DNA from: Deltaproteobacteria bacterium
Lineage (GTDB): Bacteria > Desulfobacterota > Binatia > HRBIN30 > CADEER01
Direction of reading: 5' to 3'
DNA length: 64,000 nt
Assembly (NCBI GenBank): GCA_029262455.1
Contig: JAJCZJ010000086.1
Coordinates: 62,001 to 126,000 of the forward strand
Part shown: piece after piece, positions 1 through 64,000 of the stretch
Position numbering within the stretch: position 1 is the first letter of the stretch
Layout: every line of letters begins with the position of its first letter
Position numbers and translations under genes: made by a program
Notes under the pieces: model-generated
Told to the model about the DNA's origin: nothing
The model's database searches: none
Seen by the model: only the letters and a program-made list of their open reading frames with translations

Positions 1-362
1 TCGCCGAGGTGTAGCGCCAAATCTGGCAGATCCTCGCGCAGGCTCACGGTCGCGGTAACGGCGACTGGCTTCTTGCCGTCGCGGAACTCTTTAACCCCAA
101 AACCCTTGTCCTGTAGGTAAGACACGACGTTGCCGACAACGGGGGCGAGGTCGATCTTCCACGGGTTGCGGCGTTTCCTTGGGGGCTTGTAGTTCAGGAA
201 TGAGGGCCGCCATGGTTCACTTGAAACGATGGACAGGGATGGCGCCGATTTCCGATCCGTCAGGTCCTGCGCTCGGGCGATTTCGTTCGCCGCGAACGCT
301 AAGGTGAGAGCCATGGCAGCTGCGACCGTCCGAATTTGTGTTCGCACCTGCCATGAATTCAT
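1..362 (-). CDS. Exported protein, N-terminal part (gene cut by left edge)
   Basis: An open frame begins at the ATG at 362-360 and stays open to the window edge, giving about 120 residues with no stop. The first 33 residues form a good Sec signal peptide: a basic start (MNSWQVRTQIRT), a hydrophobic core of Ala, Leu and Phe, and an A-R-A site before Gln-Asp. The mature part is basic (around KPPRKRRNPWK) and then looks like a folded domain with a V-V-G-N-V-V-S-Y-L helix. An AGGAG sits directly against the ATG, closer than ideal, so the start may be a few codons downstream. I recognise no family. It is transcribed away from the gene beginning near 771. Confidence 0.55.
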   Translation of the reverse strand, partial: MNSWQVRTQIRTVAAAMALTLAFAANEIARAQDLTDRKSAPSLSIVSSEPWRPSFLNYKPPRKRRNPWKIDLAPVVGNVVSYLQDKGFGVKEFRDGKKPVAVTATVSLREDLPDLALHLG

Positions 363-770
363 CTCCTGCCGACGCCCCATCCGAAGCTGCCTCCTGTTGG
401 CCAAGTTTGTGCATTGGTCGTGCCAAGGGGCGTGGATCATGGAGGGTGTGGCGTTGGTGGAGACTGCTCAGGACAGAAGCAAAGCAATGTTTGCGGGGAT
501 AGACGAATGAGTGCCGCTTGGTCATACATGTTGTCGCTTTGTGGTGTCCGTTGCGGCGCGCCAATGGGGACGGCGGCCTGTTTGGCGGCGCGCTGGATGG
601 GCAGTGGAGAAAACACAAAGTTTGCGGCAGCAAAATTTGCCTTGCCGTCATCTCTCATGTCGAAGCCGGCTGCGGTGAGGCCTCGCGGGGCTCTTCGGCT
701 GGCATGGGAGACGCGGTTTCGGGTGAATTCGACCCCGGCACCCAAACACTCGAAATCGCGTCTCCGATTC
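363..770. other. Intergenic region between divergent genes
   Basis: About 400 bases separate the exported protein at the left edge from the seven-repeat protein. Open frames run through it on both strands, but none has a recognisable product, a signal peptide or a convincing ribosome site. I see no RNA gene. The promoters of both flanking genes should lie here, but no hexamer pair stands out. Confidence 0.4.
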
Positions 771-3473
771 ATGCGACAGGAATGGGGGCCTTCCGGACAC
801 GTGGATCTCAAGGAGCAGATTGGTTTGCACGAAAAGGCAATAAAAGTCGGGAAGGACTGGCAAACGCGGCGTCGCGGACTCCCGGCTCTGATTGCCCTGG
901 TGGGAATCCTGGTTCCCGGCGCAGCTTTTGGGATGAGTTTTGTCGCCAACACCTACACGCTCGGAGTCCAAGGGGAGCCGGTAGTCGCCGCGTTCGATAC
1001 GTCGGAGTTCGTCGTAGTGTGGGAGAGCGACGGACAAGATGGGGACGACCTGGGGGTATTCGCGCGTGTCTTTGATTCGCAGGGTAACGCCATAGGGGCT
1101 GAGTTTGTCGTCAACCAAACCACAACCGACATTCAGTCTTCGCCGACGGTGGCAGCGGACGGCGATGGCTTCGTGGTTGTTTGGGAAGAGTACGATGTTC
1201 TGGCCGTCGAGGACCGCTTGCTGGGGAGGATCTTTGACAGCCGAGTGGGACCGGTCGGTGACGAGTTCCGCATCGATACGGAGATCTCGGACTATCATAT
1301 AGCTCCAGTCATCAGCGCGCCTTCCGGCGGTCGATTTGTCGTTGCCTGGGATGATTACTCGGACGTTTTCGCGCAGCTCGTTGGGGTGAACGGTACCCTC
1401 GTGGGGAGCGAATTTCGCGTCAACGCGGCCACCTCCGGTTACCAATCATTGGCGACGGTGGCGATGCAGCCGGACGGTGGATTTGTCATTGCCTGGACCG
1501 ACGGCAGCTACTACGGCGGTAGCGACGGGGACGGGTACGGAATATTCGCCCGACGATTCGGCAGCAACGGCTTCGCCATCGGTAGCGATTTTCAGGTTAA
1601 CGTAACCAGTACTGGCGACCAGTTTGCGCCAAACGTCGTTGCGCATAGCGACGGAGGCTTCACCGTTCTGTGGGAGTCCTACGACCCCTTCGTCGGAGAC
1701 AGCCGCATAGCCAGTCGTCGATTCGACTCGCTGGGTGTTGCCCGGAGTAGCGAGTTCGAGCTCTCGGACGAGACCGCCGAGTACCCCAGCGCGGTTGCAG
1801 GCGCATCGGCCGTCAATGACGAGATGGTGGTGGTGTGGAGCGATCTACAGCAGACCTTCAATCTCGGCGTTGTTGGGCGCCGTGTGGATTCGGAAGGGGT
1901 TCCGATCGAGCCTCCGTTGGCAATCGATCCACTCTCTTCAGTCGATCAAGCCAGTCCGGATGTAACGTACTTGCCCGACGGGCGATTCGTTGCGGTGTGG
2001 GAAGCCGACGGCGCGGATGGCGATGATTCCTCGGTGGTGGTGAGTGTCGTCGGAAACCCGTTCCCCTCAGAAACGCCAACGTTCACCGTCTTGCCGACCA
2101 CCTCTCCCTCCAGCACTCCAACCGCAAGCCCGAGCCGGACGCCCACTGCGACGCTCACCGCGACAGCGGTCCCGACTGCTACGCCGAGCCAGACGAACAC
2201 CAACACTCCTACCGAGACGCCTTCGAATACGCCGACCCAAACCCGCACCGCGACCCGCACGGCGACTCGAAGTTTGACGCCGACCCAAACCCGCACCGCG
2301 ACTCGCACGGCGACTCGAAGTTTGACGCCGACCCAAACCCGCACCGCAACCCGCACGGCGACGCCAAGTTTGACGCCGACCAACACGAAGACGGTCACTC
2401 GTACACTGACGCGGACACGCACACCGACCGCTACTCACACCGAGACTAGGACGCCAAGCAGGACGCACAGCGGAACACCGACGAACACAGCTTCTTCGAC
2501 CAATACTTCGACGCGGACGACTACGGCCACCCAAACACCGACGTCTACAGTGACCCGCACCGGGACACAGCCGGCGACGGCTACGTTCACTCGTACGTTG
2601 ACTCCAAGTGCCACACCAAGCATTACCCGCACCCGGACATCCACGGCGACGCGGACCTTGACTCGAAGTGCGACGCGGACTCGCACAGGAACGGCGACTC
2701 GTACATCCACCAGGACCGGGACGGCGACCAGGACGGCGACCACGATCCCTTCGCTCGCGGCGACTCCGACAACGGTGCCAACCGCATCTGAAACCGCCAC
2801 CAGGGTTCCCACCGGGACGCGCACTCCAACTCCTACGCGTACCTTCACGCCGAGTCGCACGCATTCCCAAACTCGTACGCCGACCCGCAGCCGCACACCC
2901 TCTCAGACCGGCACGTTTACGAGGACACGCACCAACAGCCGCACGCCGATCGGTGGTGCGACCCAAACGCATACGGGTACGCCGACGCCTACCCAAACGA
3001 GGACTCCGCCGCCGAGTCGATCGAGAACCCGGACACGGACACCCACGCGCGATACGAGACCTTCGGGTACGCCGACAGCGACACCGTCGGTTCAGCCGAC
3101 CAGCCAGTTGACTCCGACCCCCAAGGCTACGACGACACCCGAACCGAGCGCGGTTGCGACCTTCACAGCGGCCGCAACATCGAAACCGACCGACACTCCT
3201 GCGTTGCCGACTGCGACTGGAACCCTCCCATCGGCTACTGCCACGGCCCGAGAAACGACACCACCCGAGACGACGACTCCGACGCACGGGTGCGCCGGCG
3301 ATTGTGATGGTGACATGCGCGTTTCGGTGTCCGAGCTGGTCCTTGCGGTCAACGTGGCACTGGGCAATCAGACGACGAACCGCTGCCTGAATGCCGATCG
3401 CGATGGCAATGGCCGCATCAGCATTGCCGAGCTCATCGGGGCGGTGAACCGGGCACTGGGCGGATGCGTATAG
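771..3473 (+). CDS. Secreted seven-repeat (beta-propeller-like) protein with Pro/Thr linker and C-terminal EF-hand pair
   Basis: About 900 residues. An N-terminal signal segment (RRR followed by a Leu/Ala/Val-rich core ending PGAAFG) precedes seven repeats of roughly 50 residues at about 58-433. Each repeat has the form P-x-V ... G-F-V-V-x-W ... R-x-F-D-S-x-G ... G-x-E-F-x-V-N, and seven copies suggest a seven-bladed propeller. Residues 434-838 are a low-complexity Thr/Pro/Arg linker. The last 60 residues hold two EF-hand loops (DCDGDMRVSVSEL and DRDGNGRISIAEL) framed by four cysteines, resembling dockerins. The start is uncertain: ATG 771, or TTG 825, which has AAGGAG at 810-815 nine bases upstream and a more typical signal-peptide length. 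An upstream ATG at 414 would bury the signal. A paralogue lies at 5899 beyond ppk1. Ligand unknown. Confidence 0.75.
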   Translation: MRQEWGPSGHVDLKEQIGLHEKAIKVGKDWQTRRRGLPALIALVGILVPGAAFGMSFVANTYTLGVQGEPVVAAFDTSEFVVVWESDGQDGDDLGVFARVFDSQGNAIGAEFVVNQTTTDIQSSPTVAADGDGFVVVWEEYDVLAVEDRLLGRIFDSRVGPVGDEFRIDTEISDYHIAPVISAPSGGRFVVAWDDYSDVFAQLVGVNGTLVGSEFRVNAATSGYQSLATVAMQPDGGFVIAWTDGSYYGGSDGDGYGIFARRFGSNGFAIGSDFQVNVTSTGDQFAPNVVAHSDGGFTVLWESYDPFVGDSRIASRRFDSLGVARSSEFELSDETAEYPSAVAGASAVNDEMVVVWSDLQQTFNLGVVGRRVDSEGVPIEPPLAIDPLSSVDQASPDVTYLPDGRFVAVWEADGADGDDSSVVVSVVGNPFPSETPTFTVLPTTSPSSTPTASPSRTPTATLTATAVPTATPSQTNTNTPTETPSNTPTQTRTATRTATRSLTPTQTRTATRTATRSLTPTQTRTATRTATPSLTPTNTKTVTRTLTRTRTPTATHTETRTPSRTHSGTPTNTASSTNTSTRTTTATQTPTSTVTRTGTQPATATFTRTLTPSATPSITRTRTSTATRTLTRSATRTRTGTATRTSTRTGTATRTATTIPSLAATPTTVPTASETATRVPTGTRTPTPTRTFTPSRTHSQTRTPTRSRTPSQTGTFTRTRTNSRTPIGGATQTHTGTPTPTQTRTPPPSRSRTRTRTPTRDTRPSGTPTATPSVQPTSQLTPTPKATTTPEPSAVATFTAAATSKPTDTPALPTATGTLPSATATARETTPPETTTPTHGCAGDCDGDMRVSVSELVLAVNVALGNQTTNRCLNADRDGNGRISIAELIGAVNRALGGCV
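2232..2375 (+). repeat. Three tandem copies of a 48-bp unit in the linker
   Basis: Three nearly identical 48-bp units (2232-2279, 2280-2327, 2328-2375) each encode P-T-Q-T-R-T-A-T-R-T-A-T-R-S-L-T or a close variant. They preserve the reading frame and lie inside the Thr/Pro linker. The high nucleotide identity suggests recent duplication by slippage or unequal recombination. Confidence 0.85.
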
Positions 3474-3485
3474 TCCCGAAACGGG

Positions 3486-5723
3486 TTACTTGGATCCGGT
3501 CCCCCGGTGGTGCTTGCGGTTCTTCTTCGAAGCGCGCTTGGGCGCCTTGATTGCGCTCTTGCGCAGGCGGAGCGCCTGCGCCTGACGCTTTTCGGCGAGT
3601 TCGATCAGGACGTCCTGCGAGTGTTGCTGCCCCTTTTTCCAGTTGCGGTTGTATGTTCCTTCGGGGGTCATCCACCAACTGTCGCCATCCGGTCGCAGCT
3701 GGATGTCGAGGGAAGCACGGAGGAGGGACTGAAGAGACTCCTCCTGGACTGGAACCACAACCTCAACGCGACTCTCGAGGTTTCGTTTCATGCAGTCAGC
3801 GGACCCGAGCAGGTATTCTTCATCGCCGCCGTTGCGGAAGTAGTAGATGCGAGAATGCTCGAGAAACCTCCCGATCACGCTGGCGACGCGGACTGTCTCG
3901 GAAAGACCCGGTATCCCCGGTCGGAGCCTGCACGTGTCGCGAACAATCAGATCGACCCGAACGCCTGCCTGGGATGCCTTGTAGAGCGCACGCGTGATTT
4001 CGACGTCTTCGAGCGCGTTCATCTTCAACTGAATCAAGCCGCCCTTGCCGGCTTCCTGGTGGTCGATCTCGCGTTGAATCCGGTTGAGCAGGCCTTTCTT
4101 CAGCAGGGTCGGTGCGGGCACCAACTTACGGTACGTGCGATTTGGCCTGTATCCAGTCGTTAGGTAGTTGAAAAAGTCGGTGAGGTCCGCGCCGATGTCT
4201 TCGTCGCTGGTCAGGATGCCGCAATCAGAGTAGACGCGAGCCGTGCCCGGGTGATAGTTGCCGGTGCCGATGTGAGCGTAGCGTCGAAGCCCGTCATAGT
4301 CCTGCCGTACCACTAAGATCACCTTGCTGTGTGTCTTAAGGCCTACGACCCCGTAGGTGACATGAATCCCTGACTCTTCCAGCCGACTGGCAAAGGTGAT
4401 GTTGGCCGCCTCGTCGAAGCGCGCCTTGAGCTCAACGACGACGGCCACTTGCTTGCCGTTCTTGGCGGCTTCGCACAGGTACCCGAGGATTTGTGATTCT
4501 GGCGAAGTGCGGTACAGGGTCATTTTGATGGCCCGGACCTTGTCGTCCTCGGCCGCTTCGCGCAGGAATCGCTCGACCGAGGATGCGAATGATTCATACG
4601 GCTGCTGGAGCAGCAGCGCCCCGTTGTCGCGAATGGTGTGGAAGATACTGCGTCCCTTTGCGAGCTTCGGATGATCGACCGGGATGTGTTGCGGGTCGTG
4701 CAGGTCTGCCAACTTGATCGACGCGATCTCTGCGAGATCGCGCAGCGCGAGCATGCCGTCTACCTCGAAGACGTCGTTGCGTTCGTCGAGCCCGAGCTCT
4801 GCGGCGAGCATGCCGCGCTGCAACGCGGGCATCTCTGCGTCGACCTGCAATCGGACGATCGGGGCAAAGCGCCGATCGCGCAACTCCGATTCGATGAGCG
4901 CCAGCAGATCATCCGCTCCCTCTTCATCCTGCTCGGTATTGGCGTTGCGCGTGACTCGGAAGATGCTGCAGGACTGAATGTCCATACCGGGGAAGAGGAG
5001 GTCGAGATTGTTGGCCATGACCTCTTCCAGTCGCACGTACGTGTGGTCGTCACCGACGGAAAGAAAGCGCGGAATACCGGCACCGATGGGTACTTTTACC
5101 CGGGCGGTCATCTGCTCGGGGTCGCGGCGGTAGCTGACGGTGACCAGGAGATTGAGCGACAAGTTGGAAATGAACGGAAATGGGTGCGCGGGGTCGCGGG
5201 CTTGCGGCGTCACCAAGGGGAAGATGTTGCGCTCGTAGTGTTCACGCAATTCGCTGCGTTGGCTTGCTTCGAGGTCGCTGTACCCAGCGATACGGATGTC
5301 GTGTCTTGCGAGTTCCTCGAGGAGCTCGGCGTAGACGTCGAGCTGATGCCCTTCGTGGTGTCGGATGAATTCGCTGCACTCGTCGATTTGCTGTTGTGGG
5401 CTGCGTCCGTCGACCGTCAATTCTTGGATTCCGGCCCCGAGCTGCTGCTTGAGTCCGCCGATCCGCTTCATGACAAATTCGTCGAGATTGCTGGCGACGA
5501 TGGCGAGGAACTTGAGTCGTTCGAGCAGGGGGTTGCGCGAAGCCTTTGCCTCGGCGAGCACGCGCTCATTGAAGTCGAGCCAAGTCAGCTCGCGATTCAG
5601 GTAGAGGTCTGGATCGCGGAGATTGCGAGGACGAGACTGTGGCGCCTCGGCTTCTTCCTTGGGTGGGGTTTTTACGACCCGAAGCTCTCGTTGCATTTTC
5701 GGGGGCGTGCGGTCAGCTGACAT
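3486..5723 (-). CDS. ppk1: Polyphosphate kinase 1
   Basis: 745 residues, usual for Ppk1, the enzyme that reversibly polymerises ATP gamma-phosphate into polyphosphate. The N-terminal domain begins with the family-typical LNRELTWLDFNERVL segment and SNLDEFVMKR. The phospho-acceptor histidine is His465 in L-K-T-H-S-K-V. A second conserved histidine is His623 in E-H-S-R-I-Y-Y-F. The stretch H-I-G-T-G-N-Y-H-P and the end of the phospholipase-D-like domains (SRVEVVVPV) are intact. The C-terminal tail is a basic, Lys/Arg-rich extension. It converges on the preceding secreted protein with only 12 bases between the stops and stands alone, with no ppx or pho genes beside it. Confidence 0.97.
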   Translation of the reverse strand: MSADRTPPKMQRELRVVKTPPKEEAEAPQSRPRNLRDPDLYLNRELTWLDFNERVLAEAKASRNPLLERLKFLAIVASNLDEFVMKRIGGLKQQLGAGIQELTVDGRSPQQQIDECSEFIRHHEGHQLDVYAELLEELARHDIRIAGYSDLEASQRSELREHYERNIFPLVTPQARDPAHPFPFISNLSLNLLVTVSYRRDPEQMTARVKVPIGAGIPRFLSVGDDHTYVRLEEVMANNLDLLFPGMDIQSCSIFRVTRNANTEQDEEGADDLLALIESELRDRRFAPIVRLQVDAEMPALQRGMLAAELGLDERNDVFEVDGMLALRDLAEIASIKLADLHDPQHIPVDHPKLAKGRSIFHTIRDNGALLLQQPYESFASSVERFLREAAEDDKVRAIKMTLYRTSPESQILGYLCEAAKNGKQVAVVVELKARFDEAANITFASRLEESGIHVTYGVVGLKTHSKVILVVRQDYDGLRRYAHIGTGNYHPGTARVYSDCGILTSDEDIGADLTDFFNYLTTGYRPNRTYRKLVPAPTLLKKGLLNRIQREIDHQEAGKGGLIQLKMNALEDVEITRALYKASQAGVRVDLIVRDTCRLRPGIPGLSETVRVASVIGRFLEHSRIYYFRNGGDEEYLLGSADCMKRNLESRVEVVVPVQEESLQSLLRASLDIQLRPDGDSWWMTPEGTYNRNWKKGQQHSQDVLIELAEKRQAQALRLRKSAIKAPKRASKKNRKHHRGTGSK

Positions 5724-5898
5724 GGATCCACTCTAGCTGAAAACATCTTCAGATTGCCAAGTCGCAAAAATTGGCACGTTGATGGCATCCCTAGAGGTAC
5801 TACGAGATGGACTTGCGGCAATACTGCCTTTCTTCGTACCAGTGCGAACTCTGGTACACTGGGATACGACGTTTTGTTCGCGGCTGATGGAGGAATGG

Positions 5899-7404
5899 AT
5901 GGGTTCTTGGACAAGTAGGGTCTACATTGCGGTTTCGCTGGCGGGTTTGACGGCATGGGGAGCGGCTTGGGCGGGGCTGCTCCCGAGTGCCGTGCCCTTT
6001 ATCGCCAATACCGTTTCGGACGGTGTCCAGCGACAGCCTTCGATCGGCGCCGCCGGTGAGCGGTCGCTGATCGCCTGGGACAGCGATCCGCTAACGCAGG
6101 GCGACAACGATATCGTTGCTCGACTCGTCGATGGCGATGGCGTTGCGATTGGACAAGAGTTCGCTGTCAACACGACGACAGCTGAGACGCAGATTCGCCC
6201 CGTCGTTGCGGGGCTGTCGGATAGCAATTTTGTCGTCGCCTGGGAGAGCTACGTGCTCCTCACTGATGAGGATGAGCTGGTGTTTCAGCGCTTCGACTCC
6301 TCGGGCGCGATGGTCGGGAGCGAAGTCCACGTGGACGATACAGAATTCCATTTGAACGCCGATGTAGCTGGCACGGCGGTGGGATTTGTATTGGTTTGGG
6401 ACGACGGCTTCGACGTATTCGGCCGTCGCTTCGATGTGGACGGGTTGAGTCTTGGCGACGAATTTCGTGTCAACGATCAAGTCGGGACCATGTACGGGCC
6501 TCGGGTGGATTCTGGGTCTGACGGATCTTTCACCGTGGTGTGGGAAGATCGCAGCGCGATCGACGGTGACGGGTCCGGTATCCTCATGCGCCGATTTGCC
6601 AGTGATGGTTCGACGCTTACCGGAGATTTGCAAGTCAACTCGCGTGTCGATGGGGATCAGTATGCGCCAGCCCTCGGCGTCCGTGATGATGGTGCGTTCG
6701 TCGTCGTATGGGAGACCTATGGTCAAGACAGTGTCGGCGATGGGGCTTTTGGCCGGGCCTTTGACAGTAGTGGGTCTGCGGTTGGGAGCGAATTCAGTGT
6801 CGACAATGGAAGTTCGCCGTACGCCGGCTACCTCGACGCGGGCGCCATCGGCGACGCCTTTGCCGTGGTTTGGAATGAGCCGCGCGAGGATGGTGCGGAT
6901 GAGTTGAACGCCATGGTGCGGCGCTTCGATGCGACGGGCATCGGAGGGCAGATTATTGTTGTCGATCCGGACGACCAAGGCGATCAATCGGCGGGTGTGA
7001 TCGCGCCGAATGGTGACGGCGCCTTGATTGCCTGGCAGGGGTTTGGCCTCGACGGACAAGATATCTTTGCGCAACGATTCCAGCTCACCACTCCGGCGCC
7101 GACGGATACGCCGACGGCGACACCGGAACAAGCGACGCCGACAGCGACGCCGACCGTCGATGTCCCAACGGCGACGCCGACCGAAGATGAGCCGGTGTCG
7201 ACGCCAACGCCCTCACCGGCTTGTCCTGGAGATTGCAATGGCGACGGTCGAGTGACAGTCGCGGAGCTCGTCAGGGCGGTGAATATCGCTCTCGGCAGCG
7301 CGAATGTGAGCGTTTGTATTGCTGTCGACCGCAACTCAAATGGATTGGTTGCGATCGGCGAGATCATCGCCGCAGTGAACGCAGCCTTGTCGGGCTGTGA
7401 TTAG
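5899..7404 (+). CDS. Secreted seven-repeat (beta-propeller-like) protein with EF-hand pair
   Basis: 501 residues. ATG 5899 is chosen because GGAGGA (5889-5894) lies just upstream and a clean signal peptide follows (R-V-Y-I-A-V-S-L-A-G-L-T-A-W-G-A-A-W-A). Seven repeats at about 34-395 have the same plan as the protein at 771 (G-F-V-V-V-W, R-R-F-D-x-x-G, G-x-E-F-x-V-N). A short linker of P-T-A-T-P repeats (396-442) leads to a 60-residue Cys-framed EF-hand pair. Its first loop, DCNGDGRVTVAEL, is canonical. The second, DRNSNGLVAIGEI, has Asn at a usual acidic position. It is a paralogue of the gene beyond ppk1, with a much shorter linker. Probably calcium-binding and extracellular; partner unknown. 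Confidence 0.8.
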   Translation: MGSWTSRVYIAVSLAGLTAWGAAWAGLLPSAVPFIANTVSDGVQRQPSIGAAGERSLIAWDSDPLTQGDNDIVARLVDGDGVAIGQEFAVNTTTAETQIRPVVAGLSDSNFVVAWESYVLLTDEDELVFQRFDSSGAMVGSEVHVDDTEFHLNADVAGTAVGFVLVWDDGFDVFGRRFDVDGLSLGDEFRVNDQVGTMYGPRVDSGSDGSFTVVWEDRSAIDGDGSGILMRRFASDGSTLTGDLQVNSRVDGDQYAPALGVRDDGAFVVVWETYGQDSVGDGAFGRAFDSSGSAVGSEFSVDNGSSPYAGYLDAGAIGDAFAVVWNEPREDGADELNAMVRRFDATGIGGQIIVVDPDDQGDQSAGVIAPNGDGALIAWQGFGLDGQDIFAQRFQLTTPAPTDTPTATPEQATPTATPTVDVPTATPTEDEPVSTPTPSPACPGDCNGDGRVTVAELVRAVNIALGSANVSVCIAVDRNSNGLVAIGEIIAAVNAALSGCD

Positions 7405-7426
7405 ACGTCAGCCTTGTCGGGCTGTG
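7382..7426 (+). repeat. Duplicated 3' end of the preceding gene
   Basis: The 18-base string CAGCCTTGTCGGGCTGTG occurs at 7382-7399, where it encodes the last residues before the TAG stop. It occurs again at 7409-7426, 27 bases downstream, followed by another TAG. The second copy lies after the stop and is non-coding. It is a small direct duplication of the gene terminus. Confidence 0.85.
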
Positions 7427-7495
7427 CTTAGAACTTTGCGGCGCTATCGCAACGGTTGCTGGGCCCGAACTCGGCGCTTCAATCCAGGTCGGGCA

Positions 7496-7530
7496 CGGCC
7501 ATCGGGCCCGATGTTCGGACCCGATGGCCG
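7496..7530 (+). terminator. Strong hairpin downstream of the seven-repeat gene
   Basis: CGGCCATCGGGCCCGA (7496-7511) pairs with TTCGGACCCGATGGCCG (7514-7530) with one mismatch and a tiny loop, giving a stem of about 15 bp. No T-run follows, so this is either a factor-dependent or hairpin-only terminator, or an RNA-stabilising 3' structure between the two secreted-protein genes. Confidence 0.5.
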
Positions 7531-7586
7531 CAACCTTTGGCTCGTGCTAGCTCTAAGATTTTCACCCGTATTCCCGGAGGTCGGTA

Positions 7587-9524
7587 GTGTTCAAGATTCG
7601 AAATGTGGTTGCGATATTCTTGATTGTAAGCACGGTCGAGGCGGTGTGTGCTCAAGAGGTGTGGCGGGTCTCGGACGTCGATCAGCGCGGGCAGTGGACG
7701 ATCTACAACCGCACGGCGAACGGCTCCCTATTGGGCATGCCGGTCACGCTTGGGGATTTGAACGGCGATATGATGGCTGATGCGGTGCTCACGCCGATGA
7801 ACGCCGACAGCGGGCCGGATCGGTCCCGTCCGTCTGCGGGCGAACTCAGCATTGTTCTCTCTTCGGGTGTCCTGGCTGGCGAGATCGACCTGGCGCTGGT
7901 TTCCCCGGACAACCTCCCGGAGTCGGTAACACTCGTCTATGGACGCGATCCACGCGATCTCTTAGGCACCGAAACCGCTGCGGCGGACATTGATGGTGAC
8001 GGATACGACGACATCATCGCTGGAGCCCAGCTCGGTGATGGTCCGAACAACTCCAGGCCTGGGTCCGGTGAAGTTGTCATCGTTTGGGGAGGGCCGGACT
8101 TTGGCGGTCAGGTGATCGACACAGCGGACCAAGACGCGGACGTGTCGTTCGTGTACGGCGCCGATGCTGGCGATCGGCTCGGTGTATGGGTGTTCTTCGG
8201 AGATCTCGACGGCGATGGGATCCAGGACGCGATCCTCGGCGCCGACCAGGGAGATGGCCCGGACAACAATCGCGGCGACATCGGCGAGACCTACGTCATT
8301 TACGGTGGTTCGCACCTACGGGCGGAGCGCGAGATTGACCTCGCGAATACGACGATCGCGCGAACGGTGGTGTACGGAATTGACCCAGAGGACCACAGTG
8401 GCACGACCGTCCGCGCCGGGGATCTGGATGGCGATGGGACCGACGAGCTGATCATAGGAGCCGGCGTCAACCGCCTTTCTGCGTCGGTCGCTGAGTCGGG
8501 TAATGGACACGGGTTTCGCGGTGGCGATGGTCCGGAGGGCGACCGCGACAGGGCGGGCGAGGCCTATGCGCTATTCCTTGGGAAGGACGCGCGGCCGGCG
8601 ACGATTGACTTGCGCTCGCCGCCGTCCTCGATGGTCGTCGTTTACGGAGCAGATGCGGGGGATACGTTCGGCGAGGAACTCTTCGTCGGGGACTTTAACG
8701 GCGACGGCTTTGGTGACATTGCGGTCGGAGCAATTGTCGGTGACGGCCCGGGGAACTCGCGCCCCAACGCTGGGGACCTAGCGCTGATCATCGGTGGTCC
8801 GGATCTCCCGGGCAGTATCATCGACCTGCGCACGCCCCCGGACAATGTGACGATTTTCCACGGCCGCAGCGCCGGCGCGATCGCTGGCGATACGGCGATG
8901 TTCGCTGACGTCGACGCCGACGGAATGGCAGATTTGGTGATCGCCAGTCCCAACGAACCTGTGAGTGGCGTTCGACAAGTAGGCACCACCCACATCTTCT
9001 TTGGCACTGCGGCGCCGCTGCCGGCCGTGGTCGATCTCGGGGCGATCCCGGGGGACCTCGACTACCTATTGATCGAGGGGAGTGGGGTTGGCGACATGCT
9101 CGCCTACAGTATGGGGGCAGGGGACAGCGACGGTGACGGCATTACCGACGTCATGCTCAACGTGATGGATGGAGACGGCTTCAACAATTCGCTCCCGTCG
9201 TCGGGCGACGCGCATGTCCTGAGCGGACGAGAACTCAGCCGCGCAGCGGGACGTCCGCTGCGAACAGCGACGCCAACTCCGACGATGGGGCCGCCCACAC
9301 CCACTCTGACGATGGCGCCGGCCACACCCACTCCTGGAGGGTGCCCGGGGGACTGCGATGGCGACGGGCGAGTGACGGTCGCGGAGTTAGTCAGAGGCGT
9401 GCGGATCGTTCTCGGGGTTGAGCAGCTATCGGCCTGTCCCGCGATGGACGCCGACGGCAATGGCACAGTCGCGGTGAATGAACTCATCGGGGCGGTCAAC
9501 GCGGCTCTCGGCGGCTGCTCGTAG
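7587..9524 (+). CDS. Secreted FG-GAP repeat (integrin-alpha-like) propeller protein with EF-hand pair
   Basis: 645 residues, GTG start at 7587 with GGAGG at 7576-7580 six bases upstream. A signal peptide (N-V-V-A-I-F-L-I-V-S-T-V-E-A-V-C-A) is followed by seven FG-GAP-type repeats, each with a calcium-loop motif such as DIDGDGYDDI, DLDGDGIQDA or DFNGDGFGDI. Each is followed by a G-D-G-P-x-N-x-R insert and a strand ending V-I-x-G-G. Seven such repeats form a seven-bladed propeller in integrin-like proteins. A short P-T-P-T linker leads at residue 585 to the Cys-framed EF-hand pair (DCDGDGRVTVAEL and DADGNGTVAVNEL). It follows another seven-repeat protein in the same direction. Likely extracellular and calcium-dependent; ligand unknown. 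Confidence 0.85.
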   Translation: MFKIRNVVAIFLIVSTVEAVCAQEVWRVSDVDQRGQWTIYNRTANGSLLGMPVTLGDLNGDMMADAVLTPMNADSGPDRSRPSAGELSIVLSSGVLAGEIDLALVSPDNLPESVTLVYGRDPRDLLGTETAAADIDGDGYDDIIAGAQLGDGPNNSRPGSGEVVIVWGGPDFGGQVIDTADQDADVSFVYGADAGDRLGVWVFFGDLDGDGIQDAILGADQGDGPDNNRGDIGETYVIYGGSHLRAEREIDLANTTIARTVVYGIDPEDHSGTTVRAGDLDGDGTDELIIGAGVNRLSASVAESGNGHGFRGGDGPEGDRDRAGEAYALFLGKDARPATIDLRSPPSSMVVVYGADAGDTFGEELFVGDFNGDGFGDIAVGAIVGDGPGNSRPNAGDLALIIGGPDLPGSIIDLRTPPDNVTIFHGRSAGAIAGDTAMFADVDADGMADLVIASPNEPVSGVRQVGTTHIFFGTAAPLPAVVDLGAIPGDLDYLLIEGSGVGDMLAYSMGAGDSDGDGITDVMLNVMDGDGFNNSLPSSGDAHVLSGRELSRAAGRPLRTATPTPTMGPPTPTLTMAPATPTPGGCPGDCDGDGRVTVAELVRGVRIVLGVEQLSACPAMDADGNGTVAVNELIGAVNAALGGCS

Positions 9525-9710
9525 AACTCTGCGCATCGAAACCGCGAGGCAGGCGATATGCTCGGGCTGCGCTGCGAGGCGTCCCGGATGTTGTAAGAGA
9601 AGAAGTGCCCGCACCGATGCTCCGGTGGGGATTGGCCTGGGAAGGCCTCCCGCAAGAGTGCGACGTCTCCAGATGCGTGAGCGATAGCCGAACTGGTTCC
9701 GGTGAATTGA

Positions 9711-9731
9711 TTTCCGGTGGTGTCCCGGAAA
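9711..9731. terminator. Hairpin between convergent genes
   Basis: TTTCCGG (9711-9717) pairs with CCGGAAA (9725-9731) around a seven-base loop. It lies between the 3' ends of the FG-GAP protein and the phospholipase-like gene, so it could serve either strand. No clear T-run adjoins it. The rest of 9525-9798 shows no gene. Confidence 0.35.
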
Positions 9732-9798
9732 CCTGGTCGTGGTCCCGGGCGCGAGAACCCTCAGGAAAAAAGCTGCGTTGCTACAGCTTGCGACCGTT

Positions 9799-11301
9799 TC
9801 ACTCGGTCAAACCCCCGATATCGAAAGAACGCGCCGACACAGCGGGGTGAACTTCGTTGCCTTCATTCGTCACTCCTTCGAAGACGTAGACCAGATCCAC
9901 CGGGCCCGGTACTCCCGGCGCGATGTCGACGGAACCACCCGGAGGTAGAGAGATCATACGCGCAGATCCGGCGGGCACACGCGGTGAGTCGAGGTAGATC
10001 GTAAGCTCTCCGGAAACGTGGCTATCGCCGACGTTGCCCAGCCGCAGTACGTGCTGCGCAGGGGGGATGAGTGGGGTTAGCTTCACTCGAAAAAAGTAGT
10101 TGAGAATTCCCGCACCGTAGCCAACGGCTCTCGGCAGTAGCAGGTCCGATGCGTCGACGTAGTTGAAGCTGTTGAGGTTGAATCTCCTCGGCTGTCCCGC
10201 CTGTTCCAGGTCGGGGTCGTAAATGGAGTAGCTGCTGGTAAACCGGTTCGGGAAGACCTCGCCAGTGAGTTCGTCGGTTACAGTTGAAGTGACCATATCG
10301 ATTGTCCCGGTCAACGGTGTCGGGACCCTTAGGGTTGCGGCAAGGACCTGGATCGAAATCGACACGATCGATGTCTCGGTCGCGCTGGGCAATGTAAGCC
10401 CTGGAGCTGTCGTCATTGCGGCAGCCGTTCCCCGGAAATTTGTCCCGGCACTAACGAACTCTCGATTGGCGAATTGCACCATCCCACGACCGTCGTGAAG
10501 AGGCTCAGCGGTTTCGAAAAAGTGTCGAGCATCCGCAAAGGCCGACGACAGTCCAGCCGGATCTCCCACTTCAAATACAACAGGATAGGAAGAAAAATCC
10601 TCGCCGCGCCGCGCCGAAGCGATGAAGTGCTCGTACGCACTCTTGTCGCCGAAGACTTTTTTCGGGAACAGGCCACCATGAGAATCATTGCGAACATGCT
10701 GCGGTTGTGCCCCGTCCTGGATCAGATGAACGACATGACCGAGTGACCGGAATACCTTGGCCCAATTCTCTTCCCTATCCGTCAGGGTAGGGGCTGTGTA
10801 GGCCAGCAGCAGGTACTCGTATGCGTCTTTCCACGAAAAATCCTGCTTTGGTGGATCTGTCAGATCCGCCAAGGCCCAGGTTGGCGAAGGGAGGCCCATG
10901 ATGCGTTTGCCGAACAGCGGGAAAACGAGCGACAGGCCTTCTCCGCTGACAGGATTATAGAAGTGATTCTGAAACCTAAGCGCGGCAGCGTCCTGCTCAT
11001 CAAAGTAGTCATCCTCTCGATCAGCCCCTTCTGCGACCCAAAAGACTGGCGTCAGCGTCTCGCGAGTCGGGCTGGCGAACGGGAAAGGTACCTTGCCCGG
11101 TCCCTCCAGCAGCGATGTATTGTGAATGTTGTCGTAACTAATGGGCGAGAAGAAATTTGAGGGCGAAGATAAGAGGCAACTCTGCAGCGCCAACTCGCGG
11201 TGAGTCGATATCTCGTAGGAGCGTGCAACATTCGGTAGCAACACTCCGGCGACCAAGGCCACTGTAAGAACGCACTGTGCCGCTTTATTCTCGTGAGCCA
11301 C
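9799..11301 (-). CDS. Exported zinc-dependent phospholipase C / S1-P1-like protein
   Basis: 500 residues, GTG start at 11301 with GGAG seven bases upstream. A signal peptide (T-V-A-L-V-A-G-V-L-L-P-N-V-A-R-S) is followed by Y-E-I-S-T-H-R-E-L-A, a likely first metal histidine. Further on is the telling motif L-G-H-V-V-H-L-I-Q-D-G-A-Q-P-Q-H-V-R-N-D. Such H-x3-H-x3-D and P-x-H-x-R-N-D patterns are typical of zinc phospholipase C/P1-nuclease-fold proteins, often annotated only as hypothetical. The C-terminal third appears to be beta-rich (E-L-T-I-Y-L-D-S, V-D-L-V-Y-V-F-E-G). It is the last gene of a four-gene minus-strand run, 15 bases after the lipoprotein gene. Substrate unproven. Confidence 0.65.
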   Translation of the reverse strand: MAHENKAAQCVLTVALVAGVLLPNVARSYEISTHRELALQSCLLSSPSNFFSPISYDNIHNTSLLEGPGKVPFPFASPTRETLTPVFWVAEGADREDDYFDEQDAAALRFQNHFYNPVSGEGLSLVFPLFGKRIMGLPSPTWALADLTDPPKQDFSWKDAYEYLLLAYTAPTLTDREENWAKVFRSLGHVVHLIQDGAQPQHVRNDSHGGLFPKKVFGDKSAYEHFIASARRGEDFSSYPVVFEVGDPAGLSSAFADARHFFETAEPLHDGRGMVQFANREFVSAGTNFRGTAAAMTTAPGLTLPSATETSIVSISIQVLAATLRVPTPLTGTIDMVTSTVTDELTGEVFPNRFTSSYSIYDPDLEQAGQPRRFNLNSFNYVDASDLLLPRAVGYGAGILNYFFRVKLTPLIPPAQHVLRLGNVGDSHVSGELTIYLDSPRVPAGSARMISLPPGGSVDIAPGVPGPVDLVYVFEGVTNEGNEVHPAVSARSFDIGGLTE

Positions 11302-11316
11302 TGTTGTTCTCCACCG

Positions 11317-11961
11317 TCAAGGTAGAGACCTCTCGATCGAAGCCTCTAGTTGCCGAATATGCCCAAGCTGTCGTTCGTCGTTTGCTTTGGTAAAAGACAG
11401 GACCCCGAGGAGCTCCTGCTTCAGATGAGGAAGGCTCTCCTCAGGGTCATACGTATGGACCGTTGCCAGTGCCCCGCCGACGATCGCGAAGGCCTTTTTC
11501 GGATCCCGGTTTGGCGCAAGCGAAATGGTTTCCAGATTCCAGTCTGAGACTTGTCGGGAAGTGTTCTTCTCCGAACGATTCGCCATGCTTACGGAGAGGT
11601 AGCCGCGGCGGATGAACATGAGACCCGGCGCTTGCCCGGTCATCCTGGTGAAGGGGCGGCGGATCCATGGTCCGCCTCCTTCCAGCGAGTAACGGCCGTC
11701 GCGCCCTGTTTTGGTCTCCTGGATTTCGACCAGGCGATTTGCGTTGCCATTACCGAGCCCTTCGATGCGGGTAATCCAAGTCGCCAAGACCAGGACACCC
11801 GCCAGGGGCTCGCCGGTCTCGGCGTCTACCACCTGCCCTTGGAGCGGCGGGGCCGAGTAGTACAAGGGCGCACAACCGCCAGCCACGCCCATCAGGTTGG
11901 CAATCGCAATATACCCGAGTAGGCGCAGTCGCTTAGAGCGTGGCGATGTGCCAGACACCAT
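11317..11961 (-). CDS. Lipoprotein with carboxypeptidase-regulatory-like domain
   Basis: 214 residues. The N-terminus is a lipoprotein signal: basic residues (R-S-K-R-L-R), a hydrophobic stretch, then G-V-A-G-G-C, a lipobox-like site before the lipidated cysteine. The mature start has L-Q-G-Q-V-V-D-A-E-T-G-E-P-L-A-G-V-L-V, the hallmark of the CarboxypepD_reg beta-sandwich, followed by G-R-D-G-R-Y-S-L-E-G-G-G. The last 60 residues look helical. The start codon overlaps the 3' end of the upstream gene by 29 bases, so translation is probably coupled. A GGGGAGG abuts the ATG, and the next codon is GTG. Likely anchored in the envelope; role unknown. Confidence 0.65.
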   Translation of the reverse strand: MVSGTSPRSKRLRLLGYIAIANLMGVAGGCAPLYYSAPPLQGQVVDAETGEPLAGVLVLATWITRIEGLGNGNANRLVEIQETKTGRDGRYSLEGGGPWIRRPFTRMTGQAPGLMFIRRGYLSVSMANRSEKNTSRQVSDWNLETISLAPNRDPKKAFAIVGGALATVHTYDPEESLPHLKQELLGVLSFTKANDERQLGHIRQLEASIERSLP

Positions 11962-13675
11962 CCTCCCCCTTTACGAATCCAATCAAGAACACTCGATCTT
12001 GGCCGTCTACGCTTCGAGTGATGCCAATCTCTGCATAACTACCTCCCGCAATATGCTCTTGTGGAGCCGAATAAGTCGCCACGATGGTCGGGAAGGAGCC
12101 GAGAAGTGTGTTGAACACAGGCTGGTATTTTCGTTGGGCTGCCGGTGTCAGCAGACGTAAAGCATTGGAAACATCCCCTGCCATCAGGCGTGTGTTCAAC
12201 TCGCTCCAGAGGTTCGAAACCACAACGGTGACTGTCGCAGGAGAGAAGACCTCGACGGCGGTTAGCGCTTCTGCGGTCGCACCCTGATCGTCTGTCATCG
12301 TCAAGCGAACAACAAAGACCCCATCTGAGCTGTAAGTGTTGCTCAACATCCCGTCTAGGGTTGTTGTGACGAAGTCGTCCGTTCCGTCGTTGTCGAAGTC
12401 GACGGCAATGCTCACGGGATTGGCTGTGGGCGCGAACTTGTACTCAAACTCGGCGTCGAAGGGGGTCGTTCCAGACTGGGCTTTTGGCATGACGGAGACC
12501 ACGGGTTCCGCGCCGTTGGAATTGACGGTGATTTGAAGAGTTCCAAAGTGCCCATCCTGACTCACTCCTGAGACTTCAATATCGTTCGCCCCCGTCGCCA
12601 GGAGAAGATTGGGCAGAACGTAGATGTTGGTAGCCGGGTTAAATAGCGCACGCTTTCCGTTGACCATGATCCCCGAGTTGCTCGGTGACGATGCGAACCC
12701 GACGACCATGACTTCTGTCGAAGTTAGTGAAGCGCCATTGGTTGGTGTGAAAATTGACGGGGTGGTGACGGTCGGCACGACAATCGACTGCGTCCCACTC
12801 TGATTTCCCGAACCATCGGTCGCGACAACCAGGATTGTATCTCCAACATTTGCTGTAATTGGGACACTGAATGCGCCGAGATCGTCGGCCGTTGCGCCCG
12901 CCGACTGGCCGGTCGCGTTGTTGGTGACCTGAATCGAGACCAGGGGTTCGGTGCTAGTGACGCCGCCGCGAATGACGCGGCTGGTGCCGCCAAGGTGATC
13001 GACAAATAATAGATGACTCGCCAGAGTGGCGGGTGACGCGCTATCGGAGTATTCGATGACCAGTTGTGGCGCTAGTGATGGGTTCGCAGCTTCCTTCGTA
13101 AAAAACGTAAATACCTTGAACAAGTCCTCGTTCTCGTCTGCGGCAGCGACTCTGAGTCCGACAAACTGATCGCCCGCCGCTGTGGAGTCAGCGACCTGTT
13201 GGGTTACATCTAGCTCGAGCCATTCGCCTGCCTCCACGCCGACGACAAACGGTCCAGCTTGTGCTCCAACGACCCCAGGTTGTGTCGCCCAAGTCACGCC
13301 TGCCGAAGTGTTGTTTCCCTCGTTGAAGTCGCTGCTGAGGCGAGATACTACCAGCTCACGGTCCTCTTCTGTGGATTCGTCGTAGATCCCTTCCGAATTG
13401 AGTCGTAGCGTCGCACTTACGATCGATACACCGTCCGGCAGGATGCCGACATCGAACTTGATCAACGTGCGAATCGGCAAATGGGCGCCGGATTTCGCGG
13501 GAAGAAGGCCCGCAAGCGCAACCGGATGGATCCCGTAACTGTTGTTGGGATTTTCCTGCTTGATATAGACGTCAGCCGTCAGGGTGCCGTTGACGACCCC
13601 GGCCCGAGCGGCGTTTGCACCAAGCCCAAGCGCGCACAAGGCAACCGATAGCCAACTACAGGTCGATTTCAACAT
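11933..13675 (-). CDS. Exported DNRLRE- and PKD-domain protein
   Basis: About 580 residues. ATG 13675 gives a typical signal peptide (S-W-L-S-V-A-L-C-A-L-G-L-G-A-N-A-A-R-A); TTG 13690 and GTG 13678 are in-frame alternatives. Residues about 25-210 match the DNRLRE/CBM96-type jelly-roll: T-L-T-A-D-V-Y-I, L-I-K-F-D-V, A-T-L-R-L, W-L-E-L-D-V-T-Q-Q-V, and ending L-V-I-E-Y. Two Ig-like segments follow. Next is a PKD-like domain with D-F-D-N-D-G-T-D-D-F and T-Y-S-S-D-G-V-F-V-V-R-L-T-M-T-D-D. The C-terminal 110 residues are a separate alpha/beta piece ending W-H-I-A-T-L. It overlaps the GNAT-like gene upstream by 20 bases and the lipoprotein gene downstream. Probably a carbohydrate- or surface-binding exoprotein. 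Confidence 0.7.
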   Translation of the reverse strand: MLKSTCSWLSVALCALGLGANAARAGVVNGTLTADVYIKQENPNNSYGIHPVALAGLLPAKSGAHLPIRTLIKFDVGILPDGVSIVSATLRLNSEGIYDESTEEDRELVVSRLSSDFNEGNNTSAGVTWATQPGVVGAQAGPFVVGVEAGEWLELDVTQQVADSTAAGDQFVGLRVAAADENEDLFKVFTFFTKEAANPSLAPQLVIEYSDSASPATLASHLLFVDHLGGTSRVIRGGVTSTEPLVSIQVTNNATGQSAGATADDLGAFSVPITANVGDTILVVATDGSGNQSGTQSIVVPTVTTPSIFTPTNGASLTSTEVMVVGFASSPSNSGIMVNGKRALFNPATNIYVLPNLLLATGANDIEVSGVSQDGHFGTLQITVNSNGAEPVVSVMPKAQSGTTPFDAEFEYKFAPTANPVSIAVDFDNDGTDDFVTTTLDGMLSNTYSSDGVFVVRLTMTDDQGATAEALTAVEVFSPATVTVVVSNLWSELNTRLMAGDVSNALRLLTPAAQRKYQPVFNTLLGSFPTIVATYSAPQEHIAGGSYAEIGITRSVDGQDRVFLIGFVKGEDGVWHIATL

Positions 13676-14411
13676 CACCAAACCCAGCAACTTGTTCCTG
13701 AAGCTCGTCTACCAGAAGGGCGAGATCGAATCGAAAATGGTGCTCGAGCCGTCCACTCACCTGATCACGCGAAGCGACACTGATTTCCTGACCACCGAGG
13801 CTCTTCCACGACTTCGCGAACTTAGGGTGTTTCTTCCACGGCAGCACACACTCGACATGATCAAATCCGAGGTCCAGCGCGCGCTCTGCGCCTCTGACGA
13901 GGAGTAGTTGGAAACTGTCTACGGCGGCCTGCCCTCGGAGTCGGTCCGATTGGATACCCGCCGCTTTCAACCAAAACGTCCGACTTGCTCTCAGCTGGGT
14001 TGCGTAGCGAGTGTGCTCGTCGTCGCGGGCGTTGGCCTCGGGCTCGATCGGTTCCGGTCGGGGATTTGGGATTTCTACAAAGCCCAACACTTCCCCCGAT
14101 CGCTCGAGCACCAGGGACTCCGGCCTTCGGCGAATTGTCGCCTTGGCCCAGCGCGAACTCCAAGGATCGCATTCTCCATGAAAAGAATCGCCCGGAGAGA
14201 CGCAAGAAGTCATGAGATGGCCAACCGCATTCCCATCGGCCGGTGTAACCCGGCGCAGGCGGTACCCGTCGCGGGGGCGGGCGTACGCAGGCCCGGTAGA
14301 CCAAGCCCCAAGCGCAAGGGCCGCGGCGATGGATGAGCGAAGCGCGTCGCGACGAGTCCATTGGATTATCGGGACTCGTTGACTCCTACCCATGTCGGCT
14401 CTGTTTCCCAA
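13656..14411 (-). CDS. GNAT-like acetyltransferase-fold protein with a Tat-type signal
   Basis: 251 residues. The start is decided by a strong GGAGGAG six bases before TTG 14411; an in-frame ATG lies at 14393. The N-terminus carries T-R-R-D-A-L-R-S-S followed by an Ala/Leu-rich stretch ending A-Y-A, a twin-arginine-type signal. The remainder resembles GNAT: Y-R-L-R-R-V-T-P-A-D at the first strand/helix, L-V-L-E-R-S-G-E-V-L-G-F-V-E for strands 2-3, an R-x-x-G-x-A-like element (R-L-R-G-Q-A), and A-L-D-L-G-F-D-H-V-E-C-V-L-P. An exported GNAT is odd because acetyl-CoA is cytosolic. It may be a degenerate fold or the signal may be a false reading. First gene of the operon running to 9799. Confidence 0.55.
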   Translation of the reverse strand: MGNRADMGRSQRVPIIQWTRRDALRSSIAAALALGAWSTGPAYARPRDGYRLRRVTPADGNAVGHLMTSCVSPGDSFHGECDPWSSRWAKATIRRRPESLVLERSGEVLGFVEIPNPRPEPIEPEANARDDEHTRYATQLRASRTFWLKAAGIQSDRLRGQAAVDSFQLLLVRGAERALDLGFDHVECVLPWKKHPKFAKSWKSLGGQEISVASRDQVSGRLEHHFRFDLALLVDELQEQVAGFGDVEIDL

Positions 14412-14477
14412 GATTGGCTCCTCCCACTTAGAGTCGGGTTCTGGCTATTCTTGTGGCTCGGGTCTTTTTTTTGACAG

Positions 14478-14507
14478 TCTATACTGATGATCAATCCGTA
14501 GAGTCAA
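14478..14507 (-). promoter_or_regulatory. Predicted sigma-70-type promoter of the four-gene operon
   Basis: Reading the minus strand, TTGACT (14507-14502) and TATAGA (14483-14478) are separated by 18 bases in a distinctly AT-rich stretch. A transcript would begin about 60 bases before the TTG start at 14411. It is the only good hexamer pair seen in front of this operon. Confidence 0.5.
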
Positions 14508-14899
14508 TGTTATTTTGAGTCCGTCACGAGATTGTCTCGTTTGCACTTGTCGCAGAGCTCTTAGGTCGGTCACGCGATCAACAGGTTCGCGCTCTCGAAA
14601 TCACGTTTTCACTATCCTCCAATCTGAGAGTCGGGACGAAGCGCCTACTCGCATCCACAACCCGGGCAAACTTCGATTTCGCCGTTGGCTACAAAGACTG
14701 GCACCACAATCGATCCACGCGTGGTGGCTACCTCTGCCAGCTCACCGATCTAGATGCGACACTTGCCCCAAGTCAAATTCGGTATTGCGACCTGCTGCTT
14801 GACTCCGCCGCCGAATTTTCGCGTGCTTGATCTAGCGGTAACTGAATGTAGCGACGATAAGGTCCCGTCTCCGCGGTCTGCCGTTCCATTGACGGTTCT
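14508..14899. other. Intergenic, no recognisable gene
   Basis: This stretch, between the operon promoter and the stop of the serine protease gene, holds only short open frames rich in Arg and Ser. None has a family signature or ribosome site. I see no RNA gene or repeat. Confidence 0.4.
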
Positions 14900-17104
14900 T
14901 CAGGCGGAACATCCCCGCAGGCTAGACTGGACGGCGAGGATCAGTTCTGAGATTCTTACCACTCCATCGGCATTCGCATCGATTGATGGGCAGCTTTCGA
15001 TCGCGCCCCTGCCCAAACTGATTCCCACGCTGGTCACGAGTTCCGCCACGCTTACACGACCATCGCCATTGCAGTCGCCAGTGCATGTCGGGGTGATCTT
15101 GGGCGTCGCGGTGTTGGTTGAAGGGACGCTCGCAGTCAAGGTCGCAGTGGCGCTCGATGTCGCAATGGAAGTGGGTGTGAGCGTCTCACTCTCCGTTGGC
15201 GTTGGGGTGGCTGTTGGGGTTGGACGGGACGTCTTGCGCCGCAGTACTTCTTCGACGGCGTCGCGAGCGTCGATCAGTCCAGGCCCGGATAGAGTGTCGA
15301 AACCGGGGCTCTCTATGTCGATCGACGTTCCTTGCAGGATCCCCAGCGCTTCGATTGCACCGAGGTCGGGGTCGGCTTCGAACATCAACGCCGCAACCGC
15401 CGCAGCGTGTGGTGCTGCTGCAGATGTGCCGAAGAAGTTGCGAAAGCCGTCGTTGTCCACGTCGGGAAGTCCGAAGAAACTGGTGTTGGTCCCGTCCGGA
15501 GCCGTCAGTAGAGGGGAGGTTACGAGCCTTGGGGCGTTTTCGAGAGGATCCCCCTGTCCGTCAAAGTAGTAGGGAATTTCGCCGCCGAGGCTACTGAATG
15601 GCTCGACGTTGATTTCCTTCGGATCGCCTTGTTCAGTACCCTGGGTGTCGATCTCGCGGTAGAAGGAAGCTGCGGTGCTGATCACGCCGGGGGCGACCGG
15701 GTGTCCGTAGGCTTGGCTGTGGCGGAATACCTCCTCGTCCCACACGTAGGTGCTGGGAAAGTTGCAAAAGCGTGCGAAGCTCACGATTCGAAAGCGAAGA
15801 TTCTTGTCGCCGCAAACATGGTCGACTGCGAGGTAGACGGTTTGAGCCGCATTGTCCCGGTTGTCGTAGTCGACGATCTCGATTGGATCGCCGCGATTGC
15901 CACGTGTCGTGCTGCACCCCTGGGCGTCGCGGCCGCCGTCTCCGAGGCTGCAGTTGACCAGCGGGTTGTCGTCCGGGCAGACGTAGAGGTCGAGGTCCGA
16001 TCTCGGGCCGGGGCCGAGCGCTCCGGAAAACGGCTCGTTCCATTGCAGGATCATGCGTAGCCCACAAAAAGGTGGGATCGTAATCGGAGCAAAGCGACTG
16101 CCGTTTGAGAACAGATGGTAGTCGTCGCCGGTCGGCGGTGATTCCGTATCGTCGCGATTGGAGAAGTCCGTAAAGTTCTGATCAGCGCCCCAAGTGCCGA
16201 GGTTGCCGATGGCGGAAAAAAACATGACGCCGCTGTCGATGGCGCGCCCTGCAGCTTGGGCGATGATGCCATCCTGAAACATGGGCTCGACGAAATAGAT
16301 TACATCGTCGACGATGATGTCGGCCTCGCATGACACGAGCTCGTCGATGGCGCGAGCGAAAATCGAGGGCGAGGTGAATGCGGTGTAGAATGAGAGGTCC
16401 GCTCCGGGTGCGAGGTCATGGATCAGTTCCGCCATGGCCCGCCCTTCGTCGGAGCTCGGCAGGGGCGGCTCGGCCCCCTCGAGGTCCCTTGGTTCGGCGA
16501 TGACGTTGACGAACTCTGGAAGCTCGGCGGCCGCGTTGAAACGAAACGACTGGTACGTGCGACCACATCCCTCTCCGCCAAAGGTTCCGGGGGCCCGGCT
16601 CGAGAAGGTATCGGAGATCATGCCGATTCGGACTCCCGAGCCATCGACGGCAAATTCTTGTCTGGCGAGATCCGCTCGGATCGAGTTGTCGGCTTGGGAG
16701 AGTGCGTTGCCGACGCTGGCGGCGGCTCCGTAGTTGGGATGGACGGCTGTCACTTCTTTGAGAGCTGCGAGCGCCGGCAGACAATCACCGGGGCAAGTAC
16801 CGAAAACGCGAGCGTTCTCGAAGTCGGCGTGCAAAACATTGAGCCCGCCCTGGCGGAGGGCGTTGAGAATAGTGTGGTCGAGTTTTTCGAGGCGAATGTC
16901 GAGCTCGGGTTGGCCCTCTCTGGTTCGGAAGTGCGGCTCGGTGGAATGCGATCGCGGCGAAGGGCTCAGCAGGACGCGCGCCACGGCGGCAAGATTGGGA
17001 TCGCCCCGATAGACCGGGTCTCCGTCGATTGACGCGGCTTGCGCAAGTGAGGCGATTCGTAGAGCGAAAAGGGTGGCCAGGGCGATTCGAGTAAGTTGGA
17101 TCAT
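14900..17104 (-). CDS. Secreted subtilisin-like (S8-fold) serine protease with EF-hand pair
   Basis: 734 residues with a signal peptide (A-L-A-T-L-F-A-L-R-I-A-S-L-A-Q-A). An S8 core begins near 158 with G-V-R-I-G-M-I-S-D, where Asp165 is the catalytic-Asp position. The serine motif is F-F-G-T-S-A-A-A-P-H-A-A-A-V-A-A-L with Ser561. I find no canonical H-G-T-x-V-A; at its place is S-D-E-G-R-A-M-A-E-L-I-H-D-L-A-P-G-A, with Glu220 where His is expected. This arrangement recurs, as I recall, in a subgroup of S8 homologues. It may mean an unusual triad or loss of activity. A P-T-P-T linker near 640 leads to the Cys-framed EF-hand pair at 673-733 (DCNGDGRVSVAEL and DANADGVVRISEL). Transcribed divergently from the DUF748 gene. 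Confidence 0.8.
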   Translation of the reverse strand: MIQLTRIALATLFALRIASLAQAASIDGDPVYRGDPNLAAVARVLLSPSPRSHSTEPHFRTREGQPELDIRLEKLDHTILNALRQGGLNVLHADFENARVFGTCPGDCLPALAALKEVTAVHPNYGAAASVGNALSQADNSIRADLARQEFAVDGSGVRIGMISDTFSSRAPGTFGGEGCGRTYQSFRFNAAAELPEFVNVIAEPRDLEGAEPPLPSSDEGRAMAELIHDLAPGADLSFYTAFTSPSIFARAIDELVSCEADIIVDDVIYFVEPMFQDGIIAQAAGRAIDSGVMFFSAIGNLGTWGADQNFTDFSNRDDTESPPTGDDYHLFSNGSRFAPITIPPFCGLRMILQWNEPFSGALGPGPRSDLDLYVCPDDNPLVNCSLGDGGRDAQGCSTTRGNRGDPIEIVDYDNRDNAAQTVYLAVDHVCGDKNLRFRIVSFARFCNFPSTYVWDEEVFRHSQAYGHPVAPGVISTAASFYREIDTQGTEQGDPKEINVEPFSSLGGEIPYYFDGQGDPLENAPRLVTSPLLTAPDGTNTSFFGLPDVDNDGFRNFFGTSAAAPHAAAVAALMFEADPDLGAIEALGILQGTSIDIESPGFDTLSGPGLIDARDAVEEVLRRKTSRPTPTATPTPTESETLTPTSIATSSATATLTASVPSTNTATPKITPTCTGDCNGDGRVSVAELVTSVGISLGRGAIESCPSIDANADGVVRISELILAVQSSLRGCSA

Positions 17105-17231
17105 TTCGCGGGCACCCTATCCTGGAATCCGCGCCATTTCGAAGCACCCGCGATGAGGAGTTTGACATGGAGTGCACCGGACCCCCGAGTTGCGGGGCAG
17201 GGCTTGCGTGGTAGGCTCCGGATCGATCCCG

Positions 17232-20051
17232 ATGCCTGACGAGTCCGAAGACCAACCGAGCGGCGCCAGGCCGCGATCTCGTCTCCGGTGGGGGATCCTC
17301 CTTGCGATCTTGCTGCTCGGTATCGCTGCACGAGTGGCGCTGCCGTACTTACTGCGGCCCCAGTTGGAATCCCAGCTCTCGGCTCTGATCGATGGCCGCG
17401 TCTCGATCGCTGTCCTGCGCCTGTCGTTGTTGCAGGGGGTCGTCGGCCTGGAGAGGATCGACGTCTTTTCGGCGGCCGACGAAACGGGAGAACCGGTCGT
17501 TGCATTGGGCGATCTGGAACTCGACCTCTCGTGGGGCGACTTGTTCTCGAAGCGGGTCCGTATCGAAACACTACGGCTTGCGAATCCGACGGTGAATGTT
17601 CGTCGACTGGTGAGCGGCGATGTCAATCTGTCGCGCTTGGTCGTTGCGAGCGAAGAGGACGATGGTGCTTCTGGCGAGCCCAGTGAATGGACCGTCGGTC
17701 TGGACGAAGTTGTACTGGAGTCCGGCGCCTTGCACTTTGTGGACGACGCGGTTGCGGCTAGCGAGCCGATCGCTCTCGAAATCGACAACATCGACATCGA
17801 GCGTGCCGAAGTGGTCGGCCATGTGTACTCGGCGCCGATGCATTTCACTTTGGTTGCGACTGTGTCCGGCGCACCATTCGAAATTTCGGGTGACCTCACG
17901 CAGTCCGACGGTGGCAAGGCGGAGGTAGCGATCACGATGGATCGACTACCGCTGCATCTGGCCCAGCCGTACCTGGATCTGGGCTGGACGGCGGTGGAGG
18001 GCGCGCTGTCCTTGGATCTGGTTTACGAGTTGGAAGGGGAGTCTGTGAGCCGCGTCCGCGGGACGGTCCGGGTGGATGGGGCGAAAATCAGCGTCGAGGG
18101 GCTCGATCGCGCAGCCCTGGCATTGACCGTCGCGACGGATTTGAAGTCGATCGATCTGATCGGCAGGAAGGCTGAAGTCGGCGCGCTGCGTATCGAGTCG
18201 GGGAGTGTAGTGTTGCGGCCGCAGTCGCCAAGTCCGCTTCCCTTGATCGTTCGTGGTGCTGCGCCTGCTGAATCTGAAACGGCGTTGGAAGCGGTCGAGG
18301 CGACGGGTGAACCGGCCGACGCATGGGAGTGGTCGATGGCCGACCTCCAGATCGAAAGCTTCGAGGTGTTTGCGGAGGGCGAGAATACGGCGATCCCCTT
18401 TGCGCTGGGCGTGACGGCCAAGGGGATGACCAGCGCCAAGAGCGGTCGCTTTCCCATCGATGTCCGCGTCAGCGATGGCGATGCCGTGTTGCAGGTTTCC
18501 GGGCAGGCGGGATTCAATCCGATTTCAGCCGACACCGAAATCACTTGGAGCGCCGTCGATATCCCTCGCTGGCTGGCGATTGCGCCCGTCGACGGTGCCG
18601 AGGCCTTGGTCGCCGCGCGCTCGGAAGGCAAGCTGACATTTTCGACATCTTCGGCGGATGGGACCGTCATCGGCGGGTCGCTACAGGTCTCGGCGGTCGA
18701 AGCGCGCGATCCGGGGGAGGATTTCTCGGTCAAGTTGCCGCGATTCGTCGTTGACCTGGAGCGGGTGAGCGTCGCGGAATCGACCGGCGTCGAGGCCCTC
18801 ATCAAACGAGTTAGTATCGAGGAACCCCGCCTGATTCTAACTTTGGAACAGGCCGGACTCGTCCTCCCCGGTGTCGGCGGTGCCGGCGATCCCGGCGATC
18901 CGGGCGCGGCGCCAGCAGTGGCCGAGGATTCTGAGCAGGAAGCGAGCAGTCTATCGGTTCGAATTGGCGAAGTGTCGGTGGCTGGTGGCGAGCTGACGTT
19001 TCACGACAGGACTGTCGTTCCGCCAGCGACGATCGCCCTACAGGATCTAGTGGTGCAGGCCACTTCGGTTGAGATGGCCGGGCCGACTGTCCAGAAGTTT
19101 CGCGTCGGCGTCGGCGAGCGCGGCGGCGGCAAGTTGACGGTCGAAGGCACGTACAAGGACTCCAAGGGCAAGGTGGCGATCGATATGGATTCCTGGACCC
19201 TGGCGCCGTTCAATCCATACGCTGTGACCTACACTGGCGCGGAGGTCGCACGCGGTGGCCTCACGCTGGACACAAAGATCGATATCGATGGGTCGGCCAT
19301 CAATTCTGCGAACAAGTTGGTGCTCTCGCAGTTTGCGGTTTCGCCGCAGGGCGACGGAGACTTCTTTCGCGATCAACTCGGGCTTCCACTCAACTTGGCG
19401 CTCGAGCTGCTGCGCGATGAAAAGGGCGATATCTCATTGGACCTGCCGTTCCGCTCGGGGGCGGTCGATTCGAAGTTGGCGATGGCCGAGCTGCTCGCCA
19501 AAACCCTGAAGACTGTCTTGATGAGCTCCCTCAAAGCGCCTCTCAAACTGCTCGGCGCGGTGACCATCCAAGGCGGCAAGATCGCTGGCTTTGGAGTCGC
19601 TCCGATCGGCTTCGGGGTTGCGACCGCGGAGCCCGATCTCGCAGCGTTGGCTGGCTTGGGCGAGACGTTGAAGACGAAGACCGGGTTGCGGATCGCCGTA
19701 GAGGGCGTGGTGACGAAGGAAGATGAGGCGGCGTTGCGCGAGCGGATTGCAGGGAAGAAGCTGGCATCTGACCATCCTGAGGTCGCGGCTTATCTAGACG
19801 CGAGGCGGGCGGGTGTGGACGCCACTCTGGAGCCGGCTGCGGCGGAGATCCTCCGGCAAGCGGCCTCGTCAGTGACGATACCTCGCGACGACGTTGCAGC
19901 GCTGGCAGACGAGCGCGCCGATACCGTTCGACGGGTGCTGCGCGAGAAGCATGGAGTCGACGCATCGCGGCTCGCGTTGACCAGGTCAGTCGGTCGGGTC
20001 GCGAGTGGCGCGCCCCGGGTCGAAGTCGAGATCGGCGCCGGTGGTTTCTGA
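17232..20051 (+). CDS. DUF748 (AsmA-like) envelope protein
   Basis: About 939 residues. ATG 17232 is preferred over 17172 because it places a short acidic/basic head before one transmembrane helix (W-G-I-L-L-A-I-L-L-L-G-I-A-A-R-V-A-L-P). The rest is long beta-rich repeats typical of DUF748/AsmA-type proteins. The C-terminal part has the family's recognisable segment F-N-P-Y-A-V-T-Y-T-G, D-F-F-R-D-Q-L-G-L-P-L-N-L-A and L-D-L-P-F-R-S-G. The last 130 residues have an OmpA-like flavour (L-R-I-A-V-E-G, R-A-D-T-V-R-R-V-L-R-E-K-H-G-V). Such inner-membrane-anchored periplasmic proteins are linked to lipid transport or envelope integrity. It stands alone, divergent from the protease gene. Confidence 0.85.
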   Translation: MPDESEDQPSGARPRSRLRWGILLAILLLGIAARVALPYLLRPQLESQLSALIDGRVSIAVLRLSLLQGVVGLERIDVFSAADETGEPVVALGDLELDLSWGDLFSKRVRIETLRLANPTVNVRRLVSGDVNLSRLVVASEEDDGASGEPSEWTVGLDEVVLESGALHFVDDAVAASEPIALEIDNIDIERAEVVGHVYSAPMHFTLVATVSGAPFEISGDLTQSDGGKAEVAITMDRLPLHLAQPYLDLGWTAVEGALSLDLVYELEGESVSRVRGTVRVDGAKISVEGLDRAALALTVATDLKSIDLIGRKAEVGALRIESGSVVLRPQSPSPLPLIVRGAAPAESETALEAVEATGEPADAWEWSMADLQIESFEVFAEGENTAIPFALGVTAKGMTSAKSGRFPIDVRVSDGDAVLQVSGQAGFNPISADTEITWSAVDIPRWLAIAPVDGAEALVAARSEGKLTFSTSSADGTVIGGSLQVSAVEARDPGEDFSVKLPRFVVDLERVSVAESTGVEALIKRVSIEEPRLILTLEQAGLVLPGVGGAGDPGDPGAAPAVAEDSEQEASSLSVRIGEVSVAGGELTFHDRTVVPPATIALQDLVVQATSVEMAGPTVQKFRVGVGERGGGKLTVEGTYKDSKGKVAIDMDSWTLAPFNPYAVTYTGAEVARGGLTLDTKIDIDGSAINSANKLVLSQFAVSPQGDGDFFRDQLGLPLNLALELLRDEKGDISLDLPFRSGAVDSKLAMAELLAKTLKTVLMSSLKAPLKLLGAVTIQGGKIAGFGVAPIGFGVATAEPDLAALAGLGETLKTKTGLRIAVEGVVTKEDEAALRERIAGKKLASDHPEVAAYLDARRAGVDATLEPAAAEILRQAASSVTIPRDDVAALADERADTVRRVLREKHGVDASRLALTRSVGRVASGAPRVEVEIGAGGF

Positions 20052-21003
20052 TTGCAGGCGCCGACGCGGCCCGAGGTCGCGGCGACGCGACCCAAGCTGT
20101 CCATCTGGGTTCGGCCGTCTGATTGGCCTACGCCACCGTCGATAATTGGACGGTTTTGGCCGCATGGCGCAAATTTGAATCGCGTCCGCTTTGGCGGCTG
20201 CTTGCGCGGAGCAGTACCTCGTCGACTGAACCCCGTTGGCGGGAGCTAACGCACATTGGCATGGCGCTTGCGCTTGATTCTTCTCACTACGGGAATTGGG
20301 AGAGCGACGATGGAAGAGTTGACGCCTTTTATGGTGCGATGCGTATTGACCGCGGGGGCTTATGGAGCCGCCTGCTGGCTCGGCGTGGCGCTCTTCTAGA
20401 TCCAACGGTGGCGACGGCGGCTTGCCTCGGACTTCCTGCCTGGGAAATTCAGAAGGAGGCGCCGGCAGGTTCAAGCACGCCAGTCCCGTTGAGCATCTCG
20501 CTGGCTCCTAAGTGTAATTTCTCACCGGCATGACCCACCCCAGAGGAAGTTTCTCTCACGGGATGACCCATGGGGTAGAGCGGAAGTCTCACAGCATGAC
20601 CCACCCCGGAGGTGAGGCGGCATCGAGGGTCGCCGAGTCCACAGCCGAGTCGAAAGCCTCCACGCTAGTGGCACCGAAGGAGGTGCAGCCTAGGTCAACT
20701 TAAAACCGCCTAGTCGGCTGTTTCAAATGTGACAATATCGCAAGGACTGTAGACAAATCTTGACCGAGTGGATGGCGGAGCGCTATCAAGTCGACCATGG
20801 GGCGACTAGGCATAAGCAATCGAGACAGGCCGCGAATTGGGACAGTGGGAAAGCATGGGTCCCGAGTAAACATCGAACCTGTGATTCGACCCAAGACTTT
20901 TAGTCGGCGGAATATGTTTCGGTACCTCACGGCCCTGACAAATCTCGATAGGCTTCGATACCGGAACTCGTCACGTCTATTTGGGCACGCTTGGGCGGGT
21001 GTA
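20052..21003. other. Long intergenic region with short repeats and no clear gene
   Basis: Roughly 950 bases separate the DUF748 gene from the likely start of the metalloprotease-like gene. A frame of 136 codons at 20123-20533 has no recognisable domain and weak coding character. A triplicated 33-bp repeat lies at 20521-20616. If the next gene uses ATG 20797 or 20914 instead of GTG 21004, the region is shorter. It could be a decayed mobile element, but no transposase similarity is visible. Confidence 0.4.
20521..20616. repeat. Three imperfect direct repeats of about 33 bp
   Basis: Copies start at 20521, 20554 and 20587. Each has CTCAC (or TCTCAC) followed by [CG]G[CG]ATGACCCA, a run of C or G, then GAGG. 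The first and third share the string GCATGACCCACCCC. The spacing of 33-34 bases is regular. They may be end repeats of a lost element or protein-binding sites. Confidence 0.7.
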
Positions 21004-24000
21004 GTGGCAGGTAAGGGCGTGCGCGTACTGGTGTTGCTCGCGCTGGGCGCGTTCTCGGTCGGTCAAGCTGACGCGGCCACAGTCAGTGGTTGCGCCGCGG
21101 AGTTCCCCGACCGGCAGTGTGGGACGACGACTCTCCAGGTGCAGCTGCAGCCCGGAGGCTTGTTCGCAGCGACTGATGGAGACGGGTTATTTTCCTTCGA
21201 CAATGTTCCTGCCGGGTCTTACACACTGACTGTATTGCCGACCTGCACTTTTGCGGGGTGTTACGATCCTGTTCCAGTCACTGTTGGGGCTTCTGACGTT
21301 GAAGTCTTCGTTCCGATGGAAGTGCCGCCAGGAGGAACCACGTCGGGCACCGGCGGCGGGAGTAGTGGGCCAACTAATCCCGTCGACTTTGCTACGCTGC
21401 AACAGTCTTTCGACCTGGATGTGACGTATATCGAACGAACTCCCAAGTATCGGTCCTATTGCCTCACGGACGATGGCCAGGTTCCTTGCGCGTCGGAATC
21501 CGATCCAATCTGCAAGACGCTGGGGGTAACCAACTGTCAGTGCCCGGGGCCAGACTGTTTGTGTGGGCCCGTTCAGAACGGCAAGCGCACCCCCGCCGTT
21601 GGAGACGATGTGACGTTCATTGCGCACGTCAAGAACAAGGGAGGGGTGGCCGCACCTGGGTTTATGTACACCTGGTGGGTGGGCGGCGTCGTCCACGAGA
21701 CCGGCTCTTATGATCCAGGCCCTTCGGGTCTCGCGCCAGACAATGCTCCGTCGAACCAAGTCGAGGCGCTCATCGCGATGAACACCACTGTTGATTGGCC
21801 GTCAGATTCTCAGAAGGTGAGATTTAGTATCGACAGTACAACAACGGGTACTGACTTGTTCGTTTCGAATAACTCGCTCGAGGTCGATACTCATGCCGTG
21901 CTCGCAGTATTTTATGTCGATGCCAACCCCACAGGCTCTGGACCGGAGCGACTGTATGATGGATTCAATTCCATCCAGCATGGCCTGACGGGCACCTATA
22001 GTTTCGAGGACTGGCTTCAGGAAACGATTCGGCAGGCCAATGCCCGCCTGCGCGCCTCTCAGTACGCGACGGTCGCCCCCGACGGCGCAATCGATCAGAT
22101 GGTAATCGACAACATTGTGATTGTCGCTGGAGGTTTTGGTACCGGCCCTTTCGCCAACGTCACCTATTTCGTCAACCATCAGTACCGGTTCTGTTACGAT
22201 GGCGGTTGGGCGTGGGGCCAGAATGACGACTTCGACTACGTCGATTCCTACGCGAACGATATCGACTGGCCGGGAATCCATGAGCTCGGGCACCAGGTGT
22301 TGTCGCTCCGGGACTTGTACAACATGAACGTCGACTCGGAGGTCCAGATTGAAGTCCAGCACTACTATGGCTTGCCCGTTTTGCTCTCCGAGTTGCCCGA
22401 CGTTTTTCCTTCCGGCCAATGGGGCCTGATGGGAGGGGCCTCGGTGTTTCCGCACGAACCGTTGTTTGACCCATTGAACGAATACTCTCTCTGGTGGAGC
22501 GCCCATTCGGTGGCTGCGCTGAATACGGACGCCCAGGAACGGCGATTCAATCGCGATCTCGGTGGCCGCTTCTTCTGGGATACCCCGGACAAGACCTATC
22601 TGAAGATTGTCGACAATCTTGGGGCCGTGATCCCAGATGCTGAAGTAGAGCTCTTTCAAAGGGACTACGACATGGCCACCCGGATCGCGACAATTGACAA
22701 CATTCGAGAGATTCCGGAGACGCCCGTGGAGACTCTGCTAACCAACGCGGGCGGTATCGTCGAGTTGCCCAATCGTTTCGCGCCGTCGGTCACCGTAGTC
22801 AGCGGTCATACGCAGAAGAACAATCCCTTTGGTGAGATTGATACGAGCGGCCACAACGGTTCGATGATCGTCAAGATCACCAAGGGCAATGAGGAGTGGT
22901 TTCGCTACCTGACGATTGTCGATCTCAATATGGCCTATTGGTCAGGCAACACGACCTCGGCAACGATCACCTTGGGACACCATTTCCAAAGTAATGACGA
23001 CGATCAGGATGAGGTCCCGGCATATTCTGACAATTGCCCAGGTGCGAAAAACACTTCACAGAGTGACGTCGATGCGGATGGGTTTGGGGATGCGTGTGAT
23101 TGCGATCCCAACGACGCGTCGCTCCCTGTTGGTATCGCTCCTGATAGCGATTGTGACGGCATCCCGGATGCGAGTGACGATTGTCCTGGGGAGCAAGACC
23201 TAGGCACCGACGATGACGGTGACGGAGTGGATGATGCGTGTGACAACTGCCTCTACCGCGCCTGGTGCATGCCGATGGACAGTCAGAATCCTGGACAAGA
23301 GGATGCAGATTGTGACGGCGTCGGCGATGTGTGCGATCAGGACGATGTCTGTTCTCTCGTTGGAGACTGCGACGGAGGCGGGACAGTCGTGATCGGCGAG
23401 TTGATCCGCCTGGTGAACATCGCCCTTGGAAATGAGGGTATAAGTGAGTGCCTCAATGGCGACGACAATGGAGACGGTGAAATCAACGTGAACGAGCTCG
23501 TCTTGGCCGTGCGGTCGGCGTTGTCCCCCTGTGTCTGCGCGGGCAATGCCGATCCGTATGTGTGTACACCGAGTGGGGCGACGACGAGTGGAGGCGGAAC
23601 AGAGGCGACGATTTCGATCGGCGATGGGGCGACCATTGTCGGAGGGACGGCCCCGATCGCGATTAGTCTTGATGCATTCCCGCCGGCGATCGGCGGGCTG
23701 AAGGTCGACGTACTCTTTCCCAACGATTCATTGTCGATTGATCCAGCAACGGATTGCACGCTGGATCCGTCGCTCAATCCAGCGTTGATCACGGTTGCCG
23801 CGTCCTTGACGACGACTCCGACACCCCCCGCCGGTAACGACCGAATGAGGGTTATCGTCTTCCCGCCGCCGGGTGGCACCGGGCAGGCGGGGATACCCAA
23901 TGGAGTCGTCGTGAACTGCAACTTCACGGTTAAGGCGTCGGCACCACCGGGTATGGTCTCCCTCGTTGGGGAGTTGGAGGAAGTCTCAACTACTCTTGGC

Positions 24001-24069
24001 GATCAGGTTCTGCCAACGGGCGTGTGGGGTGGCGAGATTACGATTTGTCCGGGCTGCGGCTGTCCATAA
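21004..24069 (+). CDS. Secreted HELGH metalloprotease-like protein with calcium repeats, EF-hand pair and cohesin-like domain
   Basis: About 1021 residues from GTG 21004, chosen because M-A-G-K-G-V-R then makes a clean signal peptide ending Q-A-D-A-A; ATG 20797 and 20914 are in-frame alternatives. Order of parts: a carboxypeptidase-regulatory-like beta-sandwich (about 30-95), and a CARDB-like segment with a cluster of cysteines. Then comes a putative zinc-protease region with H-E-L-G-H at residue 426 followed by Q-V-L-S-L-R-D-L-Y. Residues 663-780 carry thrombospondin-type-3 calcium repeats (D-V-D-A-D-G-F-G-D-A-C and similar). Next is the EF-hand pair (785-845; DCDGGGTVVIGEL, DDNGDGEINVNEL). 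The C-terminal domain (866-1016) reads like a cohesin: I-S-I-G-D-G-A, I-A-I-S-L-D-A, I-G-G-L-K-V-D-V-L-F, V-N-C-N-F-T-V-K, G-E-I-T-I. It could be both scaffold and enzyme. No neighbour in the same transcript. Confidence 0.75.
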   Translation: MAGKGVRVLVLLALGAFSVGQADAATVSGCAAEFPDRQCGTTTLQVQLQPGGLFAATDGDGLFSFDNVPAGSYTLTVLPTCTFAGCYDPVPVTVGASDVEVFVPMEVPPGGTTSGTGGGSSGPTNPVDFATLQQSFDLDVTYIERTPKYRSYCLTDDGQVPCASESDPICKTLGVTNCQCPGPDCLCGPVQNGKRTPAVGDDVTFIAHVKNKGGVAAPGFMYTWWVGGVVHETGSYDPGPSGLAPDNAPSNQVEALIAMNTTVDWPSDSQKVRFSIDSTTTGTDLFVSNNSLEVDTHAVLAVFYVDANPTGSGPERLYDGFNSIQHGLTGTYSFEDWLQETIRQANARLRASQYATVAPDGAIDQMVIDNIVIVAGGFGTGPFANVTYFVNHQYRFCYDGGWAWGQNDDFDYVDSYANDIDWPGIHELGHQVLSLRDLYNMNVDSEVQIEVQHYYGLPVLLSELPDVFPSGQWGLMGGASVFPHEPLFDPLNEYSLWWSAHSVAALNTDAQERRFNRDLGGRFFWDTPDKTYLKIVDNLGAVIPDAEVELFQRDYDMATRIATIDNIREIPETPVETLLTNAGGIVELPNRFAPSVTVVSGHTQKNNPFGEIDTSGHNGSMIVKITKGNEEWFRYLTIVDLNMAYWSGNTTSATITLGHHFQSNDDDQDEVPAYSDNCPGAKNTSQSDVDADGFGDACDCDPNDASLPVGIAPDSDCDGIPDASDDCPGEQDLGTDDDGDGVDDACDNCLYRAWCMPMDSQNPGQEDADCDGVGDVCDQDDVCSLVGDCDGGGTVVIGELIRLVNIALGNEGISECLNGDDNGDGEINVNELVLAVRSALSPCVCAGNADPYVCTPSGATTSGGGTEATISIGDGATIVGGTAPIAISLDAFPPAIGGLKVDVLFPNDSLSIDPATDCTLDPSLNPALITVAASLTTTPTPPAGNDRMRVIVFPPPGGTGQAGIPNGVVVNCNFTVKASAPPGMVSLVGELEEVSTTLGDQVLPTGVWGGEITICPGCGCP

Positions 24070-24167
24070 GAGGGCGCCGCCGTGAAGGAGACATGAAGTT
24101 TGTGAGCATCGTTTGAATAGGGGTGTCGCTGGTCGCGGCTGGTGCCCAGCCTGATTCCTCTTGGCGG

Positions 24168-24635
24168 TCAGTCGATTTGCTTCGCCAGATAGTTTTCCAC
24201 GCCCACCTTGGCGATGAGATCGATTTGAGCCTCGAGCCAATCGACGTGCTCTTCTTCCGATTTGAGAATCTCTTCGAGCAGCTCTCGTGTGCCGTTGTCG
24301 CCTGCTTCCACAGCCTCGGCGATGGACTTGTTGAGGAGCGGAATCGCCTCCATTTCAACCTTGAGGTCGGCTTCGAACTGTTCCGGTACGGTCTCGCCGA
24401 CCTTGACCTTGTTCATGCGTTGCATGTTCGGCACGCCATCGAGGAACAGGATGCGCTCGATGAGCTGGTCAGCGTGCTTCATCTCACCGATCGACTCGGT
24501 GCGGTTGGCTTCCGCGAGCTTGCCCAGCCCCCAGTTGGCGCACATCTTGGCGTGAATGAAGTATTGATTGATGGCGGTCAGCTCGCCCGTGAGGATTTGG
24601 TTGAGTGCCTCGATCAACTTCTTGTTGCCCTTCAT
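24168..24635 (-). CDS. bfr: Bacterioferritin
   Basis: 155 residues, starting at ATG 24635 with GGAGGG eight bases upstream. It is a four-helix ferritin-fold iron-storage subunit. Ferroxidase ligands are visible at the usual positions: Glu18, Glu51 and His54 in G-E-M-K-H-A, and later the E-E-H pattern in K-S-E-E-E-H-V-D-W. Met52 is the heme ligand that distinguishes bacterioferritin from ferritin. Oxidises Fe(II) and stores the mineral in a 24-mer in the cytoplasm. It converges on the metalloprotease-like gene and lies downstream of the bacterioferritin-associated ferredoxin gene, its expected partner. No Fur-like site was seen directly before it. Confidence 0.96.
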   Translation of the reverse strand: MKGNKKLIEALNQILTGELTAINQYFIHAKMCANWGLGKLAEANRTESIGEMKHADQLIERILFLDGVPNMQRMNKVKVGETVPEQFEADLKVEMEAIPLLNKSIAEAVEAGDNGTRELLEEILKSEEEHVDWLEAQIDLIAKVGVENYLAKQID

Positions 24636-24834
24636 CTGAGGGTCCCTCCGTGTTCTCGGTCGGTGAACGACGGCCGAGCGGCATTGCGCCGCGGCAGTCG
24701 TGGTGGCAGGGGCGACTATAGCGTGACTAGTGAAGGGCGGGAATAGTTCCGCCGTCACCTGGCCGACGAACGGTAACGGCTCGACGCCGCGGCCCTACTT
24801 GGCAGCCCGATGCGGCAGCTTCTATGCTGCAGCT

Positions 24835-25017
24835 CTACGCCGCGGCTTGCTTGGCAGGCGATGTCCTGGCCAAGAGGTCGACGATCTCGCGCCGACACGG
24901 AGCGCAGTTGCGGCCGGCGCCGGTGGCGGCGGCGATGGCAGCCGCTGAGTCCGCGCCCGCTTCGCGCAAGCGGGCGATGTCGCGGTCGGTAGTCCCTGTG
25001 CACTGGCAGATGATCAT
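24835..25017 (-). CDS. bfd: Bacterioferritin-associated ferredoxin
   Basis: 60 residues, typical for Bfd, a [2Fe-2S] protein that docks on bacterioferritin and reduces the stored iron for release. The four ligands are Cys4, Cys6, Cys38 and Cys41 (C-Q-C ... N-C-A-P-C), with G-A-G-R-N-C in the usual position. GGAG lies five bases before the ATG. The gene sits just upstream of bfr on the same strand and has two Fur-like sites ahead of it, consistent with induction under iron shortage. Confidence 0.92.
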   Translation of the reverse strand: MIICQCTGTTDRDIARLREAGADSAAAIAAATGAGRNCAPCRREIVDLLARTSPAKQAAA

Positions 25018-25042
25018 CGTGACTCCAGTCCTTAGCTGATTT

Positions 25043-25080
25043 TGAGACTCGTTTTCAAGTGGTTTTGAACACCATTTTCA
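25043..25080 (-). promoter_or_regulatory. Tandem Fur-box-like sites before bfd
   Basis: TGAGACTCGTTTTCA (25043-25057) and TGAACACCATTTTCA (25066-25080) each match 11 of 15 positions of the Fur core TGATAATNATTATCA. They lie 26-63 bases before the bfd start. Both are weaker than the sites before feoA and the porin-like gene, but two in tandem are suggestive. Confidence 0.55.
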
Positions 25081-25109
25081 AATTGCCCCAAAAATCGTTG
25101 CTGGGCCTA

Positions 25110-26549
25110 TTAAAATACGTAACCCAGGCCGATCTGGAGACCGTCGGGCAGGGTGCCACGCTGGCGATCTTCGATGCGATATTCCGATTTCAGGACGAGC
25201 TGAGGGATCGGCTTGTAGTGGAGACCGAATTCGTAGAAGTCGCGGCGCTGTGCGCGATCGCGAATGAAGCCGGTTGGCATGTCGTTCTGCGTGTCGAGCC
25301 AGGAGTATCGAAACCACGGCATCAAGGAATGGGTCGTTGTTGGCAGAATCAGCGGGAGAATGTCGTAGCCGAGCTCGGCGTAGGCGCCCAGCATCTGCTT
25401 GGCGATTGGTCCGCTGACTTCCGGATCGGCGCTGAGAAGGCCGGCGTCATCGATGAGCACGGTCGTGCCGAGGGCACGGAAATGCCAACTGTGGCGCTGC
25501 ACCTGGGTGTGAACCTCGTAGAGCTGGGTGAACACGCCGGCTTTGCGACGCATTTCTTCTGGCCCGAACTCTTGGTTCTGGCCTTGGTCTCCGACAAATG
25601 CGGAACCACTCACCGTCCAACCCCAATTTGCGATCGGCTCATAGTCGAGGCGACCGACGAAGGACCAATCGTTGGCAACCTCGCGGTTTCCTTTTTGACG
25701 CGCGTCGCGGAGGTTTGACTTGCTGAAGCCGGCGGCGTTGAGGCTGGTCACTGCGTAGGCGGCGTAGTTCAAGCCGGGCAGAACCTCGCCGAAGATGCCG
25801 GCGCCGTTGGCGCGCCAGGTCGTCGGGATGATCTGTCGCTCAACCGGCGGGCGTCGATTGCCGAGAAAGAACGGTGGCTCGTGGATCAAGTTCACGAAAC
25901 CCACCGGCGCTAAGATCATACCGCCTCGGACGTTGAACTTTGGGTGCAACAGGAAGTCGATGTTGGCAAACTCGACCGAGACACTGCCACTTCCCGCCGA
26001 CACCGTGCTGCCGCTAGTCGCATGCTCAAATTCGATTTCCGAGTTGAGCACGATCCAGTCATTGTACTTGTAGCCGAAGTAGAGGACGAAACGGAGGAAG
26101 TCGAATTCGTCGTCCTTGCCGGCCTTGTCCGAGACCTCGTTGCGGAAATGCGTTTCGCCGTAGCCGCCAATCGAGAGGCCCTGGTCGACTTGATAGACCT
26201 TCGAGGCAGCGGGACCCAGGCCGTAGACGCTCTTGAGTTCTTTCTTGTCAGGCAGGACCAGAGATTCGCGCAGGCGGCGCACTTCTTTTGCGAGAACACC
26301 TTGCTTGCGTTCAACTTCACCAACGCGTTCGTCGGAAGGGGCTGCCGCTGCGGGCGGCGGTGCCGGCGCCGGTTGTTCCTCTCGCTTGCGCAACTCCTCG
26401 CGCAGCTTGCGCAGCTCGTTCTGAAACTCTCGTTGCTGCGATTCGAGCTCATCGATGCGGTTGCGAAGAAGCTGATCATCGTCGGCCATCACCGCAGGCG
26501 TTAGGGTCGATGCGGCGACGAGAATTGCCGCCAAGATGATTCGGTACAT
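25110..26549 (-). CDS. Porin-like outer-membrane beta-barrel with N-terminal coiled coil
   Basis: 479 residues. A signal peptide (I-I-L-A-A-I-L-V-A-A-S-T-L-T-P-A-V-M-A) is followed by a coiled coil at about 24-60 (L-R-N-R-I-D-E-L-E-S-Q-Q-R-E-F-Q-N-E-L). A Pro/Ala-rich spacer and more heptads run to about 100, as in porins tethered by periplasmic coiled coils. The rest alternates hydrophobic/aromatic strands (S-I-G-G-Y-G-E-T-H-F, F-V-L-Y-F-G-Y-K-Y) and ends G-L-G-Y-V-F with the terminal Phe needed for outer-membrane insertion. It lies between bfd and feoB and has its own Fur-box-like site, so it is likely iron-repressed. Substrate unknown. Confidence 0.75.
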   Translation of the reverse strand: MYRIILAAILVAASTLTPAVMADDDQLLRNRIDELESQQREFQNELRKLREELRKREEQPAPAPPPAAAAPSDERVGEVERKQGVLAKEVRRLRESLVLPDKKELKSVYGLGPAASKVYQVDQGLSIGGYGETHFRNEVSDKAGKDDEFDFLRFVLYFGYKYNDWIVLNSEIEFEHATSGSTVSAGSGSVSVEFANIDFLLHPKFNVRGGMILAPVGFVNLIHEPPFFLGNRRPPVERQIIPTTWRANGAGIFGEVLPGLNYAAYAVTSLNAAGFSKSNLRDARQKGNREVANDWSFVGRLDYEPIANWGWTVSGSAFVGDQGQNQEFGPEEMRRKAGVFTQLYEVHTQVQRHSWHFRALGTTVLIDDAGLLSADPEVSGPIAKQMLGAYAELGYDILPLILPTTTHSLMPWFRYSWLDTQNDMPTGFIRDRAQRRDFYEFGLHYKPIPQLVLKSEYRIEDRQRGTLPDGLQIGLGYVF

Positions 26550-26590
26550 GTTCCGGGCCCCCGTATAGATAGGATTTCATCGAGAATGAA

Positions 26591-26609
26591 GTTGATAATC
26601 GTTTTCAAG
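26591..26609 (-). promoter_or_regulatory. Fur-box-like site before the porin-like gene
   Basis: GTTGATAATCGTTTTCAAG contains TGATAATCGTTTTCA, 13 of 15 matches to the Fur core. It lies about 42 bases before the ATG at 26549, where an iron-responsive operator would be expected. Confidence 0.7.
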
Positions 26610-26657
26610 ATTTGCCGATGGAAGTCAATAACCCCCCCGCCGGCCTAGGCGCGCCTG

Positions 26658-28895
26658 CTAGGTGATCGCCGGCAACCGGCTACCGATTTGGTAGACGAGC
26701 AGGGCGGCGATGTAGGCCAGGGTGGTCATGTAGACGAAGGTGAAAACCGGAGCGGCCCAAGAGCCTGTTTCTCTGCGCATGGTCGCCAGGGTTGCGGCGC
26801 ACTGCGAGCAGAGTGCGAAGAAGACCATGACGGATATCGCCACCGCGGGTGTAAAGATCGGCCGCCCGTCGGGCCACGTCGCCGCCTGCATGGTGGCCCG
26901 CAGCTCAGGGCTGCTCTCGTCTTGGCCGTCGCCGAGGCTGTAGATGGTTCCGAGCGCGGCGATGACGACTTCACGGGCGGGAAAGCTTGCGATCGTCGCC
27001 ATTCCGATGCGCCAGTCCCAGCCCAGCGGCTTGACCAACGGCTCGATGGTGATTCCGGCGCGGCCGAGGAAGGAACCGCGCAGTTTCTCGGCCGCCTCGG
27101 CGCGATCGAGTCTGTCGATCTCGACCTCATCCTGCGTCGCAGCGCGCGCCATGTCGTAGCGCGCTTGGACCTCGGGTTGCGTCGGATAGTACGACAGCGC
27201 CCAAATCACGATTGCGGTCGCCAGGATGACCGTGCCGGCTCGGCGCACGAAGGCCCATGATCGATCGTAGACGCGAAATAGGACGACGCGCCACGACGGG
27301 ATCTTGTACGGCGGCAGCTCCATCAAGAAGGGCACATCCGGTCCCTTGAGTCGTGTCTTCTTCAGTACCCAGGCGACCAAGGGGGCGACGACAATGCCCA
27401 CGAGGTACATTGCGAAGAGAGTGACTCCTTGCAGGCCGAGGACTCCAGCGACGGTACGGTTCGGAATGAAGGCGGCGATAAACAGTACGTACACCGGAAG
27501 GCGCGCACTGCAGCTCATCAATGGCGCGATGACGATGGTGGTGAGGCGATCGCGCCGATCTTCGATCGATCGCGCCGACATGATCCCAGGGACTGCGCAT
27601 GCGAACGAGGATAGGAGCGGGATGAACGAACGTCCGGATAGTCCGAACCCTGCCATGACGCGGTCCATCAGAAACGCCGCTCGGGCCATGTAGCCGGAAT
27701 CTTCCATGAGAGTGATGAGGGCGAAGAGAATGGCGATCTGCGGGACGAACACCAACACTGCCCCGGTCCCGCCGATGACGCCGTCGACAATCAGCGAGCG
27801 GAACGCGCCTCCTGGCAATACCGACCCGACGCCACTCCCCACCGCACCGACGAGCGTGTCGATGAGATCCATGAACGGCCCCGCCCACGTGAAGATGGCC
27901 TGAAACACCACACCCATGCTGATTAGAAAGAGCAATACGCCCCAGAATTTATGGGTCACGATGGCATCGATGCGCCGCGTCCATACGAAACGGGCAGCGC
28001 CGGCGCGATCGACCGTGACGTTGACTAGATCTGCGATCCACGCATAGCGCCGGTCGATCTCGGCGCCCGGGATGGCATGGCCGGCTGAACTCAAACGCTG
28101 CCGGGCTTCAGCAGCAGCAGCTCTGGCCTTTGCCGGCACGGCGTCGCCCAGCGCGTTTGACAGATAGCCGTCGCGGTCCATGAGGATGCGATGGGCGAGG
28201 AATCGGGTGCGCAGACTCTTGGTTTCAGCCGTGCCGTTTTCCAGCAAAGACTGCAGAACGTCGACTTCAGCAGCGATCTGGTCCGGGAGACCGACGCTCT
28301 GCGATGGGACTGACCCGGACGAAGAAGCCGTGTCGATGGCCTCCTTGAGTTGAGTGATTCCTTGTCGTTTCGAGGCGTGGATCGGAATCACCGGAGCGCC
28401 GAGCCGCTTGCTCAGCGTCCGATAGTCGATACTGATTCCCTCGCGCTTCGCCACATCCACCATCGTGAGAGCGACGACGACGGGCAACCCTGCCTCGAGG
28501 ACTTGGGTGAGCATGAAGAGGTTGCGGTCGAGATTCGTGGCGTCGACGAGGCAGAGCACGACGTGTGGCCGCGCCGTCGCGCCGCTGCCGATCAGAGCGC
28601 GTACCGCCACGACTTCGTCCGGCGCACGTGGAGTCAAAGAGTATGATCCCGGCAGATCGACCAGCATGAAATTGTGCTCGCCATTGACGAACGAGCCGAT
28701 CGCGCTGTCTACGGTAACGCCGGCGTAGTTGCCTGTGCGTTGCTTCAACCCGGTAAGGGCGTTGAACAGTGTCGTCTTCCCCGTGTTCGGGTTGCCGAGC
28801 ACGGCGACGACGAAGGGATTCTCCGGTCCTCCCAGGATGAGGTCTTGCGTCGCGCCCGCGAACTGGGGCGCGGGGTCGGTTGTTGCAGTCACCAC
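26658..28895 (-). CDS. feoB: Ferrous iron transport GTPase FeoB
   Basis: 745 residues, normal for FeoB. The N-terminal G domain has G1 at 34-41 (G-N-P-N-T-G-K-T), G3 D-L-P-G and G4 T-M-V-D, followed by the helical spacer. The membrane part contains the two gate regions with conserved cysteines (S-S-F-A-C-A-V-P-G-I and F-F-A-L-C-S-Q-C-A-A-T-L), seen in G-x-x-C-A-V-P-G-type motifs of the family. It is an inner-membrane Fe(II) importer. The start lies four bases after the feoA stop, so the two are translated together from the Fur-controlled promoter upstream. Confidence 0.97.
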   Translation of the reverse strand: MVTATTDPAPQFAGATQDLILGGPENPFVVAVLGNPNTGKTTLFNALTGLKQRTGNYAGVTVDSAIGSFVNGEHNFMLVDLPGSYSLTPRAPDEVVAVRALIGSGATARPHVVLCLVDATNLDRNLFMLTQVLEAGLPVVVALTMVDVAKREGISIDYRTLSKRLGAPVIPIHASKRQGITQLKEAIDTASSSGSVPSQSVGLPDQIAAEVDVLQSLLENGTAETKSLRTRFLAHRILMDRDGYLSNALGDAVPAKARAAAAEARQRLSSAGHAIPGAEIDRRYAWIADLVNVTVDRAGAARFVWTRRIDAIVTHKFWGVLLFLISMGVVFQAIFTWAGPFMDLIDTLVGAVGSGVGSVLPGGAFRSLIVDGVIGGTGAVLVFVPQIAILFALITLMEDSGYMARAAFLMDRVMAGFGLSGRSFIPLLSSFACAVPGIMSARSIEDRRDRLTTIVIAPLMSCSARLPVYVLFIAAFIPNRTVAGVLGLQGVTLFAMYLVGIVVAPLVAWVLKKTRLKGPDVPFLMELPPYKIPSWRVVLFRVYDRSWAFVRRAGTVILATAIVIWALSYYPTQPEVQARYDMARAATQDEVEIDRLDRAEAAEKLRGSFLGRAGITIEPLVKPLGWDWRIGMATIASFPAREVVIAALGTIYSLGDGQDESSPELRATMQAATWPDGRPIFTPAVAISVMVFFALCSQCAATLATMRRETGSWAAPVFTFVYMTTLAYIAALLVYQIGSRLPAIT

Positions 28896-28899
28896 TCGA

Positions 28900-29124
28900 T
28901 CAAACCAGCACGACGCGGCGCGCCTCGCGGGCGCGGACGGCTAGCTCAAATCCACGAATACCCACCTGAATCGGGTCGCCGAGGGGTGCCGTTCGAATGA
29001 ACCGCACGTGCGCCCCGGCGGTAAAACCCAGCTCGGCGAGCCGGTGCGAGAGACTGTCGTCACCCTCGACTGAGGCGACGGTGCCTTCTTCGTCCGGTGC
29101 GAGATCGGCGAGCGTTCGTCCCAT
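28900..29124 (-). CDS. feoA: Ferrous iron transport protein A
   Basis: 74 residues, a small SH3-like protein that associates with FeoB. Family features: L-A-D-L-A-P-D-E-E-G-T-V at the start, L-S-H-R-L-A-E-L-G-F-T-A-G-A, and R-T-A-P-L-G-D-P-I-Q-V near the end. No Shine-Dalgarno sequence precedes the ATG; the upstream bases belong to a palindrome carrying the Fur box. First gene of a feoA-feoB operon. Confidence 0.93.
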   Translation of the reverse strand: MGRTLADLAPDEEGTVASVEGDDSLSHRLAELGFTAGAHVRFIRTAPLGDPIQVGIRGFELAVRAREARRVVLV

Positions 29125-29126
29125 GC

Positions 29127-29168
29127 CGCTAGACGTTATTGAAAATGATTATCAATAGCAATCTAGCG
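29127..29168 (-). promoter_or_regulatory. Fur box within a larger palindrome before feoA
   Basis: The 19-mer at 29138-29156 contains TGAAAATGATTATCA, which matches the Fur core at every defined position but one. It is embedded in an interrupted palindrome whose arms are CGCTAGA...TTATTGA on the left and TCAATAG...TCTAGCG on the right. The palindrome ends two bases before the feoA ATG. Confidence 0.8.
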
Positions 29169-29195
29169 TGAAAGGGAGGTGGCGGCGGGGAATTT

Positions 29196-29222
29196 GGGGG
29201 CGCCGCCGTGCGCGGCGCCCCC
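29196..29222 (-). terminator. GC-rich hairpin downstream of the MbnP-like gene
   Basis: GGGGGCGCCGC (29196-29206) and GCGGCGCCCCC (29212-29222) form a perfect 11-bp stem with a five-base loop. It lies 26 bases past the MbnP-like stop on the minus strand and is flanked by AAATT rather than a true T-run. It separates the copper block from feoA. Confidence 0.6.
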
Positions 29223-29247
29223 ACCCAATTGCGTCTGGAGCCTGTGG

Positions 29248-30195
29248 CTACTCGACCCGAAACAGCTGCTGTGGCCCGGCGGGTGTAGCGCCGAAGGGCA
29301 GGCCGAGCTTGGGGAATACCGTCGCGCAGTCCATGTCGAATGGCTGTGATTGGCATCCGGGTGCCGTGCCTTCCTGATTCGACTCCAGATCAGCATCGGC
29401 CAGGACCTGGGCGATGTCGGCGATGATGACATTGGTGTCCGGATTGAACCCGGTGAGGGTAATCTCCGGGCGATTGGGATTCATACACTCTTCGGTTGGC
29501 GGGATTGGCGGAGCAGCGCCGTTACATCCGGTGCTACCGAGGTGCAGGTTGTAGTTGGTCGACGTATCAACGGGGCCGGCGAATGCGTCGATCCGGATGA
29601 ACTTGTAGCCGCCGTTCCAGTTCCAGAACATCGCCGAGATGTTCAACGGCTCGGTTTCGCTCTCGGCATCGCCGTGATTCATGTCGAATGGCACGCCGAA
29701 GTCGAAGCGAACCCCGGTGTAAACTCCTGCAGGTGCGGTGCCTCGAACACTGGTGTTGAGCAGATCGTTGCCGACAGTGCAGGCGATGGCTCCGTCCTCG
29801 AAGTCGAGCAGCGCCAGTGAGTCGCGCTGCCAGATTCCGTCTTGCTCGAGGGCGAGCGGTACCTCGTCGCCGGCGGGCGTCAGCAGGCGAACATTAGAAA
29901 CGTACAAGCGAAAATCATTGACCCGGAGATCCGTTCCCGCTGCTCCCATCCCTTCATAGGTACCGCCACATTCGAATGCCCGATCGCCAACCATCGCCGC
30001 GAAATTGATCTCGATCTGACGGTCGGCACACCCGTCTAGGGCGTTGCGCACCGCAGTGACCAATTCGGAGATCACGACCTGGCCGTTGCCGTCGCCATCG
30101 CCGACGCATTCGCCGTTCACACCGATTCCCCGCTGAGCGATGGCCACTGTTGCCATCGAAAGGACCAATACCATTGTCGTGATCACTTGTTTCAT
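29248..30195 (-). CDS. MbnP-family copper-binding-like protein with an N-terminal EF-hand half-module
   Basis: 315 residues, ATG 30195 with GAGGAG seven bases upstream. A signal peptide ends T-V-A-I-A. Residues about 30-57 hold one Cys-framed EF-hand unit (C-V-G-D-G-D-G-N-G-Q-V-V-I-S-E-L ... A-L-D-G-C). From residue 60 on it matches the MbnP / metallo-mystery-pair family (TIGR04052-type): F-A-A-M-V-G-D-R-A-F-E-C-G-G-T-Y, D-F-R-L-Y-V-S-N-V-R-L, A-L-L-D-F-E-D-G, G-V-P-F-D-M-N-H, M-F-W-N-W-N-G-G-Y-K-F, L-H-L-G-S-T-G-C. Known members bind copper through Trp-derived ligands and pair with a di-heme protein MbnH. No MbnH candidate is visible here. Last of three genes in a probable copper operon. Confidence 0.85.
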   Translation of the reverse strand: MKQVITTMVLVLSMATVAIAQRGIGVNGECVGDGDGNGQVVISELVTAVRNALDGCADRQIEINFAAMVGDRAFECGGTYEGMGAAGTDLRVNDFRLYVSNVRLLTPAGDEVPLALEQDGIWQRDSLALLDFEDGAIACTVGNDLLNTSVRGTAPAGVYTGVRFDFGVPFDMNHGDAESETEPLNISAMFWNWNGGYKFIRIDAFAGPVDTSTNYNLHLGSTGCNGAAPPIPPTEECMNPNRPEITLTGFNPDTNVIIADIAQVLADADLESNQEGTAPGCQSQPFDMDCATVFPKLGLPFGATPAGPQQLFRVE

Positions 30196-30284
30196 GGAAG
30201 TCTCCTCTTGTTGAACTCGTAACACTACTCTCGAGTTCCTTGTTCTGGTTGCGGGGCGAGCTGTCGCGGCGCCGTGGCCACCGG

Positions 30285-31427
30285 TCAGAATCGCCATGTC
30301 AACGCCCCCTGTATACGGTAGTCTGGCACGATCTGTAGAGCCGAGTTGTTTTGTTCGACGGGCAGCTGACCGCTCAAACTGGCTTGCAGCGATTCGCCCC
30401 ACGTGAAGTTGAGGGAGGGGCCGAGATATAGACCGGTGTATCCGGTATCGATCAGCTTGCGCCCCGAGAGCTTGTCGAGACCTTTGGTCTCTCCGGAGAA
30501 TTGGGCGGAGATGCCCAATGTATATCCGCGGCCGAGTCCGGTGTCGTCGAGCGCCAAGAACATTCCGGGGCCCACGCGCCAGAGTAGCTCGTTTGCGAAC
30601 TGGTAGTTGAAACGGCCCTGCGTGCGGAGGAAGTATTGCACCATTCCGGTTGCGTACAGGCGCTTCCAATTCGCGAAGAACCGCATGCCGACGAGACCGT
30701 CGACCGAGCCCGAACCGAGGGCGAGGTCATGCCCGTGGATGCCGCTTTCGGCGCCGGTTTCGTGTTTGCCGATCGTCGTTTGTCGTACGATCGGCGCCGG
30801 CGTGAGTCCGTTGTTTGCAGCGTCTGGGCCGAACCCCGGCAGTCCTCGTCCGGGGACATCGGGGAAGTCCGGAACTTCCTCTTCCCCTTCGGCTTCGGCG
30901 AGCTCTTCACGCAATCGCCCAGTTCGGCCAGTCGGTAGCTTGAGACCACCCATCAGCGTCAAGCGGAAGATTCCGGTATCGACCCAGCGGATCGGACTGT
31001 AGAGGCCGATGAGCGTCGTATCGCCAAAGCCCGTTTCGTCGCCTTTTTCGAGGCCTTCGTCGCCCAGGCGAGTGAATCTCCGTGAGACGATCGGGACATT
31101 GAGCTGTAGGCCCAGCGTCTCCGAAAAATTGTACCCGAGCAGGAACTGAGTGATCGAGCTGTTCATCCTCTCGCCTGGATTCGCAACCTTCTTGTCGCTG
31201 TCGCGCAAGGTTCCAAACCTGGTGAACTGCTCGGCCACACCGATCCGAAAACCGGTCCTGCCTTGTTGGACTTCTGTTCCTGTGTACACCGCACATAAAT
31301 CGCACGCACGTGCCGGCTGCTCGCTGGTGAGCGCAGCCATGACCAGCGCCGATAGTATATGCGGCCAGCGACACCTCAGTGCCGCCCGATCACGTCCGAG
31401 TGGACGCAACCCTAGAGCCACGAACAT
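30285..31427 (-). CDS. Outer-membrane beta-barrel with N-terminal CxxC
   Basis: 380 residues from ATG 31427 (AAGGA seven bases upstream). After a signal segment (L-S-A-L-V-M-A-A-L-T-S-E-Q-P-A-R-A) the mature protein starts C-D-L-C-A-V-Y-T. The remainder is a series of amphipathic strands with glycine/aromatic turns (G-F-R-I-G-V-A-E-Q-F-T, L-G-L-Q-L-N-V-P-I-V, L-M-G-G-L-K-L-P-T-G) and ends G-A-L-T-W-R-F. A His-rich loop (H-E-T-G-A-E-S-G-I-H-G-H-D) could bind metal. It lies 89 bases upstream of the MbnP-like gene. Together with the Cys-rich neighbour this suggests copper handling; direct evidence is lacking. Confidence 0.65.
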   Translation of the reverse strand: MFVALGLRPLGRDRAALRCRWPHILSALVMAALTSEQPARACDLCAVYTGTEVQQGRTGFRIGVAEQFTRFGTLRDSDKKVANPGERMNSSITQFLLGYNFSETLGLQLNVPIVSRRFTRLGDEGLEKGDETGFGDTTLIGLYSPIRWVDTGIFRLTLMGGLKLPTGRTGRLREELAEAEGEEEVPDFPDVPGRGLPGFGPDAANNGLTPAPIVRQTTIGKHETGAESGIHGHDLALGSGSVDGLVGMRFFANWKRLYATGMVQYFLRTQGRFNYQFANELLWRVGPGMFLALDDTGLGRGYTLGISAQFSGETKGLDKLSGRKLIDTGYTGLYLGPSLNFTWGESLQASLSGQLPVEQNNSALQIVPDYRIQGALTWRF

Positions 31428-31530
31428 TCTCGAATTCCTTTCCCAATCTGTCCCTCGGCAAGCCTGGAGATGCCCTGGCGAGGGCTGTCGACTCTGTGGC
31501 CGGCACGAGGCCGGCCGGTGGAGACGGCAC

Positions 31531-31929
31531 TTAGGGGGAAATCGGTGGCGGCGTGTCCAGTGACGCTTTGTGATTTGTGCGGGCCGCGCTTGGTACGCTC
31601 GAAAGCGCAATGGCGTCGAGTTGGACCCGAGTCGCCTGCGCTTCGATCAGCGTGAAGGGCGGCAAGAGGCTGCCTGACAACGTATAGGACGTCTTACACG
31701 GCGGCCGCCGCAGCTGCTCGCTTTCGCTAGAGCCGACCTTCGCTGCGCCGTGGCAGCGGGGTTTGGCCTTGTCGGCGATTTTGGAACCGCGGTGCTCGTT
31801 CTGTCCCTGCGCATGCATCGGGCAGTCGGTCGGGCAGTAGCCGCAGGCTTCGATCAGGCTTGCCTGCACTGAGACGGCGAACATCGCCAACCCGGCGATC
31901 AGCGCAATGGTGCGCCGAACCCGTCCCAT
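31531..31929 (-). CDS. Small Cys/Met/His-containing exported protein
   Basis: 132 residues from ATG 31929; an in-frame ATG at 31968 would add 13. The chosen start gives a standard signal peptide (R-V-R-R-T-I-A-L-I-A-G-L-A-M-F-A-V-S-V). The mature protein has C-G-Y-C-P-T-D-C-P-M-H-A-Q-G-Q, then K-P-R-C-H-G and P-P-C-K-T-S, a cluster of possible metal ligands. I know no family by name; similar Cys/His/Met patterns occur beside copper-resistance genes. First gene of the block running to 29248 and divergent from the Pro/Thr-linker protein. Confidence 0.6.
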   Translation of the reverse strand: MGRVRRTIALIAGLAMFAVSVQASLIEACGYCPTDCPMHAQGQNEHRGSKIADKAKPRCHGAAKVGSSESEQLRRPPCKTSYTLSGSLLPPFTLIEAQATRVQLDAIALSSVPSAARTNHKASLDTPPPISP

Positions 31930-32137
31930 TCTGCGGGGTGGGGCTGGCCCTGCTTCGAGCGTCAGCATCGGTACGAAGCATCACGGTATGCGTTGGATGA
32001 GTCAAGCGGGAGCCGGCTTTCCTGTCCCTCTGCAACGGTCGCAAGAGACCGGCGAATTTTTCACCAAATCTTCGATTGGTCTTGCGTTGGGATTTCTGAT
32101 TGGGTTTGGGATGGATTGTTCGTCGTGCGCCGGTTGC

Positions 32138-32180
32138 TTGGCGCATTCCCTGTGCGCTCGTTGGTTGGCGCATTCCCTGT
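32138..32180. repeat. 16-bp direct repeat
   Basis: TTGGCGCATTCCCTGT occurs at 32138-32153 and again at 32165-32180, 27 bases apart. Both lie in the leader of the next gene if it starts at GTG 32206. Confidence 0.8.
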
Positions 32181-32205
32181 CAGGTTTTGGATCAGAGGCG
32201 GTCAA

Positions 32206-34164
32206 GTGTTGCGAAGTGGAGTGGGGCGGGGCGCGGTGGTAGGCGTATGCGCCTACCTGATCGTTCTTTTTGCTGCGCCCGTACAATCCCAGGTTCCCGG
32301 ATGTACGGGAGATTGCGACGGCAGCGGCGATGTCGTCGTCGCCGAGCTGGTGGTGCTGGTGAATATTGCCCTCGGGCGCGCTCCGCTCTCGACCTGCAGT
32401 GCCGGCGATGTCGATGCGAGTGGGCGCGTCGACATCGGCGAGTTGGTCGGTGCGGTGGCTTCGGCCCTGAACGGCTGTGTCTCGACGCCGACCGCAGCTC
32501 CGTCGAGCCCGACACCAAGTGCGTCCGTACCCGCGGTTGCAACCGCCACGGCGAGTCTGTCTCCGACAGGTACTGCAACCGCCACGCCGACGGCTTCGCT
32601 CACACCGACGATGCCTTCCCCGACGGGGACGATTCGAGTCCCGACGAACACCATCACGCCGACCAGTACCAGGACGCTGACGAATACGAGGACGCCGACG
32701 GCCACCAGGACACCGACGAACACGAGGAGCTCGACGCGCACACACACGCCCACGATCACGTGGACTCGTACGTTCTCTCCATCCGCGACACCTTCCGAGA
32801 CCGACACGGCGACTCCGTCGCCGACCGGGACGCGTACGCCGACTCGGACGGAGGGGCGCACGAGAACTCCCACCGTGACGAATACGGCGACTCTCACTCG
32901 GACTCCCACGCCTACCGGAACACGGCCGAACACCGAGACGCCGACCCGTACGGCATCGTTTACACGGACCGGTACGCGTACGCGTACGCCGACGAATACG
33001 AGGCCATTCACGCGAACGCGAACGAATACGCGCACGGTGACTCCGACCCGCACAGCTAGCGGTACCCGGACTCACACGTTCACACGAACCCAGACCACTA
33101 CGAGGACCTCGACGCGGACGCGGACCTCGACCCCCTCTGTTACGAACACGCGAACGCCGACAACTACGCGGACGCCGACGCCGACCCGGACCCCGAGCTC
33201 GACGCGCACAAACACTTCGACGCGAACGGATACGCGCACCCGGACGCCGACCCCGACACCGACGGTGACGCGAACTTTCACGCCGACTCGGACTCATACC
33301 TTCACCCGCACGCCGACGCGAACGCGTACGCCGACCCATACGCAAACCCACACGCATACTGCGACGCCGACGTTTACTCCCACCCAGACGCCGACCGTGA
33401 CCCCGACTCCCGGTCTGGGGACAAGGCGTTTCTCTCTCGACCCGCTGTCGAGTCAGCTCCGCTTGATTCCGGGTTTGACGTTCACCGGAATGGAGGGCTT
33501 CCTCGATCTCACGGTTGGTGAGCCCGACCCCATCACCGGACTGGCTCTGGTGGCGGTTACCGACGCATCGGAGTTCATTTCGATCGAAGTCGGACTCCTG
33601 ACGTTGTGTATCAAGCCAGAGGTGCCGGTAACGAATGCAGGCGTGCTGGCCTGCAATGGTGGGGTGGACCTAGGCGTTACTTCGATCCAAGACCACAATA
33701 TCGGCGAGGTCGGAGTCGATAACTTCACCTCGATGGATTGCACGACGGCCAGCGGGAGGGTCGAGGATGCTAGCTCGCCACATGAGAATGTTTGTAACGG
33801 CCCTGTCTCCGTCGGACCGTCCAATATCCTCGACGCTGGACCAGGTGCACTGCTGTTAGCTCCCGACAGCGATTTTGCGACCGTCGGCCTGCCGGCGACC
33901 GCAAGCGTCGATTTCGGGCCCTGCGATGGGCACGGCCCCGGTGATCCCACTGTTTTCGGTTTTGTCAGCGCCCGTTCGAGGGCAACGATCTTGAATGCCG
34001 GCAACCAGCAGGGCGCCGTACTCGAGCATGATGAGTTCGGGGAGAACTTCTCCTGCGATCAGTGGATGGTCGAGGATGGTCCAGGGCGCATCGTCCTCAG
34101 TGTGCCGGCGGTTGACGGCGGAGCATCGAGTGATCTGATTACGGTCTTTGTCCTCGACGATTGA
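32206..34164 (+). CDS. Secreted protein: N-terminal EF-hand pair, long Pro/Thr linker, unknown C-terminal domain
   Basis: 652 residues from GTG 32206 (AGAGG-like site upstream), which starts right at a signal peptide (G-A-V-V-G-V-C-A-Y-L-I-V-L-F-A-A-P-V-Q-S-Q). ATG 31993 is in frame but would bury it. Residues 33-93 are the Cys-framed EF-hand pair (DCDGSGDVVVAEL, DVDASGRVDIGEL), here at the N-terminus of the mature protein. Residues 95-400 are almost entirely Thr, Pro, Arg and Asn. The final 250 residues form a folded domain beginning R-R-F-S-L-D-P and containing F-T-G-M-E-G-F-L-D-L-T-V-G, several paired cysteines and a V-D-F-G-P-C-D-G-H-G stretch. I cannot assign this domain. Divergent from the copper block. 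Confidence 0.75.
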   Translation: MLRSGVGRGAVVGVCAYLIVLFAAPVQSQVPGCTGDCDGSGDVVVAELVVLVNIALGRAPLSTCSAGDVDASGRVDIGELVGAVASALNGCVSTPTAAPSSPTPSASVPAVATATASLSPTGTATATPTASLTPTMPSPTGTIRVPTNTITPTSTRTLTNTRTPTATRTPTNTRSSTRTHTPTITWTRTFSPSATPSETDTATPSPTGTRTPTRTEGRTRTPTVTNTATLTRTPTPTGTRPNTETPTRTASFTRTGTRTRTPTNTRPFTRTRTNTRTVTPTRTASGTRTHTFTRTQTTTRTSTRTRTSTPSVTNTRTPTTTRTPTPTRTPSSTRTNTSTRTDTRTRTPTPTPTVTRTFTPTRTHTFTRTPTRTRTPTHTQTHTHTATPTFTPTQTPTVTPTPGLGTRRFSLDPLSSQLRLIPGLTFTGMEGFLDLTVGEPDPITGLALVAVTDASEFISIEVGLLTLCIKPEVPVTNAGVLACNGGVDLGVTSIQDHNIGEVGVDNFTSMDCTTASGRVEDASSPHENVCNGPVSVGPSNILDAGPGALLLAPDSDFATVGLPATASVDFGPCDGHGPGDPTVFGFVSARSRATILNAGNQQGAVLEHDEFGENFSCDQWMVEDGPGRIVLSVPAVDGGASSDLITVFVLDD

Positions 34165-34232
34165 GGTTCAGGGCACGGGTTCCTGTCCCGAAGGCCTTTG
34201 TTCCCAGAGCGTAACGGGCTAGTTTCTCGCCT

Positions 34233-34649
34233 ATGGCTGACACGATATTTGCCAAGATCATCGCCGGGGAGGCACCCTGCCACAGGGTCTACGAGGACGA
34301 CCATGTGCTCGCGTTTCTCGATGTCTTTCCGATATGCCGGGGCCATGTTCTAGTCATCCCCAAGGAGCCCGCCGAGCGTTTGGACCAACTGTCTGACGAA
34401 TCGAGTGCAGCGATCGGGCGTGTCCTGCCGCGCTTGTGCCGAGCGGTTGTCGCGGCCACAGGGGCGGTCGATTACAATGTCCTCCAGAACAACGGTGCTC
34501 CGGCTCACCAGGCTGTGATGCACGTGCACTTTCACATTATTCCGAAGTACGCTGATGGCAGCGGCCTCGGAGTTGGGTGGAAGGCTGCGGAGCTCGATCC
34601 GGACGCCGCTCCCGAACTTCTGGCGTCGATCAGCGCAGCGCTGCGCTAA
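34233..34649 (+). CDS. HIT-family nucleotide hydrolase/transferase
   Basis: 138 residues. The family signature is near the C-terminus: H-V-H-F-H-I-I-P, the His triad that attacks the alpha-phosphate of nucleotide conjugates. The N-terminus (T-I-F-A-K-I-I-A-G-E, Y-E-D-D-H-V-L-A-F-L-D) and N-N-G-A-P-A-H-Q are typical of the Hint/HinT branch, which hydrolyses AMP-lysine-type phosphoramidates. Cytosolic. The stop is followed at once by the pseudouridine synthase start. Confidence 0.92.
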   Translation: MADTIFAKIIAGEAPCHRVYEDDHVLAFLDVFPICRGHVLVIPKEPAERLDQLSDESSAAIGRVLPRLCRAVVAATGAVDYNVLQNNGAPAHQAVMHVHFHIIPKYADGSGLGVGWKAAELDPDAAPELLASISAALR

Positions 34650-34650
34650 C

Positions 34651-35433
34651 TTGCCTCCCGTCGCCGAAAACCCGCTGCAGCGGGTCTGTAAGATCATGGC
34701 ATCGCGCGGCCTCTGTAGCCGACGTGAGGCCGAGCGCCTGATCGAGTCGGGACATGTGTCGGTCGACGGCGTGGTCGTCACCGAGCAAGGCTACAAAGCT
34801 AGTTTGGATGCAGTGATCGAGATCGCCGCCGCGGGTCGAGAAGGGCTTGCCGCGACTTTCAGCGTCGCTCTGCACAAGCCGATCGGGTTCGTTTCGACGT
34901 TGCCGCAGGCGGGCCAGCGTGCCGCTGCGCAGCTGATAACCCCGAAGTCGGCATTTCGGGTCGAACCGGCGAGCATCGTGAGACGAGTTTGCGCGCAGGC
35001 AGCGAAACTAGCGGTGGCGGGTCGCTTGGATCGAGCCAGTCGTGGGCTACTCCTGCTCTCCGGTGACGGCGTCGTGGCGCGGGCCCTGATCGGTGGGAAC
35101 CGAGTACCGAAGAGCTACCTCGTCAAGCTTGCAACCGAGGTGACAGACGGCCAGATCGAGCGCCTCAACCGCCCGATGCGCCTCGACGAGCGACGCTTAC
35201 TGCCGATGAAGGTCGAACGCGATGGGCGCGACAGTCTGCGTTTGGAACTCGTCGAGGGGATGAAACACCAGATACGCCGGTGTTGTGGCAAGGTCGGCCT
35301 CGAGGTCGTGGACCTTTTTCGCGATGCGATCGGACCGGTCCGACTCGGCGATCTCCCAGAGGGCGGCTGGCGCTTGCTCGAAACGGGGGAGGTTGATGCG
35401 CTACGGGCAACGGTCGTATCTTCGGAACAATGA
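34651..35433 (+). CDS. Pseudouridine synthase, RsuA/RluB/E/F family
   Basis: About 260 residues. TTG 34651 directly follows the HIT stop and keeps the complete S4 domain (L-Q-R-V-C-K-I-M-A-S-R-G-L-C-S-R-R-E-A-E-R-L-I); ATG 34696 would truncate it. The catalytic aspartate is in A-G-R-L-D-R-A-S-R-G-L-L-L-L. K-S-Y-L-V-K-L and L-V-E-G-M-K-H-Q-I-R-R match the family. It isomerises a specific rRNA uridine; whether 16S (RsuA) or 23S (RluB-like) cannot be told. The segment between the S4 domain and the catalytic motif is somewhat longer than usual. Its TGA overlaps the next ATG (ATGA). Confidence 0.88.
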   Translation: MPPVAENPLQRVCKIMASRGLCSRREAERLIESGHVSVDGVVVTEQGYKASLDAVIEIAAAGREGLAATFSVALHKPIGFVSTLPQAGQRAAAQLITPKSAFRVEPASIVRRVCAQAAKLAVAGRLDRASRGLLLLSGDGVVARALIGGNRVPKSYLVKLATEVTDGQIERLNRPMRLDERRLLPMKVERDGRDSLRLELVEGMKHQIRRCCGKVGLEVVDLFRDAIGPVRLGDLPEGGWRLLETGEVDALRATVVSSEQ

Positions 35434-36617
35434 ATGATCCAACATTTCAGGGTACTGACTATTACGACATCGAAGAGCTGCTATCCGAAGAGGAGCGACT
35501 GGCCCGCGATACTGCGCGCAGTTTCGTCGAAGGAGAGTACCTGCCGGTCGTCACCGAGCATTTTCGAAACAGTACTTTTCCTGTCGATTTGGCCGCCAAG
35601 GTTGGCGAGCTGGGCTTCTTTGGTTCGAACCTGCCGACCGAGTACGGTTGCGCAGGGTTGAACAATGTCGCCTATGGCCTGATCAACCAAGAGCTCGAGC
35701 GCGGCGATTCTGGCCTTCGCTCATTCGTCAGCGTGCAGTCGGGCCTGGTGATGTATCCGATCTTCGCCTTTGGGTCCGAGGAGCAGAAACGCAATTGGCT
35801 ACCGAGATTGGCCAGTGGCGCGGCGCTTGGCTGCTTTGGTCTGACGGAGCCGGACTTCGGGTCGAATCCGTCAGGGATGCTGACACGGGCGGAGCCGGTC
35901 GCCGATGGCTACAAGATCAACGGGGTGAAGCGGTGGATTACCAACGGCGACGTTGCTGACGTCGCTCTAGTCTGGGCGAAGGTGCCCGATGGTGAGCGAA
36001 TGACAGTGCGCGGATTCCTCGTCGAGAAGGGCACTCCGGGTTTCACGACGCGCGAGATGGAGGGTAAGTTCAGTCTTCGGGCGTCCATTACGTCCGAGCT
36101 GTTCCTCGAAGACTGTGTTGTTCCTGCCGATGCCGTGTTGCCCGGCGTTGACACCATGAGGGGGCCGTTGTCTTGCCTAACGCAAGCGCGCTACGGCATC
36201 TCTTGGGGCGCTCTGGGCGCTGCGCAAGCGTGTTATGAGTGTGCCCGGGACTACGCGCGCGAGCGAATCATGTTCGCCAAACCGATTGCCGGTTATCAGC
36301 TCGTGCAGGCCAAGCTGGTACGGATGATTACCGAGATCACCAAGGGGCAGCTCCTTTGTCTGCGCCTCGGGCGCCTGAAGGACAGTGGTCGTATGCGTTC
36401 GGAACAAGTCAGCATGGCGAAAATGAACAATGTGTCGAACGCTCTCGATATCGCGCGCATGGCCCGCGATATTCTCGGGGCCAACGGTATTATCGACGAA
36501 TATCCGGTAATTCGTCACATGCTGAACCTGGAGACGGTCAACACGTACGAGGGCACAGAGGACGTGCACCGCCTGATTATCGGCAAGGATATTACCGGCT
36601 GGGACGCGTTTGGTTAG
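35430..36617 (+). CDS. Glutaryl-CoA dehydrogenase-like acyl-CoA dehydrogenase
   Basis: 395 residues, complete acyl-CoA dehydrogenase fold. FAD/substrate motifs: G-C-F-G-L-T-E-P-D-F-G-S-N-P, K-R-W-I-T-N-G, and the C-terminal N-T-Y-E-G-T-E-D-V-H-R-L-I-I-G-K-D-I-T-G. The glutamate in T-Y-E-G-T is the catalytic base. The last motif and overall length fit the glutaryl-CoA dehydrogenase branch (oxidation and decarboxylation to crotonyl-CoA in Lys/Trp breakdown). Assignment within the superfamily is by pattern only. Translationally coupled to the pseudouridine synthase by ATGA. Its TAG overlaps the stop of the converging CorC-like gene. Confidence 0.82.
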   Translation: MNDPTFQGTDYYDIEELLSEEERLARDTARSFVEGEYLPVVTEHFRNSTFPVDLAAKVGELGFFGSNLPTEYGCAGLNNVAYGLINQELERGDSGLRSFVSVQSGLVMYPIFAFGSEEQKRNWLPRLASGAALGCFGLTEPDFGSNPSGMLTRAEPVADGYKINGVKRWITNGDVADVALVWAKVPDGERMTVRGFLVEKGTPGFTTREMEGKFSLRASITSELFLEDCVVPADAVLPGVDTMRGPLSCLTQARYGISWGALGAAQACYECARDYARERIMFAKPIAGYQLVQAKLVRMITEITKGQLLCLRLGRLKDSGRMRSEQVSMAKMNNVSNALDIARMARDILGANGIIDEYPVIRHMLNLETVNTYEGTEDVHRLIIGKDITGWDAFG

Positions 36618-37924
36618 TCGCGCGTGCCGGTGCGACCCAGCGCTGATGGCGTTCCGTCGGCGTCCGAATCGGGGTCGTCGCGTTTCAAGACCTGCACTTG
36701 GTTGACCCGATTGCGGGTCAGGTCGGTCACGACGATCTCGTATCCAGGAATGTGCGCCGACTCACCGCGGCGGGGGACGCGTCCGAGCGAGTTGAAGACG
36801 ATGCCGGCCAGGGTGTCGCCCTGATCGGTCTCGATTTGCTCGCCGGTTTCCCGGTTGAAGTCGGTGACCTTGATGCGCGCCAAGGCTTGGTAGCGCCCAT
36901 CGGCGACATGGCGGATGCTCTCGAGTTCGTGCCGGTCAAACTCATCGCGAATCTCGCCGACGAGTTCTTCCAGAATATCTTCTTGGGTCACCAGCCCTTG
37001 CGTAACGCCGAACTCATCTTGGACGATCGCGAGGTGAACGAAGACCCGTTGCATCTCGGCGAGAAGGTCGAGGATCGGTTTCTTCTCGGGGATCTTGAGC
37101 GTGGGCTTGAGGATCCTGTGGAGATCCGAGTCTGGATCGTTGCGAACCAAGTCGATTACGTCTTTCAAGTGGGCGACGCCTAGGATCTTGTCGATCTCAT
37201 CCTCGTAGATCGGAACCCGCGTGTAGCCCTCTTTGAGGATTTCATCGAGTACCTGGGCCGGAAGAGTCGTCACCGGATAGGCGACGATTTCGGTGCGCTG
37301 CACCATGATCTCCTCGGCGGTCATATCGGCTGCACGGGCAGCTGCGCCGATGATGCCCACGGGAGTCCCGGGGTCGCCGTATTCGTCGGCCGTTTCGCGA
37401 GCTAGGCGCATGAGCTCTGCGTTGCCATCGAAAGCGGAAGCGTCCGAGCCGCGAGCGTAGCGTCGGACCATTGGTTCGATCAGCCGGTCGTAGACCGCGT
37501 GTAGGGGCCATAGTGCGCGATGAAACAGGTAGAGCGGTAAGGCAACCAGATAGGAAATGCGACGTGGATGACGGGCCGCGATGGCTTTGGGGAACACCTC
37601 GCAAACGAGAAATACCGTAAACGTCATCACGATGGTCGAGACGGTGATGCCCCAACGTGGACCGAGTGCCGCGACCGCCAGCGCCGAAGCGATCGAGGCG
37701 CCGAGGATGTTTGCAATATTGTTTCCGAGCAGGATCGTGACCAGTAGGCGTGAGGTATTCTTGAGCAGGTCTCGGGTCGCCACTGCGCCGGGGCTGTGCG
37801 CTTCTCGTACATCACGATCGAGATCGTGACGGCGAATGCGCAGGAGGGCGGTCTCGCTGCCAGAAAAGAATGCCGAGAGAACCAGGCAGGCGACGACGAA
37901 GAGAAGATAGGCGAGGACTTCCAT
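36614..37924 (-). CDS. CorC/HlyC (CNNM-type) membrane protein with CBS pair
   Basis: 436 residues. The N-terminal DUF21 domain (about 1-180) has helices starting A-Y-L-L-F-V-V-A-C-L-V-L-S-A-F-F-S-G-S-E-T-A-L and V-T-I-L-L-G-N-N-I-A-N-I. A CBS pair follows (I-M-V-Q-R-T-E-I-V-A, Y-T-R-V-P-I-Y-E, L-G-V-A-H-L-K-D, I-V-Q-D-E-F-G-V-T-Q-G-L-V-T-Q-E-D). The CorC/HlyC C-terminal domain has Y-Q-A-L-A-R and G-D-T-L-A-G-I-V-F-N-S-L-G-R-V-P. Family members are implicated in Mg2+/Co2+ efflux; the haemolysin name is historical. Divergent from fabF. Confidence 0.9.
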   Translation of the reverse strand: MEVLAYLLFVVACLVLSAFFSGSETALLRIRRHDLDRDVREAHSPGAVATRDLLKNTSRLLVTILLGNNIANILGASIASALAVAALGPRWGITVSTIVMTFTVFLVCEVFPKAIAARHPRRISYLVALPLYLFHRALWPLHAVYDRLIEPMVRRYARGSDASAFDGNAELMRLARETADEYGDPGTPVGIIGAAARAADMTAEEIMVQRTEIVAYPVTTLPAQVLDEILKEGYTRVPIYEDEIDKILGVAHLKDVIDLVRNDPDSDLHRILKPTLKIPEKKPILDLLAEMQRVFVHLAIVQDEFGVTQGLVTQEDILEELVGEIRDEFDRHELESIRHVADGRYQALARIKVTDFNRETGEQIETDQGDTLAGIVFNSLGRVPRRGESAHIPGYEIVVTDLTRNRVNQVQVLKRDDPDSDADGTPSALGRTGTRD

Positions 37925-37930
37925 CGATAA

Positions 37931-37982
37931 CCGGCTAGCCGGCAGTCCTGTTCGTGTTGTCTGTAAGCGCCTGCTGGCGCTT
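37931..37982. other. Two perfect palindromes between corC-like gene and fabF
   Basis: CCGGCTAGCCGG (37931-37942) is a 12-bp perfect palindrome seven bases from the CorC-like start. AAGCGCC-TGCT-GGCGCTT (37965-37982) is a 7-bp-stem hairpin. Both sit in the divergent promoter region and could be operators. The remaining sequence up to fabF shows no gene. Confidence 0.5.
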
Positions 37983-38202
37983 CGGAGGGTCTGGTTCGCT
38001 GTTCACAGCAACCAAACGTTACAGTTGTCGAGAGGTTTCGGCAATAGTGGAATACCGAGGTTTTTTCGCCCAGGAGCTCAGGGCCTTGAAGCCGCGGTTT
38101 AGTGGCGCGGCCCTCGCATGCAGCGATAATTCGGCAAATCCTAGGAAAGTGCGCACTTTGCTCGGGTTGACCGTCTTCGGGGGGTCACGTATCGGTCATG
38201 CT

Positions 38203-39450
38203 ATGGCATTGTTGCAGCGCCGTGTGGTGGTGACCGGTATCGGTATCGTCAGCCCGATCGGCGCGAACGCGGCTGCCAATTGGGATGCGATGACCCACGG
38301 TCGGTCGGGGATTGGGCCGATTACCCTGTTTGACGCCGAGGACAATGCGGTTCGGATTGCGGGCGAAGTCTCCGAATTCGATCCGGCGCAATACTTCGAG
38401 AAGAAGCACATCAAAAAAGTCGACCGCTTTGCCCAATTCGCGGTGGCTGCGGCGCAGATGGCGTTGGACGATTCGGGATTCGAAATTTCCGACGACAACG
38501 CCGACAAGGTTGGAGTCGTGGTCGGCGTCGGGATGGGTGGAGTCACTACGATCGAGCAGGTGACCGCGGCGTACTACCGCGACGGCGTGACTCGTATATC
38601 GCCGTTCTTTATCCCTCGGGTGATTGGCAACATGGCGCCTGGCCAGATCGCGATTCGCTTCGGCTGCCGCGGTGTGAACTACGCGCCGACGAGTGCCTGT
38701 GCCTCCGGCGGCCACGGAATCGGCGAGGCGTTTCGTCTGGTCCAGTCGGGTCAGCAAGACGCGGTCCTCGCGGGTGGGGCTGAGGCTGCCATAACTCCGC
38801 TAACGGTTGGCGGATTTGCTGCGATGCGCGCTCTGTCGACCCGGAATGATGAGCCACAGCGGGCGAGTCGTCCCTTTGACGCTAGCCGGGACGGGTTCGT
38901 CATGGGAGAAGGTTCCGGAATCCTAGTGGTCGAGTCGCTGGATAGCGCCACCGCCAGGGGCGCCCGGATCTACGCGGAAATTGTTGGGTACGGGGCGAAC
39001 GGCGATGCGTATCACATGACCTCGCCAGCTCCTGATGGTCGGGGGGCTGCATATTGCATGCAGCTGGCGTTGCGCGATGGTGAAACGAATCCCGATGAGG
39101 TTGGGTACATCAACGCGCACGGGACCTCGACGCCTTACAACGACACGAATGAGACGGCTGCCATCAAAACCGTGTTCGGCGATCGAGCGCGATCGTTGGC
39201 GGTGAGTTCGACAAAATCGATGACCGGCCACCTACTCGGAGGGGCCGGTGGTATTGAAGCGGTGTATACAGTCCTGGCACTGCATTACGGCGTTCTGCCG
39301 CCGACGATCAACTACGAAAACATCGACCCCGAGTGCGACCTCGATTACGTGCCGAACACTGCGAGAGATCATCAAGTGTCGGTTGCGTTATCGAATTCCT
39401 TCGGCTTTGGCGGGACGAATGTTTCTCTCGCCTTCCGATCGCATTCCTGA
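38203..39450 (+). CDS. fabF: Beta-ketoacyl-ACP synthase II
   Basis: 415 residues, standard for FabF. ATG 38203 begins the usual R-R-V-V-V-T-G-I-G; earlier in-frame codons give an unnatural extension. The Cys-His-His triad is complete: Cys in T-S-A-C-A-S-G-G, His in N-A-H-G-T-S-T-P, and His in S-M-T-G-H-L-L-G-G-A-G. The C-terminal glycine loop is S-F-G-F-G-G-T-N. It elongates acyl-ACP by condensation with malonyl-ACP. No acpP, fabD or fabG gene is nearby, so it may be a second copy or part of a dispersed pathway. Two ArsA-like ATPases follow closely. Confidence 0.93.
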   Translation: MALLQRRVVVTGIGIVSPIGANAAANWDAMTHGRSGIGPITLFDAEDNAVRIAGEVSEFDPAQYFEKKHIKKVDRFAQFAVAAAQMALDDSGFEISDDNADKVGVVVGVGMGGVTTIEQVTAAYYRDGVTRISPFFIPRVIGNMAPGQIAIRFGCRGVNYAPTSACASGGHGIGEAFRLVQSGQQDAVLAGGAEAAITPLTVGGFAAMRALSTRNDEPQRASRPFDASRDGFVMGEGSGILVVESLDSATARGARIYAEIVGYGANGDAYHMTSPAPDGRGAAYCMQLALRDGETNPDEVGYINAHGTSTPYNDTNETAAIKTVFGDRARSLAVSSTKSMTGHLLGGAGGIEAVYTVLALHYGVLPPTINYENIDPECDLDYVPNTARDHQVSVALSNSFGFGGTNVSLAFRSHS

Positions 39451-39473
39451 GCGAGGCGCTGGCCGGGACTTTC

Positions 39474-40415
39474 GTGCTCTTTGATCGACAGCTCATTTTC
39501 GTCGTCGGCAAAGGGGGCGTCGGCAAGACGACTGTCTCGTGTGCGTTGGCTCTGGCTGCGGCGCGGGCGGGGAAGCGGGTGCTGCTCTGTGAAGTGGATG
39601 GCGTCTCCCGCGCTGCACAACTTCTGGAGGTTGAGCCGGCAGCGCCTGGAGTTGCCGGGCCAGTCGTTGATGGCGTTTCCGTCATGGGTATTGAAGGTTC
39701 GGCTGCCTTGGTCGAGTACCTCGGTATGGTCATCCCGGTGCGTCGTTTTCTGCAAACCGTGACCAAGAGTGAAATCTACCAATACTTCGTCGCGGCGGCG
39801 CCCGGTCTCAAGGAGCTGATGACAATCGGCAAGATTTGGTTCGAAGCGCAACGAATAGACAAGCGCAGCGGCAAAGCCCTGTGGGACCTTGTCATCGTCG
39901 ATTCGCCGGCCACCGGGCACGGGCTGCAGTATTTGCGTATGCCGCAGGCTGCGCGGGACGCATTCGGTGCTGGGCTCGTGCGTCGTGAAGCCGATAAGGT
40001 CGTCTCTCTCCTCCAGGACCCGCGGCAAACTGCTGTTCATCTCGTCACGACAGCTGAGGAGATGCCGGTCAATGAGACCGTCACGATGGAACAGCGTGTG
40101 CGCGAAGAACTCGCAATGCCCCTGGGGTCGTTGTTCGTCAATCGACTCCACTTGGAGCGATTTCGCCCTAGCGATATCGAATTGCTGGAGAAGGCTGCGC
40201 GGCGAAGTCGGAGGCCGGAGGTCAAGCAAACTCTCGGGGCTGTGGCCAAGCGCGCCCGCGAAGAGTCGGGCTGGACCACGCTCAATCGCCAACATCTCCG
40301 TCACCTCGGGGCGGCGGGGAAATTGCCCAGAGTCGATCTTCCCTTCGTATTCTCGGAAGAATTCGCCAAGCAGCAACTCTTGGAACTGGTCGACGTGATC
40401 GAGGCGGCAGCATGA
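39474..40415 (+). CDS. ArsA/Get3-like ATPase, first of a pair
   Basis: About 313 residues from GTG 39474, which places L-F-D-R-Q-L-I-F-V-V before the P-loop G-K-G-G-V-G-K-T-T, a deviant Walker A with the signature lysine. Also visible: L-L-C-E-V-D-G for the second strand, and D-L-V-I-V-D-S-P-A-T-G-H-G as the Walker B/switch II region, with P-A-T-G-H instead of the P-T-G-H of arsenite ATPases. No arsenite-binding Cys pattern. Overlaps the second ATPase by ATGA, so the two are made together. Likely role is chaperoning or delivery of membrane proteins or other cargo; this is inferred from the fold. Confidence 0.82.
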   Translation: MLFDRQLIFVVGKGGVGKTTVSCALALAAARAGKRVLLCEVDGVSRAAQLLEVEPAAPGVAGPVVDGVSVMGIEGSAALVEYLGMVIPVRRFLQTVTKSEIYQYFVAAAPGLKELMTIGKIWFEAQRIDKRSGKALWDLVIVDSPATGHGLQYLRMPQAARDAFGAGLVRREADKVVSLLQDPRQTAVHLVTTAEEMPVNETVTMEQRVREELAMPLGSLFVNRLHLERFRPSDIELLEKAARRSRRPEVKQTLGAVAKRAREESGWTTLNRQHLRHLGAAGKLPRVDLPFVFSEEFAKQQLLELVDVIEAAA

Positions 40416-41530
40416 GTCAGCGCGCGCCGACCGTAGCGGATGTGGTTGCCGAGCACGATATCGTGGTTTGCGCGGGGAGTGGGGGGGTTGGAAAGACTAC
40501 GACCGCGGCCGCGGTTGGGCTGCTCGGCGCAAAGACTGGGCGGCGCACGATTGTCCTGACCATCGACCCGGCAAAGCGTCTGGCCGACGCGCTGGGCGTT
40601 GCCGAACTAGGAAATCGGCCGACTCCCGTCAACCTCGACGCATCCGGATCCCTGGATGCGATGATGCTCGACCAAAAGGGCGCGTGGGACTCATTGGTCG
40701 AGCGTTACGCCGAGTCGGAAGAGGTGAGAGCAAAGATCTTCGCCAATTCGTTCTATCAAAACCTATCGAGCACGTTTGCCGGTTCGCAGGAGTACATGGC
40801 GATCGAGCAACTATCCCAGCTCGATACGGATGGCGACTACGATCTCATCGTTGTCGATACACCACCGACTCATCATGCGCTGGACTTCTTGGACGCACCG
40901 CAACGGCTTGGCGCGTTTCTCGACCGAAGCGTGATGAAGTGGTTTGTTCGTCCCTACATGTCAGCTGGTTGGTCGAGTTTCCGCCTGGTCAATCGAACGG
41001 TAAGCGCGCTGTTTCGCCGACTCGAGGAGGCGACCGGTGTCGGCGCGCTGGCGGAGGTGTCGGAGTTTTTTACCATCATGAGCGAGCTCTTCGAGGGGTG
41101 GGACGATCGGGTCAAGCGCGTGGAGCGTGTCCTGAAGTCGGATCGGACCGCATTTCTTCTGGTGGCGAGCGCCGAAGAGCAAATCCTCTGCGAGGCTGAA
41201 TACTTCTGTTCGAAGATTCAGGAGCATTCGATCGAGCTGCGCGGCGTCGTTTTCAATCGGGTCCAAGGCGAACTCGGGGTAGAATTCGGAAGCATTGATC
41301 ACGATGACGTGGACGAGATCGTTGGAAGGGCGGTGGAGAGTAAGGCTGTGCGTCGGCGCTTAGTCGCCAACTTCTTGCGCTACGAGACCCAGGCGCGCGG
41401 TGATCAGCTCCGCGTGGAAACCTTCCGCGACCAGTTGGCCCCGGGTATCGCGGTGGCGACTGTCCCAAACTTCGAGCAAGATCTCCACGACCTGGCAGGC
41501 CTGGAACGCCTGCGTTCCCTCCTCGAGTAG
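40412..41530 (+). CDS. ArsA/Get3-like ATPase, second of a pair
   Basis: 372 residues. The P-loop is C-A-G-S-G-G-V-G-K-T-T: the signature lysine of the deviant Walker A is replaced by Ser. Other parts are intact: V-L-T-I-D-P-A-K-R-L-A-D-A-L, then D-L-I-V-V-D-T-P-P-T-H-H-A-L-D-F-L-D-A-P, and F-L-L-V-A-S-A-E-E. Tandem, unequal ArsA-like genes are also found in actinobacteria (the Rv3679/Rv3680 pair), where they form a heterodimer. A heterodimer is the simplest reading here. It converges on the TPR gene. Confidence 0.82.
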   Translation: MSQRAPTVADVVAEHDIVVCAGSGGVGKTTTAAAVGLLGAKTGRRTIVLTIDPAKRLADALGVAELGNRPTPVNLDASGSLDAMMLDQKGAWDSLVERYAESEEVRAKIFANSFYQNLSSTFAGSQEYMAIEQLSQLDTDGDYDLIVVDTPPTHHALDFLDAPQRLGAFLDRSVMKWFVRPYMSAGWSSFRLVNRTVSALFRRLEEATGVGALAEVSEFFTIMSELFEGWDDRVKRVERVLKSDRTAFLLVASAEEQILCEAEYFCSKIQEHSIELRGVVFNRVQGELGVEFGSIDHDDVDEIVGRAVESKAVRRRLVANFLRYETQARGDQLRVETFRDQLAPGIAVATVPNFEQDLHDLAGLERLRSLLE

Positions 41531-41556
41531 GAAACACTCCGGAAGGCGAGACTCTG

Positions 41557-41573
41557 CCGAGCCGCATGCTCGG
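41557..41573. terminator. Hairpin between convergent genes
   Basis: CCGAGC (41557-41562) pairs with GCTCGG (41568-41573) around CGCAT. It lies between the ATPase stop and the TPR-gene stop and could serve both strands, though no T-run is present. Confidence 0.35.
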
Positions 41574-41595
41574 AATGCGCCGGTCGCTTGGAGCC

Positions 41596-42765
41596 CTATC
41601 CGACCAGGGGGCGAATCGTTTCCCAGGCTTTGTCCGGGTCGCCTGACATCTGGTGGAAGTCGGCCCACGCTTTCTGACCTGCGCCACCAGACGTTGACGA
41701 CACGCCCTCGAGCTCTTGCTTCGCACTGTCGAGCGCACCGTTGTCGAGCGCGGCGCGGGCACGAAGGACCCGGGCCGCTTCTTCCCCGAGCTTGTCACTG
41801 TTCTTGGTCACGAGGGCGACGACATGATGCCGCCCTGGGCTGTCAGTCTGCTGTGCGAGCATCTTGTAGGCGAGGTCAATGTCCGGCTCGCGCTTGAAGA
41901 CCTTCTCCCAGGTCGCGACTGCCTCGTCGGTGCGCCCGGCCTCCATCATGGCATTGCCGATCGCTTCGAGGGCCGGACTGAAGTCACGGTACTCCTCGAG
42001 CAGGGCTTCGAGGGCGCTGATCTTGGCGTCGGAATCTTCCAATTGCATTGCCGCCTGGAGACGGAAATCGCGCAGGCGTTCACGCTCGCGATGAATCCCT
42101 TCGGAACTCGCCAGCTCGCTGATGTAGCGCTCTTGCGCGGTAGCCGCCTCTTGCCAGCGGCCTGTATGGGAGTAGAGATCGCGCAGTGACATCAGGACAC
42201 GGGGTGCATGCGGGTACTGAACCCGCAACGTTTCGTGCATTCGAATGGCGTCTTCGACTTCACCAGCTCCGAACAATGCGTTGCCGAGGGCGAAGCGTAG
42301 GTCGGGGTCTGCCGGTTCCTCTGCTGCCGCAGCCTCGAGTGCCTGGCGCGCCGACTCGTATTCTCCGGTGTCTGAAAACGAGGCGGCGAGCGCGAGCGCG
42401 GCGCCCTTATTGTGTGGATCTTTGCGCCAGGCCTTCTTGAGGACAGTGCGACCGCGCTCAGTTTCGCCGCTCCAGGTCAGGGCCGAGCCGCTGGCGTTGA
42501 GTTCGAGAATCTCAGCGAATTGGCGCGCCTTACGCCGCTCATTCCAGGTCGACATTTTTTGATTGACCTGCTGGATGCCCACCCCGATGACCGCGATCAG
42601 CATTCCGAGGACCAGCGTCGCAACCATCAGGAGCCCGAGCGGCATGTTGTGTGTCATGCCGGGGCTCAGTTTAAAGTCCACGTGCCCCGGGTTCATCGTG
42701 TATGCGAAGGCGATGAAGGCTACGAGGAAAACGACTGCGATAGCTATCCCAATGGCTCGTGTCAT
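41596..42765 (-). CDS. LapA-domain / TPR fusion protein (LapB-like)
   Basis: 389 residues from ATG 42765 (AGGA eight bases upstream). The first 75 residues are a LapA-type module: a transmembrane helix (I-G-I-A-I-A-V-V-F-L-V-A-F-I-A-F-A-Y), then M-N-P-G-H-V-D-F, then a second helix (G-L-L-M-V-A-T-L-V-L-G-M-L-I-A-V-I-G-V). About eight TPR-like repeats follow (A-L-A-L-A-A-S-F-S-D-T-G-E-Y-E-S-A-R-Q-A-L, and so on). In E. coli LapA and LapB are separate proteins controlling LpxC and LPS assembly, and LapB ends in a rubredoxin-like CxxC module. No such cysteines occur here. Located just downstream of rsfS. Confidence 0.75.
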   Translation of the reverse strand: MTRAIGIAIAVVFLVAFIAFAYTMNPGHVDFKLSPGMTHNMPLGLLMVATLVLGMLIAVIGVGIQQVNQKMSTWNERRKARQFAEILELNASGSALTWSGETERGRTVLKKAWRKDPHNKGAALALAASFSDTGEYESARQALEAAAAEEPADPDLRFALGNALFGAGEVEDAIRMHETLRVQYPHAPRVLMSLRDLYSHTGRWQEAATAQERYISELASSEGIHRERERLRDFRLQAAMQLEDSDAKISALEALLEEYRDFSPALEAIGNAMMEAGRTDEAVATWEKVFKREPDIDLAYKMLAQQTDSPGRHHVVALVTKNSDKLGEEAARVLRARAALDNGALDSAKQELEGVSSTSGGAGQKAWADFHQMSGDPDKAWETIRPLVG

Positions 42766-42779
42766 ATCGATCGTCCTGG

Positions 42780-43181
42780 TTATCTTGCCGCGCCCACCAA
42801 GCGCAAGTCCTCTGCCTGGCTTCGGTAGGGTTCGGGTAGTGTCAGGGCGGATGCTCGTGCCCAAAGCCGCTCGAGGTCGTAGAACTCTCGCTTCTCCTCC
42901 TGGAAAATATGGACGGTGAGATTGCCGTAGTCCATCAGGATCCATTGTCCGGCTTGAAAGCCCTCGACGAGGACCGGCCGCTCGCCGACCGATGCGAGGC
43001 CGAGTCGGATACTCTCCGAAATCGCTTGCGCCTGTGTGTCCGAGCGCGCAGTGCAGATCAGGAAGTAGTCAGCCAACGAACTCAACTCCGCGATGTCGAG
43101 CACCAGCAGATCGTAAGCTTTGCGGTCGAGCGCATAGCGCACGGCCAAGAGGGCGAGTTCTCGGGATTTGAGCTGGCTCAA
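42780..43181 (-). CDS. rsfS: Ribosomal silencing factor RsfS
   Basis: 133 residues. Binds ribosomal protein uL14 and blocks subunit joining in slow growth. Conserved features: D-L-L-V-L-D-I-A-E-L-S-S-L-A-D-Y-F-L-I-C-T-A-R-S-D-T-Q-A (split here by family strands), then W-I-L-M-D-Y-G-N-L-T-V-H-I-F and F-Y-D-L-E-R-L-W. The C-terminal extension of about 20 residues is not conserved. The start overlaps the nadD stop by four bases, the usual nadD-rsfS arrangement. Confidence 0.95.
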   Translation of the reverse strand: MSQLKSRELALLAVRYALDRKAYDLLVLDIAELSSLADYFLICTARSDTQAQAISESIRLGLASVGERPVLVEGFQAGQWILMDYGNLTVHIFQEEKREFYDLERLWARASALTLPEPYRSQAEDLRLVGAAR

Positions 43182-43855
43182 GAGGCGGGTCTTCCCTTGC
43201 GGTAGAGACGATTGCTTTCGATGTAGCGCCGGACTGTCGTCGGCGTGAGGAAGCGAATCGATCGTCCGCTTCGTACGCGGTCGCGAATGTCGGTGGCTGA
43301 AATGTCGAGAGCGGTGACTGACAAAAAGTGAACTCTGTGGCCAGAAGCGTGAACTAAGCTCTTACGGTCTGGAGAGTATCGAAAGTCTTGTCGTACGGCA
43401 ACGGGAAGGATGGAGCGTGGTCGAACGACGCGCTCCGGGGGGCGCGATAGGACCGCGATATCCACGGTGGAGAAAAGGGTCCTAAACTCCTTCCACGTAT
43501 GGATCTCTCGGAACGCGTCGATGCCCATGAATAGCGTCCACCGGGTGCTGGTCTTGCGCGATTGCAAGGCTCTCAGTGTGTCAATCGTGTAGGACAGTCC
43601 CGGTCGATCGATTTCGATCGTGGAACTCTCTAGATCTTTGCAGCCTCGGATGGCCTTGCGCAGCATCTCCAGGCGGTGCCGCGCTATGGTGATCCGCCGT
43701 TCGCGCTTGTGCGGTGGATCAGCTGTGGGGATCAGGAGGATTCGATCGCACGCAAGGATCTCGCGTGCCTCGTCGACGGCGCGGAGATGCCCAAAATGAA
43801 TCGGGTCAAAGGTGCCTCCGAAAATCCCGATATGTTCTGTGGGCTTACGAGGCAT
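43178..43855 (-). CDS. nadD: Nicotinate-nucleotide adenylyltransferase
   Basis: 225 residues. Transfers AMP from ATP to nicotinate mononucleotide in NAD synthesis. The nucleotidyltransferase motif is G-G-T-F-D-P-I-H-F-G-H-L. Later elements are P-P-H-K for substrate, S-Y-T-I-D-T-L, F-M-G-I-D-A-F, and S-A-T-D-I-R-D-R-V-R-S-G in place of the common I-S-S-T-x-I-R. Cytosolic. Sits between proA and rsfS on the same strand. Confidence 0.94.
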   Translation of the reverse strand: MPRKPTEHIGIFGGTFDPIHFGHLRAVDEAREILACDRILLIPTADPPHKRERRITIARHRLEMLRKAIRGCKDLESSTIEIDRPGLSYTIDTLRALQSRKTSTRWTLFMGIDAFREIHTWKEFRTLFSTVDIAVLSRPPERVVRPRSILPVAVRQDFRYSPDRKSLVHASGHRVHFLSVTALDISATDIRDRVRSGRSIRFLTPTTVRRYIESNRLYRKGRPAS

Positions 43856-43889
43856 TCCTTTAGGTCGGGTCTAGGTCGGCGGCGGGCCC

Positions 43890-45146
43890 TCAACGAATCT
43901 GGCCGCTGCCCTCGATGATGTACTTGTAGGTGGTTAGGTTTCGCAGTCCCATCGGGCCGCGCGCGTGCAGTCGGTTCGTCGAGATGCCGATCTCGGCGCC
44001 AAAGCCGAAGGCGAAGCCGTCCGTAAAGCGGGTCGAAGCGTTGACGTAGACGGCGGCGGAATCGACCGCTGTCGTGAACTTTTGGGAGCTGCTGTAGCTG
44101 TCCGTAATGATGGCGTCGGAGTGCCCAGTTCCGTAGGTGCTGATGTGCTCGACGGCAGCTTCGAGGTCGTCGACGACCCGAATGGAGAGGATGAGGTCGA
44201 GGTACTCAGTGCGCCAATCTTCCTCCGAGGCAGCACTCGCATCCGAGATGATGGCCTGGGTTCGCGGGCAACCACGGAGTTCGACCTTCGCCGCGCTGAG
44301 CTCGTTGGCGACGGCGGGCAGGAAATCTGCGGCAACATCCTGATGCACGAGGAGGGTTTCCATGGCGTTGCAAACGCCGGGGCGCTGGACCTTGGCGTTG
44401 ACTGCGATGCGCCGCGCCATGTCGAGATCCGCGTCGCGATCGACGTAGATGTGACAGATGCCGGCGTAGTGCTGGATCACGGGAATACTCGATTCGTTGG
44501 TTATCGCCTCGATCAGGCTGGGGCCACCGCGTGGTACGATGACGTCAATCGAATCGCTTTGTTGCAGCAGGACCTTCACCGCCTCGCGCTCGGTGGTGGG
44601 GATCAGCTGTACGCAGGCGGGTGGGAGCCCTGCCTCGCTGATCGCTGCGGTCAGGACGGCCGCGATCGCGCTGTTGCTGTGGATGGCCTCCTTGCCGCCT
44701 TTGAGCACTACGGCGTTCCCAGATTTGAGACAGAGTCCGGCGGCATCAGCGGTTACGTTTGGACGCGACTCGTAGATCATGCCGACGACCCCGATTGGAA
44801 TACGCACTTGGGCGATATTGAGACCGTTTGGCCGTCGCCACCGTTCGATCGTTTCGCCGACAGGATCGTCGAGGGCGACGATTTCCTCGAGTCCGCTGGC
44901 AACATCGTCGATGCGAGACTCGGTCAAGGTGAGCCGGTCGAGTAGGGCATCGGTCAGCCCGGCGGAGCGCCCGGCTTCGATGTCGCGCTGATTCGCCTCC
45001 ATGATCGTCACCGAGGCGCGACGCAATCCCGCGGCGCTGCGCTGCAGGGCGTCGTTCTTGGATGCGGTCGGTGCAGTTGCCAGCTGGCGCGCCGCTGATC
45101 GGGCATCGACGCACATCTGAACTACGGTGTCGTGAATGTCTGACAT
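43890..45146 (-). CDS. proA: Gamma-glutamyl phosphate reductase
   Basis: 418 residues from ATG 45146. Second step of proline synthesis: NADPH reduction of glutamyl-5-phosphate. Aldehyde-dehydrogenase fold; the catalytic cysteine is in R-P-G-V-C-N-A-M-E-T-L-L. Other family strings are I-G-V-V-G-M-I-Y-E-S-R-P-N-V-T, V-V-L-K-G-G-K-E-A-I-H-S-N and A-V-Y-V-N-A-S-T-R-F-T-D-G. proB lies upstream on the same strand but is separated by a GDSL hydrolase gene on the other strand. Confidence 0.96.
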   Translation of the reverse strand: MSDIHDTVVQMCVDARSAARQLATAPTASKNDALQRSAAGLRRASVTIMEANQRDIEAGRSAGLTDALLDRLTLTESRIDDVASGLEEIVALDDPVGETIERWRRPNGLNIAQVRIPIGVVGMIYESRPNVTADAAGLCLKSGNAVVLKGGKEAIHSNSAIAAVLTAAISEAGLPPACVQLIPTTEREAVKVLLQQSDSIDVIVPRGGPSLIEAITNESSIPVIQHYAGICHIYVDRDADLDMARRIAVNAKVQRPGVCNAMETLLVHQDVAADFLPAVANELSAAKVELRGCPRTQAIISDASAASEEDWRTEYLDLILSIRVVDDLEAAVEHISTYGTGHSDAIITDSYSSSQKFTTAVDSAAVYVNASTRFTDGFAFGFGAEIGISTNRLHARGPMGLRNLTTYKYIIEGSGQIR

Positions 45147-45301
45147 GAGCAAACGATATCGGATCGGCGTCAGGCGGCCAAGGCGGTTCTCCGATCGCAG
45201 AAACGGCGCAGATCGACTCGGATGGCGGGCGCGGCACGACTCGGATTGCGCGCCCGGCATGGGTGACGTAGGGACAGGTCGTCTTCAATGGGGGAGTCGC
45301 G

Positions 45302-45943
45302 GTGAAGCAAGTGCTCGTATACTCGGATTCGTTGAGCTGGGGGATCATTCCGGACACCCGGCGCCGCCTTCCATTTGACCAGCGTTGGCCCGGCGTCATG
45401 GAGGGCGACCTGATTGCAGCCGGAGTCTCGATGCGAGTCGTCGAGGATTGTCTCAACGGCCGCCGCACCGTGTGGGAGGACCCGTTCAAGCCGGGCCGCA
45501 AGGGCATCGAAGGAATCGAGCAGCGCATCGAGGTCAATTCGCCTCTGTCGCTGGTGATCCTGATGTTGGGCACGAACGACTTCCAGTCGATTCATTCCAA
45601 CAATGCGTGGCATTCGGCGCAGGGCATCGGCGCCATCATCGGAGCGATCCGCGGCGCCCCCATCGAGCCTGGAATGCCCGAACCGAGGGTACTGGTCGTC
45701 GCACCGCCACCAATCCAGGAAGCGAGGCGAGCGATGGCGGAGAAGTTCGCCGGTGCGAACCGGCGCTGCGCCGGAGTGGCAGGCGCCTACGAGCGGGTCG
45801 CCTCCGAACTCGGGTGTGCGTTTTTCGATGCTGCCTCCGTGGTGACATCGAGCCCGATCGATGGAGTCCACCTTGACGCCGATCAGCACGGGCATCTCGG
45901 CCATGCCATAGCGAGCGAAATCGGGCCGCTGCTGATGGACTGA
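45302..45943 (+). CDS. SGNH/GDSL-family hydrolase
   Basis: 213 residues, GTG start at 45302 with GGGGAG upstream. Block I is Y-S-D-S-L-S-W-G, with the nucleophile Ser in the D-S. Block III is L-G-T-N-D. Block V is D-G-V-H-L-D, with catalytic Asp and His. This matches esterases of the arylesterase/acetyl-hydrolase type. No signal peptide, so cytosolic. It is the only plus-strand gene between proA and proB. Its 3' end is 13 bases from the proB stop. Confidence 0.88.
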   Translation: MKQVLVYSDSLSWGIIPDTRRRLPFDQRWPGVMEGDLIAAGVSMRVVEDCLNGRRTVWEDPFKPGRKGIEGIEQRIEVNSPLSLVILMLGTNDFQSIHSNNAWHSAQGIGAIIGAIRGAPIEPGMPEPRVLVVAPPPIQEARRAMAEKFAGANRRCAGVAGAYERVASELGCAFFDAASVVTSSPIDGVHLDADQHGHLGHAIASEIGPLLMD

Positions 45944-45956
45944 CTGGATTTCGCGA

Positions 45957-47102
45957 TCAGGTCGAGGTCAGAATGAGATCGTCGCGGTGAATGACTTCGT
46001 CGCCGAGTTTATAGCCGAGGATCTCTTGGATCGCGGTGCTGTGCTGGCCGCGGATTTTTTCGATGTCGCTGTGGCCGTAGTTGGTGAGGCCGCGCGCGAC
46101 TTCGGTGCCTTCTTTGGTCAGGCAGGCGATGCAGTCGCCCGCCTCGAAGGTGCCAGTTGCGGCGAGGATTCCCTTGGGGAGGAGGCTGCGCTTGCTCTTG
46201 GTTACGGCCGCGATGGCTCCGTCGTCGAGTGTAATCGAACCGGTGGGTTGCAGAGTGTGGGCGATCCAGTGCTTGCGGCGGCTTAGTTTATCGCCTTGGG
46301 CAAGAATCAGTGTACCTTCATCGCTGTTTGGGTCGAACACTTTGGCTAGTACGCCGGGCGTGAGACCGTCGGCGATGACGCACGGGATCCCCGCGGCGCT
46401 TGCCTTTTCCGCTGCGCGCAACTTGCTCGCCATGCCGCCGGTTCCGACAGTGTCGTTGTCGTCGGCCACATGGCTGCGTATCTGGCTGTCGATAGTTTCG
46501 ACCACCGATATTCTTTTCGCCTCGGGGTCGGTGCTCGGGTTGCCGGTGTGAAGACCGGCGACGTCGCTCAAGATGACCAGGAGGTCCGCGCCGATGAGGG
46601 TTGCCACTAGGGCAGAGAGGTTGTCGTTGTCTCCGAAGTTCAGAAATTCTTCGACGGCAACCGTGTCGTTTTCGTTTACCACCGGTAGGGTCCCGGCCTG
46701 GAGGAGCTCTTCGAATGTGTGGCGCGCGTTGATGTAGCGACGTCGATTGGCGAGGTCGTCGTGCGTAAGAAGGAGCTGGGCGACCGTTTTCCCGCGCTTG
46801 GCGAAGTGCTGCTCGTACATGGCCATGAGGCCGATTTGGCCGACCGCAGCTGCCGCCTGGCGTTGGGGCACCGATCGTGGCCGCGCTTCGAGGCCCAGGC
46901 GCGCCATGCCGACGGCGACTGCGCCGGACGTCACGGCGACGATCTGTCGGTCGCCGAGGTCGCAAATTTCTCCCACGAGGCGATTCAACCGATCGACTGC
47001 GAAGCCGCGCCCGTCCGAGAGGATGGTGCTACCGATCTTGATTACGACACGCCGAGCCGTCGGCAAGATCGCGGCTTTGTGGACCGCCTGTGTGTTCGTC
47101 AT
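45957..47102 (-). CDS. proB: Glutamate 5-kinase with PUA domain
   Basis: 381 residues, the long form with C-terminal PUA domain. First step of proline synthesis. The amino-acid-kinase part has V-V-I-K-I-G-S, V-T-S-G-A-V-A-V-G, Y-I-N-A-R-H-T-F, N-E-N-D-T-V and G-T-G-G-M-A-S-K. The PUA domain (about 285-365) contains S-L-L-P-K-G-I-L-A-A-T-G-x-F and V-A-R-G-L-T-N-Y. It follows obgE on the same strand by 46 bases. Confidence 0.96.
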   Translation of the reverse strand: MTNTQAVHKAAILPTARRVVIKIGSTILSDGRGFAVDRLNRLVGEICDLGDRQIVAVTSGAVAVGMARLGLEARPRSVPQRQAAAAVGQIGLMAMYEQHFAKRGKTVAQLLLTHDDLANRRRYINARHTFEELLQAGTLPVVNENDTVAVEEFLNFGDNDNLSALVATLIGADLLVILSDVAGLHTGNPSTDPEAKRISVVETIDSQIRSHVADDNDTVGTGGMASKLRAAEKASAAGIPCVIADGLTPGVLAKVFDPNSDEGTLILAQGDKLSRRKHWIAHTLQPTGSITLDDGAIAAVTKSKRSLLPKGILAATGTFEAGDCIACLTKEGTEVARGLTNYGHSDIEKIRGQHSTAIQEILGYKLGDEVIHRDDLILTST

Positions 47103-47148
47103 TTGTTCGGGCGTCGTCGTCTGGGGAAACCGTTTCGGCTCGAGCTGC

Positions 47149-48204
47149 TTACTCGAATGGTTTTCGATTCGTAGCGGCTTGGTCTTCTTTGATCGCTTTC
47201 GCTTTCATCTGCCGGATCTCTGTCGCGATTGTGGCGATGACCTGGTTCACACCTTCGCCGGTCGCTCCCGACATCTTGTACAATTGGATACCCTTTTTCG
47301 CGAACGTTTCTTCGAGCGTCGAAAGGGTGTCGGTGTCGCTCACGAGGTCGGTCTTGTTGGCGACGACGATCTGGTGCTTGTCGGCAATCTCACTGTCGAA
47401 ACTGGCCAACTCGTGATTGATGATTTCGTAGTCTTCCAATGGATCTCTGCCGCTCAGGCCGCCGGCGTCCAGTAGATGAACGAGGATTGCTGTGCGGGCG
47501 ACGTGGCGCAAGAATCGGTCTCCCAGGCCTTGGCCCTCGTGCGCGCCTTCGATGAGTCCCGGAATGTCGGCGACGACGAAGCTCTCCTCGTCGGAGATGC
47601 GGACGACGCCGAGATTTGGCACCAGAGTCGTGAACGGGAAGTCTGCGACGCGGGGCCGGGCGGCCGAGATTCGCGATATAAAAGTGGATTTACCGGCGTT
47701 GGGAAATCCGACTAGCCCGACGTCGGCCATCAGTCGCAGCTCGAGGTGGATACGTCGTTCTTCCCCGGGAATTCCTGGTTGAGCGAATTTCGGTGTCTGG
47801 TTGGTCGACGACTTGAACATTGCGTTGCCGAGGCCGCCCTTGCCGCCTCGCGCGACAACGTACTCAGCCCCGGGCTCGGCGAGGTCGGCGAGCGGCTCCT
47901 CGGTGTCGCGGTCACTAATCTGCGTGCCGACCGGGACGCGAATCACCCGGTCTTCACCGTACGTGCCGTGCTGGTCCTTGCCGCGTCCGGGTTCGCCGTT
48001 CGTGGCTCGCTGGATGGGTTGGAACTTGAAGTCCTGCAAGGTGGACAGGGTAGGGTCGGCGCGAATGATGACACTTCCGCCGTTACCGCCGTTGCCGCCC
48101 GCGGGGCCACCCTTAGGGCGATACTTTTCGCGCAGGAAGCTGACGCAGCCGGCACCGCCGTTGCCTGCGTGCACTTCTATGTCGGCCTCGTCGACGAACT
48201 TCAT
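47149..48204 (-). CDS. obgE: GTPase Obg/CgtA
   Basis: 351 residues. Ribosome-associated GTPase for 50S maturation. The glycine-rich Obg domain (about 1-158) has G-G-P-A-G-G-N-G-G-N-G-G. The G domain has G1 G-F-P-N-A-G-K-S-T, G3 D-I-P-G-L-I-E-G-A and G4 N-K-T-D-L. It lacks the extra C-terminal OCT domain of Gram-positive forms. Located after rplU-rpmA, its classic position. Confidence 0.96.
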   Translation of the reverse strand: MKFVDEADIEVHAGNGGAGCVSFLREKYRPKGGPAGGNGGNGGSVIIRADPTLSTLQDFKFQPIQRATNGEPGRGKDQHGTYGEDRVIRVPVGTQISDRDTEEPLADLAEPGAEYVVARGGKGGLGNAMFKSSTNQTPKFAQPGIPGEERRIHLELRLMADVGLVGFPNAGKSTFISRISAARPRVADFPFTTLVPNLGVVRISDEESFVVADIPGLIEGAHEGQGLGDRFLRHVARTAILVHLLDAGGLSGRDPLEDYEIINHELASFDSEIADKHQIVVANKTDLVSDTDTLSTLEETFAKKGIQLYKMSGATGEGVNQVIATIATEIRQMKAKAIKEDQAATNRKPFE

Positions 48205-48305
48205 GAGATCCTTGGCAGCTTCGACCGGCCGATCGCCGAAGCGAACTCGAAAGAGGGCGCTTGGCCGAGATCCGCGCTATGTGTGTGCGGACCTCGGCGG
48301 CGTCC

Positions 48306-48563
48306 TTAAGAGCTAGGAATGATATGGACCTGCTTGCGGTGTCGGCCGAGCCGATCGAACTTTACCGTGCCTTCAACTTTCGCAAACAGCGTGTAGTCGC
48401 GCCCCATCCCGACATTCTCGCCCGGGTGGATTCGTGTGCCGAGCTGCCGGATGATGATGGCGCCGGCACTGGCCGCTTGGCCGCCGAACAATTTTACCCC
48501 GCGTCGCTGGCCGGCACTATCTCGGCCGTTGCGCGAGCTTCCCTGTCCCTTTTTATGAGCCAT
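48306..48563 (-). CDS. rpmA: 50S ribosomal protein bL27
   Basis: 85 residues. The N-terminus [16 protein letters not shown] reaches the peptidyl-transferase centre. G-R-D-Y-T-L-F-A and V-H-I-I-P are conserved. The start codon directly follows the rplU stop. Confidence 0.97.
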
Positions 48564-48887
48564 TTAGGCAGCTCCTACATTGATTCCGGAAACGCGTACT
48601 CGCGTCTCGTACTGGCGGTGCCCTTGGCGCCGACGATATTTCTTGCGGCGTTTCTTCTTAAACACCAGAATTTTCTTGGCTCGCCCTTGGCCGACGATTT
48701 CGGCCGTGACACTTGCGCCTGCCACGGTTGGGGTGCCGATCTGAAGGCTGCCGGCTTGCGAGGTCATCAGTACCTCGTCGAATGCCAACTCCGTGCCCGG
48801 ATCGCCCTCGAGCTTCTCAACAGTGATGACGTCGCCAGGTGCGACGCGGTACTGCTTCCCACCGGTTTGAATGACAGCGTAGTCCAT
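48564..48887 (-). CDS. rplU: 50S ribosomal protein bL21
   Basis: 107 residues from ATG 48887, which has AAGGAG at the right distance. Begins Y-A-V-I-Q-T-G-G-K-Q-Y-R-V and contains V-F-K-K-K-R-R-K-K-Y-R-R-R-Q-G-H-R-Q, the rRNA-binding signature. An upstream in-frame start would add an unlikely leader. First gene of the rplU-rpmA-obgE-proB line. Confidence 0.97.
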   Translation of the reverse strand: MDYAVIQTGGKQYRVAPGDVITVEKLEGDPGTELAFDEVLMTSQAGSLQIGTPTVAGASVTAEIVGQGRAKKILVFKKKRRKKYRRRQGHRQYETRVRVSGINVGAA

Positions 48888-48966
48888 GGTTCTCCTTGCC
48901 TCCGTTGCAGCCTGTGCGCCGAAGGCCCCGACACCCAGAAGACCTCTCTGAATGCCCTCCCTGTTC

Positions 48967-49003
48967 CACAAAAAAACCTTGGATTGGCGGGAGACAATCC
49001 AGG
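48967..49003 (-). terminator. Intrinsic-terminator-like hairpin in the rplU leader
   Basis: On the minus strand, CCTGGATTG (49003-48995) and CAATCC-A-AGG (48986-48978) form a stem around TCTCCCGC. It is followed directly by a run of seven T (48976-48970). It lies upstream of rplU, not after a minus-strand gene, so it could be an attenuator controlling the ribosomal operon. Confidence 0.6.
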
Positions 49004-49019
49004 CTCAGACGAATCCGGT

Positions 49020-49048
49020 AAGGTAAGGGACAGAGGCGGTCAAGTCAA
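49020..49048 (-). promoter_or_regulatory. Predicted promoter of rplU-rpmA
   Basis: On the minus strand TTGACT (49048-49043) and TACCTT (49025-49020) are 17 bases apart. The -35 is good and the -10 is weak (three of six). It would start transcription just ahead of the leader hairpin. Confidence 0.4.
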
Positions 49049-49127
49049 CTCGCGTCCGCCGCGGCTTTGGATCGTCGGCTGCTTGCCCCTGCTTGCACCC
49101 GGTGCGGCGCCGAGGCACTTAGTGAGA

Positions 49128-49442
49128 ATGGAGTTGACGGTGCTAACCCGCCGAGATTGTGCGCTTTGCGGAGAAATGGAGGAGGTGGCCGGTGCGGTGA
49201 TCGCCGGTAGCCCCGTTGTTCTCCGTACCATTGATGTGGATTCTGACGCTGATTTGCGGGAGCGCTACGGTCAAGAGGTGCCGGTTCTGTTGGTGAATGG
49301 TCGGAAGGCATTCAAGTACCGTGTCAGTGAGAGCGAGCTGAGGAATCGGCTGCGAGCCGAGCGCCGACGCACTTTCGCCCGGCGTTGGCGCGCCACTCTG
49401 CGAAAGGCCGTTGCGCGCAAGGGCAAGGGTATGGGGACCTGA
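49128..49442 (+). CDS. Glutaredoxin-like protein (DUF836 type)
   Basis: 104 residues from ATG 49128; GTG 49122 is an alternative. Thioredoxin-fold start L-T-V-L-T-R-R-D-C-A-L-C-G-E-M with a C-x-x-C redox pair. The cis-proline region is E-V-P-V-L-L-V-N-G-R-K-A-F-K-Y. A basic, Arg/Lys-rich C-terminal tail of about 25 residues is unusual for the family. Cytosolic thiol-disulfide role inferred. First of a plus-strand run with plsX, the HAD-like gene and cutA. Confidence 0.78.
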   Translation: MELTVLTRRDCALCGEMEEVAGAVIAGSPVVLRTIDVDSDADLRERYGQEVPVLLVNGRKAFKYRVSESELRNRLRAERRRTFARRWRATLRKAVARKGKGMGT

Positions 49443-49443
49443 G

Positions 49444-50448
49444 ATGCCGACGATCGCGGTGGATACGATGGGGGTCAACGGTGACCTGCGGCCAGCAGTG
49501 CTTGGGGCCGCCGCGGTCTCGATAGCGACTGATATACAGATCGTCTTGGTTGGACCGACCAGGGATCTGCAGCGGGCGTTGGATGAAACCTCCTACAATC
49601 CAGAACTGATCGATGTTGTCGACGTCACCGAGAAGCCGATCGGGCCAACGGAAGCGCCCGATCGGGCCCTGCGCCGTGGTTCGGGCTGCTCGTTGGCGGT
49701 CGCTGCGCGCCTGGTAGTCGATGGGGTCGCGGAAACGTTCGTTTCGGCCGGTAATCCGTCTGCACTTTGGAGCTTGTGCGCGCGCGACTTCTCTTTGCGC
49801 CCCAATATTTCCCGGGCGGCCGTCGCGGCGGTTTATCCGCGCCAAGTCGATGGGGCGGGACGCGACCCGCTCGGACTGATCCTCGATGTCGGCGCGACCG
49901 TGCGGTGTGATGCTCGAGATCTGGTTGGTTTCGCATCGCTCGGAGATTCGTACGTTCGCTGCGTTTCCAAGGTCGAGTCACCGCGCATTGGTCTGCTCAA
50001 CATGGCGACGCGCGCCAGTGCTGGCGGGCCGGAATTGGTTGCTGCCCACCGTCTCCTCGAGCGAAACCCGGAGATCCGATTTGCCGGCAACGTCGAGGGG
50101 CACGAGCTAGCTTCCGGAAGTGCCGACGTGGTGGTCTGCGAGGGGTTGCTCGGCAACGTCGTCCTCAAGATGTTGTATGGTCTGGCCGAAATCGCGGTCG
50201 ACCTGACCGGTGCGGCAGCGCAACGCAACTGGCGTTGGCGCGCCGGGATGGCGATGCTCGGTAGTGGCGTCGAGCGGCTTACACCCATGGTCGAGTATGA
50301 GGCCTACGCAGGATCGCCGATTCTGGGTTTTCAAGCGACACCGATCTACTGCGATCCGATCTCGCCCGCACCGGCTCTCGCCAATGCCATCAAGTTGGCG
50401 GCCAAGGTGAGCCGCGACTTCGGCCCTTCCGGGTCCGCTGCTGTCTGA
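49444..50448 (+). CDS. plsX: PlsX-like phosphate acyltransferase
   Basis: 334 residues from ATG 49444, two bases after the previous stop. PlsX converts acyl-ACP to acyl-phosphate for phosphatidic-acid synthesis. Recognised by I-A-V-D-T-M-G at the N-terminus and, in the C-terminal half, I-G-L-L-N-M, F-A-G-N-V-E-G-H-E, D-V-V-V-C-E-G-L-L-G-N-V-V-L-K, and F-Q-A-T-P. The usual M-G-G-D start motif is altered to M-G-V-N-G-D, and several central motifs are divergent, so this may be a specialised paralogue. No plsY, fabH or fabD follows. The TGA overlaps the ATG of the next gene. Confidence 0.78.
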   Translation: MPTIAVDTMGVNGDLRPAVLGAAAVSIATDIQIVLVGPTRDLQRALDETSYNPELIDVVDVTEKPIGPTEAPDRALRRGSGCSLAVAARLVVDGVAETFVSAGNPSALWSLCARDFSLRPNISRAAVAAVYPRQVDGAGRDPLGLILDVGATVRCDARDLVGFASLGDSYVRCVSKVESPRIGLLNMATRASAGGPELVAAHRLLERNPEIRFAGNVEGHELASGSADVVVCEGLLGNVVLKMLYGLAEIAVDLTGAAAQRNWRWRAGMAMLGSGVERLTPMVEYEAYAGSPILGFQATPIYCDPISPAPALANAIKLAAKVSRDFGPSGSAAV

Positions 50449-51488
50449 TGTTCGGAGCCGTCAGTCCAGCCAAGCGCGTGACGGTTCGCTGGGATTTGGA
50501 CAAGACCTATCTTCACACTGAGTTCGACTCGTTCCGCGGGCTGGCTCGGATTCCCTTTGAATCGGCGCAGGACAAGGTGTCGGCGCCGGGAGTTGCGGCG
50601 TTGATTCGTGGACTCCGGGCGACGGCTCGGCGACGGGACATAACGCTGCGTGTTCTCTTCCTGTCTGCGAGTCCACCGCAGCTCGGTAAAGTGATTCTCG
50701 AAAAGCTCGCGATGGACGGCATCGAGCACGACGGGATTACCTTCAAGGACCAGTGGCAGCGAATCCGGAGGGGCAAGTTTCGCGACATCCGCGAGCAGGT
50801 TGGCTACAAACTCACCGAGTTGTTGCGCGATGGCCGCAACGAGAAGTCGGGCACAGCCGAGTATCTCTTTGGCGACGATTGGGAGTCGGACCCGTTGATC
50901 TATTCGCTCTACGCCGATGTAGTTGCCGGCTCGCTTGATCGTGCGGCGTTGCGAAGCTTGTTGACGCGCCTCAGCGTCGATCGCGAGCTAGCCGCTCTCG
51001 CGTGCGAGCTAGCGGCCAACATCCAGCGTGAGGGGGCCGTGCGGCGGATTTTTATCAATCTCCCGCGCCGCTCGCCGCTGCGCCGTTTTCGTCCGTATGG
51101 GCTGCGGGTGGTGCCGACTTTTAACTATCTACAGACCGCCGCATGTCTCTACGAGGATGGGTTGCTCGACTTTACAGCCTTTTCGGATGTCGTCGCCGAC
51201 CTCCGTACCGCTCATGCTTATGGCGCCGTACGCTTGGTCAATTCGCTCCGCGATATCGAGCGGCGTGGACACCTGTCTCGGGCGGGAGCTTCAGAACTTG
51301 CCTCGCGATTGCATCGCTCGGGGCTTCTTCCGGAATACGCAGTCCGCCGATCGCGGATGCGCGATGTTTGGGCGCGCTTCCGCGCTGCTCTGCGACGGCA
51401 AGGAGTTCTGTCCCAAGCCATGCCGGCCCAAGGGGGGGGTGTAGACTACAAGGCGCTGGTACCCGACGCTGGCGAAGAGATACAGTGA
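50448..51488 (+). CDS. HAD-like phosphatase domain protein (App1/DUF2183 type)
   Basis: 346 residues. Starts after V-T-V-R-W-D-L-D-K-T-Y, a D-x-D-x-T motif of haloacid-dehalogenase phosphatases. V-L-F-L-S-A-S-P-P-Q-L is motif II, and Y-L-F-G-D-D-W-E-S-D is the C-terminal acidic motif. The lysine is probably in F-K-D-Q-W-Q-R-I. The fold and K-D-Q-W ... G-Y-K-L pattern recall App1-type phosphatidate phosphatases. Overlap of stop and start with plsX (TGATG) suggests a joint lipid-phosphate role, which is inference. The C-terminal half (about 180-346) is helical and unassigned. Confidence 0.68.
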   Translation: MFGAVSPAKRVTVRWDLDKTYLHTEFDSFRGLARIPFESAQDKVSAPGVAALIRGLRATARRRDITLRVLFLSASPPQLGKVILEKLAMDGIEHDGITFKDQWQRIRRGKFRDIREQVGYKLTELLRDGRNEKSGTAEYLFGDDWESDPLIYSLYADVVAGSLDRAALRSLLTRLSVDRELAALACELAANIQREGAVRRIFINLPRRSPLRRFRPYGLRVVPTFNYLQTAACLYEDGLLDFTAFSDVVADLRTAHAYGAVRLVNSLRDIERRGHLSRAGASELASRLHRSGLLPEYAVRRSRMRDVWARFRAALRRQGVLSQAMPAQGGGVDYKALVPDAGEEIQ

Positions 51489-51492
51489 CGCG

Positions 51493-51816
51493 ATGTCGAG
51501 AGACGAAATCGTAGTGTTGGTGACGGCCGGTAGCGAGGCTGAAGCGGAAGTTCTGGCGGAGACGCTAGTCGAAGAAGGGTTGGCAGCGTGTGTCAATATC
51601 GTCGCGCCGGTCCGTTCGGTCTACCGATGGAAGGGCGACATCTGTCGCGATCAGGAGCTTCTATTGCTCGTCAAGTCGCGCCGCGACCGGTTCGAAAAGA
51701 TCGAAGCGCGGGTGCGCGCGCTGCATTCTTACGATGTGCCGGAAGTCATCGCCGTACCGATTTGCGATGGGTCGGAGCCGTATCTGCAGTGGATCGCAGG
51801 CCAGCTCTCGGATTAG
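51493..51816 (+). CDS. cutA: CutA1-family divalent cation tolerance protein
   Basis: 107 residues. Trimeric CutA1 fold: L-V-E-E-G-L-A-A-C-V-N-I-V near the start, S-V-Y-R-W-K-G-D-I, L-L-L-V-K-S-R-R-D-R-F, then H-S-Y-D-V-P-E-V-I-A-V-P-I and Y-L-Q-W-I. Linked to copper tolerance in E. coli, mechanism unsettled. Four bases after the HAD-like gene; converges on pilU. Confidence 0.95.
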   Translation: MSRDEIVVLVTAGSEAEAEVLAETLVEEGLAACVNIVAPVRSVYRWKGDICRDQELLLLVKSRRDRFEKIEARVRALHSYDVPEVIAVPICDGSEPYLQWIAGQLSD

Positions 51817-51828
51817 TTTGGCCGGCAG

Positions 51829-52986
51829 CTACATTCTGCGCAGGCGGCGCTGGCCCTGAATTCGGAGGCCTCCCGAAGATAGGCCGCTGTCCTTCTCAAC
51901 CTTGTGCGACTCGGAGCCCTTTTGTTTGATCTCGTGGTTGGAGATCTTGATGCGCAAGTTGTTGGCTGAGTCGGCGTTTTGCATCGCCTCGTCTTCGCTA
52001 ATCTTACCGTTGACGTAAAGCTGGAAGATGTGTTGGTCGAAAGTCTGGCCACCTTCCTGAGTGCTCTTCTCCATCGCCTCTTTGATGATGTCCGTCTGAC
52101 CCTTTTTGATGAGGTCCCTGACGTAGGGAGTGTCGAGCAGGATCTCGAGTGCCGCGACCCGCTTGTCGTCGTGCCCGATGATGAGCCGCTGCGAGATGAT
52201 CGACCGCAGGTTTAGAGACAGCTGAAGGTAAATTTCTGAATGTCTCTCGGCTGGGAAGAAGTTCATGATTCGTTCGATCGCCTGATTGGCGTTATTCGAG
52301 TGCAGCGTCGCGAGGCACAGGTGGCCGGTCTCAGCGAAGGTAATAGCGGCTTCCATGGTGTCTTTGTCACGCACCTCGCCGAGGAGGATCACGTCAGGAG
52401 CCTGGCGCAGGGTATTTCTCAGCGCCGCCTCGAAAGAGTGGGTGTCGAATCCGACTTCCCGTTGCGAAATGATGCATTGCTTGTGGTCGTGAATGAACTC
52501 AATCGGGTCTTCGATCGTAATGATGTGTCCGGTGGAGTTCTCGTTGCGATAGTCGACCATCGCCGCGAGGCTGGTCGATTTACCTGAGCCGGTAGCACCG
52601 GTGACCAGCACCAGGCCGCGTTTGGTCATTGCGATCGGCTTGATGATATCGGGCAACCCGAGGCCCTCGATGGTCGGGACATTGGATTTGATGAGGCGAA
52701 TGACGGCTCCGACCGATCCGCGTTGCTTGAAGACGTTGATACGAAACCGGCCCATCTTGCTGGAGCTGATGCCGAGATTCATCTCCATCTGCTGCTCGAA
52801 CTCCGCACGTTGCCGCTCGGTCATCATGCTGTTGGTGAGATCTTCGACGTCGGCGGGGTTGAGAGCCGGTGCGGGCAGTGCCTGATTGACACCTTCGACA
52901 CGGACCGTCGGTGGGCTGTCGACAGTGAGGTAAAGGTCCGACGCTTCGCGTTCGACCATCTGCTTCAGCAAGACACGAATATCCAT
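51829..52986 (-). CDS. pilU: Type IV pilus retraction ATPase PilU-like
   Basis: 385 residues from ATG 52986 (AAGGGA upstream; a TTG just before is not favoured). Secretion-ATPase core: Walker A G-A-T-G-S-G-K-S-T, Asp box I-I-T-I-E-D-P-I-E-F-I-H, Walker B V-I-L-L-G-E-V-R-D, and His box G-H-L-C-L-A-T-L-H-S-N-N-A. It lacks the PilT-specific A-I-R-N-L-I-R-E helix motif (here Y-V-R-D-L-I-K-K-G), which favours PilU. The long charged C-terminus ends Q-R-R-L-R-R-M. Lies downstream of pilT with 183 bases between. Confidence 0.88.
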   Translation of the reverse strand: MDIRVLLKQMVEREASDLYLTVDSPPTVRVEGVNQALPAPALNPADVEDLTNSMMTERQRAEFEQQMEMNLGISSSKMGRFRINVFKQRGSVGAVIRLIKSNVPTIEGLGLPDIIKPIAMTKRGLVLVTGATGSGKSTSLAAMVDYRNENSTGHIITIEDPIEFIHDHKQCIISQREVGFDTHSFEAALRNTLRQAPDVILLGEVRDKDTMEAAITFAETGHLCLATLHSNNANQAIERIMNFFPAERHSEIYLQLSLNLRSIISQRLIIGHDDKRVAALEILLDTPYVRDLIKKGQTDIIKEAMEKSTQEGGQTFDQHIFQLYVNGKISEDEAMQNADSANNLRIKISNHEIKQKGSESHKVEKDSGLSSGGLRIQGQRRLRRM

Positions 52987-53169
52987 CAAGTAGTCCCTTG
53001 TCCTCTATAGGTCTGGCCGTGGAGTGGCTTGGTCACGAAAGTCGCCGGTTTCCGCGATCGCAAGGTATCGACCGCGACCCCGTATTGTTTGATCCGTCGA
53101 GCGCTCCGCGATGCAGCGAGCACGGATGACTGGTGAGTTGCAGCAGATGTCCATGACTCCGCCAGGTCT

Positions 53170-54270
53170 CTATCCGCGCAGAAGGCCGCCCATGCGGCCA
53201 CCGGATCCGTTGGTGCCGGGCGCGGGCTCTGGGGTGGAGAAAAGATTCGGCGTGTTGGTCTTTGATTGAGCTTCGTCTGGGGTTACGAGATTGCGACGCA
53301 CGAGCTCCTGCAGCGCCATGTCGAGAGTCTGCATGCCGACCTTTTGGCCGGTCTGCATCGCCGACGGGATCTGGTGGATCTTTCCTTCGCGGATCAGGTT
53401 GCGAACGGCGGGAGTTCCGATGAGGATTTCGATCGCTGCAGCGCGACCGCCGGACTTCTTTTTCAGCAATGTCTGTGTGCAGACAGCTTGGATGGACTCA
53501 CTGAACATGATGCGCACTTGTTCCTGTTGCGCTGGTGGGAAGACGTCGATGATGCGGTCGACGGTTTTTGGAGCACTGGAAGTATGCAGGGTGCCGAACA
53601 CCAAGTGGCCGGTTTCCGCTGCAGTCAGAGCCAATGAGATCGTTTCCAAATCACGCATTTCGCCGACCAGAATGACATCCGGATCCTCGCGCAGTGCGCC
53701 GCGCAGGGCGTTGGCGAACGATTGGGTATGGACGCCAACCTCGCGTTGGTTGATCAGGCAGCGCTTGGAGTTGTGAACAAACTCGATCGGGTCTTCGATC
53801 GTGAGGATGTGTCCCTCTTCCTTGTCGTTGATGTAGTCGATCATGGCTGCCAGCGTGGTCGACTTACCCGAGCCGGTCGGCCCGGTGACGAGCACGAGGC
53901 CTTTTTCGCGGTCGCACACGTCCTTGAGGATTTTCGGTAGACCGAGATCGTCGAGTGTCATCACCTTGGTCGGAATCAGTCGAAAGACGGCTGCTTCGCC
54001 GCGACGACCGCGGAAGACGTTGACGCGAAAGCGCGCGATGTCGCCGAGCTCGTAGGAGAAGTCGATGTCGTTTGTCTCCTGGAAGATCTTTCGCTGGCCG
54101 TCGGACATGATGTCGAACACCATGTCGTGGACTTGCTCGGCCGAGAGCGCCTCGTGGTCGAGTTTCTTGATATCGCCGTGAATCCGGACACGGGGCGGCT
54201 CGCCCGAGGTGAGGTGGGCATCCGAAGCATCAGATTTGTGGGCGAATGTCAGCAGTTCGGTAATGTCCAT
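53170..54270 (-). CDS. pilT: Type IV pilus retraction ATPase PilT
   Basis: 366 residues from ATG 54270, with GGAGGAG five bases upstream. Hexameric motor that depolymerises type IV pili. Walker A G-P-T-G-S-G-K-S-T, Asp box I-L-T-I-E-D-P-I-E-F, Walker B V-I-L-V-G-E-M-R-D, His box G-H-L-V-F-G-T-L-H-T-S-S-A, and the PilT retraction motif A-V-R-N-L-I-R-E-G-K. The C-terminal tail is Pro/Gly-rich. No pilin or pilB/pilC gene is in the window. A likely sigma-54 site lies just upstream. Confidence 0.95.
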   Translation of the reverse strand: MDITELLTFAHKSDASDAHLTSGEPPRVRIHGDIKKLDHEALSAEQVHDMVFDIMSDGQRKIFQETNDIDFSYELGDIARFRVNVFRGRRGEAAVFRLIPTKVMTLDDLGLPKILKDVCDREKGLVLVTGPTGSGKSTTLAAMIDYINDKEEGHILTIEDPIEFVHNSKRCLINQREVGVHTQSFANALRGALREDPDVILVGEMRDLETISLALTAAETGHLVFGTLHTSSAPKTVDRIIDVFPPAQQEQVRIMFSESIQAVCTQTLLKKKSGGRAAAIEILIGTPAVRNLIREGKIHQIPSAMQTGQKVGMQTLDMALQELVRRNLVTPDEAQSKTNTPNLFSTPEPAPGTNGSGGRMGGLLRG

Positions 54271-54294
54271 GAAGCTCCTCCAGACACCTATACT

Positions 54295-54311
54295 AGCAAG
54301 CCGCACGCCAA
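54295..54311 (-). promoter_or_regulatory. Predicted sigma-54 promoter of pilT
   Basis: On the minus strand TTGGCGTGCGGCTTGCT shows GG and GC elements exactly 10 bases apart, as in the -24/-12 consensus TGGCAC-N5-TTGC. The -12 TTGC is perfect and TTGGC is present. A start about 12 bases on leaves a leader of roughly 15 bases carrying the GGAGGAG before ATG 54270. Confidence 0.6.
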
Positions 54312-54363
54312 GTGGGAAAACGAACCGCACATTCTGGATCGGGCCCCGGCTGTGCGACATGAT

Positions 54364-54391
54364 TTGTCACTTCGCTCGAGCGATGTGACAA
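54364..54391 (-). promoter_or_regulatory. 28-bp near-perfect palindrome upstream of pilT
   Basis: TTGTCAC-TTCGCTC and GAGCGAT-GTGACAA are inverted copies matching at 13 of 14 positions. It lies about 80-105 bases upstream of the predicted sigma-54 start, the usual place for an enhancer-binding activator. A further GTGAC half-site follows at about 54394. Confidence 0.65.
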
Positions 54392-54417
54392 TAGTGACGC
54401 ATTGGGTCCGTAATCCG

Positions 54418-55038
54418 TCAGGGAATGATCATGCTGCGACGCATGAAATCGTACAGAATATTGGCGAAACCGTGGTAGAGCGCCGGTACGACGACCCCAC
54501 CGGTCCGTGCGCGTAGCCATCCGGCGAAGAGGCCGAAAAAGGCCACTCGGACCCGTCCCCAGTCGCCTGTGATGACGTGACAGAGGCCGAACAGGAGCGA
54601 AGCCAATATCAGACCCCAGCCGACCTGGACTCCGAGAAGCCGGTAGGGTTTTCCGAATGTCTTGTCGAGCTCGGTCTGGAGGTAGCCTCGGAAGAAGACC
54701 TCTTCGGACAGGCCAATGACGACGATGTGGGTGATCGCCAATTGCAGTAGATTTGGATTCAGGGTTGGCTCGAAGTGCGCCCCAAACGCGATGCGGGTGA
54801 AGCCATAGTGGAGTAGCGCGTAGCCCCCGAATATCGTCGTAACGACGAGTGCGTGGAAGCCGAGCGACCCGGGTTTGCCGAGGCAGAGACCGTACTCCTC
54901 GTAGGGACGGCGTTGTGACGTGATCCAGACGAATGGAACGAGTAGCCAAAGCGTCGGCGCCCCGATGCCGACGGCGAGTACCAGGGTGGCCGGTAGCAGG
55001 ACCAGTGCCTCGATCGTTCTCGGATGAAGTCGTGACAT
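54418..55038 (-). CDS. CPBP-family intramembrane metalloprotease
   Basis: 206 residues with several transmembrane helices (E-A-L-V-L-L-P-A-T-L-V-L-A-V-G-I-G-A-P and others). Catalytic motifs: S-E-E-V-F-F-R-G-Y-L-Q, L-L-F-G-L-C-H-V and Y-H-G-F-A-N-I-L, the EExxxR, FxxxH and HxxxN of the CAAX/Rce1-type family. Substrate unknown. Upstream of pilT on the same strand, but pilT probably has its own promoter. Confidence 0.88.
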   Translation of the reverse strand: MSRLHPRTIEALVLLPATLVLAVGIGAPTLWLLVPFVWITSQRRPYEEYGLCLGKPGSLGFHALVVTTIFGGYALLHYGFTRIAFGAHFEPTLNPNLLQLAITHIVVIGLSEEVFFRGYLQTELDKTFGKPYRLLGVQVGWGLILASLLFGLCHVITGDWGRVRVAFFGLFAGWLRARTGGVVVPALYHGFANILYDFMRRSMIIP

Positions 55039-55128
55039 TGTGAATGGGCCGCTGGGTGTGGCTCAACTACGACTCGAACGCAGCCTCTGCCGCGAAAAAG
55101 ATCCTGCGCTCTGTCGATGAATGGGCCG

Positions 55129-56481
55129 CTAGGACCCGGCAATGGTCATCTTGGCGATTTTCAAAGTCGGAGAGCAGACGCTGCGTCTCATCTCCAGATC
55201 GGAGCCGACGACCTCGATACCCGCCAGCATGTCGAGCAAATTTCCGGCAATGGTGATCTCGCTGACCGGGTAACAGAGTTTTCCGTTCTCGATCCACATC
55301 CCGCTGGCGCCGCGTGAGTAGTCGCCGGTAACCTGGTTCACGCCGAACCCCATGAGCTCGGTCACGTAAAGGCCGGAAGACACCGAGGCGATAATGTCGT
55401 CTGGCGAAGTGTTTCCAGCCGCGAGGTAGAGGTTGGTTGGGCTCACTCCCGGCGAGTCGCCGACCGAGCGCGACGCGTTTCCGGTCGGCTTGCTTGAGAG
55501 CTTGCGGGCGGAATAGCTGTCGAAAAGGTAGTTCGCCAAAATTCCCTTGTCGATCACCGGTGTACGTCGGGTCGCGATTCCTTCTCCGTCGAAGGGCTTC
55601 GAACCCAAGCCACCCGGGATGTTGCCCTCGTCGATGATCGACACGAACTCTGGCATCAGCTTTTGGCCGAGCTTGCCCTGAAGAAAGGAGAGACCGCGAT
55701 ACAGAGCGCCTCCTGAGACCGCGCCCGCTATGTGTCCGACAAGGCTGGCGGCCATGTCGGGGTCGAATACGACAGGAACTTCGGCGGTGCCGACCTGGCG
55801 GGAGCCGAGGCGGCGTAGGGCGCGCTCGGCTGCTCGTTTGCCGATTGATTCGGGTGAGTCGAGTTCGCTGAGGCGGCGGCGCGAGCTGTACCAATAGTCC
55901 CGTTCCATTGAGCCGTTCTCGGTGGCGACAGGTACGGCCGACAGCGAACAGCTCGAAGTACGGTAGCTGCCGCTGAACCCGTTGCTGGCTGCGTAGACGA
56001 CGCGATGGCTCCCGCTGCCAAACTCGCCGCCTTCCGAGTTCGTGATTCGGTCGTCGGCCTGCATCGCTGCCGCTTCCGCCTCTTTGCACCACTCGGTCGC
56101 CGTTTCGGCGGTGATCTCCGCAATGGCGGGGTCGTAGAGTTCGAGGTCGACCACATCGGTGGCGAGGTGTTCGAGTTGCGGCAGGCCGCTGAACTCGTCC
56201 GAAGCGGTTACGCGGGCTAGGGCTACGGAGTCTTCGGCAAGCCCGGCTAACGAGTCGGGGGAAAAATCGGCGGTCGATGTGATGGCGCTGCTGTGGTCGG
56301 CGAAAGCGCGCAACCCGAGGTGGCGGCCGGTCGAGCGCTGGACTTTCTCGATTTCGCCGAGTCTCACGCCTACGGACAACGAATCGCCTTCGGCCACGAC
56401 GACGTCAGCAGCCGTGGCGCCGTGCCGTTTCGCTTCACTGAGCAGAAAGTCGGCGATCTCTTCAAGACTTTTCTCGCTCAC
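55129..56481 (-). CDS. pmbA: TldE/PmbA metalloprotease subunit
   Basis: 450 residues. Partner of TldD; the pair is a cytosolic protease for unfolded peptides, known for microcin maturation and CcdA breakdown. N-terminal domain with V-V-V-A-E-G-D-S-L-S-V-G-V-R-L-G-E-I-E-K. The C-terminal half has V-V-F-D-P-D-M-A-A-S-L-V-G-H-I-A and G-A-S-G-M-W-I-E-N-G-K. It has no HExxxH, as expected of the non-metal subunit. The start overlaps the tldD stop by four bases. Confidence 0.94.
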   Translation of the reverse strand: MSEKSLEEIADFLLSEAKRHGATAADVVVAEGDSLSVGVRLGEIEKVQRSTGRHLGLRAFADHSSAITSTADFSPDSLAGLAEDSVALARVTASDEFSGLPQLEHLATDVVDLELYDPAIAEITAETATEWCKEAEAAAMQADDRITNSEGGEFGSGSHRVVYAASNGFSGSYRTSSCSLSAVPVATENGSMERDYWYSSRRRLSELDSPESIGKRAAERALRRLGSRQVGTAEVPVVFDPDMAASLVGHIAGAVSGGALYRGLSFLQGKLGQKLMPEFVSIIDEGNIPGGLGSKPFDGEGIATRRTPVIDKGILANYLFDSYSARKLSSKPTGNASRSVGDSPGVSPTNLYLAAGNTSPDDIIASVSSGLYVTELMGFGVNQVTGDYSRGASGMWIENGKLCYPVSEITIAGNLLDMLAGIEVVGSDLEMRRSVCSPTLKIAKMTIAGS

Positions 56482-57932
56482 GCCTGGGTCCCTCCGACGG
56501 TCATCCCGTCGATCTTGATCGATGGCAGTCCGACTCCGACGGGAACCGATTGGCCGTCCTTGCCACAGGTGCCGATACCCTCGTCGAGGGCGAGGTCGTT
56601 ACCGACCATGGAAATGCGCGACAGTGATTCGGGGCCGTTGCCGATGAGAGTCGCGCCCTTGACCGGACGTGTGATCGCTCCGTCTTCGATCAGATAGGCT
56701 TCGGTTGCGGAAAAGACGAACTTGCCGCTGGTGATGTCGACTTGACCACCACCGAACGAAGCGGCGTAGAGGCCATTGGGGACCGACTTGATGATATCCT
56801 CCGGGTCCGATTCTCCGGCCAGCATGAAAGTGTTGGTCATACGAGGCATCGGCGCATGAGCAAAGCTCTCGCGCCGGCCGTTTCCGGTTTCGCTCATGCC
56901 CATGAGGCGGGCGTTCATCTTGTCCTGCAAGTAGCCGCGCAGAATGCCTTTCTCGATCAACACCGTTCGGCTGGTCGCGGTCCCTTCGTCGTCGCAGTTG
57001 AGCGAGCCGCGGCGGTTGCGAATCGTGCCGTCATCGATGACGGTGCAGAGCTCGGAGGCGACGCGCTCACCGATCCGGTCGCTGAAGGCAGACGTCTTCT
57101 TGCGATTGAAATCCCCTTCGAGTCCATGTCCGACGGCCTCGTGCAATAAGACGCCGGGCCAACCCGGGCCGAGAACGACGGCCATGTTACCGGCCGGTGC
57201 GTCAACGGCTGCCAAATTGCGCAGCGCCTGGTCGGCTGCGGTTTTCACCCAATCGAGATAGCGATCGTCGTCGGTCAGAAAAGAAAACTCGACCCGGCCC
57301 CCACCGCCGCTGGTGCCTTGTTGGCGAACTCCATTCTCTTCTGCGACACAGCTGATGCTGAGCCGAACCAGCGGTTGGACGTCGCCGACGACGACGCCGG
57401 ACGAGTTCACGATGAGAATGATCTTCTGCTCGATGCCGAGACCAGCCATGACGTTGGTGATGCGCGAGTCGTGGCGCCGCGCCGCAATGTCGATCTTGCC
57501 GAGCAGGTCGATCTTTTCCTGCAGCGACGTGTCGAGCGGGTGGTTTGCCAGTGAGTAGAGGTCGTGTTGGGGGGCAGCGATTCGCACCGAGACTCCAGTG
57601 TCCGAGCTGCCGGAGTCAGCGATCGTGCGGGCCGTCTCGGTCGCAACACGCAACGTTTTGAGATTGACATCATCGGTGTGGGCGCAGCCAAATTTGTCCC
57701 CGGCGACAACCCGCACACCCGCACCTTGCGAGATGTTCTTGTTGGCTTTCTTGACGATCCCTTCCTCGAGCGAAAACGATTCCGAGGAGCGGAATTCGAA
57801 GTAGAGATCAGCAAAGTCCGCCTTGCGCGCGATCGCGCTACCGATGGTATCGGCCAGCGAGTCGTCGTTGAGAGCAAAACGGTCGAGAAAAAACTTACGC
57901 GGCTCGAGCGAGCCAGCAGTGGATTCAGGCAT
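56478..57932 (-). CDS. tldD: TldD metalloprotease subunit
   Basis: 484 residues. Metal-bearing half of the TldD-TldE heterodimer. Zinc site H-E-A-V-G-H-G-L-E-G-D, with third-ligand region near G-K-F-V-F-S-A-T-E-A-Y. The N-terminal part has F-A-D-L-Y-F-E-F-R-S-S-E-S and G-A-G-V-R-V-V-A-G-D-K-F-G. Immediately upstream is a long G-tract repeat. Overlaps pmbA by ATGA. Confidence 0.96.
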   Translation of the reverse strand: MPESTAGSLEPRKFFLDRFALNDDSLADTIGSAIARKADFADLYFEFRSSESFSLEEGIVKKANKNISQGAGVRVVAGDKFGCAHTDDVNLKTLRVATETARTIADSGSSDTGVSVRIAAPQHDLYSLANHPLDTSLQEKIDLLGKIDIAARRHDSRITNVMAGLGIEQKIILIVNSSGVVVGDVQPLVRLSISCVAEENGVRQQGTSGGGGRVEFSFLTDDDRYLDWVKTAADQALRNLAAVDAPAGNMAVVLGPGWPGVLLHEAVGHGLEGDFNRKKTSAFSDRIGERVASELCTVIDDGTIRNRRGSLNCDDEGTATSRTVLIEKGILRGYLQDKMNARLMGMSETGNGRRESFAHAPMPRMTNTFMLAGESDPEDIIKSVPNGLYAASFGGGQVDITSGKFVFSATEAYLIEDGAITRPVKGATLIGNGPESLSRISMVGNDLALDEGIGTCGKDGQSVPVGVGLPSIKIDGMTVGGTQA

Positions 57933-58010
57933 GATTACTGCTCCAAAGTTGAGTGGATCGGTCCAAGGTAGCAGACGGAGCAGTTGTGCGGAACTGTGAG
58001 GTACAGGTGC

Positions 58011-58163
58011 GGGGTACAGGGTGCGGGGTACGGGGTGCGGGGTACGGGGTACGGGGTACGGGGTGCGGGGTACAGGGTCCGTGCCACGTACCAGCTTTCA
58101 GGGTTTGTTGCCCGTACCCCGTGGGCCGTACCCTGTACCCCGATCACACCCCGTGCCCCGCAC
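58011..58163. repeat. 7-bp G-tract tandem array facing an inverted C-rich copy
   Basis: 58011-58080 is ten uninterrupted 7-bp units of the form GGGGTAC or GGGGTGC (first G sometimes A). 58111-58163 holds the reverse complement type (GTACCCC, GTGCCCC) in a less regular form. The two arms are separated by about 30 bases, so DNA or RNA could fold into a long hairpin. The left arm also has many four-G tracts with three-base loops. It lies between mutT and tldD. Confidence 0.9.
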
Positions 58164-58164
58164 C

Positions 58165-58578
58165 TCACTCCGTCCCCCGCGTCGCAAGCATCTCGACAAT
58201 CGGGAGATCGGCCTCCAGTAGGTCGATATCGGCCATCTCGGCGGGCATCAGCCAGCGCATCTCCTCGAAGATCAGATTCTGAATCCGTCCCTTGTAGTGA
58301 TCGACGTTGAAGAACCAGAGCTCGACGGTCGGTCCGGCGGGGTAGGAGTGTTTCGAGGTAGTGAGCAGCTCACCGATGGTGGCGTCGATTCCGAGCTCCT
58401 CGTGCAGCTCGCGTTGCAGGCAGGCTTGCGGAGTTTCCCCGGGCTCGATCTTTCCACCCGGAAACTCCCACTTGCGTGGGTGCGGTTGATCGCCGCGCCG
58501 CCGGCAAACGAGGATCTTGTCTCTCTCTCGTACAATGGCGGCACTAACCCGTATGGTATTTCCTGGGTCCTCACGCAT
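58165..58578 (-). CDS. MutT-type Nudix hydrolase
   Basis: 137 residues. Complete Nudix box G-G-K-I-E-P-G-E-T-P-Q-A-C-L-Q-R-E-L-H-E-E-L-G-I (shown split: G-x5-E-x7-R-E-L-x-E-E-x-G-I). Before it I-L-V-C-R-R-R and W-E-F-P-G-G, as in 8-oxo-dGTP diphosphatases. Probably sanitises oxidised nucleotides. The 3' end abuts the G-tract array. Confidence 0.88.
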   Translation of the reverse strand: MREDPGNTIRVSAAIVRERDKILVCRRRGDQPHPRKWEFPGGKIEPGETPQACLQRELHEELGIDATIGELLTTSKHSYPAGPTVELWFFNVDHYKGRIQNLIFEEMRWLMPAEMADIDLLEADLPIVEMLATRGTE

Positions 58579-58621
58579 GTCGGTAGGGCTTAGCGCAGAT
58601 GAAGTGACTGCGCGAAGTCTT

Positions 58622-59971
58622 TCAGTTGGCTAGATTCGGTACCGCCATGTCGAGATCGCCCGTTTCCGCGCGGGTGAGGGCTCGGTCGAGTACCTTTTGT
58701 TGGCGGTCGATGACTGAGCGCAGCCGAGCCGCGCGTGGCATCGCGGTCCATGGGGCGAAGTTGCCGTGCAGTGATTCTGCGGCGAGCCAGGCCAGTACGC
58801 GGGACGGTGGCATCATGTCCTGCGGCCGAATTTCGCGGGTCATCATCCAGTCCATTCGCTGTTGCATGGCCGGGCTCTTTTGCGCGTGTTTGAAGGCGAT
58901 CCGGGTGAAAGGGTTGTTGTACTCGGGCGAGCCCATTTCGCCGGCGAAGTGGTAAAGCCCAATCGACTCGGCGTCGCGCCGGCGCCAGTAAAGCCTCATG
59001 GCCTTTTCGCTGCCGTCGATGATCGCATCGGACAGGTCTGCGGCGTCGCGGACGGCGTCGGAGATCCCGAGACCTGGTGTGGGATCGATGTGCAGGCCGG
59101 AGTCGCCGACCAGCGCCCACCCGGGTCCGATCGCTTGCTTCATGAAGAACTTCGGCGAAACCAGACCGACCGGCTTCGCTACCATTTGACTACCTTCCAG
59201 GAGCGGCGCGGTGAGGCTCCCGTTTTTCAGATGGCTCAGTAGTCCCTCGGTCGGGTCGCGTTTCCAGCCCTGTAGCTGGTCGCGATGGGCTCCGCCGGCC
59301 ATCAGGAGTAGATTGGAATCGGTGAGAAAGACGGCGCGGGCAACGTCTCCTTCGATGTGGATGCACGCGCCCCAATCGTAGCGCGGGTCTTGGTCGAAGA
59401 CCGGCGTTTTCTCGAAGTAACTCCAGTAGACGCCGTTGACCGACGACGACTCTAGGTAGGTGGGGGCGTCGACCAGTTTTGCGATTGTGGAGTTGCGGCC
59501 GTCGGCGCCGACGACGAGCGGTGCGCGAATCTCCGACTCGACTCCGGAGCGACTGACGCGTACGCCGCATACGCGATCTCCGTCGCGGAGCAAGGCGATG
59601 ACACGGGTTTCGTCCGAGACCTCGACTCCCGCATCGATCGCGGCCTGTTGGAGTGCCGGGTCGAGTTTGCAGCGCCGAGGCGACCGCGAGTCCATCGTCG
59701 TGCCGTTGAGCGTGATCTGCAGGTGGCTGTCTTCGACTTGGAAGCGGAAAGCCTTGTTCGGCGGCGCTAATGCCCGAACGGTGTCGCCGAGGCCAAGCCG
59801 GTCGAACATCTTCATGCCGTACGGCTGGATTGCGTGCGTCGAGATCGGTTGATCGCTAAAGAGCGGGGACTTGTCGATTGCAACGACCCGGACGCCAGCG
59901 GCTTGAAGCGCCTTGGCAAGCGGAGCGCCAGCGCAACGGAACCCGACGATGATGACGTCTGCGTCTGCCAT
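58622..59971 (-). CDS. FAD-dependent oxidoreductase (group A monooxygenase-like)
   Basis: 449 residues from ATG 59971. N-terminal dinucleotide fold V-I-I-V-G-F-R-C-A-G-A-P-L-A-K-A-L, a variant of GxGxxG in which the second Gly is Cys-Ala-Gly-shifted. The flavin motif is V-V-G-A-D-G-R-N-S, and the second one is A-L-V-G-D-S-G-L-H-I-D-P-T-P-G-L-G-I-S-D-A. This fits flavin hydroxylase/geranylgeranyl-reductase-like proteins. Substrate unknown; an acyl-CoA dehydrogenase nearby is not evidence of a shared pathway. Confidence 0.8.
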   Translation of the reverse strand: MADADVIIVGFRCAGAPLAKALQAAGVRVVAIDKSPLFSDQPISTHAIQPYGMKMFDRLGLGDTVRALAPPNKAFRFQVEDSHLQITLNGTTMDSRSPRRCKLDPALQQAAIDAGVEVSDETRVIALLRDGDRVCGVRVSRSGVESEIRAPLVVGADGRNSTIAKLVDAPTYLESSSVNGVYWSYFEKTPVFDQDPRYDWGACIHIEGDVARAVFLTDSNLLLMAGGAHRDQLQGWKRDPTEGLLSHLKNGSLTAPLLEGSQMVAKPVGLVSPKFFMKQAIGPGWALVGDSGLHIDPTPGLGISDAVRDAADLSDAIIDGSEKAMRLYWRRRDAESIGLYHFAGEMGSPEYNNPFTRIAFKHAQKSPAMQQRMDWMMTREIRPQDMMPPSRVLAWLAAESLHGNFAPWTAMPRAARLRSVIDRQQKVLDRALTRAETGDLDMAVPNLAN

Positions 59972-60140
59972 GGGATTACGGTAGCACCTTTGGTGGTGGC
60001 CGAAAGTATGGGGTTTTGGGCGAGGTGTACTGCGCAGCCCCTGGGTCGCGACGCACTTCCTCGCTTGCACCTGGACCATCGTTGGTTAGGGGTGGAAAAT
60101 GAGTGTTGAGGGGAGCGGAAGCGAGGGGTCTCGCCCAACC

Positions 60141-60974
60141 CTAGTGGAGTACGGGGCTGTCGGTCTGCAACTTGACCAACTCGTTGCGGACGAGTCCCGC
60201 ACTTTCGTCGTTTGGTGCGACTTCGAGAAAGCGTTCGAGATCTGCTCGAGCCGCGTCGAAGCATTCGAGCTGCAAGTAGAGTGCGGCTCGGTCGCGCAGT
60301 TCGTTCGTCGAGTCTGGTCGCACGAGCAAGATCCGTTCGCTGCAGCGAAGCGCATCCTCGAACTCCCGGGCGCGCAAGTGGATGAGCTTCAGGTTGCCCA
60401 GCATCCGGGTCAAGATGTCGCGCGGCGCCGTAGCGGCGAGATGGCTTGGGTCGAGTTCGGCCTCTGGCCCTGCCACCGCCCGCAGTCTTGCCGTGCATCC
60501 CGCCTCGTCGAGTACGGTGCCGAAGAACGGATCGATCACGGTCTGGTGGCTGTCGACGTGAACTGCGAGAAAGTGTCCGGGAAAGCCGACTCCACGCACA
60601 TCGAGTCCACAGCGATGGCCGACCTCGACGTAGACTAGGGCGAGCGTGATCGGGATCCCGATGCGCCGATCGAGGACTTCATTGAAGTAGCTGTTGCGCC
60701 GGTCGTAGTAGTCGTTGTCATTGCCACGAAAGCCGCAGTGCTTGGCGAGGAACCCGATCAACCCATCGACCTCGCGGCCGTCTTCAGCTGCGATATGTTG
60801 CTGCGCCCTGACTGCGAGGGCGTTGAGCTCCTCGATGTAGTGAGAGACGAAACGATCTACGTCGATTTCGTCGTAGCCCTCTGCCGCGATGAGAAGTGCG
60901 GCCTTAGCCAAGTCGATGTCGTTCGTGCCGCCCGAGACGAGGGCAGTGAATCGCTCGCGCGCTGTCGCTGCCAT
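60141..60974 (-). CDS. SirB1-family transglutaminase-like/TPR protein
   Basis: 277 residues from ATG 60974. SirB1 core: L-A-K-A-A-L-L-I-A-A-E, Y-Y-D-R-R-N-S-Y-F-N-E-V-L-D-R-R-I-G-I-P-I-T-L (split by conserved turns), then V-G-F-P-G-H-F-L-A-V, the transglutaminase-like His region. The C-terminal third has TPR-like helices (R-E-F-E-D-A-L-R-C-S-E-R-I-L-L-V-R-P). Function of the family is unclear. Confidence 0.82.
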   Translation of the reverse strand: MAATARERFTALVSGGTNDIDLAKAALLIAAEGYDEIDVDRFVSHYIEELNALAVRAQQHIAAEDGREVDGLIGFLAKHCGFRGNDNDYYDRRNSYFNEVLDRRIGIPITLALVYVEVGHRCGLDVRGVGFPGHFLAVHVDSHQTVIDPFFGTVLDEAGCTARLRAVAGPEAELDPSHLAATAPRDILTRMLGNLKLIHLRAREFEDALRCSERILLVRPDSTNELRDRAALYLQLECFDAARADLERFLEVAPNDESAGLVRNELVKLQTDSPVLH

Positions 60975-61109
60975 GCAGAATGGACTACCGAATGCGCGGC
61001 CCTGCGACAACCGGGCACTTGTGTTGACACGCTGCTGATAGCGGGAGAGAAGTTGTCGATCGGGTGCGAAACGGCATCGGGCATCACCTGTACGGAGCTA
61101 GGAGACGAG

Positions 61110-62264
61110 ATGGATTTTGGATTCAGTGAAGAGCAGGAGATGCTGCGCGACAGTGTCCGTGAATTTCTCACCGGCGAGTGCCCGATGACCTACGTACGTC
61201 AGATGATGGATGATGAGAGCGGATATTCCGAAGATCAGTGGCACAAGATGGCGCAGCTCGGATGGACAGGGCTCATCATTCCGGAGGAGTTCGGCGGTGC
61301 CGGTCTCACGATGGTCGACATGATCGTGCTGCTCGAGGAGATGGGTAAGGTCGTGATGCCCGGGCCTTTTTTTGCGTCCGCCATCTTGGGCGGCATCGCG
61401 ATTGGTCTCGGCGGTGATGCCGATCAGAAGCAGCGCTACTTGCCGGCTCTCGCGACAGGTGAAAAGCGTGCGACACTGGCGCAGGTCGAGGAGAGCGGGC
61501 GCTGGGATTCAAAGGGAATCGCCATGGAGGCGAAGCCGGACGGCGACGGGTTTCGTCTGAAGGGAGCGAAGCTGTTCGTTCACGATGCTCACAATGCAGA
61601 CGTTCTGGTCGTAGCGGCGCGCACCTCGGGCGACACCGACGACGGTGTGACGCTGTTCGTAGTAGATTCGGGCGACGGTGTGACGACGCGGGTGCTCAAG
61701 ACGATGGACCAGACGCGCAAGTTGTGTGAGGTCGAGTTCGATGTTCGCGTTGGCAGCGACGCAGTGCTGGGGGCCGTCGGCAGTGGTTGGCCGGTTCTCG
61801 AGAAGCTGGTGGATTGTGCCAAAGTGGCGCTGTGTGCCGAGATGTGTGGCGGCGCACAGCGAGTTCTCGACATGAGCGTTGAGTACGCCAAGGTGCGCGA
61901 ACAGTTCGGGAAGCCGATCGGCAGTTTTCAGGCAATCCAGCACAAGTGTGCGGACATGATGGTGCAGGTCGAGAGCGCGAAGTCAGCGACTTACTATGCT
62001 GCGTGGGCCGTGGCTAGCGACGTTCCTGAGGCACATTTGGCCGCCTGCATGGCGAAGGCCTACTGCTCGGATGCTTATCGTGATGTTTCGGGCGAGGGGA
62101 TCCAGATTCACGGCGGAATCGGATTTACCTGGGAACACGACATGCATCTGTACTTCAAGCGCGCCAAGGGCTCCGAGGTGACCTTTGGCGATGCTACTTG
62201 GAATCGCGAGCTCGTGGCACAAGTGGTACTCGATCACCCGGAGTCCATTGCTGCCGACAGCTAG
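61110..62264 (+). CDS. Acyl-CoA dehydrogenase
   Basis: 384 residues from ATG 61110, with AGGAG five bases upstream; longer frames upstream overlap the divergent SirB1 gene and are not real. Begins M-D-F-G-F-S-E-E-Q-E-M-L-R, typical. Contains P-E-E-F-G-G-A-G-L-T, the FAD region, R-E-Q-F-G-K-P-I-G-S-F-Q-A-I-Q-H, and Q-I-H-G-G-I-G-F-T-W-E-H-D-M-H-L-Y-F-K-R. In this branch the position usually filled by the catalytic Glu is hard to place, so it may be an FadE-type paired subunit. Divergent from SirB1. Confidence 0.86.
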   Translation: MDFGFSEEQEMLRDSVREFLTGECPMTYVRQMMDDESGYSEDQWHKMAQLGWTGLIIPEEFGGAGLTMVDMIVLLEEMGKVVMPGPFFASAILGGIAIGLGGDADQKQRYLPALATGEKRATLAQVEESGRWDSKGIAMEAKPDGDGFRLKGAKLFVHDAHNADVLVVAARTSGDTDDGVTLFVVDSGDGVTTRVLKTMDQTRKLCEVEFDVRVGSDAVLGAVGSGWPVLEKLVDCAKVALCAEMCGGAQRVLDMSVEYAKVREQFGKPIGSFQAIQHKCADMMVQVESAKSATYYAAWAVASDVPEAHLAACMAKAYCSDAYRDVSGEGIQIHGGIGFTWEHDMHLYFKRAKGSEVTFGDATWNRELVAQVVLDHPESIAADS

Positions 62265-62283
62265 CTAGAGAACCACGAAGTTG

Positions 62284-63774
62284 CTAGCGATCGATCAATC
62301 GAGCGTATTCGTAGATTCCCGTTCCTATTGCACCGCTGTTTTCGTTGTGGATGCGTGCCGGGCCGAACGTAACGCGAGCCCGTCTGCCTGGCCCGACAGG
62401 GCGCGCGATGGACATACGCCCGAGTGGGGTGACCACGATGCGGTCCCCGTCTTCTACGATGACAAGTTCGTGGGGCGTGTAGCCGTCGCGATCGAGGGAG
62501 ACCCGAGCTGTCGATCGGTCGGCCGGTTTGTTGCGGAGGGTGCGGGCGCTGCCGTCGGCGAACGCCGCATGAGCGACCCAGCGGGTGCGGCTCGCTCGAC
62601 GCCAGCCGCCCCACTGTCGGGGCGTAGCGAAGCCGGTGCAATCGACTTCAAAGCGTTCACCGCCTATGTCGATCGCACCCAAGACCGAGCCACTGTCATT
62701 TGAACCACTGCGCAATCGAAGATCGACCGCGGCATTGCGCAGGGAGGATCGTGCCAGCGCACACTCGAGGTCGACGTAGTCGTCGCCGCTCGGACTGATG
62801 AGTACGGTGCCTCGAAATGAGAGAATTAAGTCGAGCCCTTCTTGCGTGAAAACCGGACCGTCGCGGCCGAGTTTGCGGAGGCTCTTGGCCTCCCCAGTGT
62901 ACAGCGCGACTCGCCCGTCGCAGAAGATGACAGCGAGACGTGCAAAGCTCGCACTGGCGAAGGAATCGATGCTGGCTAGCAGGGTGATGCCGGCGCGCTC
63001 GTCGTAGAGTTGCAGGGACGCTGCTTGGTGGTTGGTCCGTGCTGGCCGACCCTCATTTTTCCGGTTCTTTTTCAGGCTCTTCGACATTGCCTCGGCGATC
63101 TCGGCGACGAAGGCGGTGCGCTGTGGCCCCGGCCATCGCAACGGAATCCCGAGCTCGATCTGCACTGCATCGCATCGCCCATCTGTAACGGCTTGAGAGA
63201 GAGGTTCCGGAATCTCGTTGGCGCGGGTGCCATCGCGGCGAAACAGTTGGAGGAGGTTGTTTCGGGTACGCGCCGGAAATCGCTCGCCGCACGAGTAATG
63301 CGCCTCGCTGCCGCTGGCCATCAGTGTGACGAGGAAGTCTTCGAAGAATTCCGGGGATATCGTGAGCGGCATTTCTGCCGTCGGTTTGGTGTTTTTCTCC
63401 AGGGGAGCGCCGATGCCGAAATCGCAGCGGCTCTGGTTGACGTTCCAGCCGTGCACAACGACGATTTTGAGTCGATCGTGCGCTGCGAGGATGGCGCCGG
63501 CCATCTCGGTCAGTTGAGATAAGAATTGCGGTGCTCGCTGCCGTACCTGGGTGATGCGGTTGAGGTCCACTGTGTTGCGGTCGATGCTATTGTTGATAAG
63601 GTACGACGAGTCTGTTTGTTGAGCCATTTCGACCGCGAGGTCGGCCGTGTGAAGATCGTTGATTCGCCAACGTCGATCGCCACGTCTTGGGGCTGGCGGG
63701 GGAGACTCCGTAGCGCGTTGGCCGCCGTGCGGAGCGACGAATAGGATTGAGCTTGGGCCGCGATGTTTTGGCAT
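62284..63774 (-). CDS. N-formylglutamate amidohydrolase-like protein
   Basis: 496 residues. The first 200 resemble N-formylglutamate amidohydrolase: V-A-P-H-G-G, D-L-H-T-A-D-L-A, S-I-D-R-N-T-V-D-L-N-R, then V-V-V-H-G-W-N-V-N and C-D-A-V-Q-I-E-L-G-I-P-L-R. The E-L-G and H-G elements are likely metal or substrate ligands. The C-terminal 280 residues are beta-rich and unassigned. No signal peptide. Converges on the acyl-CoA dehydrogenase; role unknown. Confidence 0.62.
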   Translation of the reverse strand: MPKHRGPSSILFVAPHGGQRATESPPPAPRRGDRRWRINDLHTADLAVEMAQQTDSSYLINNSIDRNTVDLNRITQVRQRAPQFLSQLTEMAGAILAAHDRLKIVVVHGWNVNQSRCDFGIGAPLEKNTKPTAEMPLTISPEFFEDFLVTLMASGSEAHYSCGERFPARTRNNLLQLFRRDGTRANEIPEPLSQAVTDGRCDAVQIELGIPLRWPGPQRTAFVAEIAEAMSKSLKKNRKNEGRPARTNHQAASLQLYDERAGITLLASIDSFASASFARLAVIFCDGRVALYTGEAKSLRKLGRDGPVFTQEGLDLILSFRGTVLISPSGDDYVDLECALARSSLRNAAVDLRLRSGSNDSGSVLGAIDIGGERFEVDCTGFATPRQWGGWRRASRTRWVAHAAFADGSARTLRNKPADRSTARVSLDRDGYTPHELVIVEDGDRIVVTPLGRMSIARPVGPGRRARVTFGPARIHNENSGAIGTGIYEYARLIDR

Positions 63775-63828
63775 GCCGTAGGTCGGGGGCGCGCTATAAA
63801 ACCCTTAATTTCTGTGACGTTTCTTGGA

Positions 63829-63857
63829 TTGAATTGCGAGTCAGTTACGGCTAGACT
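63829..63857 (+). promoter_or_regulatory. Predicted promoter for the right-edge gene
   Basis: TTGAAT (63829-63834) and TAGACT (63852-63857) are 17 bases apart, about 75 bases before the ATG at 63932. Both hexamers are moderate matches. Confidence 0.4.
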
Positions 63858-63931
63858 TATCAACTGGCAAGGGGAATGCCGGGGCTTCGAATCGGGTACA
63901 ACTACTAGGTTCAGGGATAGGAGAACAAGAG

Positions 63932-64000
63932 ATGCGATCTGATTTACGACTGAGCGATCTCGGCAAGAGCGAAAAGGCAATCAGCAAGCTGATGAACGTC
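63932..64000 (+). CDS. N-terminal fragment of an unidentified gene (cut by right edge)
   Basis: ATG 63932 with AGGAG eight bases upstream opens a frame that reaches the window end after 23 codons: M-R-S-D-L-R-L-S-D-L-G-K-S-E-K-A-I-S-K-L. The product is too short to assign. No signal peptide. The ribosome site and upstream promoter-like hexamers support a real gene. Confidence 0.5.
   Translation, partial: MRSDLRLSDLGKSEKAISKLMNV

Follow-up and report, generated by a model that had tools for sequence, protein, structure and literature searches.

The clostridial cellulosome (CipA and its relatives) is built from cohesin-family domains and duplicated calcium-loop modules, with a multi-cohesin scaffold, separate surface-anchored cohesins and adaptors that carry both modules (in part PMC8063739). 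Counterparts of all these parts are present in the genome investigated here. However, the clients identified in this genome comprise proteases, FG-GAP proteins and beta-propellers, two cysteines are invariant in the cohesin-like domains, position 12 of the calcium loops is Glu, and the genome has MYXO-CTERM-like anchors and a CxGCxC tail.

In Candidatus Stygibacter (Cloacimonadota), peptidases of the S8/S53 and C25 families as well as GH18 and GH57 enzymes have been described as ending in dockerins, together with a 3,755-aa tandem-cohesin scaffoldin-like protein, and degradation of polypeptides and polysaccharides has been inferred (excerpt of PMC8542988). Dockerin-type modules on peptidases and a tandem-cohesin scaffold are found here as well; whereas that excerpt names four enzymes with dockerins and a scaffold whose own C-terminal domain attaches it, our genome has EF-cohesin cassettes, several anchored cohesins encoded separately and at least 143 EF-hand pairs. 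ANME archaea are reported to have scaffoldin-like proteins that are not cellulolytic and combine a dockerin with as many as five cohesins; there, unlike here, the common dockerin proteins are ABC substrate-binding components (passages of PMC9012536). The Coh1-Doc1 scaffoldin WP_128706311.1 of Acetivibrio mesophilus resembles our proteins in that a single chain bears an S8-peptidase-like domain and, at its C-terminus, a cohesin-dockerin pair; however, the order of the pair is reversed, FN3 and galactose-oxidase-like domains are present and the host displays cellulosomes (PMC11557425, in part).

The new detail here is a C-terminal cassette consisting of EF-hand pair, cohesin and CxGCxC tail, which is common to eleven proteins of the genome. 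What the analysis shows is to which families the domains belong, how the proteins are built, which genes lie side by side and how the modules are distributed. The many EF and cohesin parts of this genome resemble a cellulosome-type assembly kit put to use for non-cellulase proteins.

Architecture of the window protein

The window, a stretch of 64,000 nucleotides from a Deltaproteobacteria bacterium, contains an open frame on the forward strand (20797-24069) that codes for 1090 amino acids counted from the first ATG. GTG 21004, which is residue 70 of this frame and had been taken as the start in the earlier note, is the probable start of the protein. Beginning there, the protein has a classical signal peptide as read by eye (21004..21075, likely); the ATG at 20797 is open as a start as well. 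All features given for this protein lie on the forward strand. Next comes a stretch that weakly resembles a carboxypeptidase-regulatory-like beta domain (21163..21234, residues 123-146; Pfam CarboxypepD_reg, E 8e-5, below the cut-off), and then a peptidase-like region (21364..22971) with homologs in three genomes (G004, G008 and G012). No peptidase family in Pfam or NCBIfam was matched by the protein. The region contains a zinc-binding-type motif, HELGH (residues 495-499, 22279..22293), and HExxH is present in both homologs that cover the site (HELGH in L162, HEVGH in L163), the site lying outside the piece from G008.

Downstream of the peptidase-like region, thrombospondin type 3-like calcium repeats were identified (22990..23337, limits approximate). 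Residues 732-773 match the NCBIfam throspo3 model with E 1.4e-9, which is far under the model cut-off, and residues 745-868 match cartilage oligomeric matrix protein (COMP) in the PDB with E 5.7e-8; Pfam TSP_3 gave E 0.039 only. A dockerin-like EF-hand pair starts at residue 855 (23359..23532; E 8.9e-23 with profile A2, of which it is itself a row), and a short linker of Cys, Gly and Ser (23533..23607) spans the approximately 25 residues to the C-terminal domain. This cohesin-like domain with two family-invariant cysteines starts at residue 938 (23608..24045; E 1.6e-51 with profile A1, of which it is likewise a row). The protein closes with the tail CPGCGCP and the stop codon (24046..24069), found by pattern search and profile check. 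The claim that a single protein joins HELGH, calcium repeats, EF-hand pair and a cohesin-like domain is thus confirmed, all of them being located in the frame, and the EF-hand pair does lie about 80 residues ahead of the C-terminal domain when measured from start to start. Homologs of the peptidase-like region end differently: in G008, TSP3 repeats, EF-hand pair and cohesin are followed by a further region, and in G012 a cohesin-like stretch and a MYXO-CTERM-like end were seen by eye.

Family assignment of the two modules

On its own, the C-terminal domain of the window protein matched no family in Pfam or NCBIfam at E <= 10, and a separate Pfam search with the threshold E <= 1 gave no match either. 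It is nevertheless not a chance resemblance: a search of its own genome gave 17 matches at E <= 1, self included (the first letter of the query was wrong), and four of these 17 places exceed the Pfam cohesin cut-off. Profile A1, which consists of the window domain and 15 relatives from the same genome, found 15 PDB sequences at E <= 1 (best E 6e-6); 13 of them are named cohesin or scaffoldin, and 5nrm and 5nrk are labelled endoglucanase. Pfam Cohesin (PF00963) was matched by 11 of the 16 members at E <= 1, with a best value of 5e-9. Since the domain alone is unmatched and the 16-member profile matches, the assignment rests on the family and not on the single window sequence. Membership of the window domain in a cohesin-like family is supported in this way, and the earlier identification as a cohesin holds through PDB cohesins found with the profile but not for the window copy by itself. 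Profile searches placed the domain in no other, non-cohesin beta-sandwich family.

Three residues are invariant in all 16 members (C52, G101 and C106). The structure model consists mostly of strands, with a pLDDT of 42 from the single window sequence, a confidence too low for use. According to an excerpt of PMC5772552, the Ser/Thr motif of the dockerin is contacted by Asn37 and Asp39 of the cohesin. Aligned with the CipA cohesin 1aoh, our family has its conserved Asp two residues beyond the Asp of NCDF (counted by eye); thus, the clostridial contact code is not retained. Weak cohesin matches were obtained with profile A1 at C81, C123 and C88-950 (20-25 bits); a separate cohesin scan reported neither C81 nor the stretch in G012.

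The EF-hand pair belongs to a large family, with at least 143 matches in the genome at E <= 1e-8; the EF counts are lower bounds, since 150 of 264 and 150 of 255 candidates were scored, and some matches are partial. Two near-symmetric repeats of calcium loop and helix, without entering helix, are found in this family, which is the arrangement by which dockerins are recognised: in the 60 pairs sampled, the first loop directly follows a linker, a signal peptide or another stretch, and the two halves share 51% identity when taken from one protein, compared to 48% between proteins (36% for the window's own pair). Across the 55 full-length pairs in this sample, D/N/S and E occupy loop positions 1, 3, 5 and 12 almost throughout. 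Loop 2 of the window protein has the expected ligands at positions 1, 3 and 5 and an acidic residue at position 12; loop 1 has G at position 5, which occurs in none of the 55 pairs and leaves the usual ligand absent. Of the sampled pairs, 32 lie at most 5 residues from the stop codon, and a hydrophobic, signal-peptide-like stretch was flagged ahead of 20; one of these 20 (L206) resembles a tandem EF pair by eye.

Dockerin type I (PF00404) was not matched by the window's EF pair, which found EF-hand models only in Pfam, below the cut-off; ten of 21 family members matched Dockerin_1 at E <= 1. The best 60 of 306 PDB matches of profile A2 are EF-hand proteins, for example calmodulin and SCaMC-1; dockerin entries are not among these 60.

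Scaffolds, anchors and the proposed docking

In the genome, 28 genes code for cohesin-like domains, and 19 of these carry an EF pair as well, compared to 0.6 expected if the two were independent (p 4e-26, assuming 6500 genes). The gene count leaves out a remnant (C86:76648) and two weak second matches (C123:63887 and C125:101642), and the list of 141 EF genes used with it omits the weakest A2 rows; 122 of these 141 have no listed cohesin on the same chain. Seven of the nine cohesin-like genes without EF pair terminate in a transmembrane stretch followed by basic residues, one of the anchored cohesins (C85) having a terminal MYXO-CTERM domain over the NCBIfam cut-off. The eighth (C50) looks lipidated, with a lipobox-like LTGC seen by eye, and the ninth (C63) has at least three cohesins, Thr/Pro linkers and DUF11 repeats in a frame that runs off the contig end. 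A further frame (C14) combines one EF pair with four cohesins. Thus, a cellulosome-type gene set is present, with the multi-cohesin frames C63 and C14, anchored cohesins and at least 143 EF pairs. An EF gene adjoins the anchored cohesin at C85 and at C126. Nineteen cassette, EF-pair and scaffold proteins were scanned whole against Pfam, and nine have a family beyond EF-hand, cohesin and dockerin (S8 subtilase, M12 and DUF7107, both below cut-off, FG-GAP, PD40 and DUF11); no glycosidase was among the families in these 19 proteins.

That the window protein might dock and also offer a docking site, as suggested earlier, is a reasonable interpretation of a chain with a cohesin-like domain and a dockerin-like EF pair. 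Its designation as the scaffold candidate is not favoured: since the protein has a single cohesin, and C63, C14 and the anchored cohesins are better candidates, it would be an enzyme or adaptor client rather than a scaffold. The best explanation, which we hold to be rather probable, is that it is a docking enzyme or adaptor within a cellulosome-like assembly. In this model, an exported zinc-peptidase-like enzyme ends in about 235 residues made up of EF-hand pair, cohesin-like domain and CxGCxC tail. The calcium-loaded EF-hand pair would plug into a cohesin of a membrane-anchored or multi-cohesin scaffold of the same cell and thereby hold the peptidase at the cell surface, and its own cohesin would be a free socket for one further EF-pair protein. 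The assembly would be cellulosome-like but, as far as seen, not aimed at cellulose. We infer that the window protein docks in a calcium-dependent manner, resides at the surface and acts as a peptidase.

Alternatively, the two modules might pack against each other within their own chain and form no more than a rigid, calcium-stabilised C-terminal stalk or cap, so that proteins would not dock to one another. The two modules are adjacent in the window protein, about 25 residues apart, and the EF pair precedes the cohesin in all eleven tail-bearing proteins as well as in the relatives L161 and L164. However, the reverse order, cohesin then EF, exists too (L149, L169, L232 and L233), and such packing would not account for the 122 EF genes without a listed cohesin, nor for EF-less cohesins of which eight look anchored or lipidated and the ninth is a scaffold; we regard it as unlikely. 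Since EF-less cohesins look anchored or lipidated or form a scaffold, and most listed EF genes lack a listed cohesin, the two modules make most sense as meeting in trans. Quite unlikely, in our view, is a reading in which the order has a large kit directed at proteins and, in this species, the cassettes of the eleven exported proteins, several of them protease-like, both dock and are docked, so that enzymes are linked into chains at the cell surface that the Cys tail would lock or anchor.

Docking would also be absent if the cohesin-like domain were simply a beta-sandwich for adhesion or carbohydrate binding and the EF pair a calcium-binding stability module. The weak or missing Pfam cohesin and dockerin matches of the window's domains, the general EF-hands among the best 60 of 306 PDB matches and the conserved Asp off the clostridial contact position (by eye) would fit this. 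It is decidedly improbable, however, given that the EF pair is duplicated almost symmetrically, as is characteristic of dockerins, that an EF pair is on the chain in 19 of 28 cohesin genes, and that EF-pair genes neighbour anchored-cohesin genes in several genomes belonging to a single bacterial order. An EF-COH-EF gene adjoins an anchored-cohesin gene in G000, G001, G002 and G004, and an EF gene does so in G008 and likewise in G003, where the anchor is lost at the contig end. Finally, cassette proteins linking head to tail, EF into the next cohesin, to form chains or a coat closed by tail disulphides are suggested by eleven proteins with both modules and a common Cys tail, some of them proteases or protease-like, but this is very unlikely, as separate anchored cohesins could accept the same EF pairs.

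Should the modules bind, as the docking reading predicts, this would be a large order-wide cohesin-dockerin system that uses MYXO-CTERM-like anchors and counts proteases among the proteins it assembles, and its cohesins would constitute a new family, disulphide-bridged by sequence, whose partners provide candidate binding pairs. With our own profiles, 10-143 EF pairs (143 being a lower bound) and 4-33 cohesin-like domains were counted in each genome of the order. Both modules occur in 15 of 15 order genomes and in none of the 24 others in the class; since the profiles come from our own genome and a single clade is concerned, this co-occurrence counts little. Pfam cohesin was found in 14 of 15 order genomes compared to 3 of 24 others, and Pfam dockerin in 15 of 15 compared to 10 of 24. 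One genome outside the order (G017) has eight Pfam dockerin matches and no cohesin match.

The CxGCxC tail

The tail pattern occurs 12 times ahead of a stop in the genome and each time ends a cohesin-like sequence, eleven times in intact cassettes and once in a remnant located in the window. This remnant (14645..14743, reverse strand) is a decayed cohesin end with the tail CPGCGCE that covers profile columns 123-153 only and lies in frame behind the stop of a subtilase-like gene with a C-terminal EF-hand pair (14900..17104, reverse strand; Pfam Peptidase_S8, E 1e-5, over the cut-off for part of the model). The pattern itself is hardly more frequent than in the reversed control (13 compared to 10); thus, what is informative is only its placement at the ends of cohesins. 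Within the cassette, the tail probably forms disulphides or serves as an anchor, and should the modules bind, it would be a candidate for a new C-terminal element.

Sorting by MYXO-CTERM and myxosortase (excerpt of PMC11980579) has a counterpart here in the anchored cohesin C85, which ends in MYXO-CTERM; the CxGCxC tail of the 11 intact cassettes, unlike that signal, is not followed by a membrane segment (by eye). A truncated MYXO-CTERM was rejected as an origin of the tail, because no membrane segment is coded past the stop in any of these 11 cassettes (three frames, by eye). The tail was likewise rejected as an order-wide element, since none of the 41 pattern matches in 14 order relatives ends a cohesin-profile match; the reversed control gave 114, and 22 of the 41 end in TGG. 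Scans of genome contigs for the tail pattern with the tail-bearing alignments gave 43 stretches and no confirmed relative, near-identical genomes being possibly excluded. One of the pattern matches in a relative (L257) has a cohesin approximately 0.7 kb away on the opposite strand, and looser Cys ends are found in two relatives, GNCGC in L234 and GGCTGSCC in L238.

The C-terminal domain of the window protein

The earlier note had described an open reading frame with an HELGH motif, calcium repeats, an EF-hand pair and a C-terminal beta domain, and its placing of all of these was borne out when the sequence was checked. The frame (20797-24069, forward strand, 1090 aa) has its first in-frame ATG at 20797, as against the previously chosen start at 21004, which is a GTG; judged by eye, a signal peptide follows from that GTG. 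The TSP3-type repeats matched a PDB entry (E 5.7e-8) and, under their cut-offs, NCBIfam models. An adjoining 196-aa frame on the reverse strand (24168-24758) is presumably bacterioferritin-like, as judged by eye.

The C-terminal domain had been proposed to be a cohesin, and this held for its family rather than for the single domain: searched alone it matched nothing in Pfam or NCBIfam, while a profile built from 16 such domains reached PDB cohesins. At E <= 1 this profile matched 15 PDB sequences, led by 6kgc (6e-6); 13 of these are entered under cohesin or scaffolding names and two as endoglucanase, and 11 of the 16 members had a Pfam Cohesin match at E <= 1. The window domain itself matched 17 places in its own genome (self included), among them one on contig C34 with 49% identity (E 2.5e-34), others on C23 and C31 (E ~1e-8) and C86:165813 (E 7e-4), where Pfam Cohesin matches with E 2.4e-8. 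C52, G101 and C106 are invariant in the alignment of the 16 domains. We regard the family as cohesins with high confidence, and their binding as putative.

A large family of dockerin-like EF-hand pairs

A profile of 21 EF-hand pairs found at least 151 places at E <= 0.01 in the 7.3-Mb genome, some of them partial, and at least 143 at E <= 1e-8; these are lower bounds, since 150 of 264 candidates were scored for the first count and 150 of 255 for the second. Further pairs in the window are located at 3291-3467, 7222-7398, 9342-9518 and 32302-32478 (forward strand) and at 14909-15085 (reverse), with a partial one at 30028-30147 (reverse). More than half of the sampled pairs (32 of 60) end within five residues of the stop codon, 20 were flagged as following a hydrophobic, signal-peptide-like stretch (L206 being doubtful by eye) and eight sit elsewhere. 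The 20 flagged loci, between L174 and L229, make the mature N-terminus a second frequent place besides the C-terminus.

In most sampled pairs the first loop directly follows a linker or signal peptide, leaving no space for an entering helix, and the lack of this helix is a trait shared with dockerins. Loop position 12 is Glu here, whereas clostridial dockerins carry Asp. Pfam Dockerin_1 matched 10 of the 21 family members and did not match the window's pair; the best PDB matches of the EF profile are EF-hand proteins of the ordinary kind, and the best 60 of 306 include no dockerin. In the 55 full-length pairs of the 60, the two halves of one protein share 51% identity, compared with 48% for halves of different proteins; the values among first and among second halves are 61% and 51%. 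Symmetry of dockerin halves is linked to dual binding in a passage of one study (PMC8063739). The window's pair is less regular, with 36% identity between halves and G at position 5 of loop 1.

Anchors, neighbours and a possible surface assembly

In the own genome, 37 places matched the cohesin profile at E <= 1; with three dropped (a remnant at C86:76648 and weak second hits at C123:63887 and C125:101642), 34 domains are spread over 28 genes. An EF pair is also present in 19 of these genes, compared to 0.6 expected under an independence model with an assumed 6500 genes (p 4e-26). Seven of the nine EF-less genes (on C81, C85, C123 and C126, two on C111, and C125-609) end, by eye, in a transmembrane stretch followed by basic residues; of the other two, C50 carries an LTGC that resembles a lipobox by eye, and C63 encodes a protein with several cohesins, Thr/Pro linkers and DUF11 repeats. 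The cohesin matches at C81, C123 and C88-950 are weak (20-25 bits). The C85 end scored above the NCBIfam MYXO-CTERM cut-off (21.0 vs 20), and among the ten proteins scanned four others matched under it and five, including one cassette protein (EF pair, cohesin and CxGCxC tail at the C-terminus), gave no match. A rough test for anchors picked out none of the 45 sampled EF proteins with a stop inside the retrieved stretch, the remaining 15 of 60 running beyond it; anchors, as far as seen, are thus on the cohesin side.

Genes of the two families are also neighbours. An EF-cohesin-EF gene adjoins an anchored-cohesin gene in the own genome and in G001, G002 and G004, and probably also in G003, where the pair was seen in part. 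EF-pair genes adjoin anchored cohesins at C85, C126 and in G008, as well as in G003, where the contig end cuts the anchor. G001, G002, G004 and G005 have multi-cohesin frames (1764-2232 aa, 3-5 cohesins), and in the first three an EF-pair gene is found upstream, on the opposite strand.

The own-genome profiles found both families in all 15 genomes of the order and in none of the 24 other genomes of the class; the Pfam models gave 14 of 15 versus 3 of 24 for cohesin and 15 of 15 versus 10 of 24 for dockerin. The order is one clade, and this co-occurrence does not test partnership independently. Adjacent Pfam matches to dockerin and cohesin were also seen beyond the order, at G026:C19:20976-21886 (L244), where the own-genome profiles gave no match.

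The findings are best read as a surface assembly: EF pairs would plug into anchored and scaffold cohesins, and the window protein would be an enzyme client that additionally offers a socket. Two publications (PMC9012536, PMC8542988) already describe cohesin-dockerin systems beyond cellulose degradation, also with peptidase clients, thus this kind of system is known. The papers listed in searches of the cohesin/dockerin literature yielded no account of this order or of the EF-cohesin-CxGCxC cassette, which is weak evidence of absence.

The cassette and the putative peptidase regions

Including the window protein, 11 own-genome proteins carry the cassette. A search of 38 other genomes gave homologs of the window protein's peptidase-like region at E <= 0.001 in three, G004, G008 and G012, and in none of the three congeners, and HExxH is kept in both homologs that cover the motif site. 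The G008 piece continues through TSP3 repeats, EF pair and cohesin into a further region; the G012 homolog runs, by eye, into a cohesin-like stretch, for which the profile scan gave no report, and a MYXO-CTERM-like end. The G004 and G012 homologs have split frames. No peptidase family was assigned to the window protein's region, which is a putative zinc peptidase. A Pfam scan of eight of the ten other cassette proteins gave subtilase matches above cut-off in two and an M12 match under cut-off in one; one further cassette protein had an NCBIfam metalloprotease match under cut-off. At L140 (G000 C86:162500-172500) there are two cassette proteins, one of them with the weak NCBIfam metalloprotease match (NF038122), and upstream of each lies a frame with a weak EF-pair match.

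The pattern CxGCxCx-stop matched 13 times in the own genome, 12 times with a true stop (TAG 9, TGA 2, TAA 1) and once with TGG. All 12 stop-terminated matches end a cohesin-profile match, comprising the 11 intact cassettes and one remnant in the window (14645-14743, reverse strand, tail CPGCGCE). This remnant covers profile columns 123-153 only and lies in frame past the stop of a subtilase-like gene ending in an EF pair, which seems to have lost its cohesin. In 14 relatives of the order the pattern matched 41 times, 22 times ending in TGG, and none of the 41 ended a cohesin-profile match. Since the other ten cassettes are 27-51% identical to that of the window protein, their absence from the congeners points to loss or import more than to recent copying. 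The cohesin-like proteins L234 (G008) and L238 (G009) end in GNCGC and GGCTGSCC, respectively, ends that may be more loosely related to the Cys tail.
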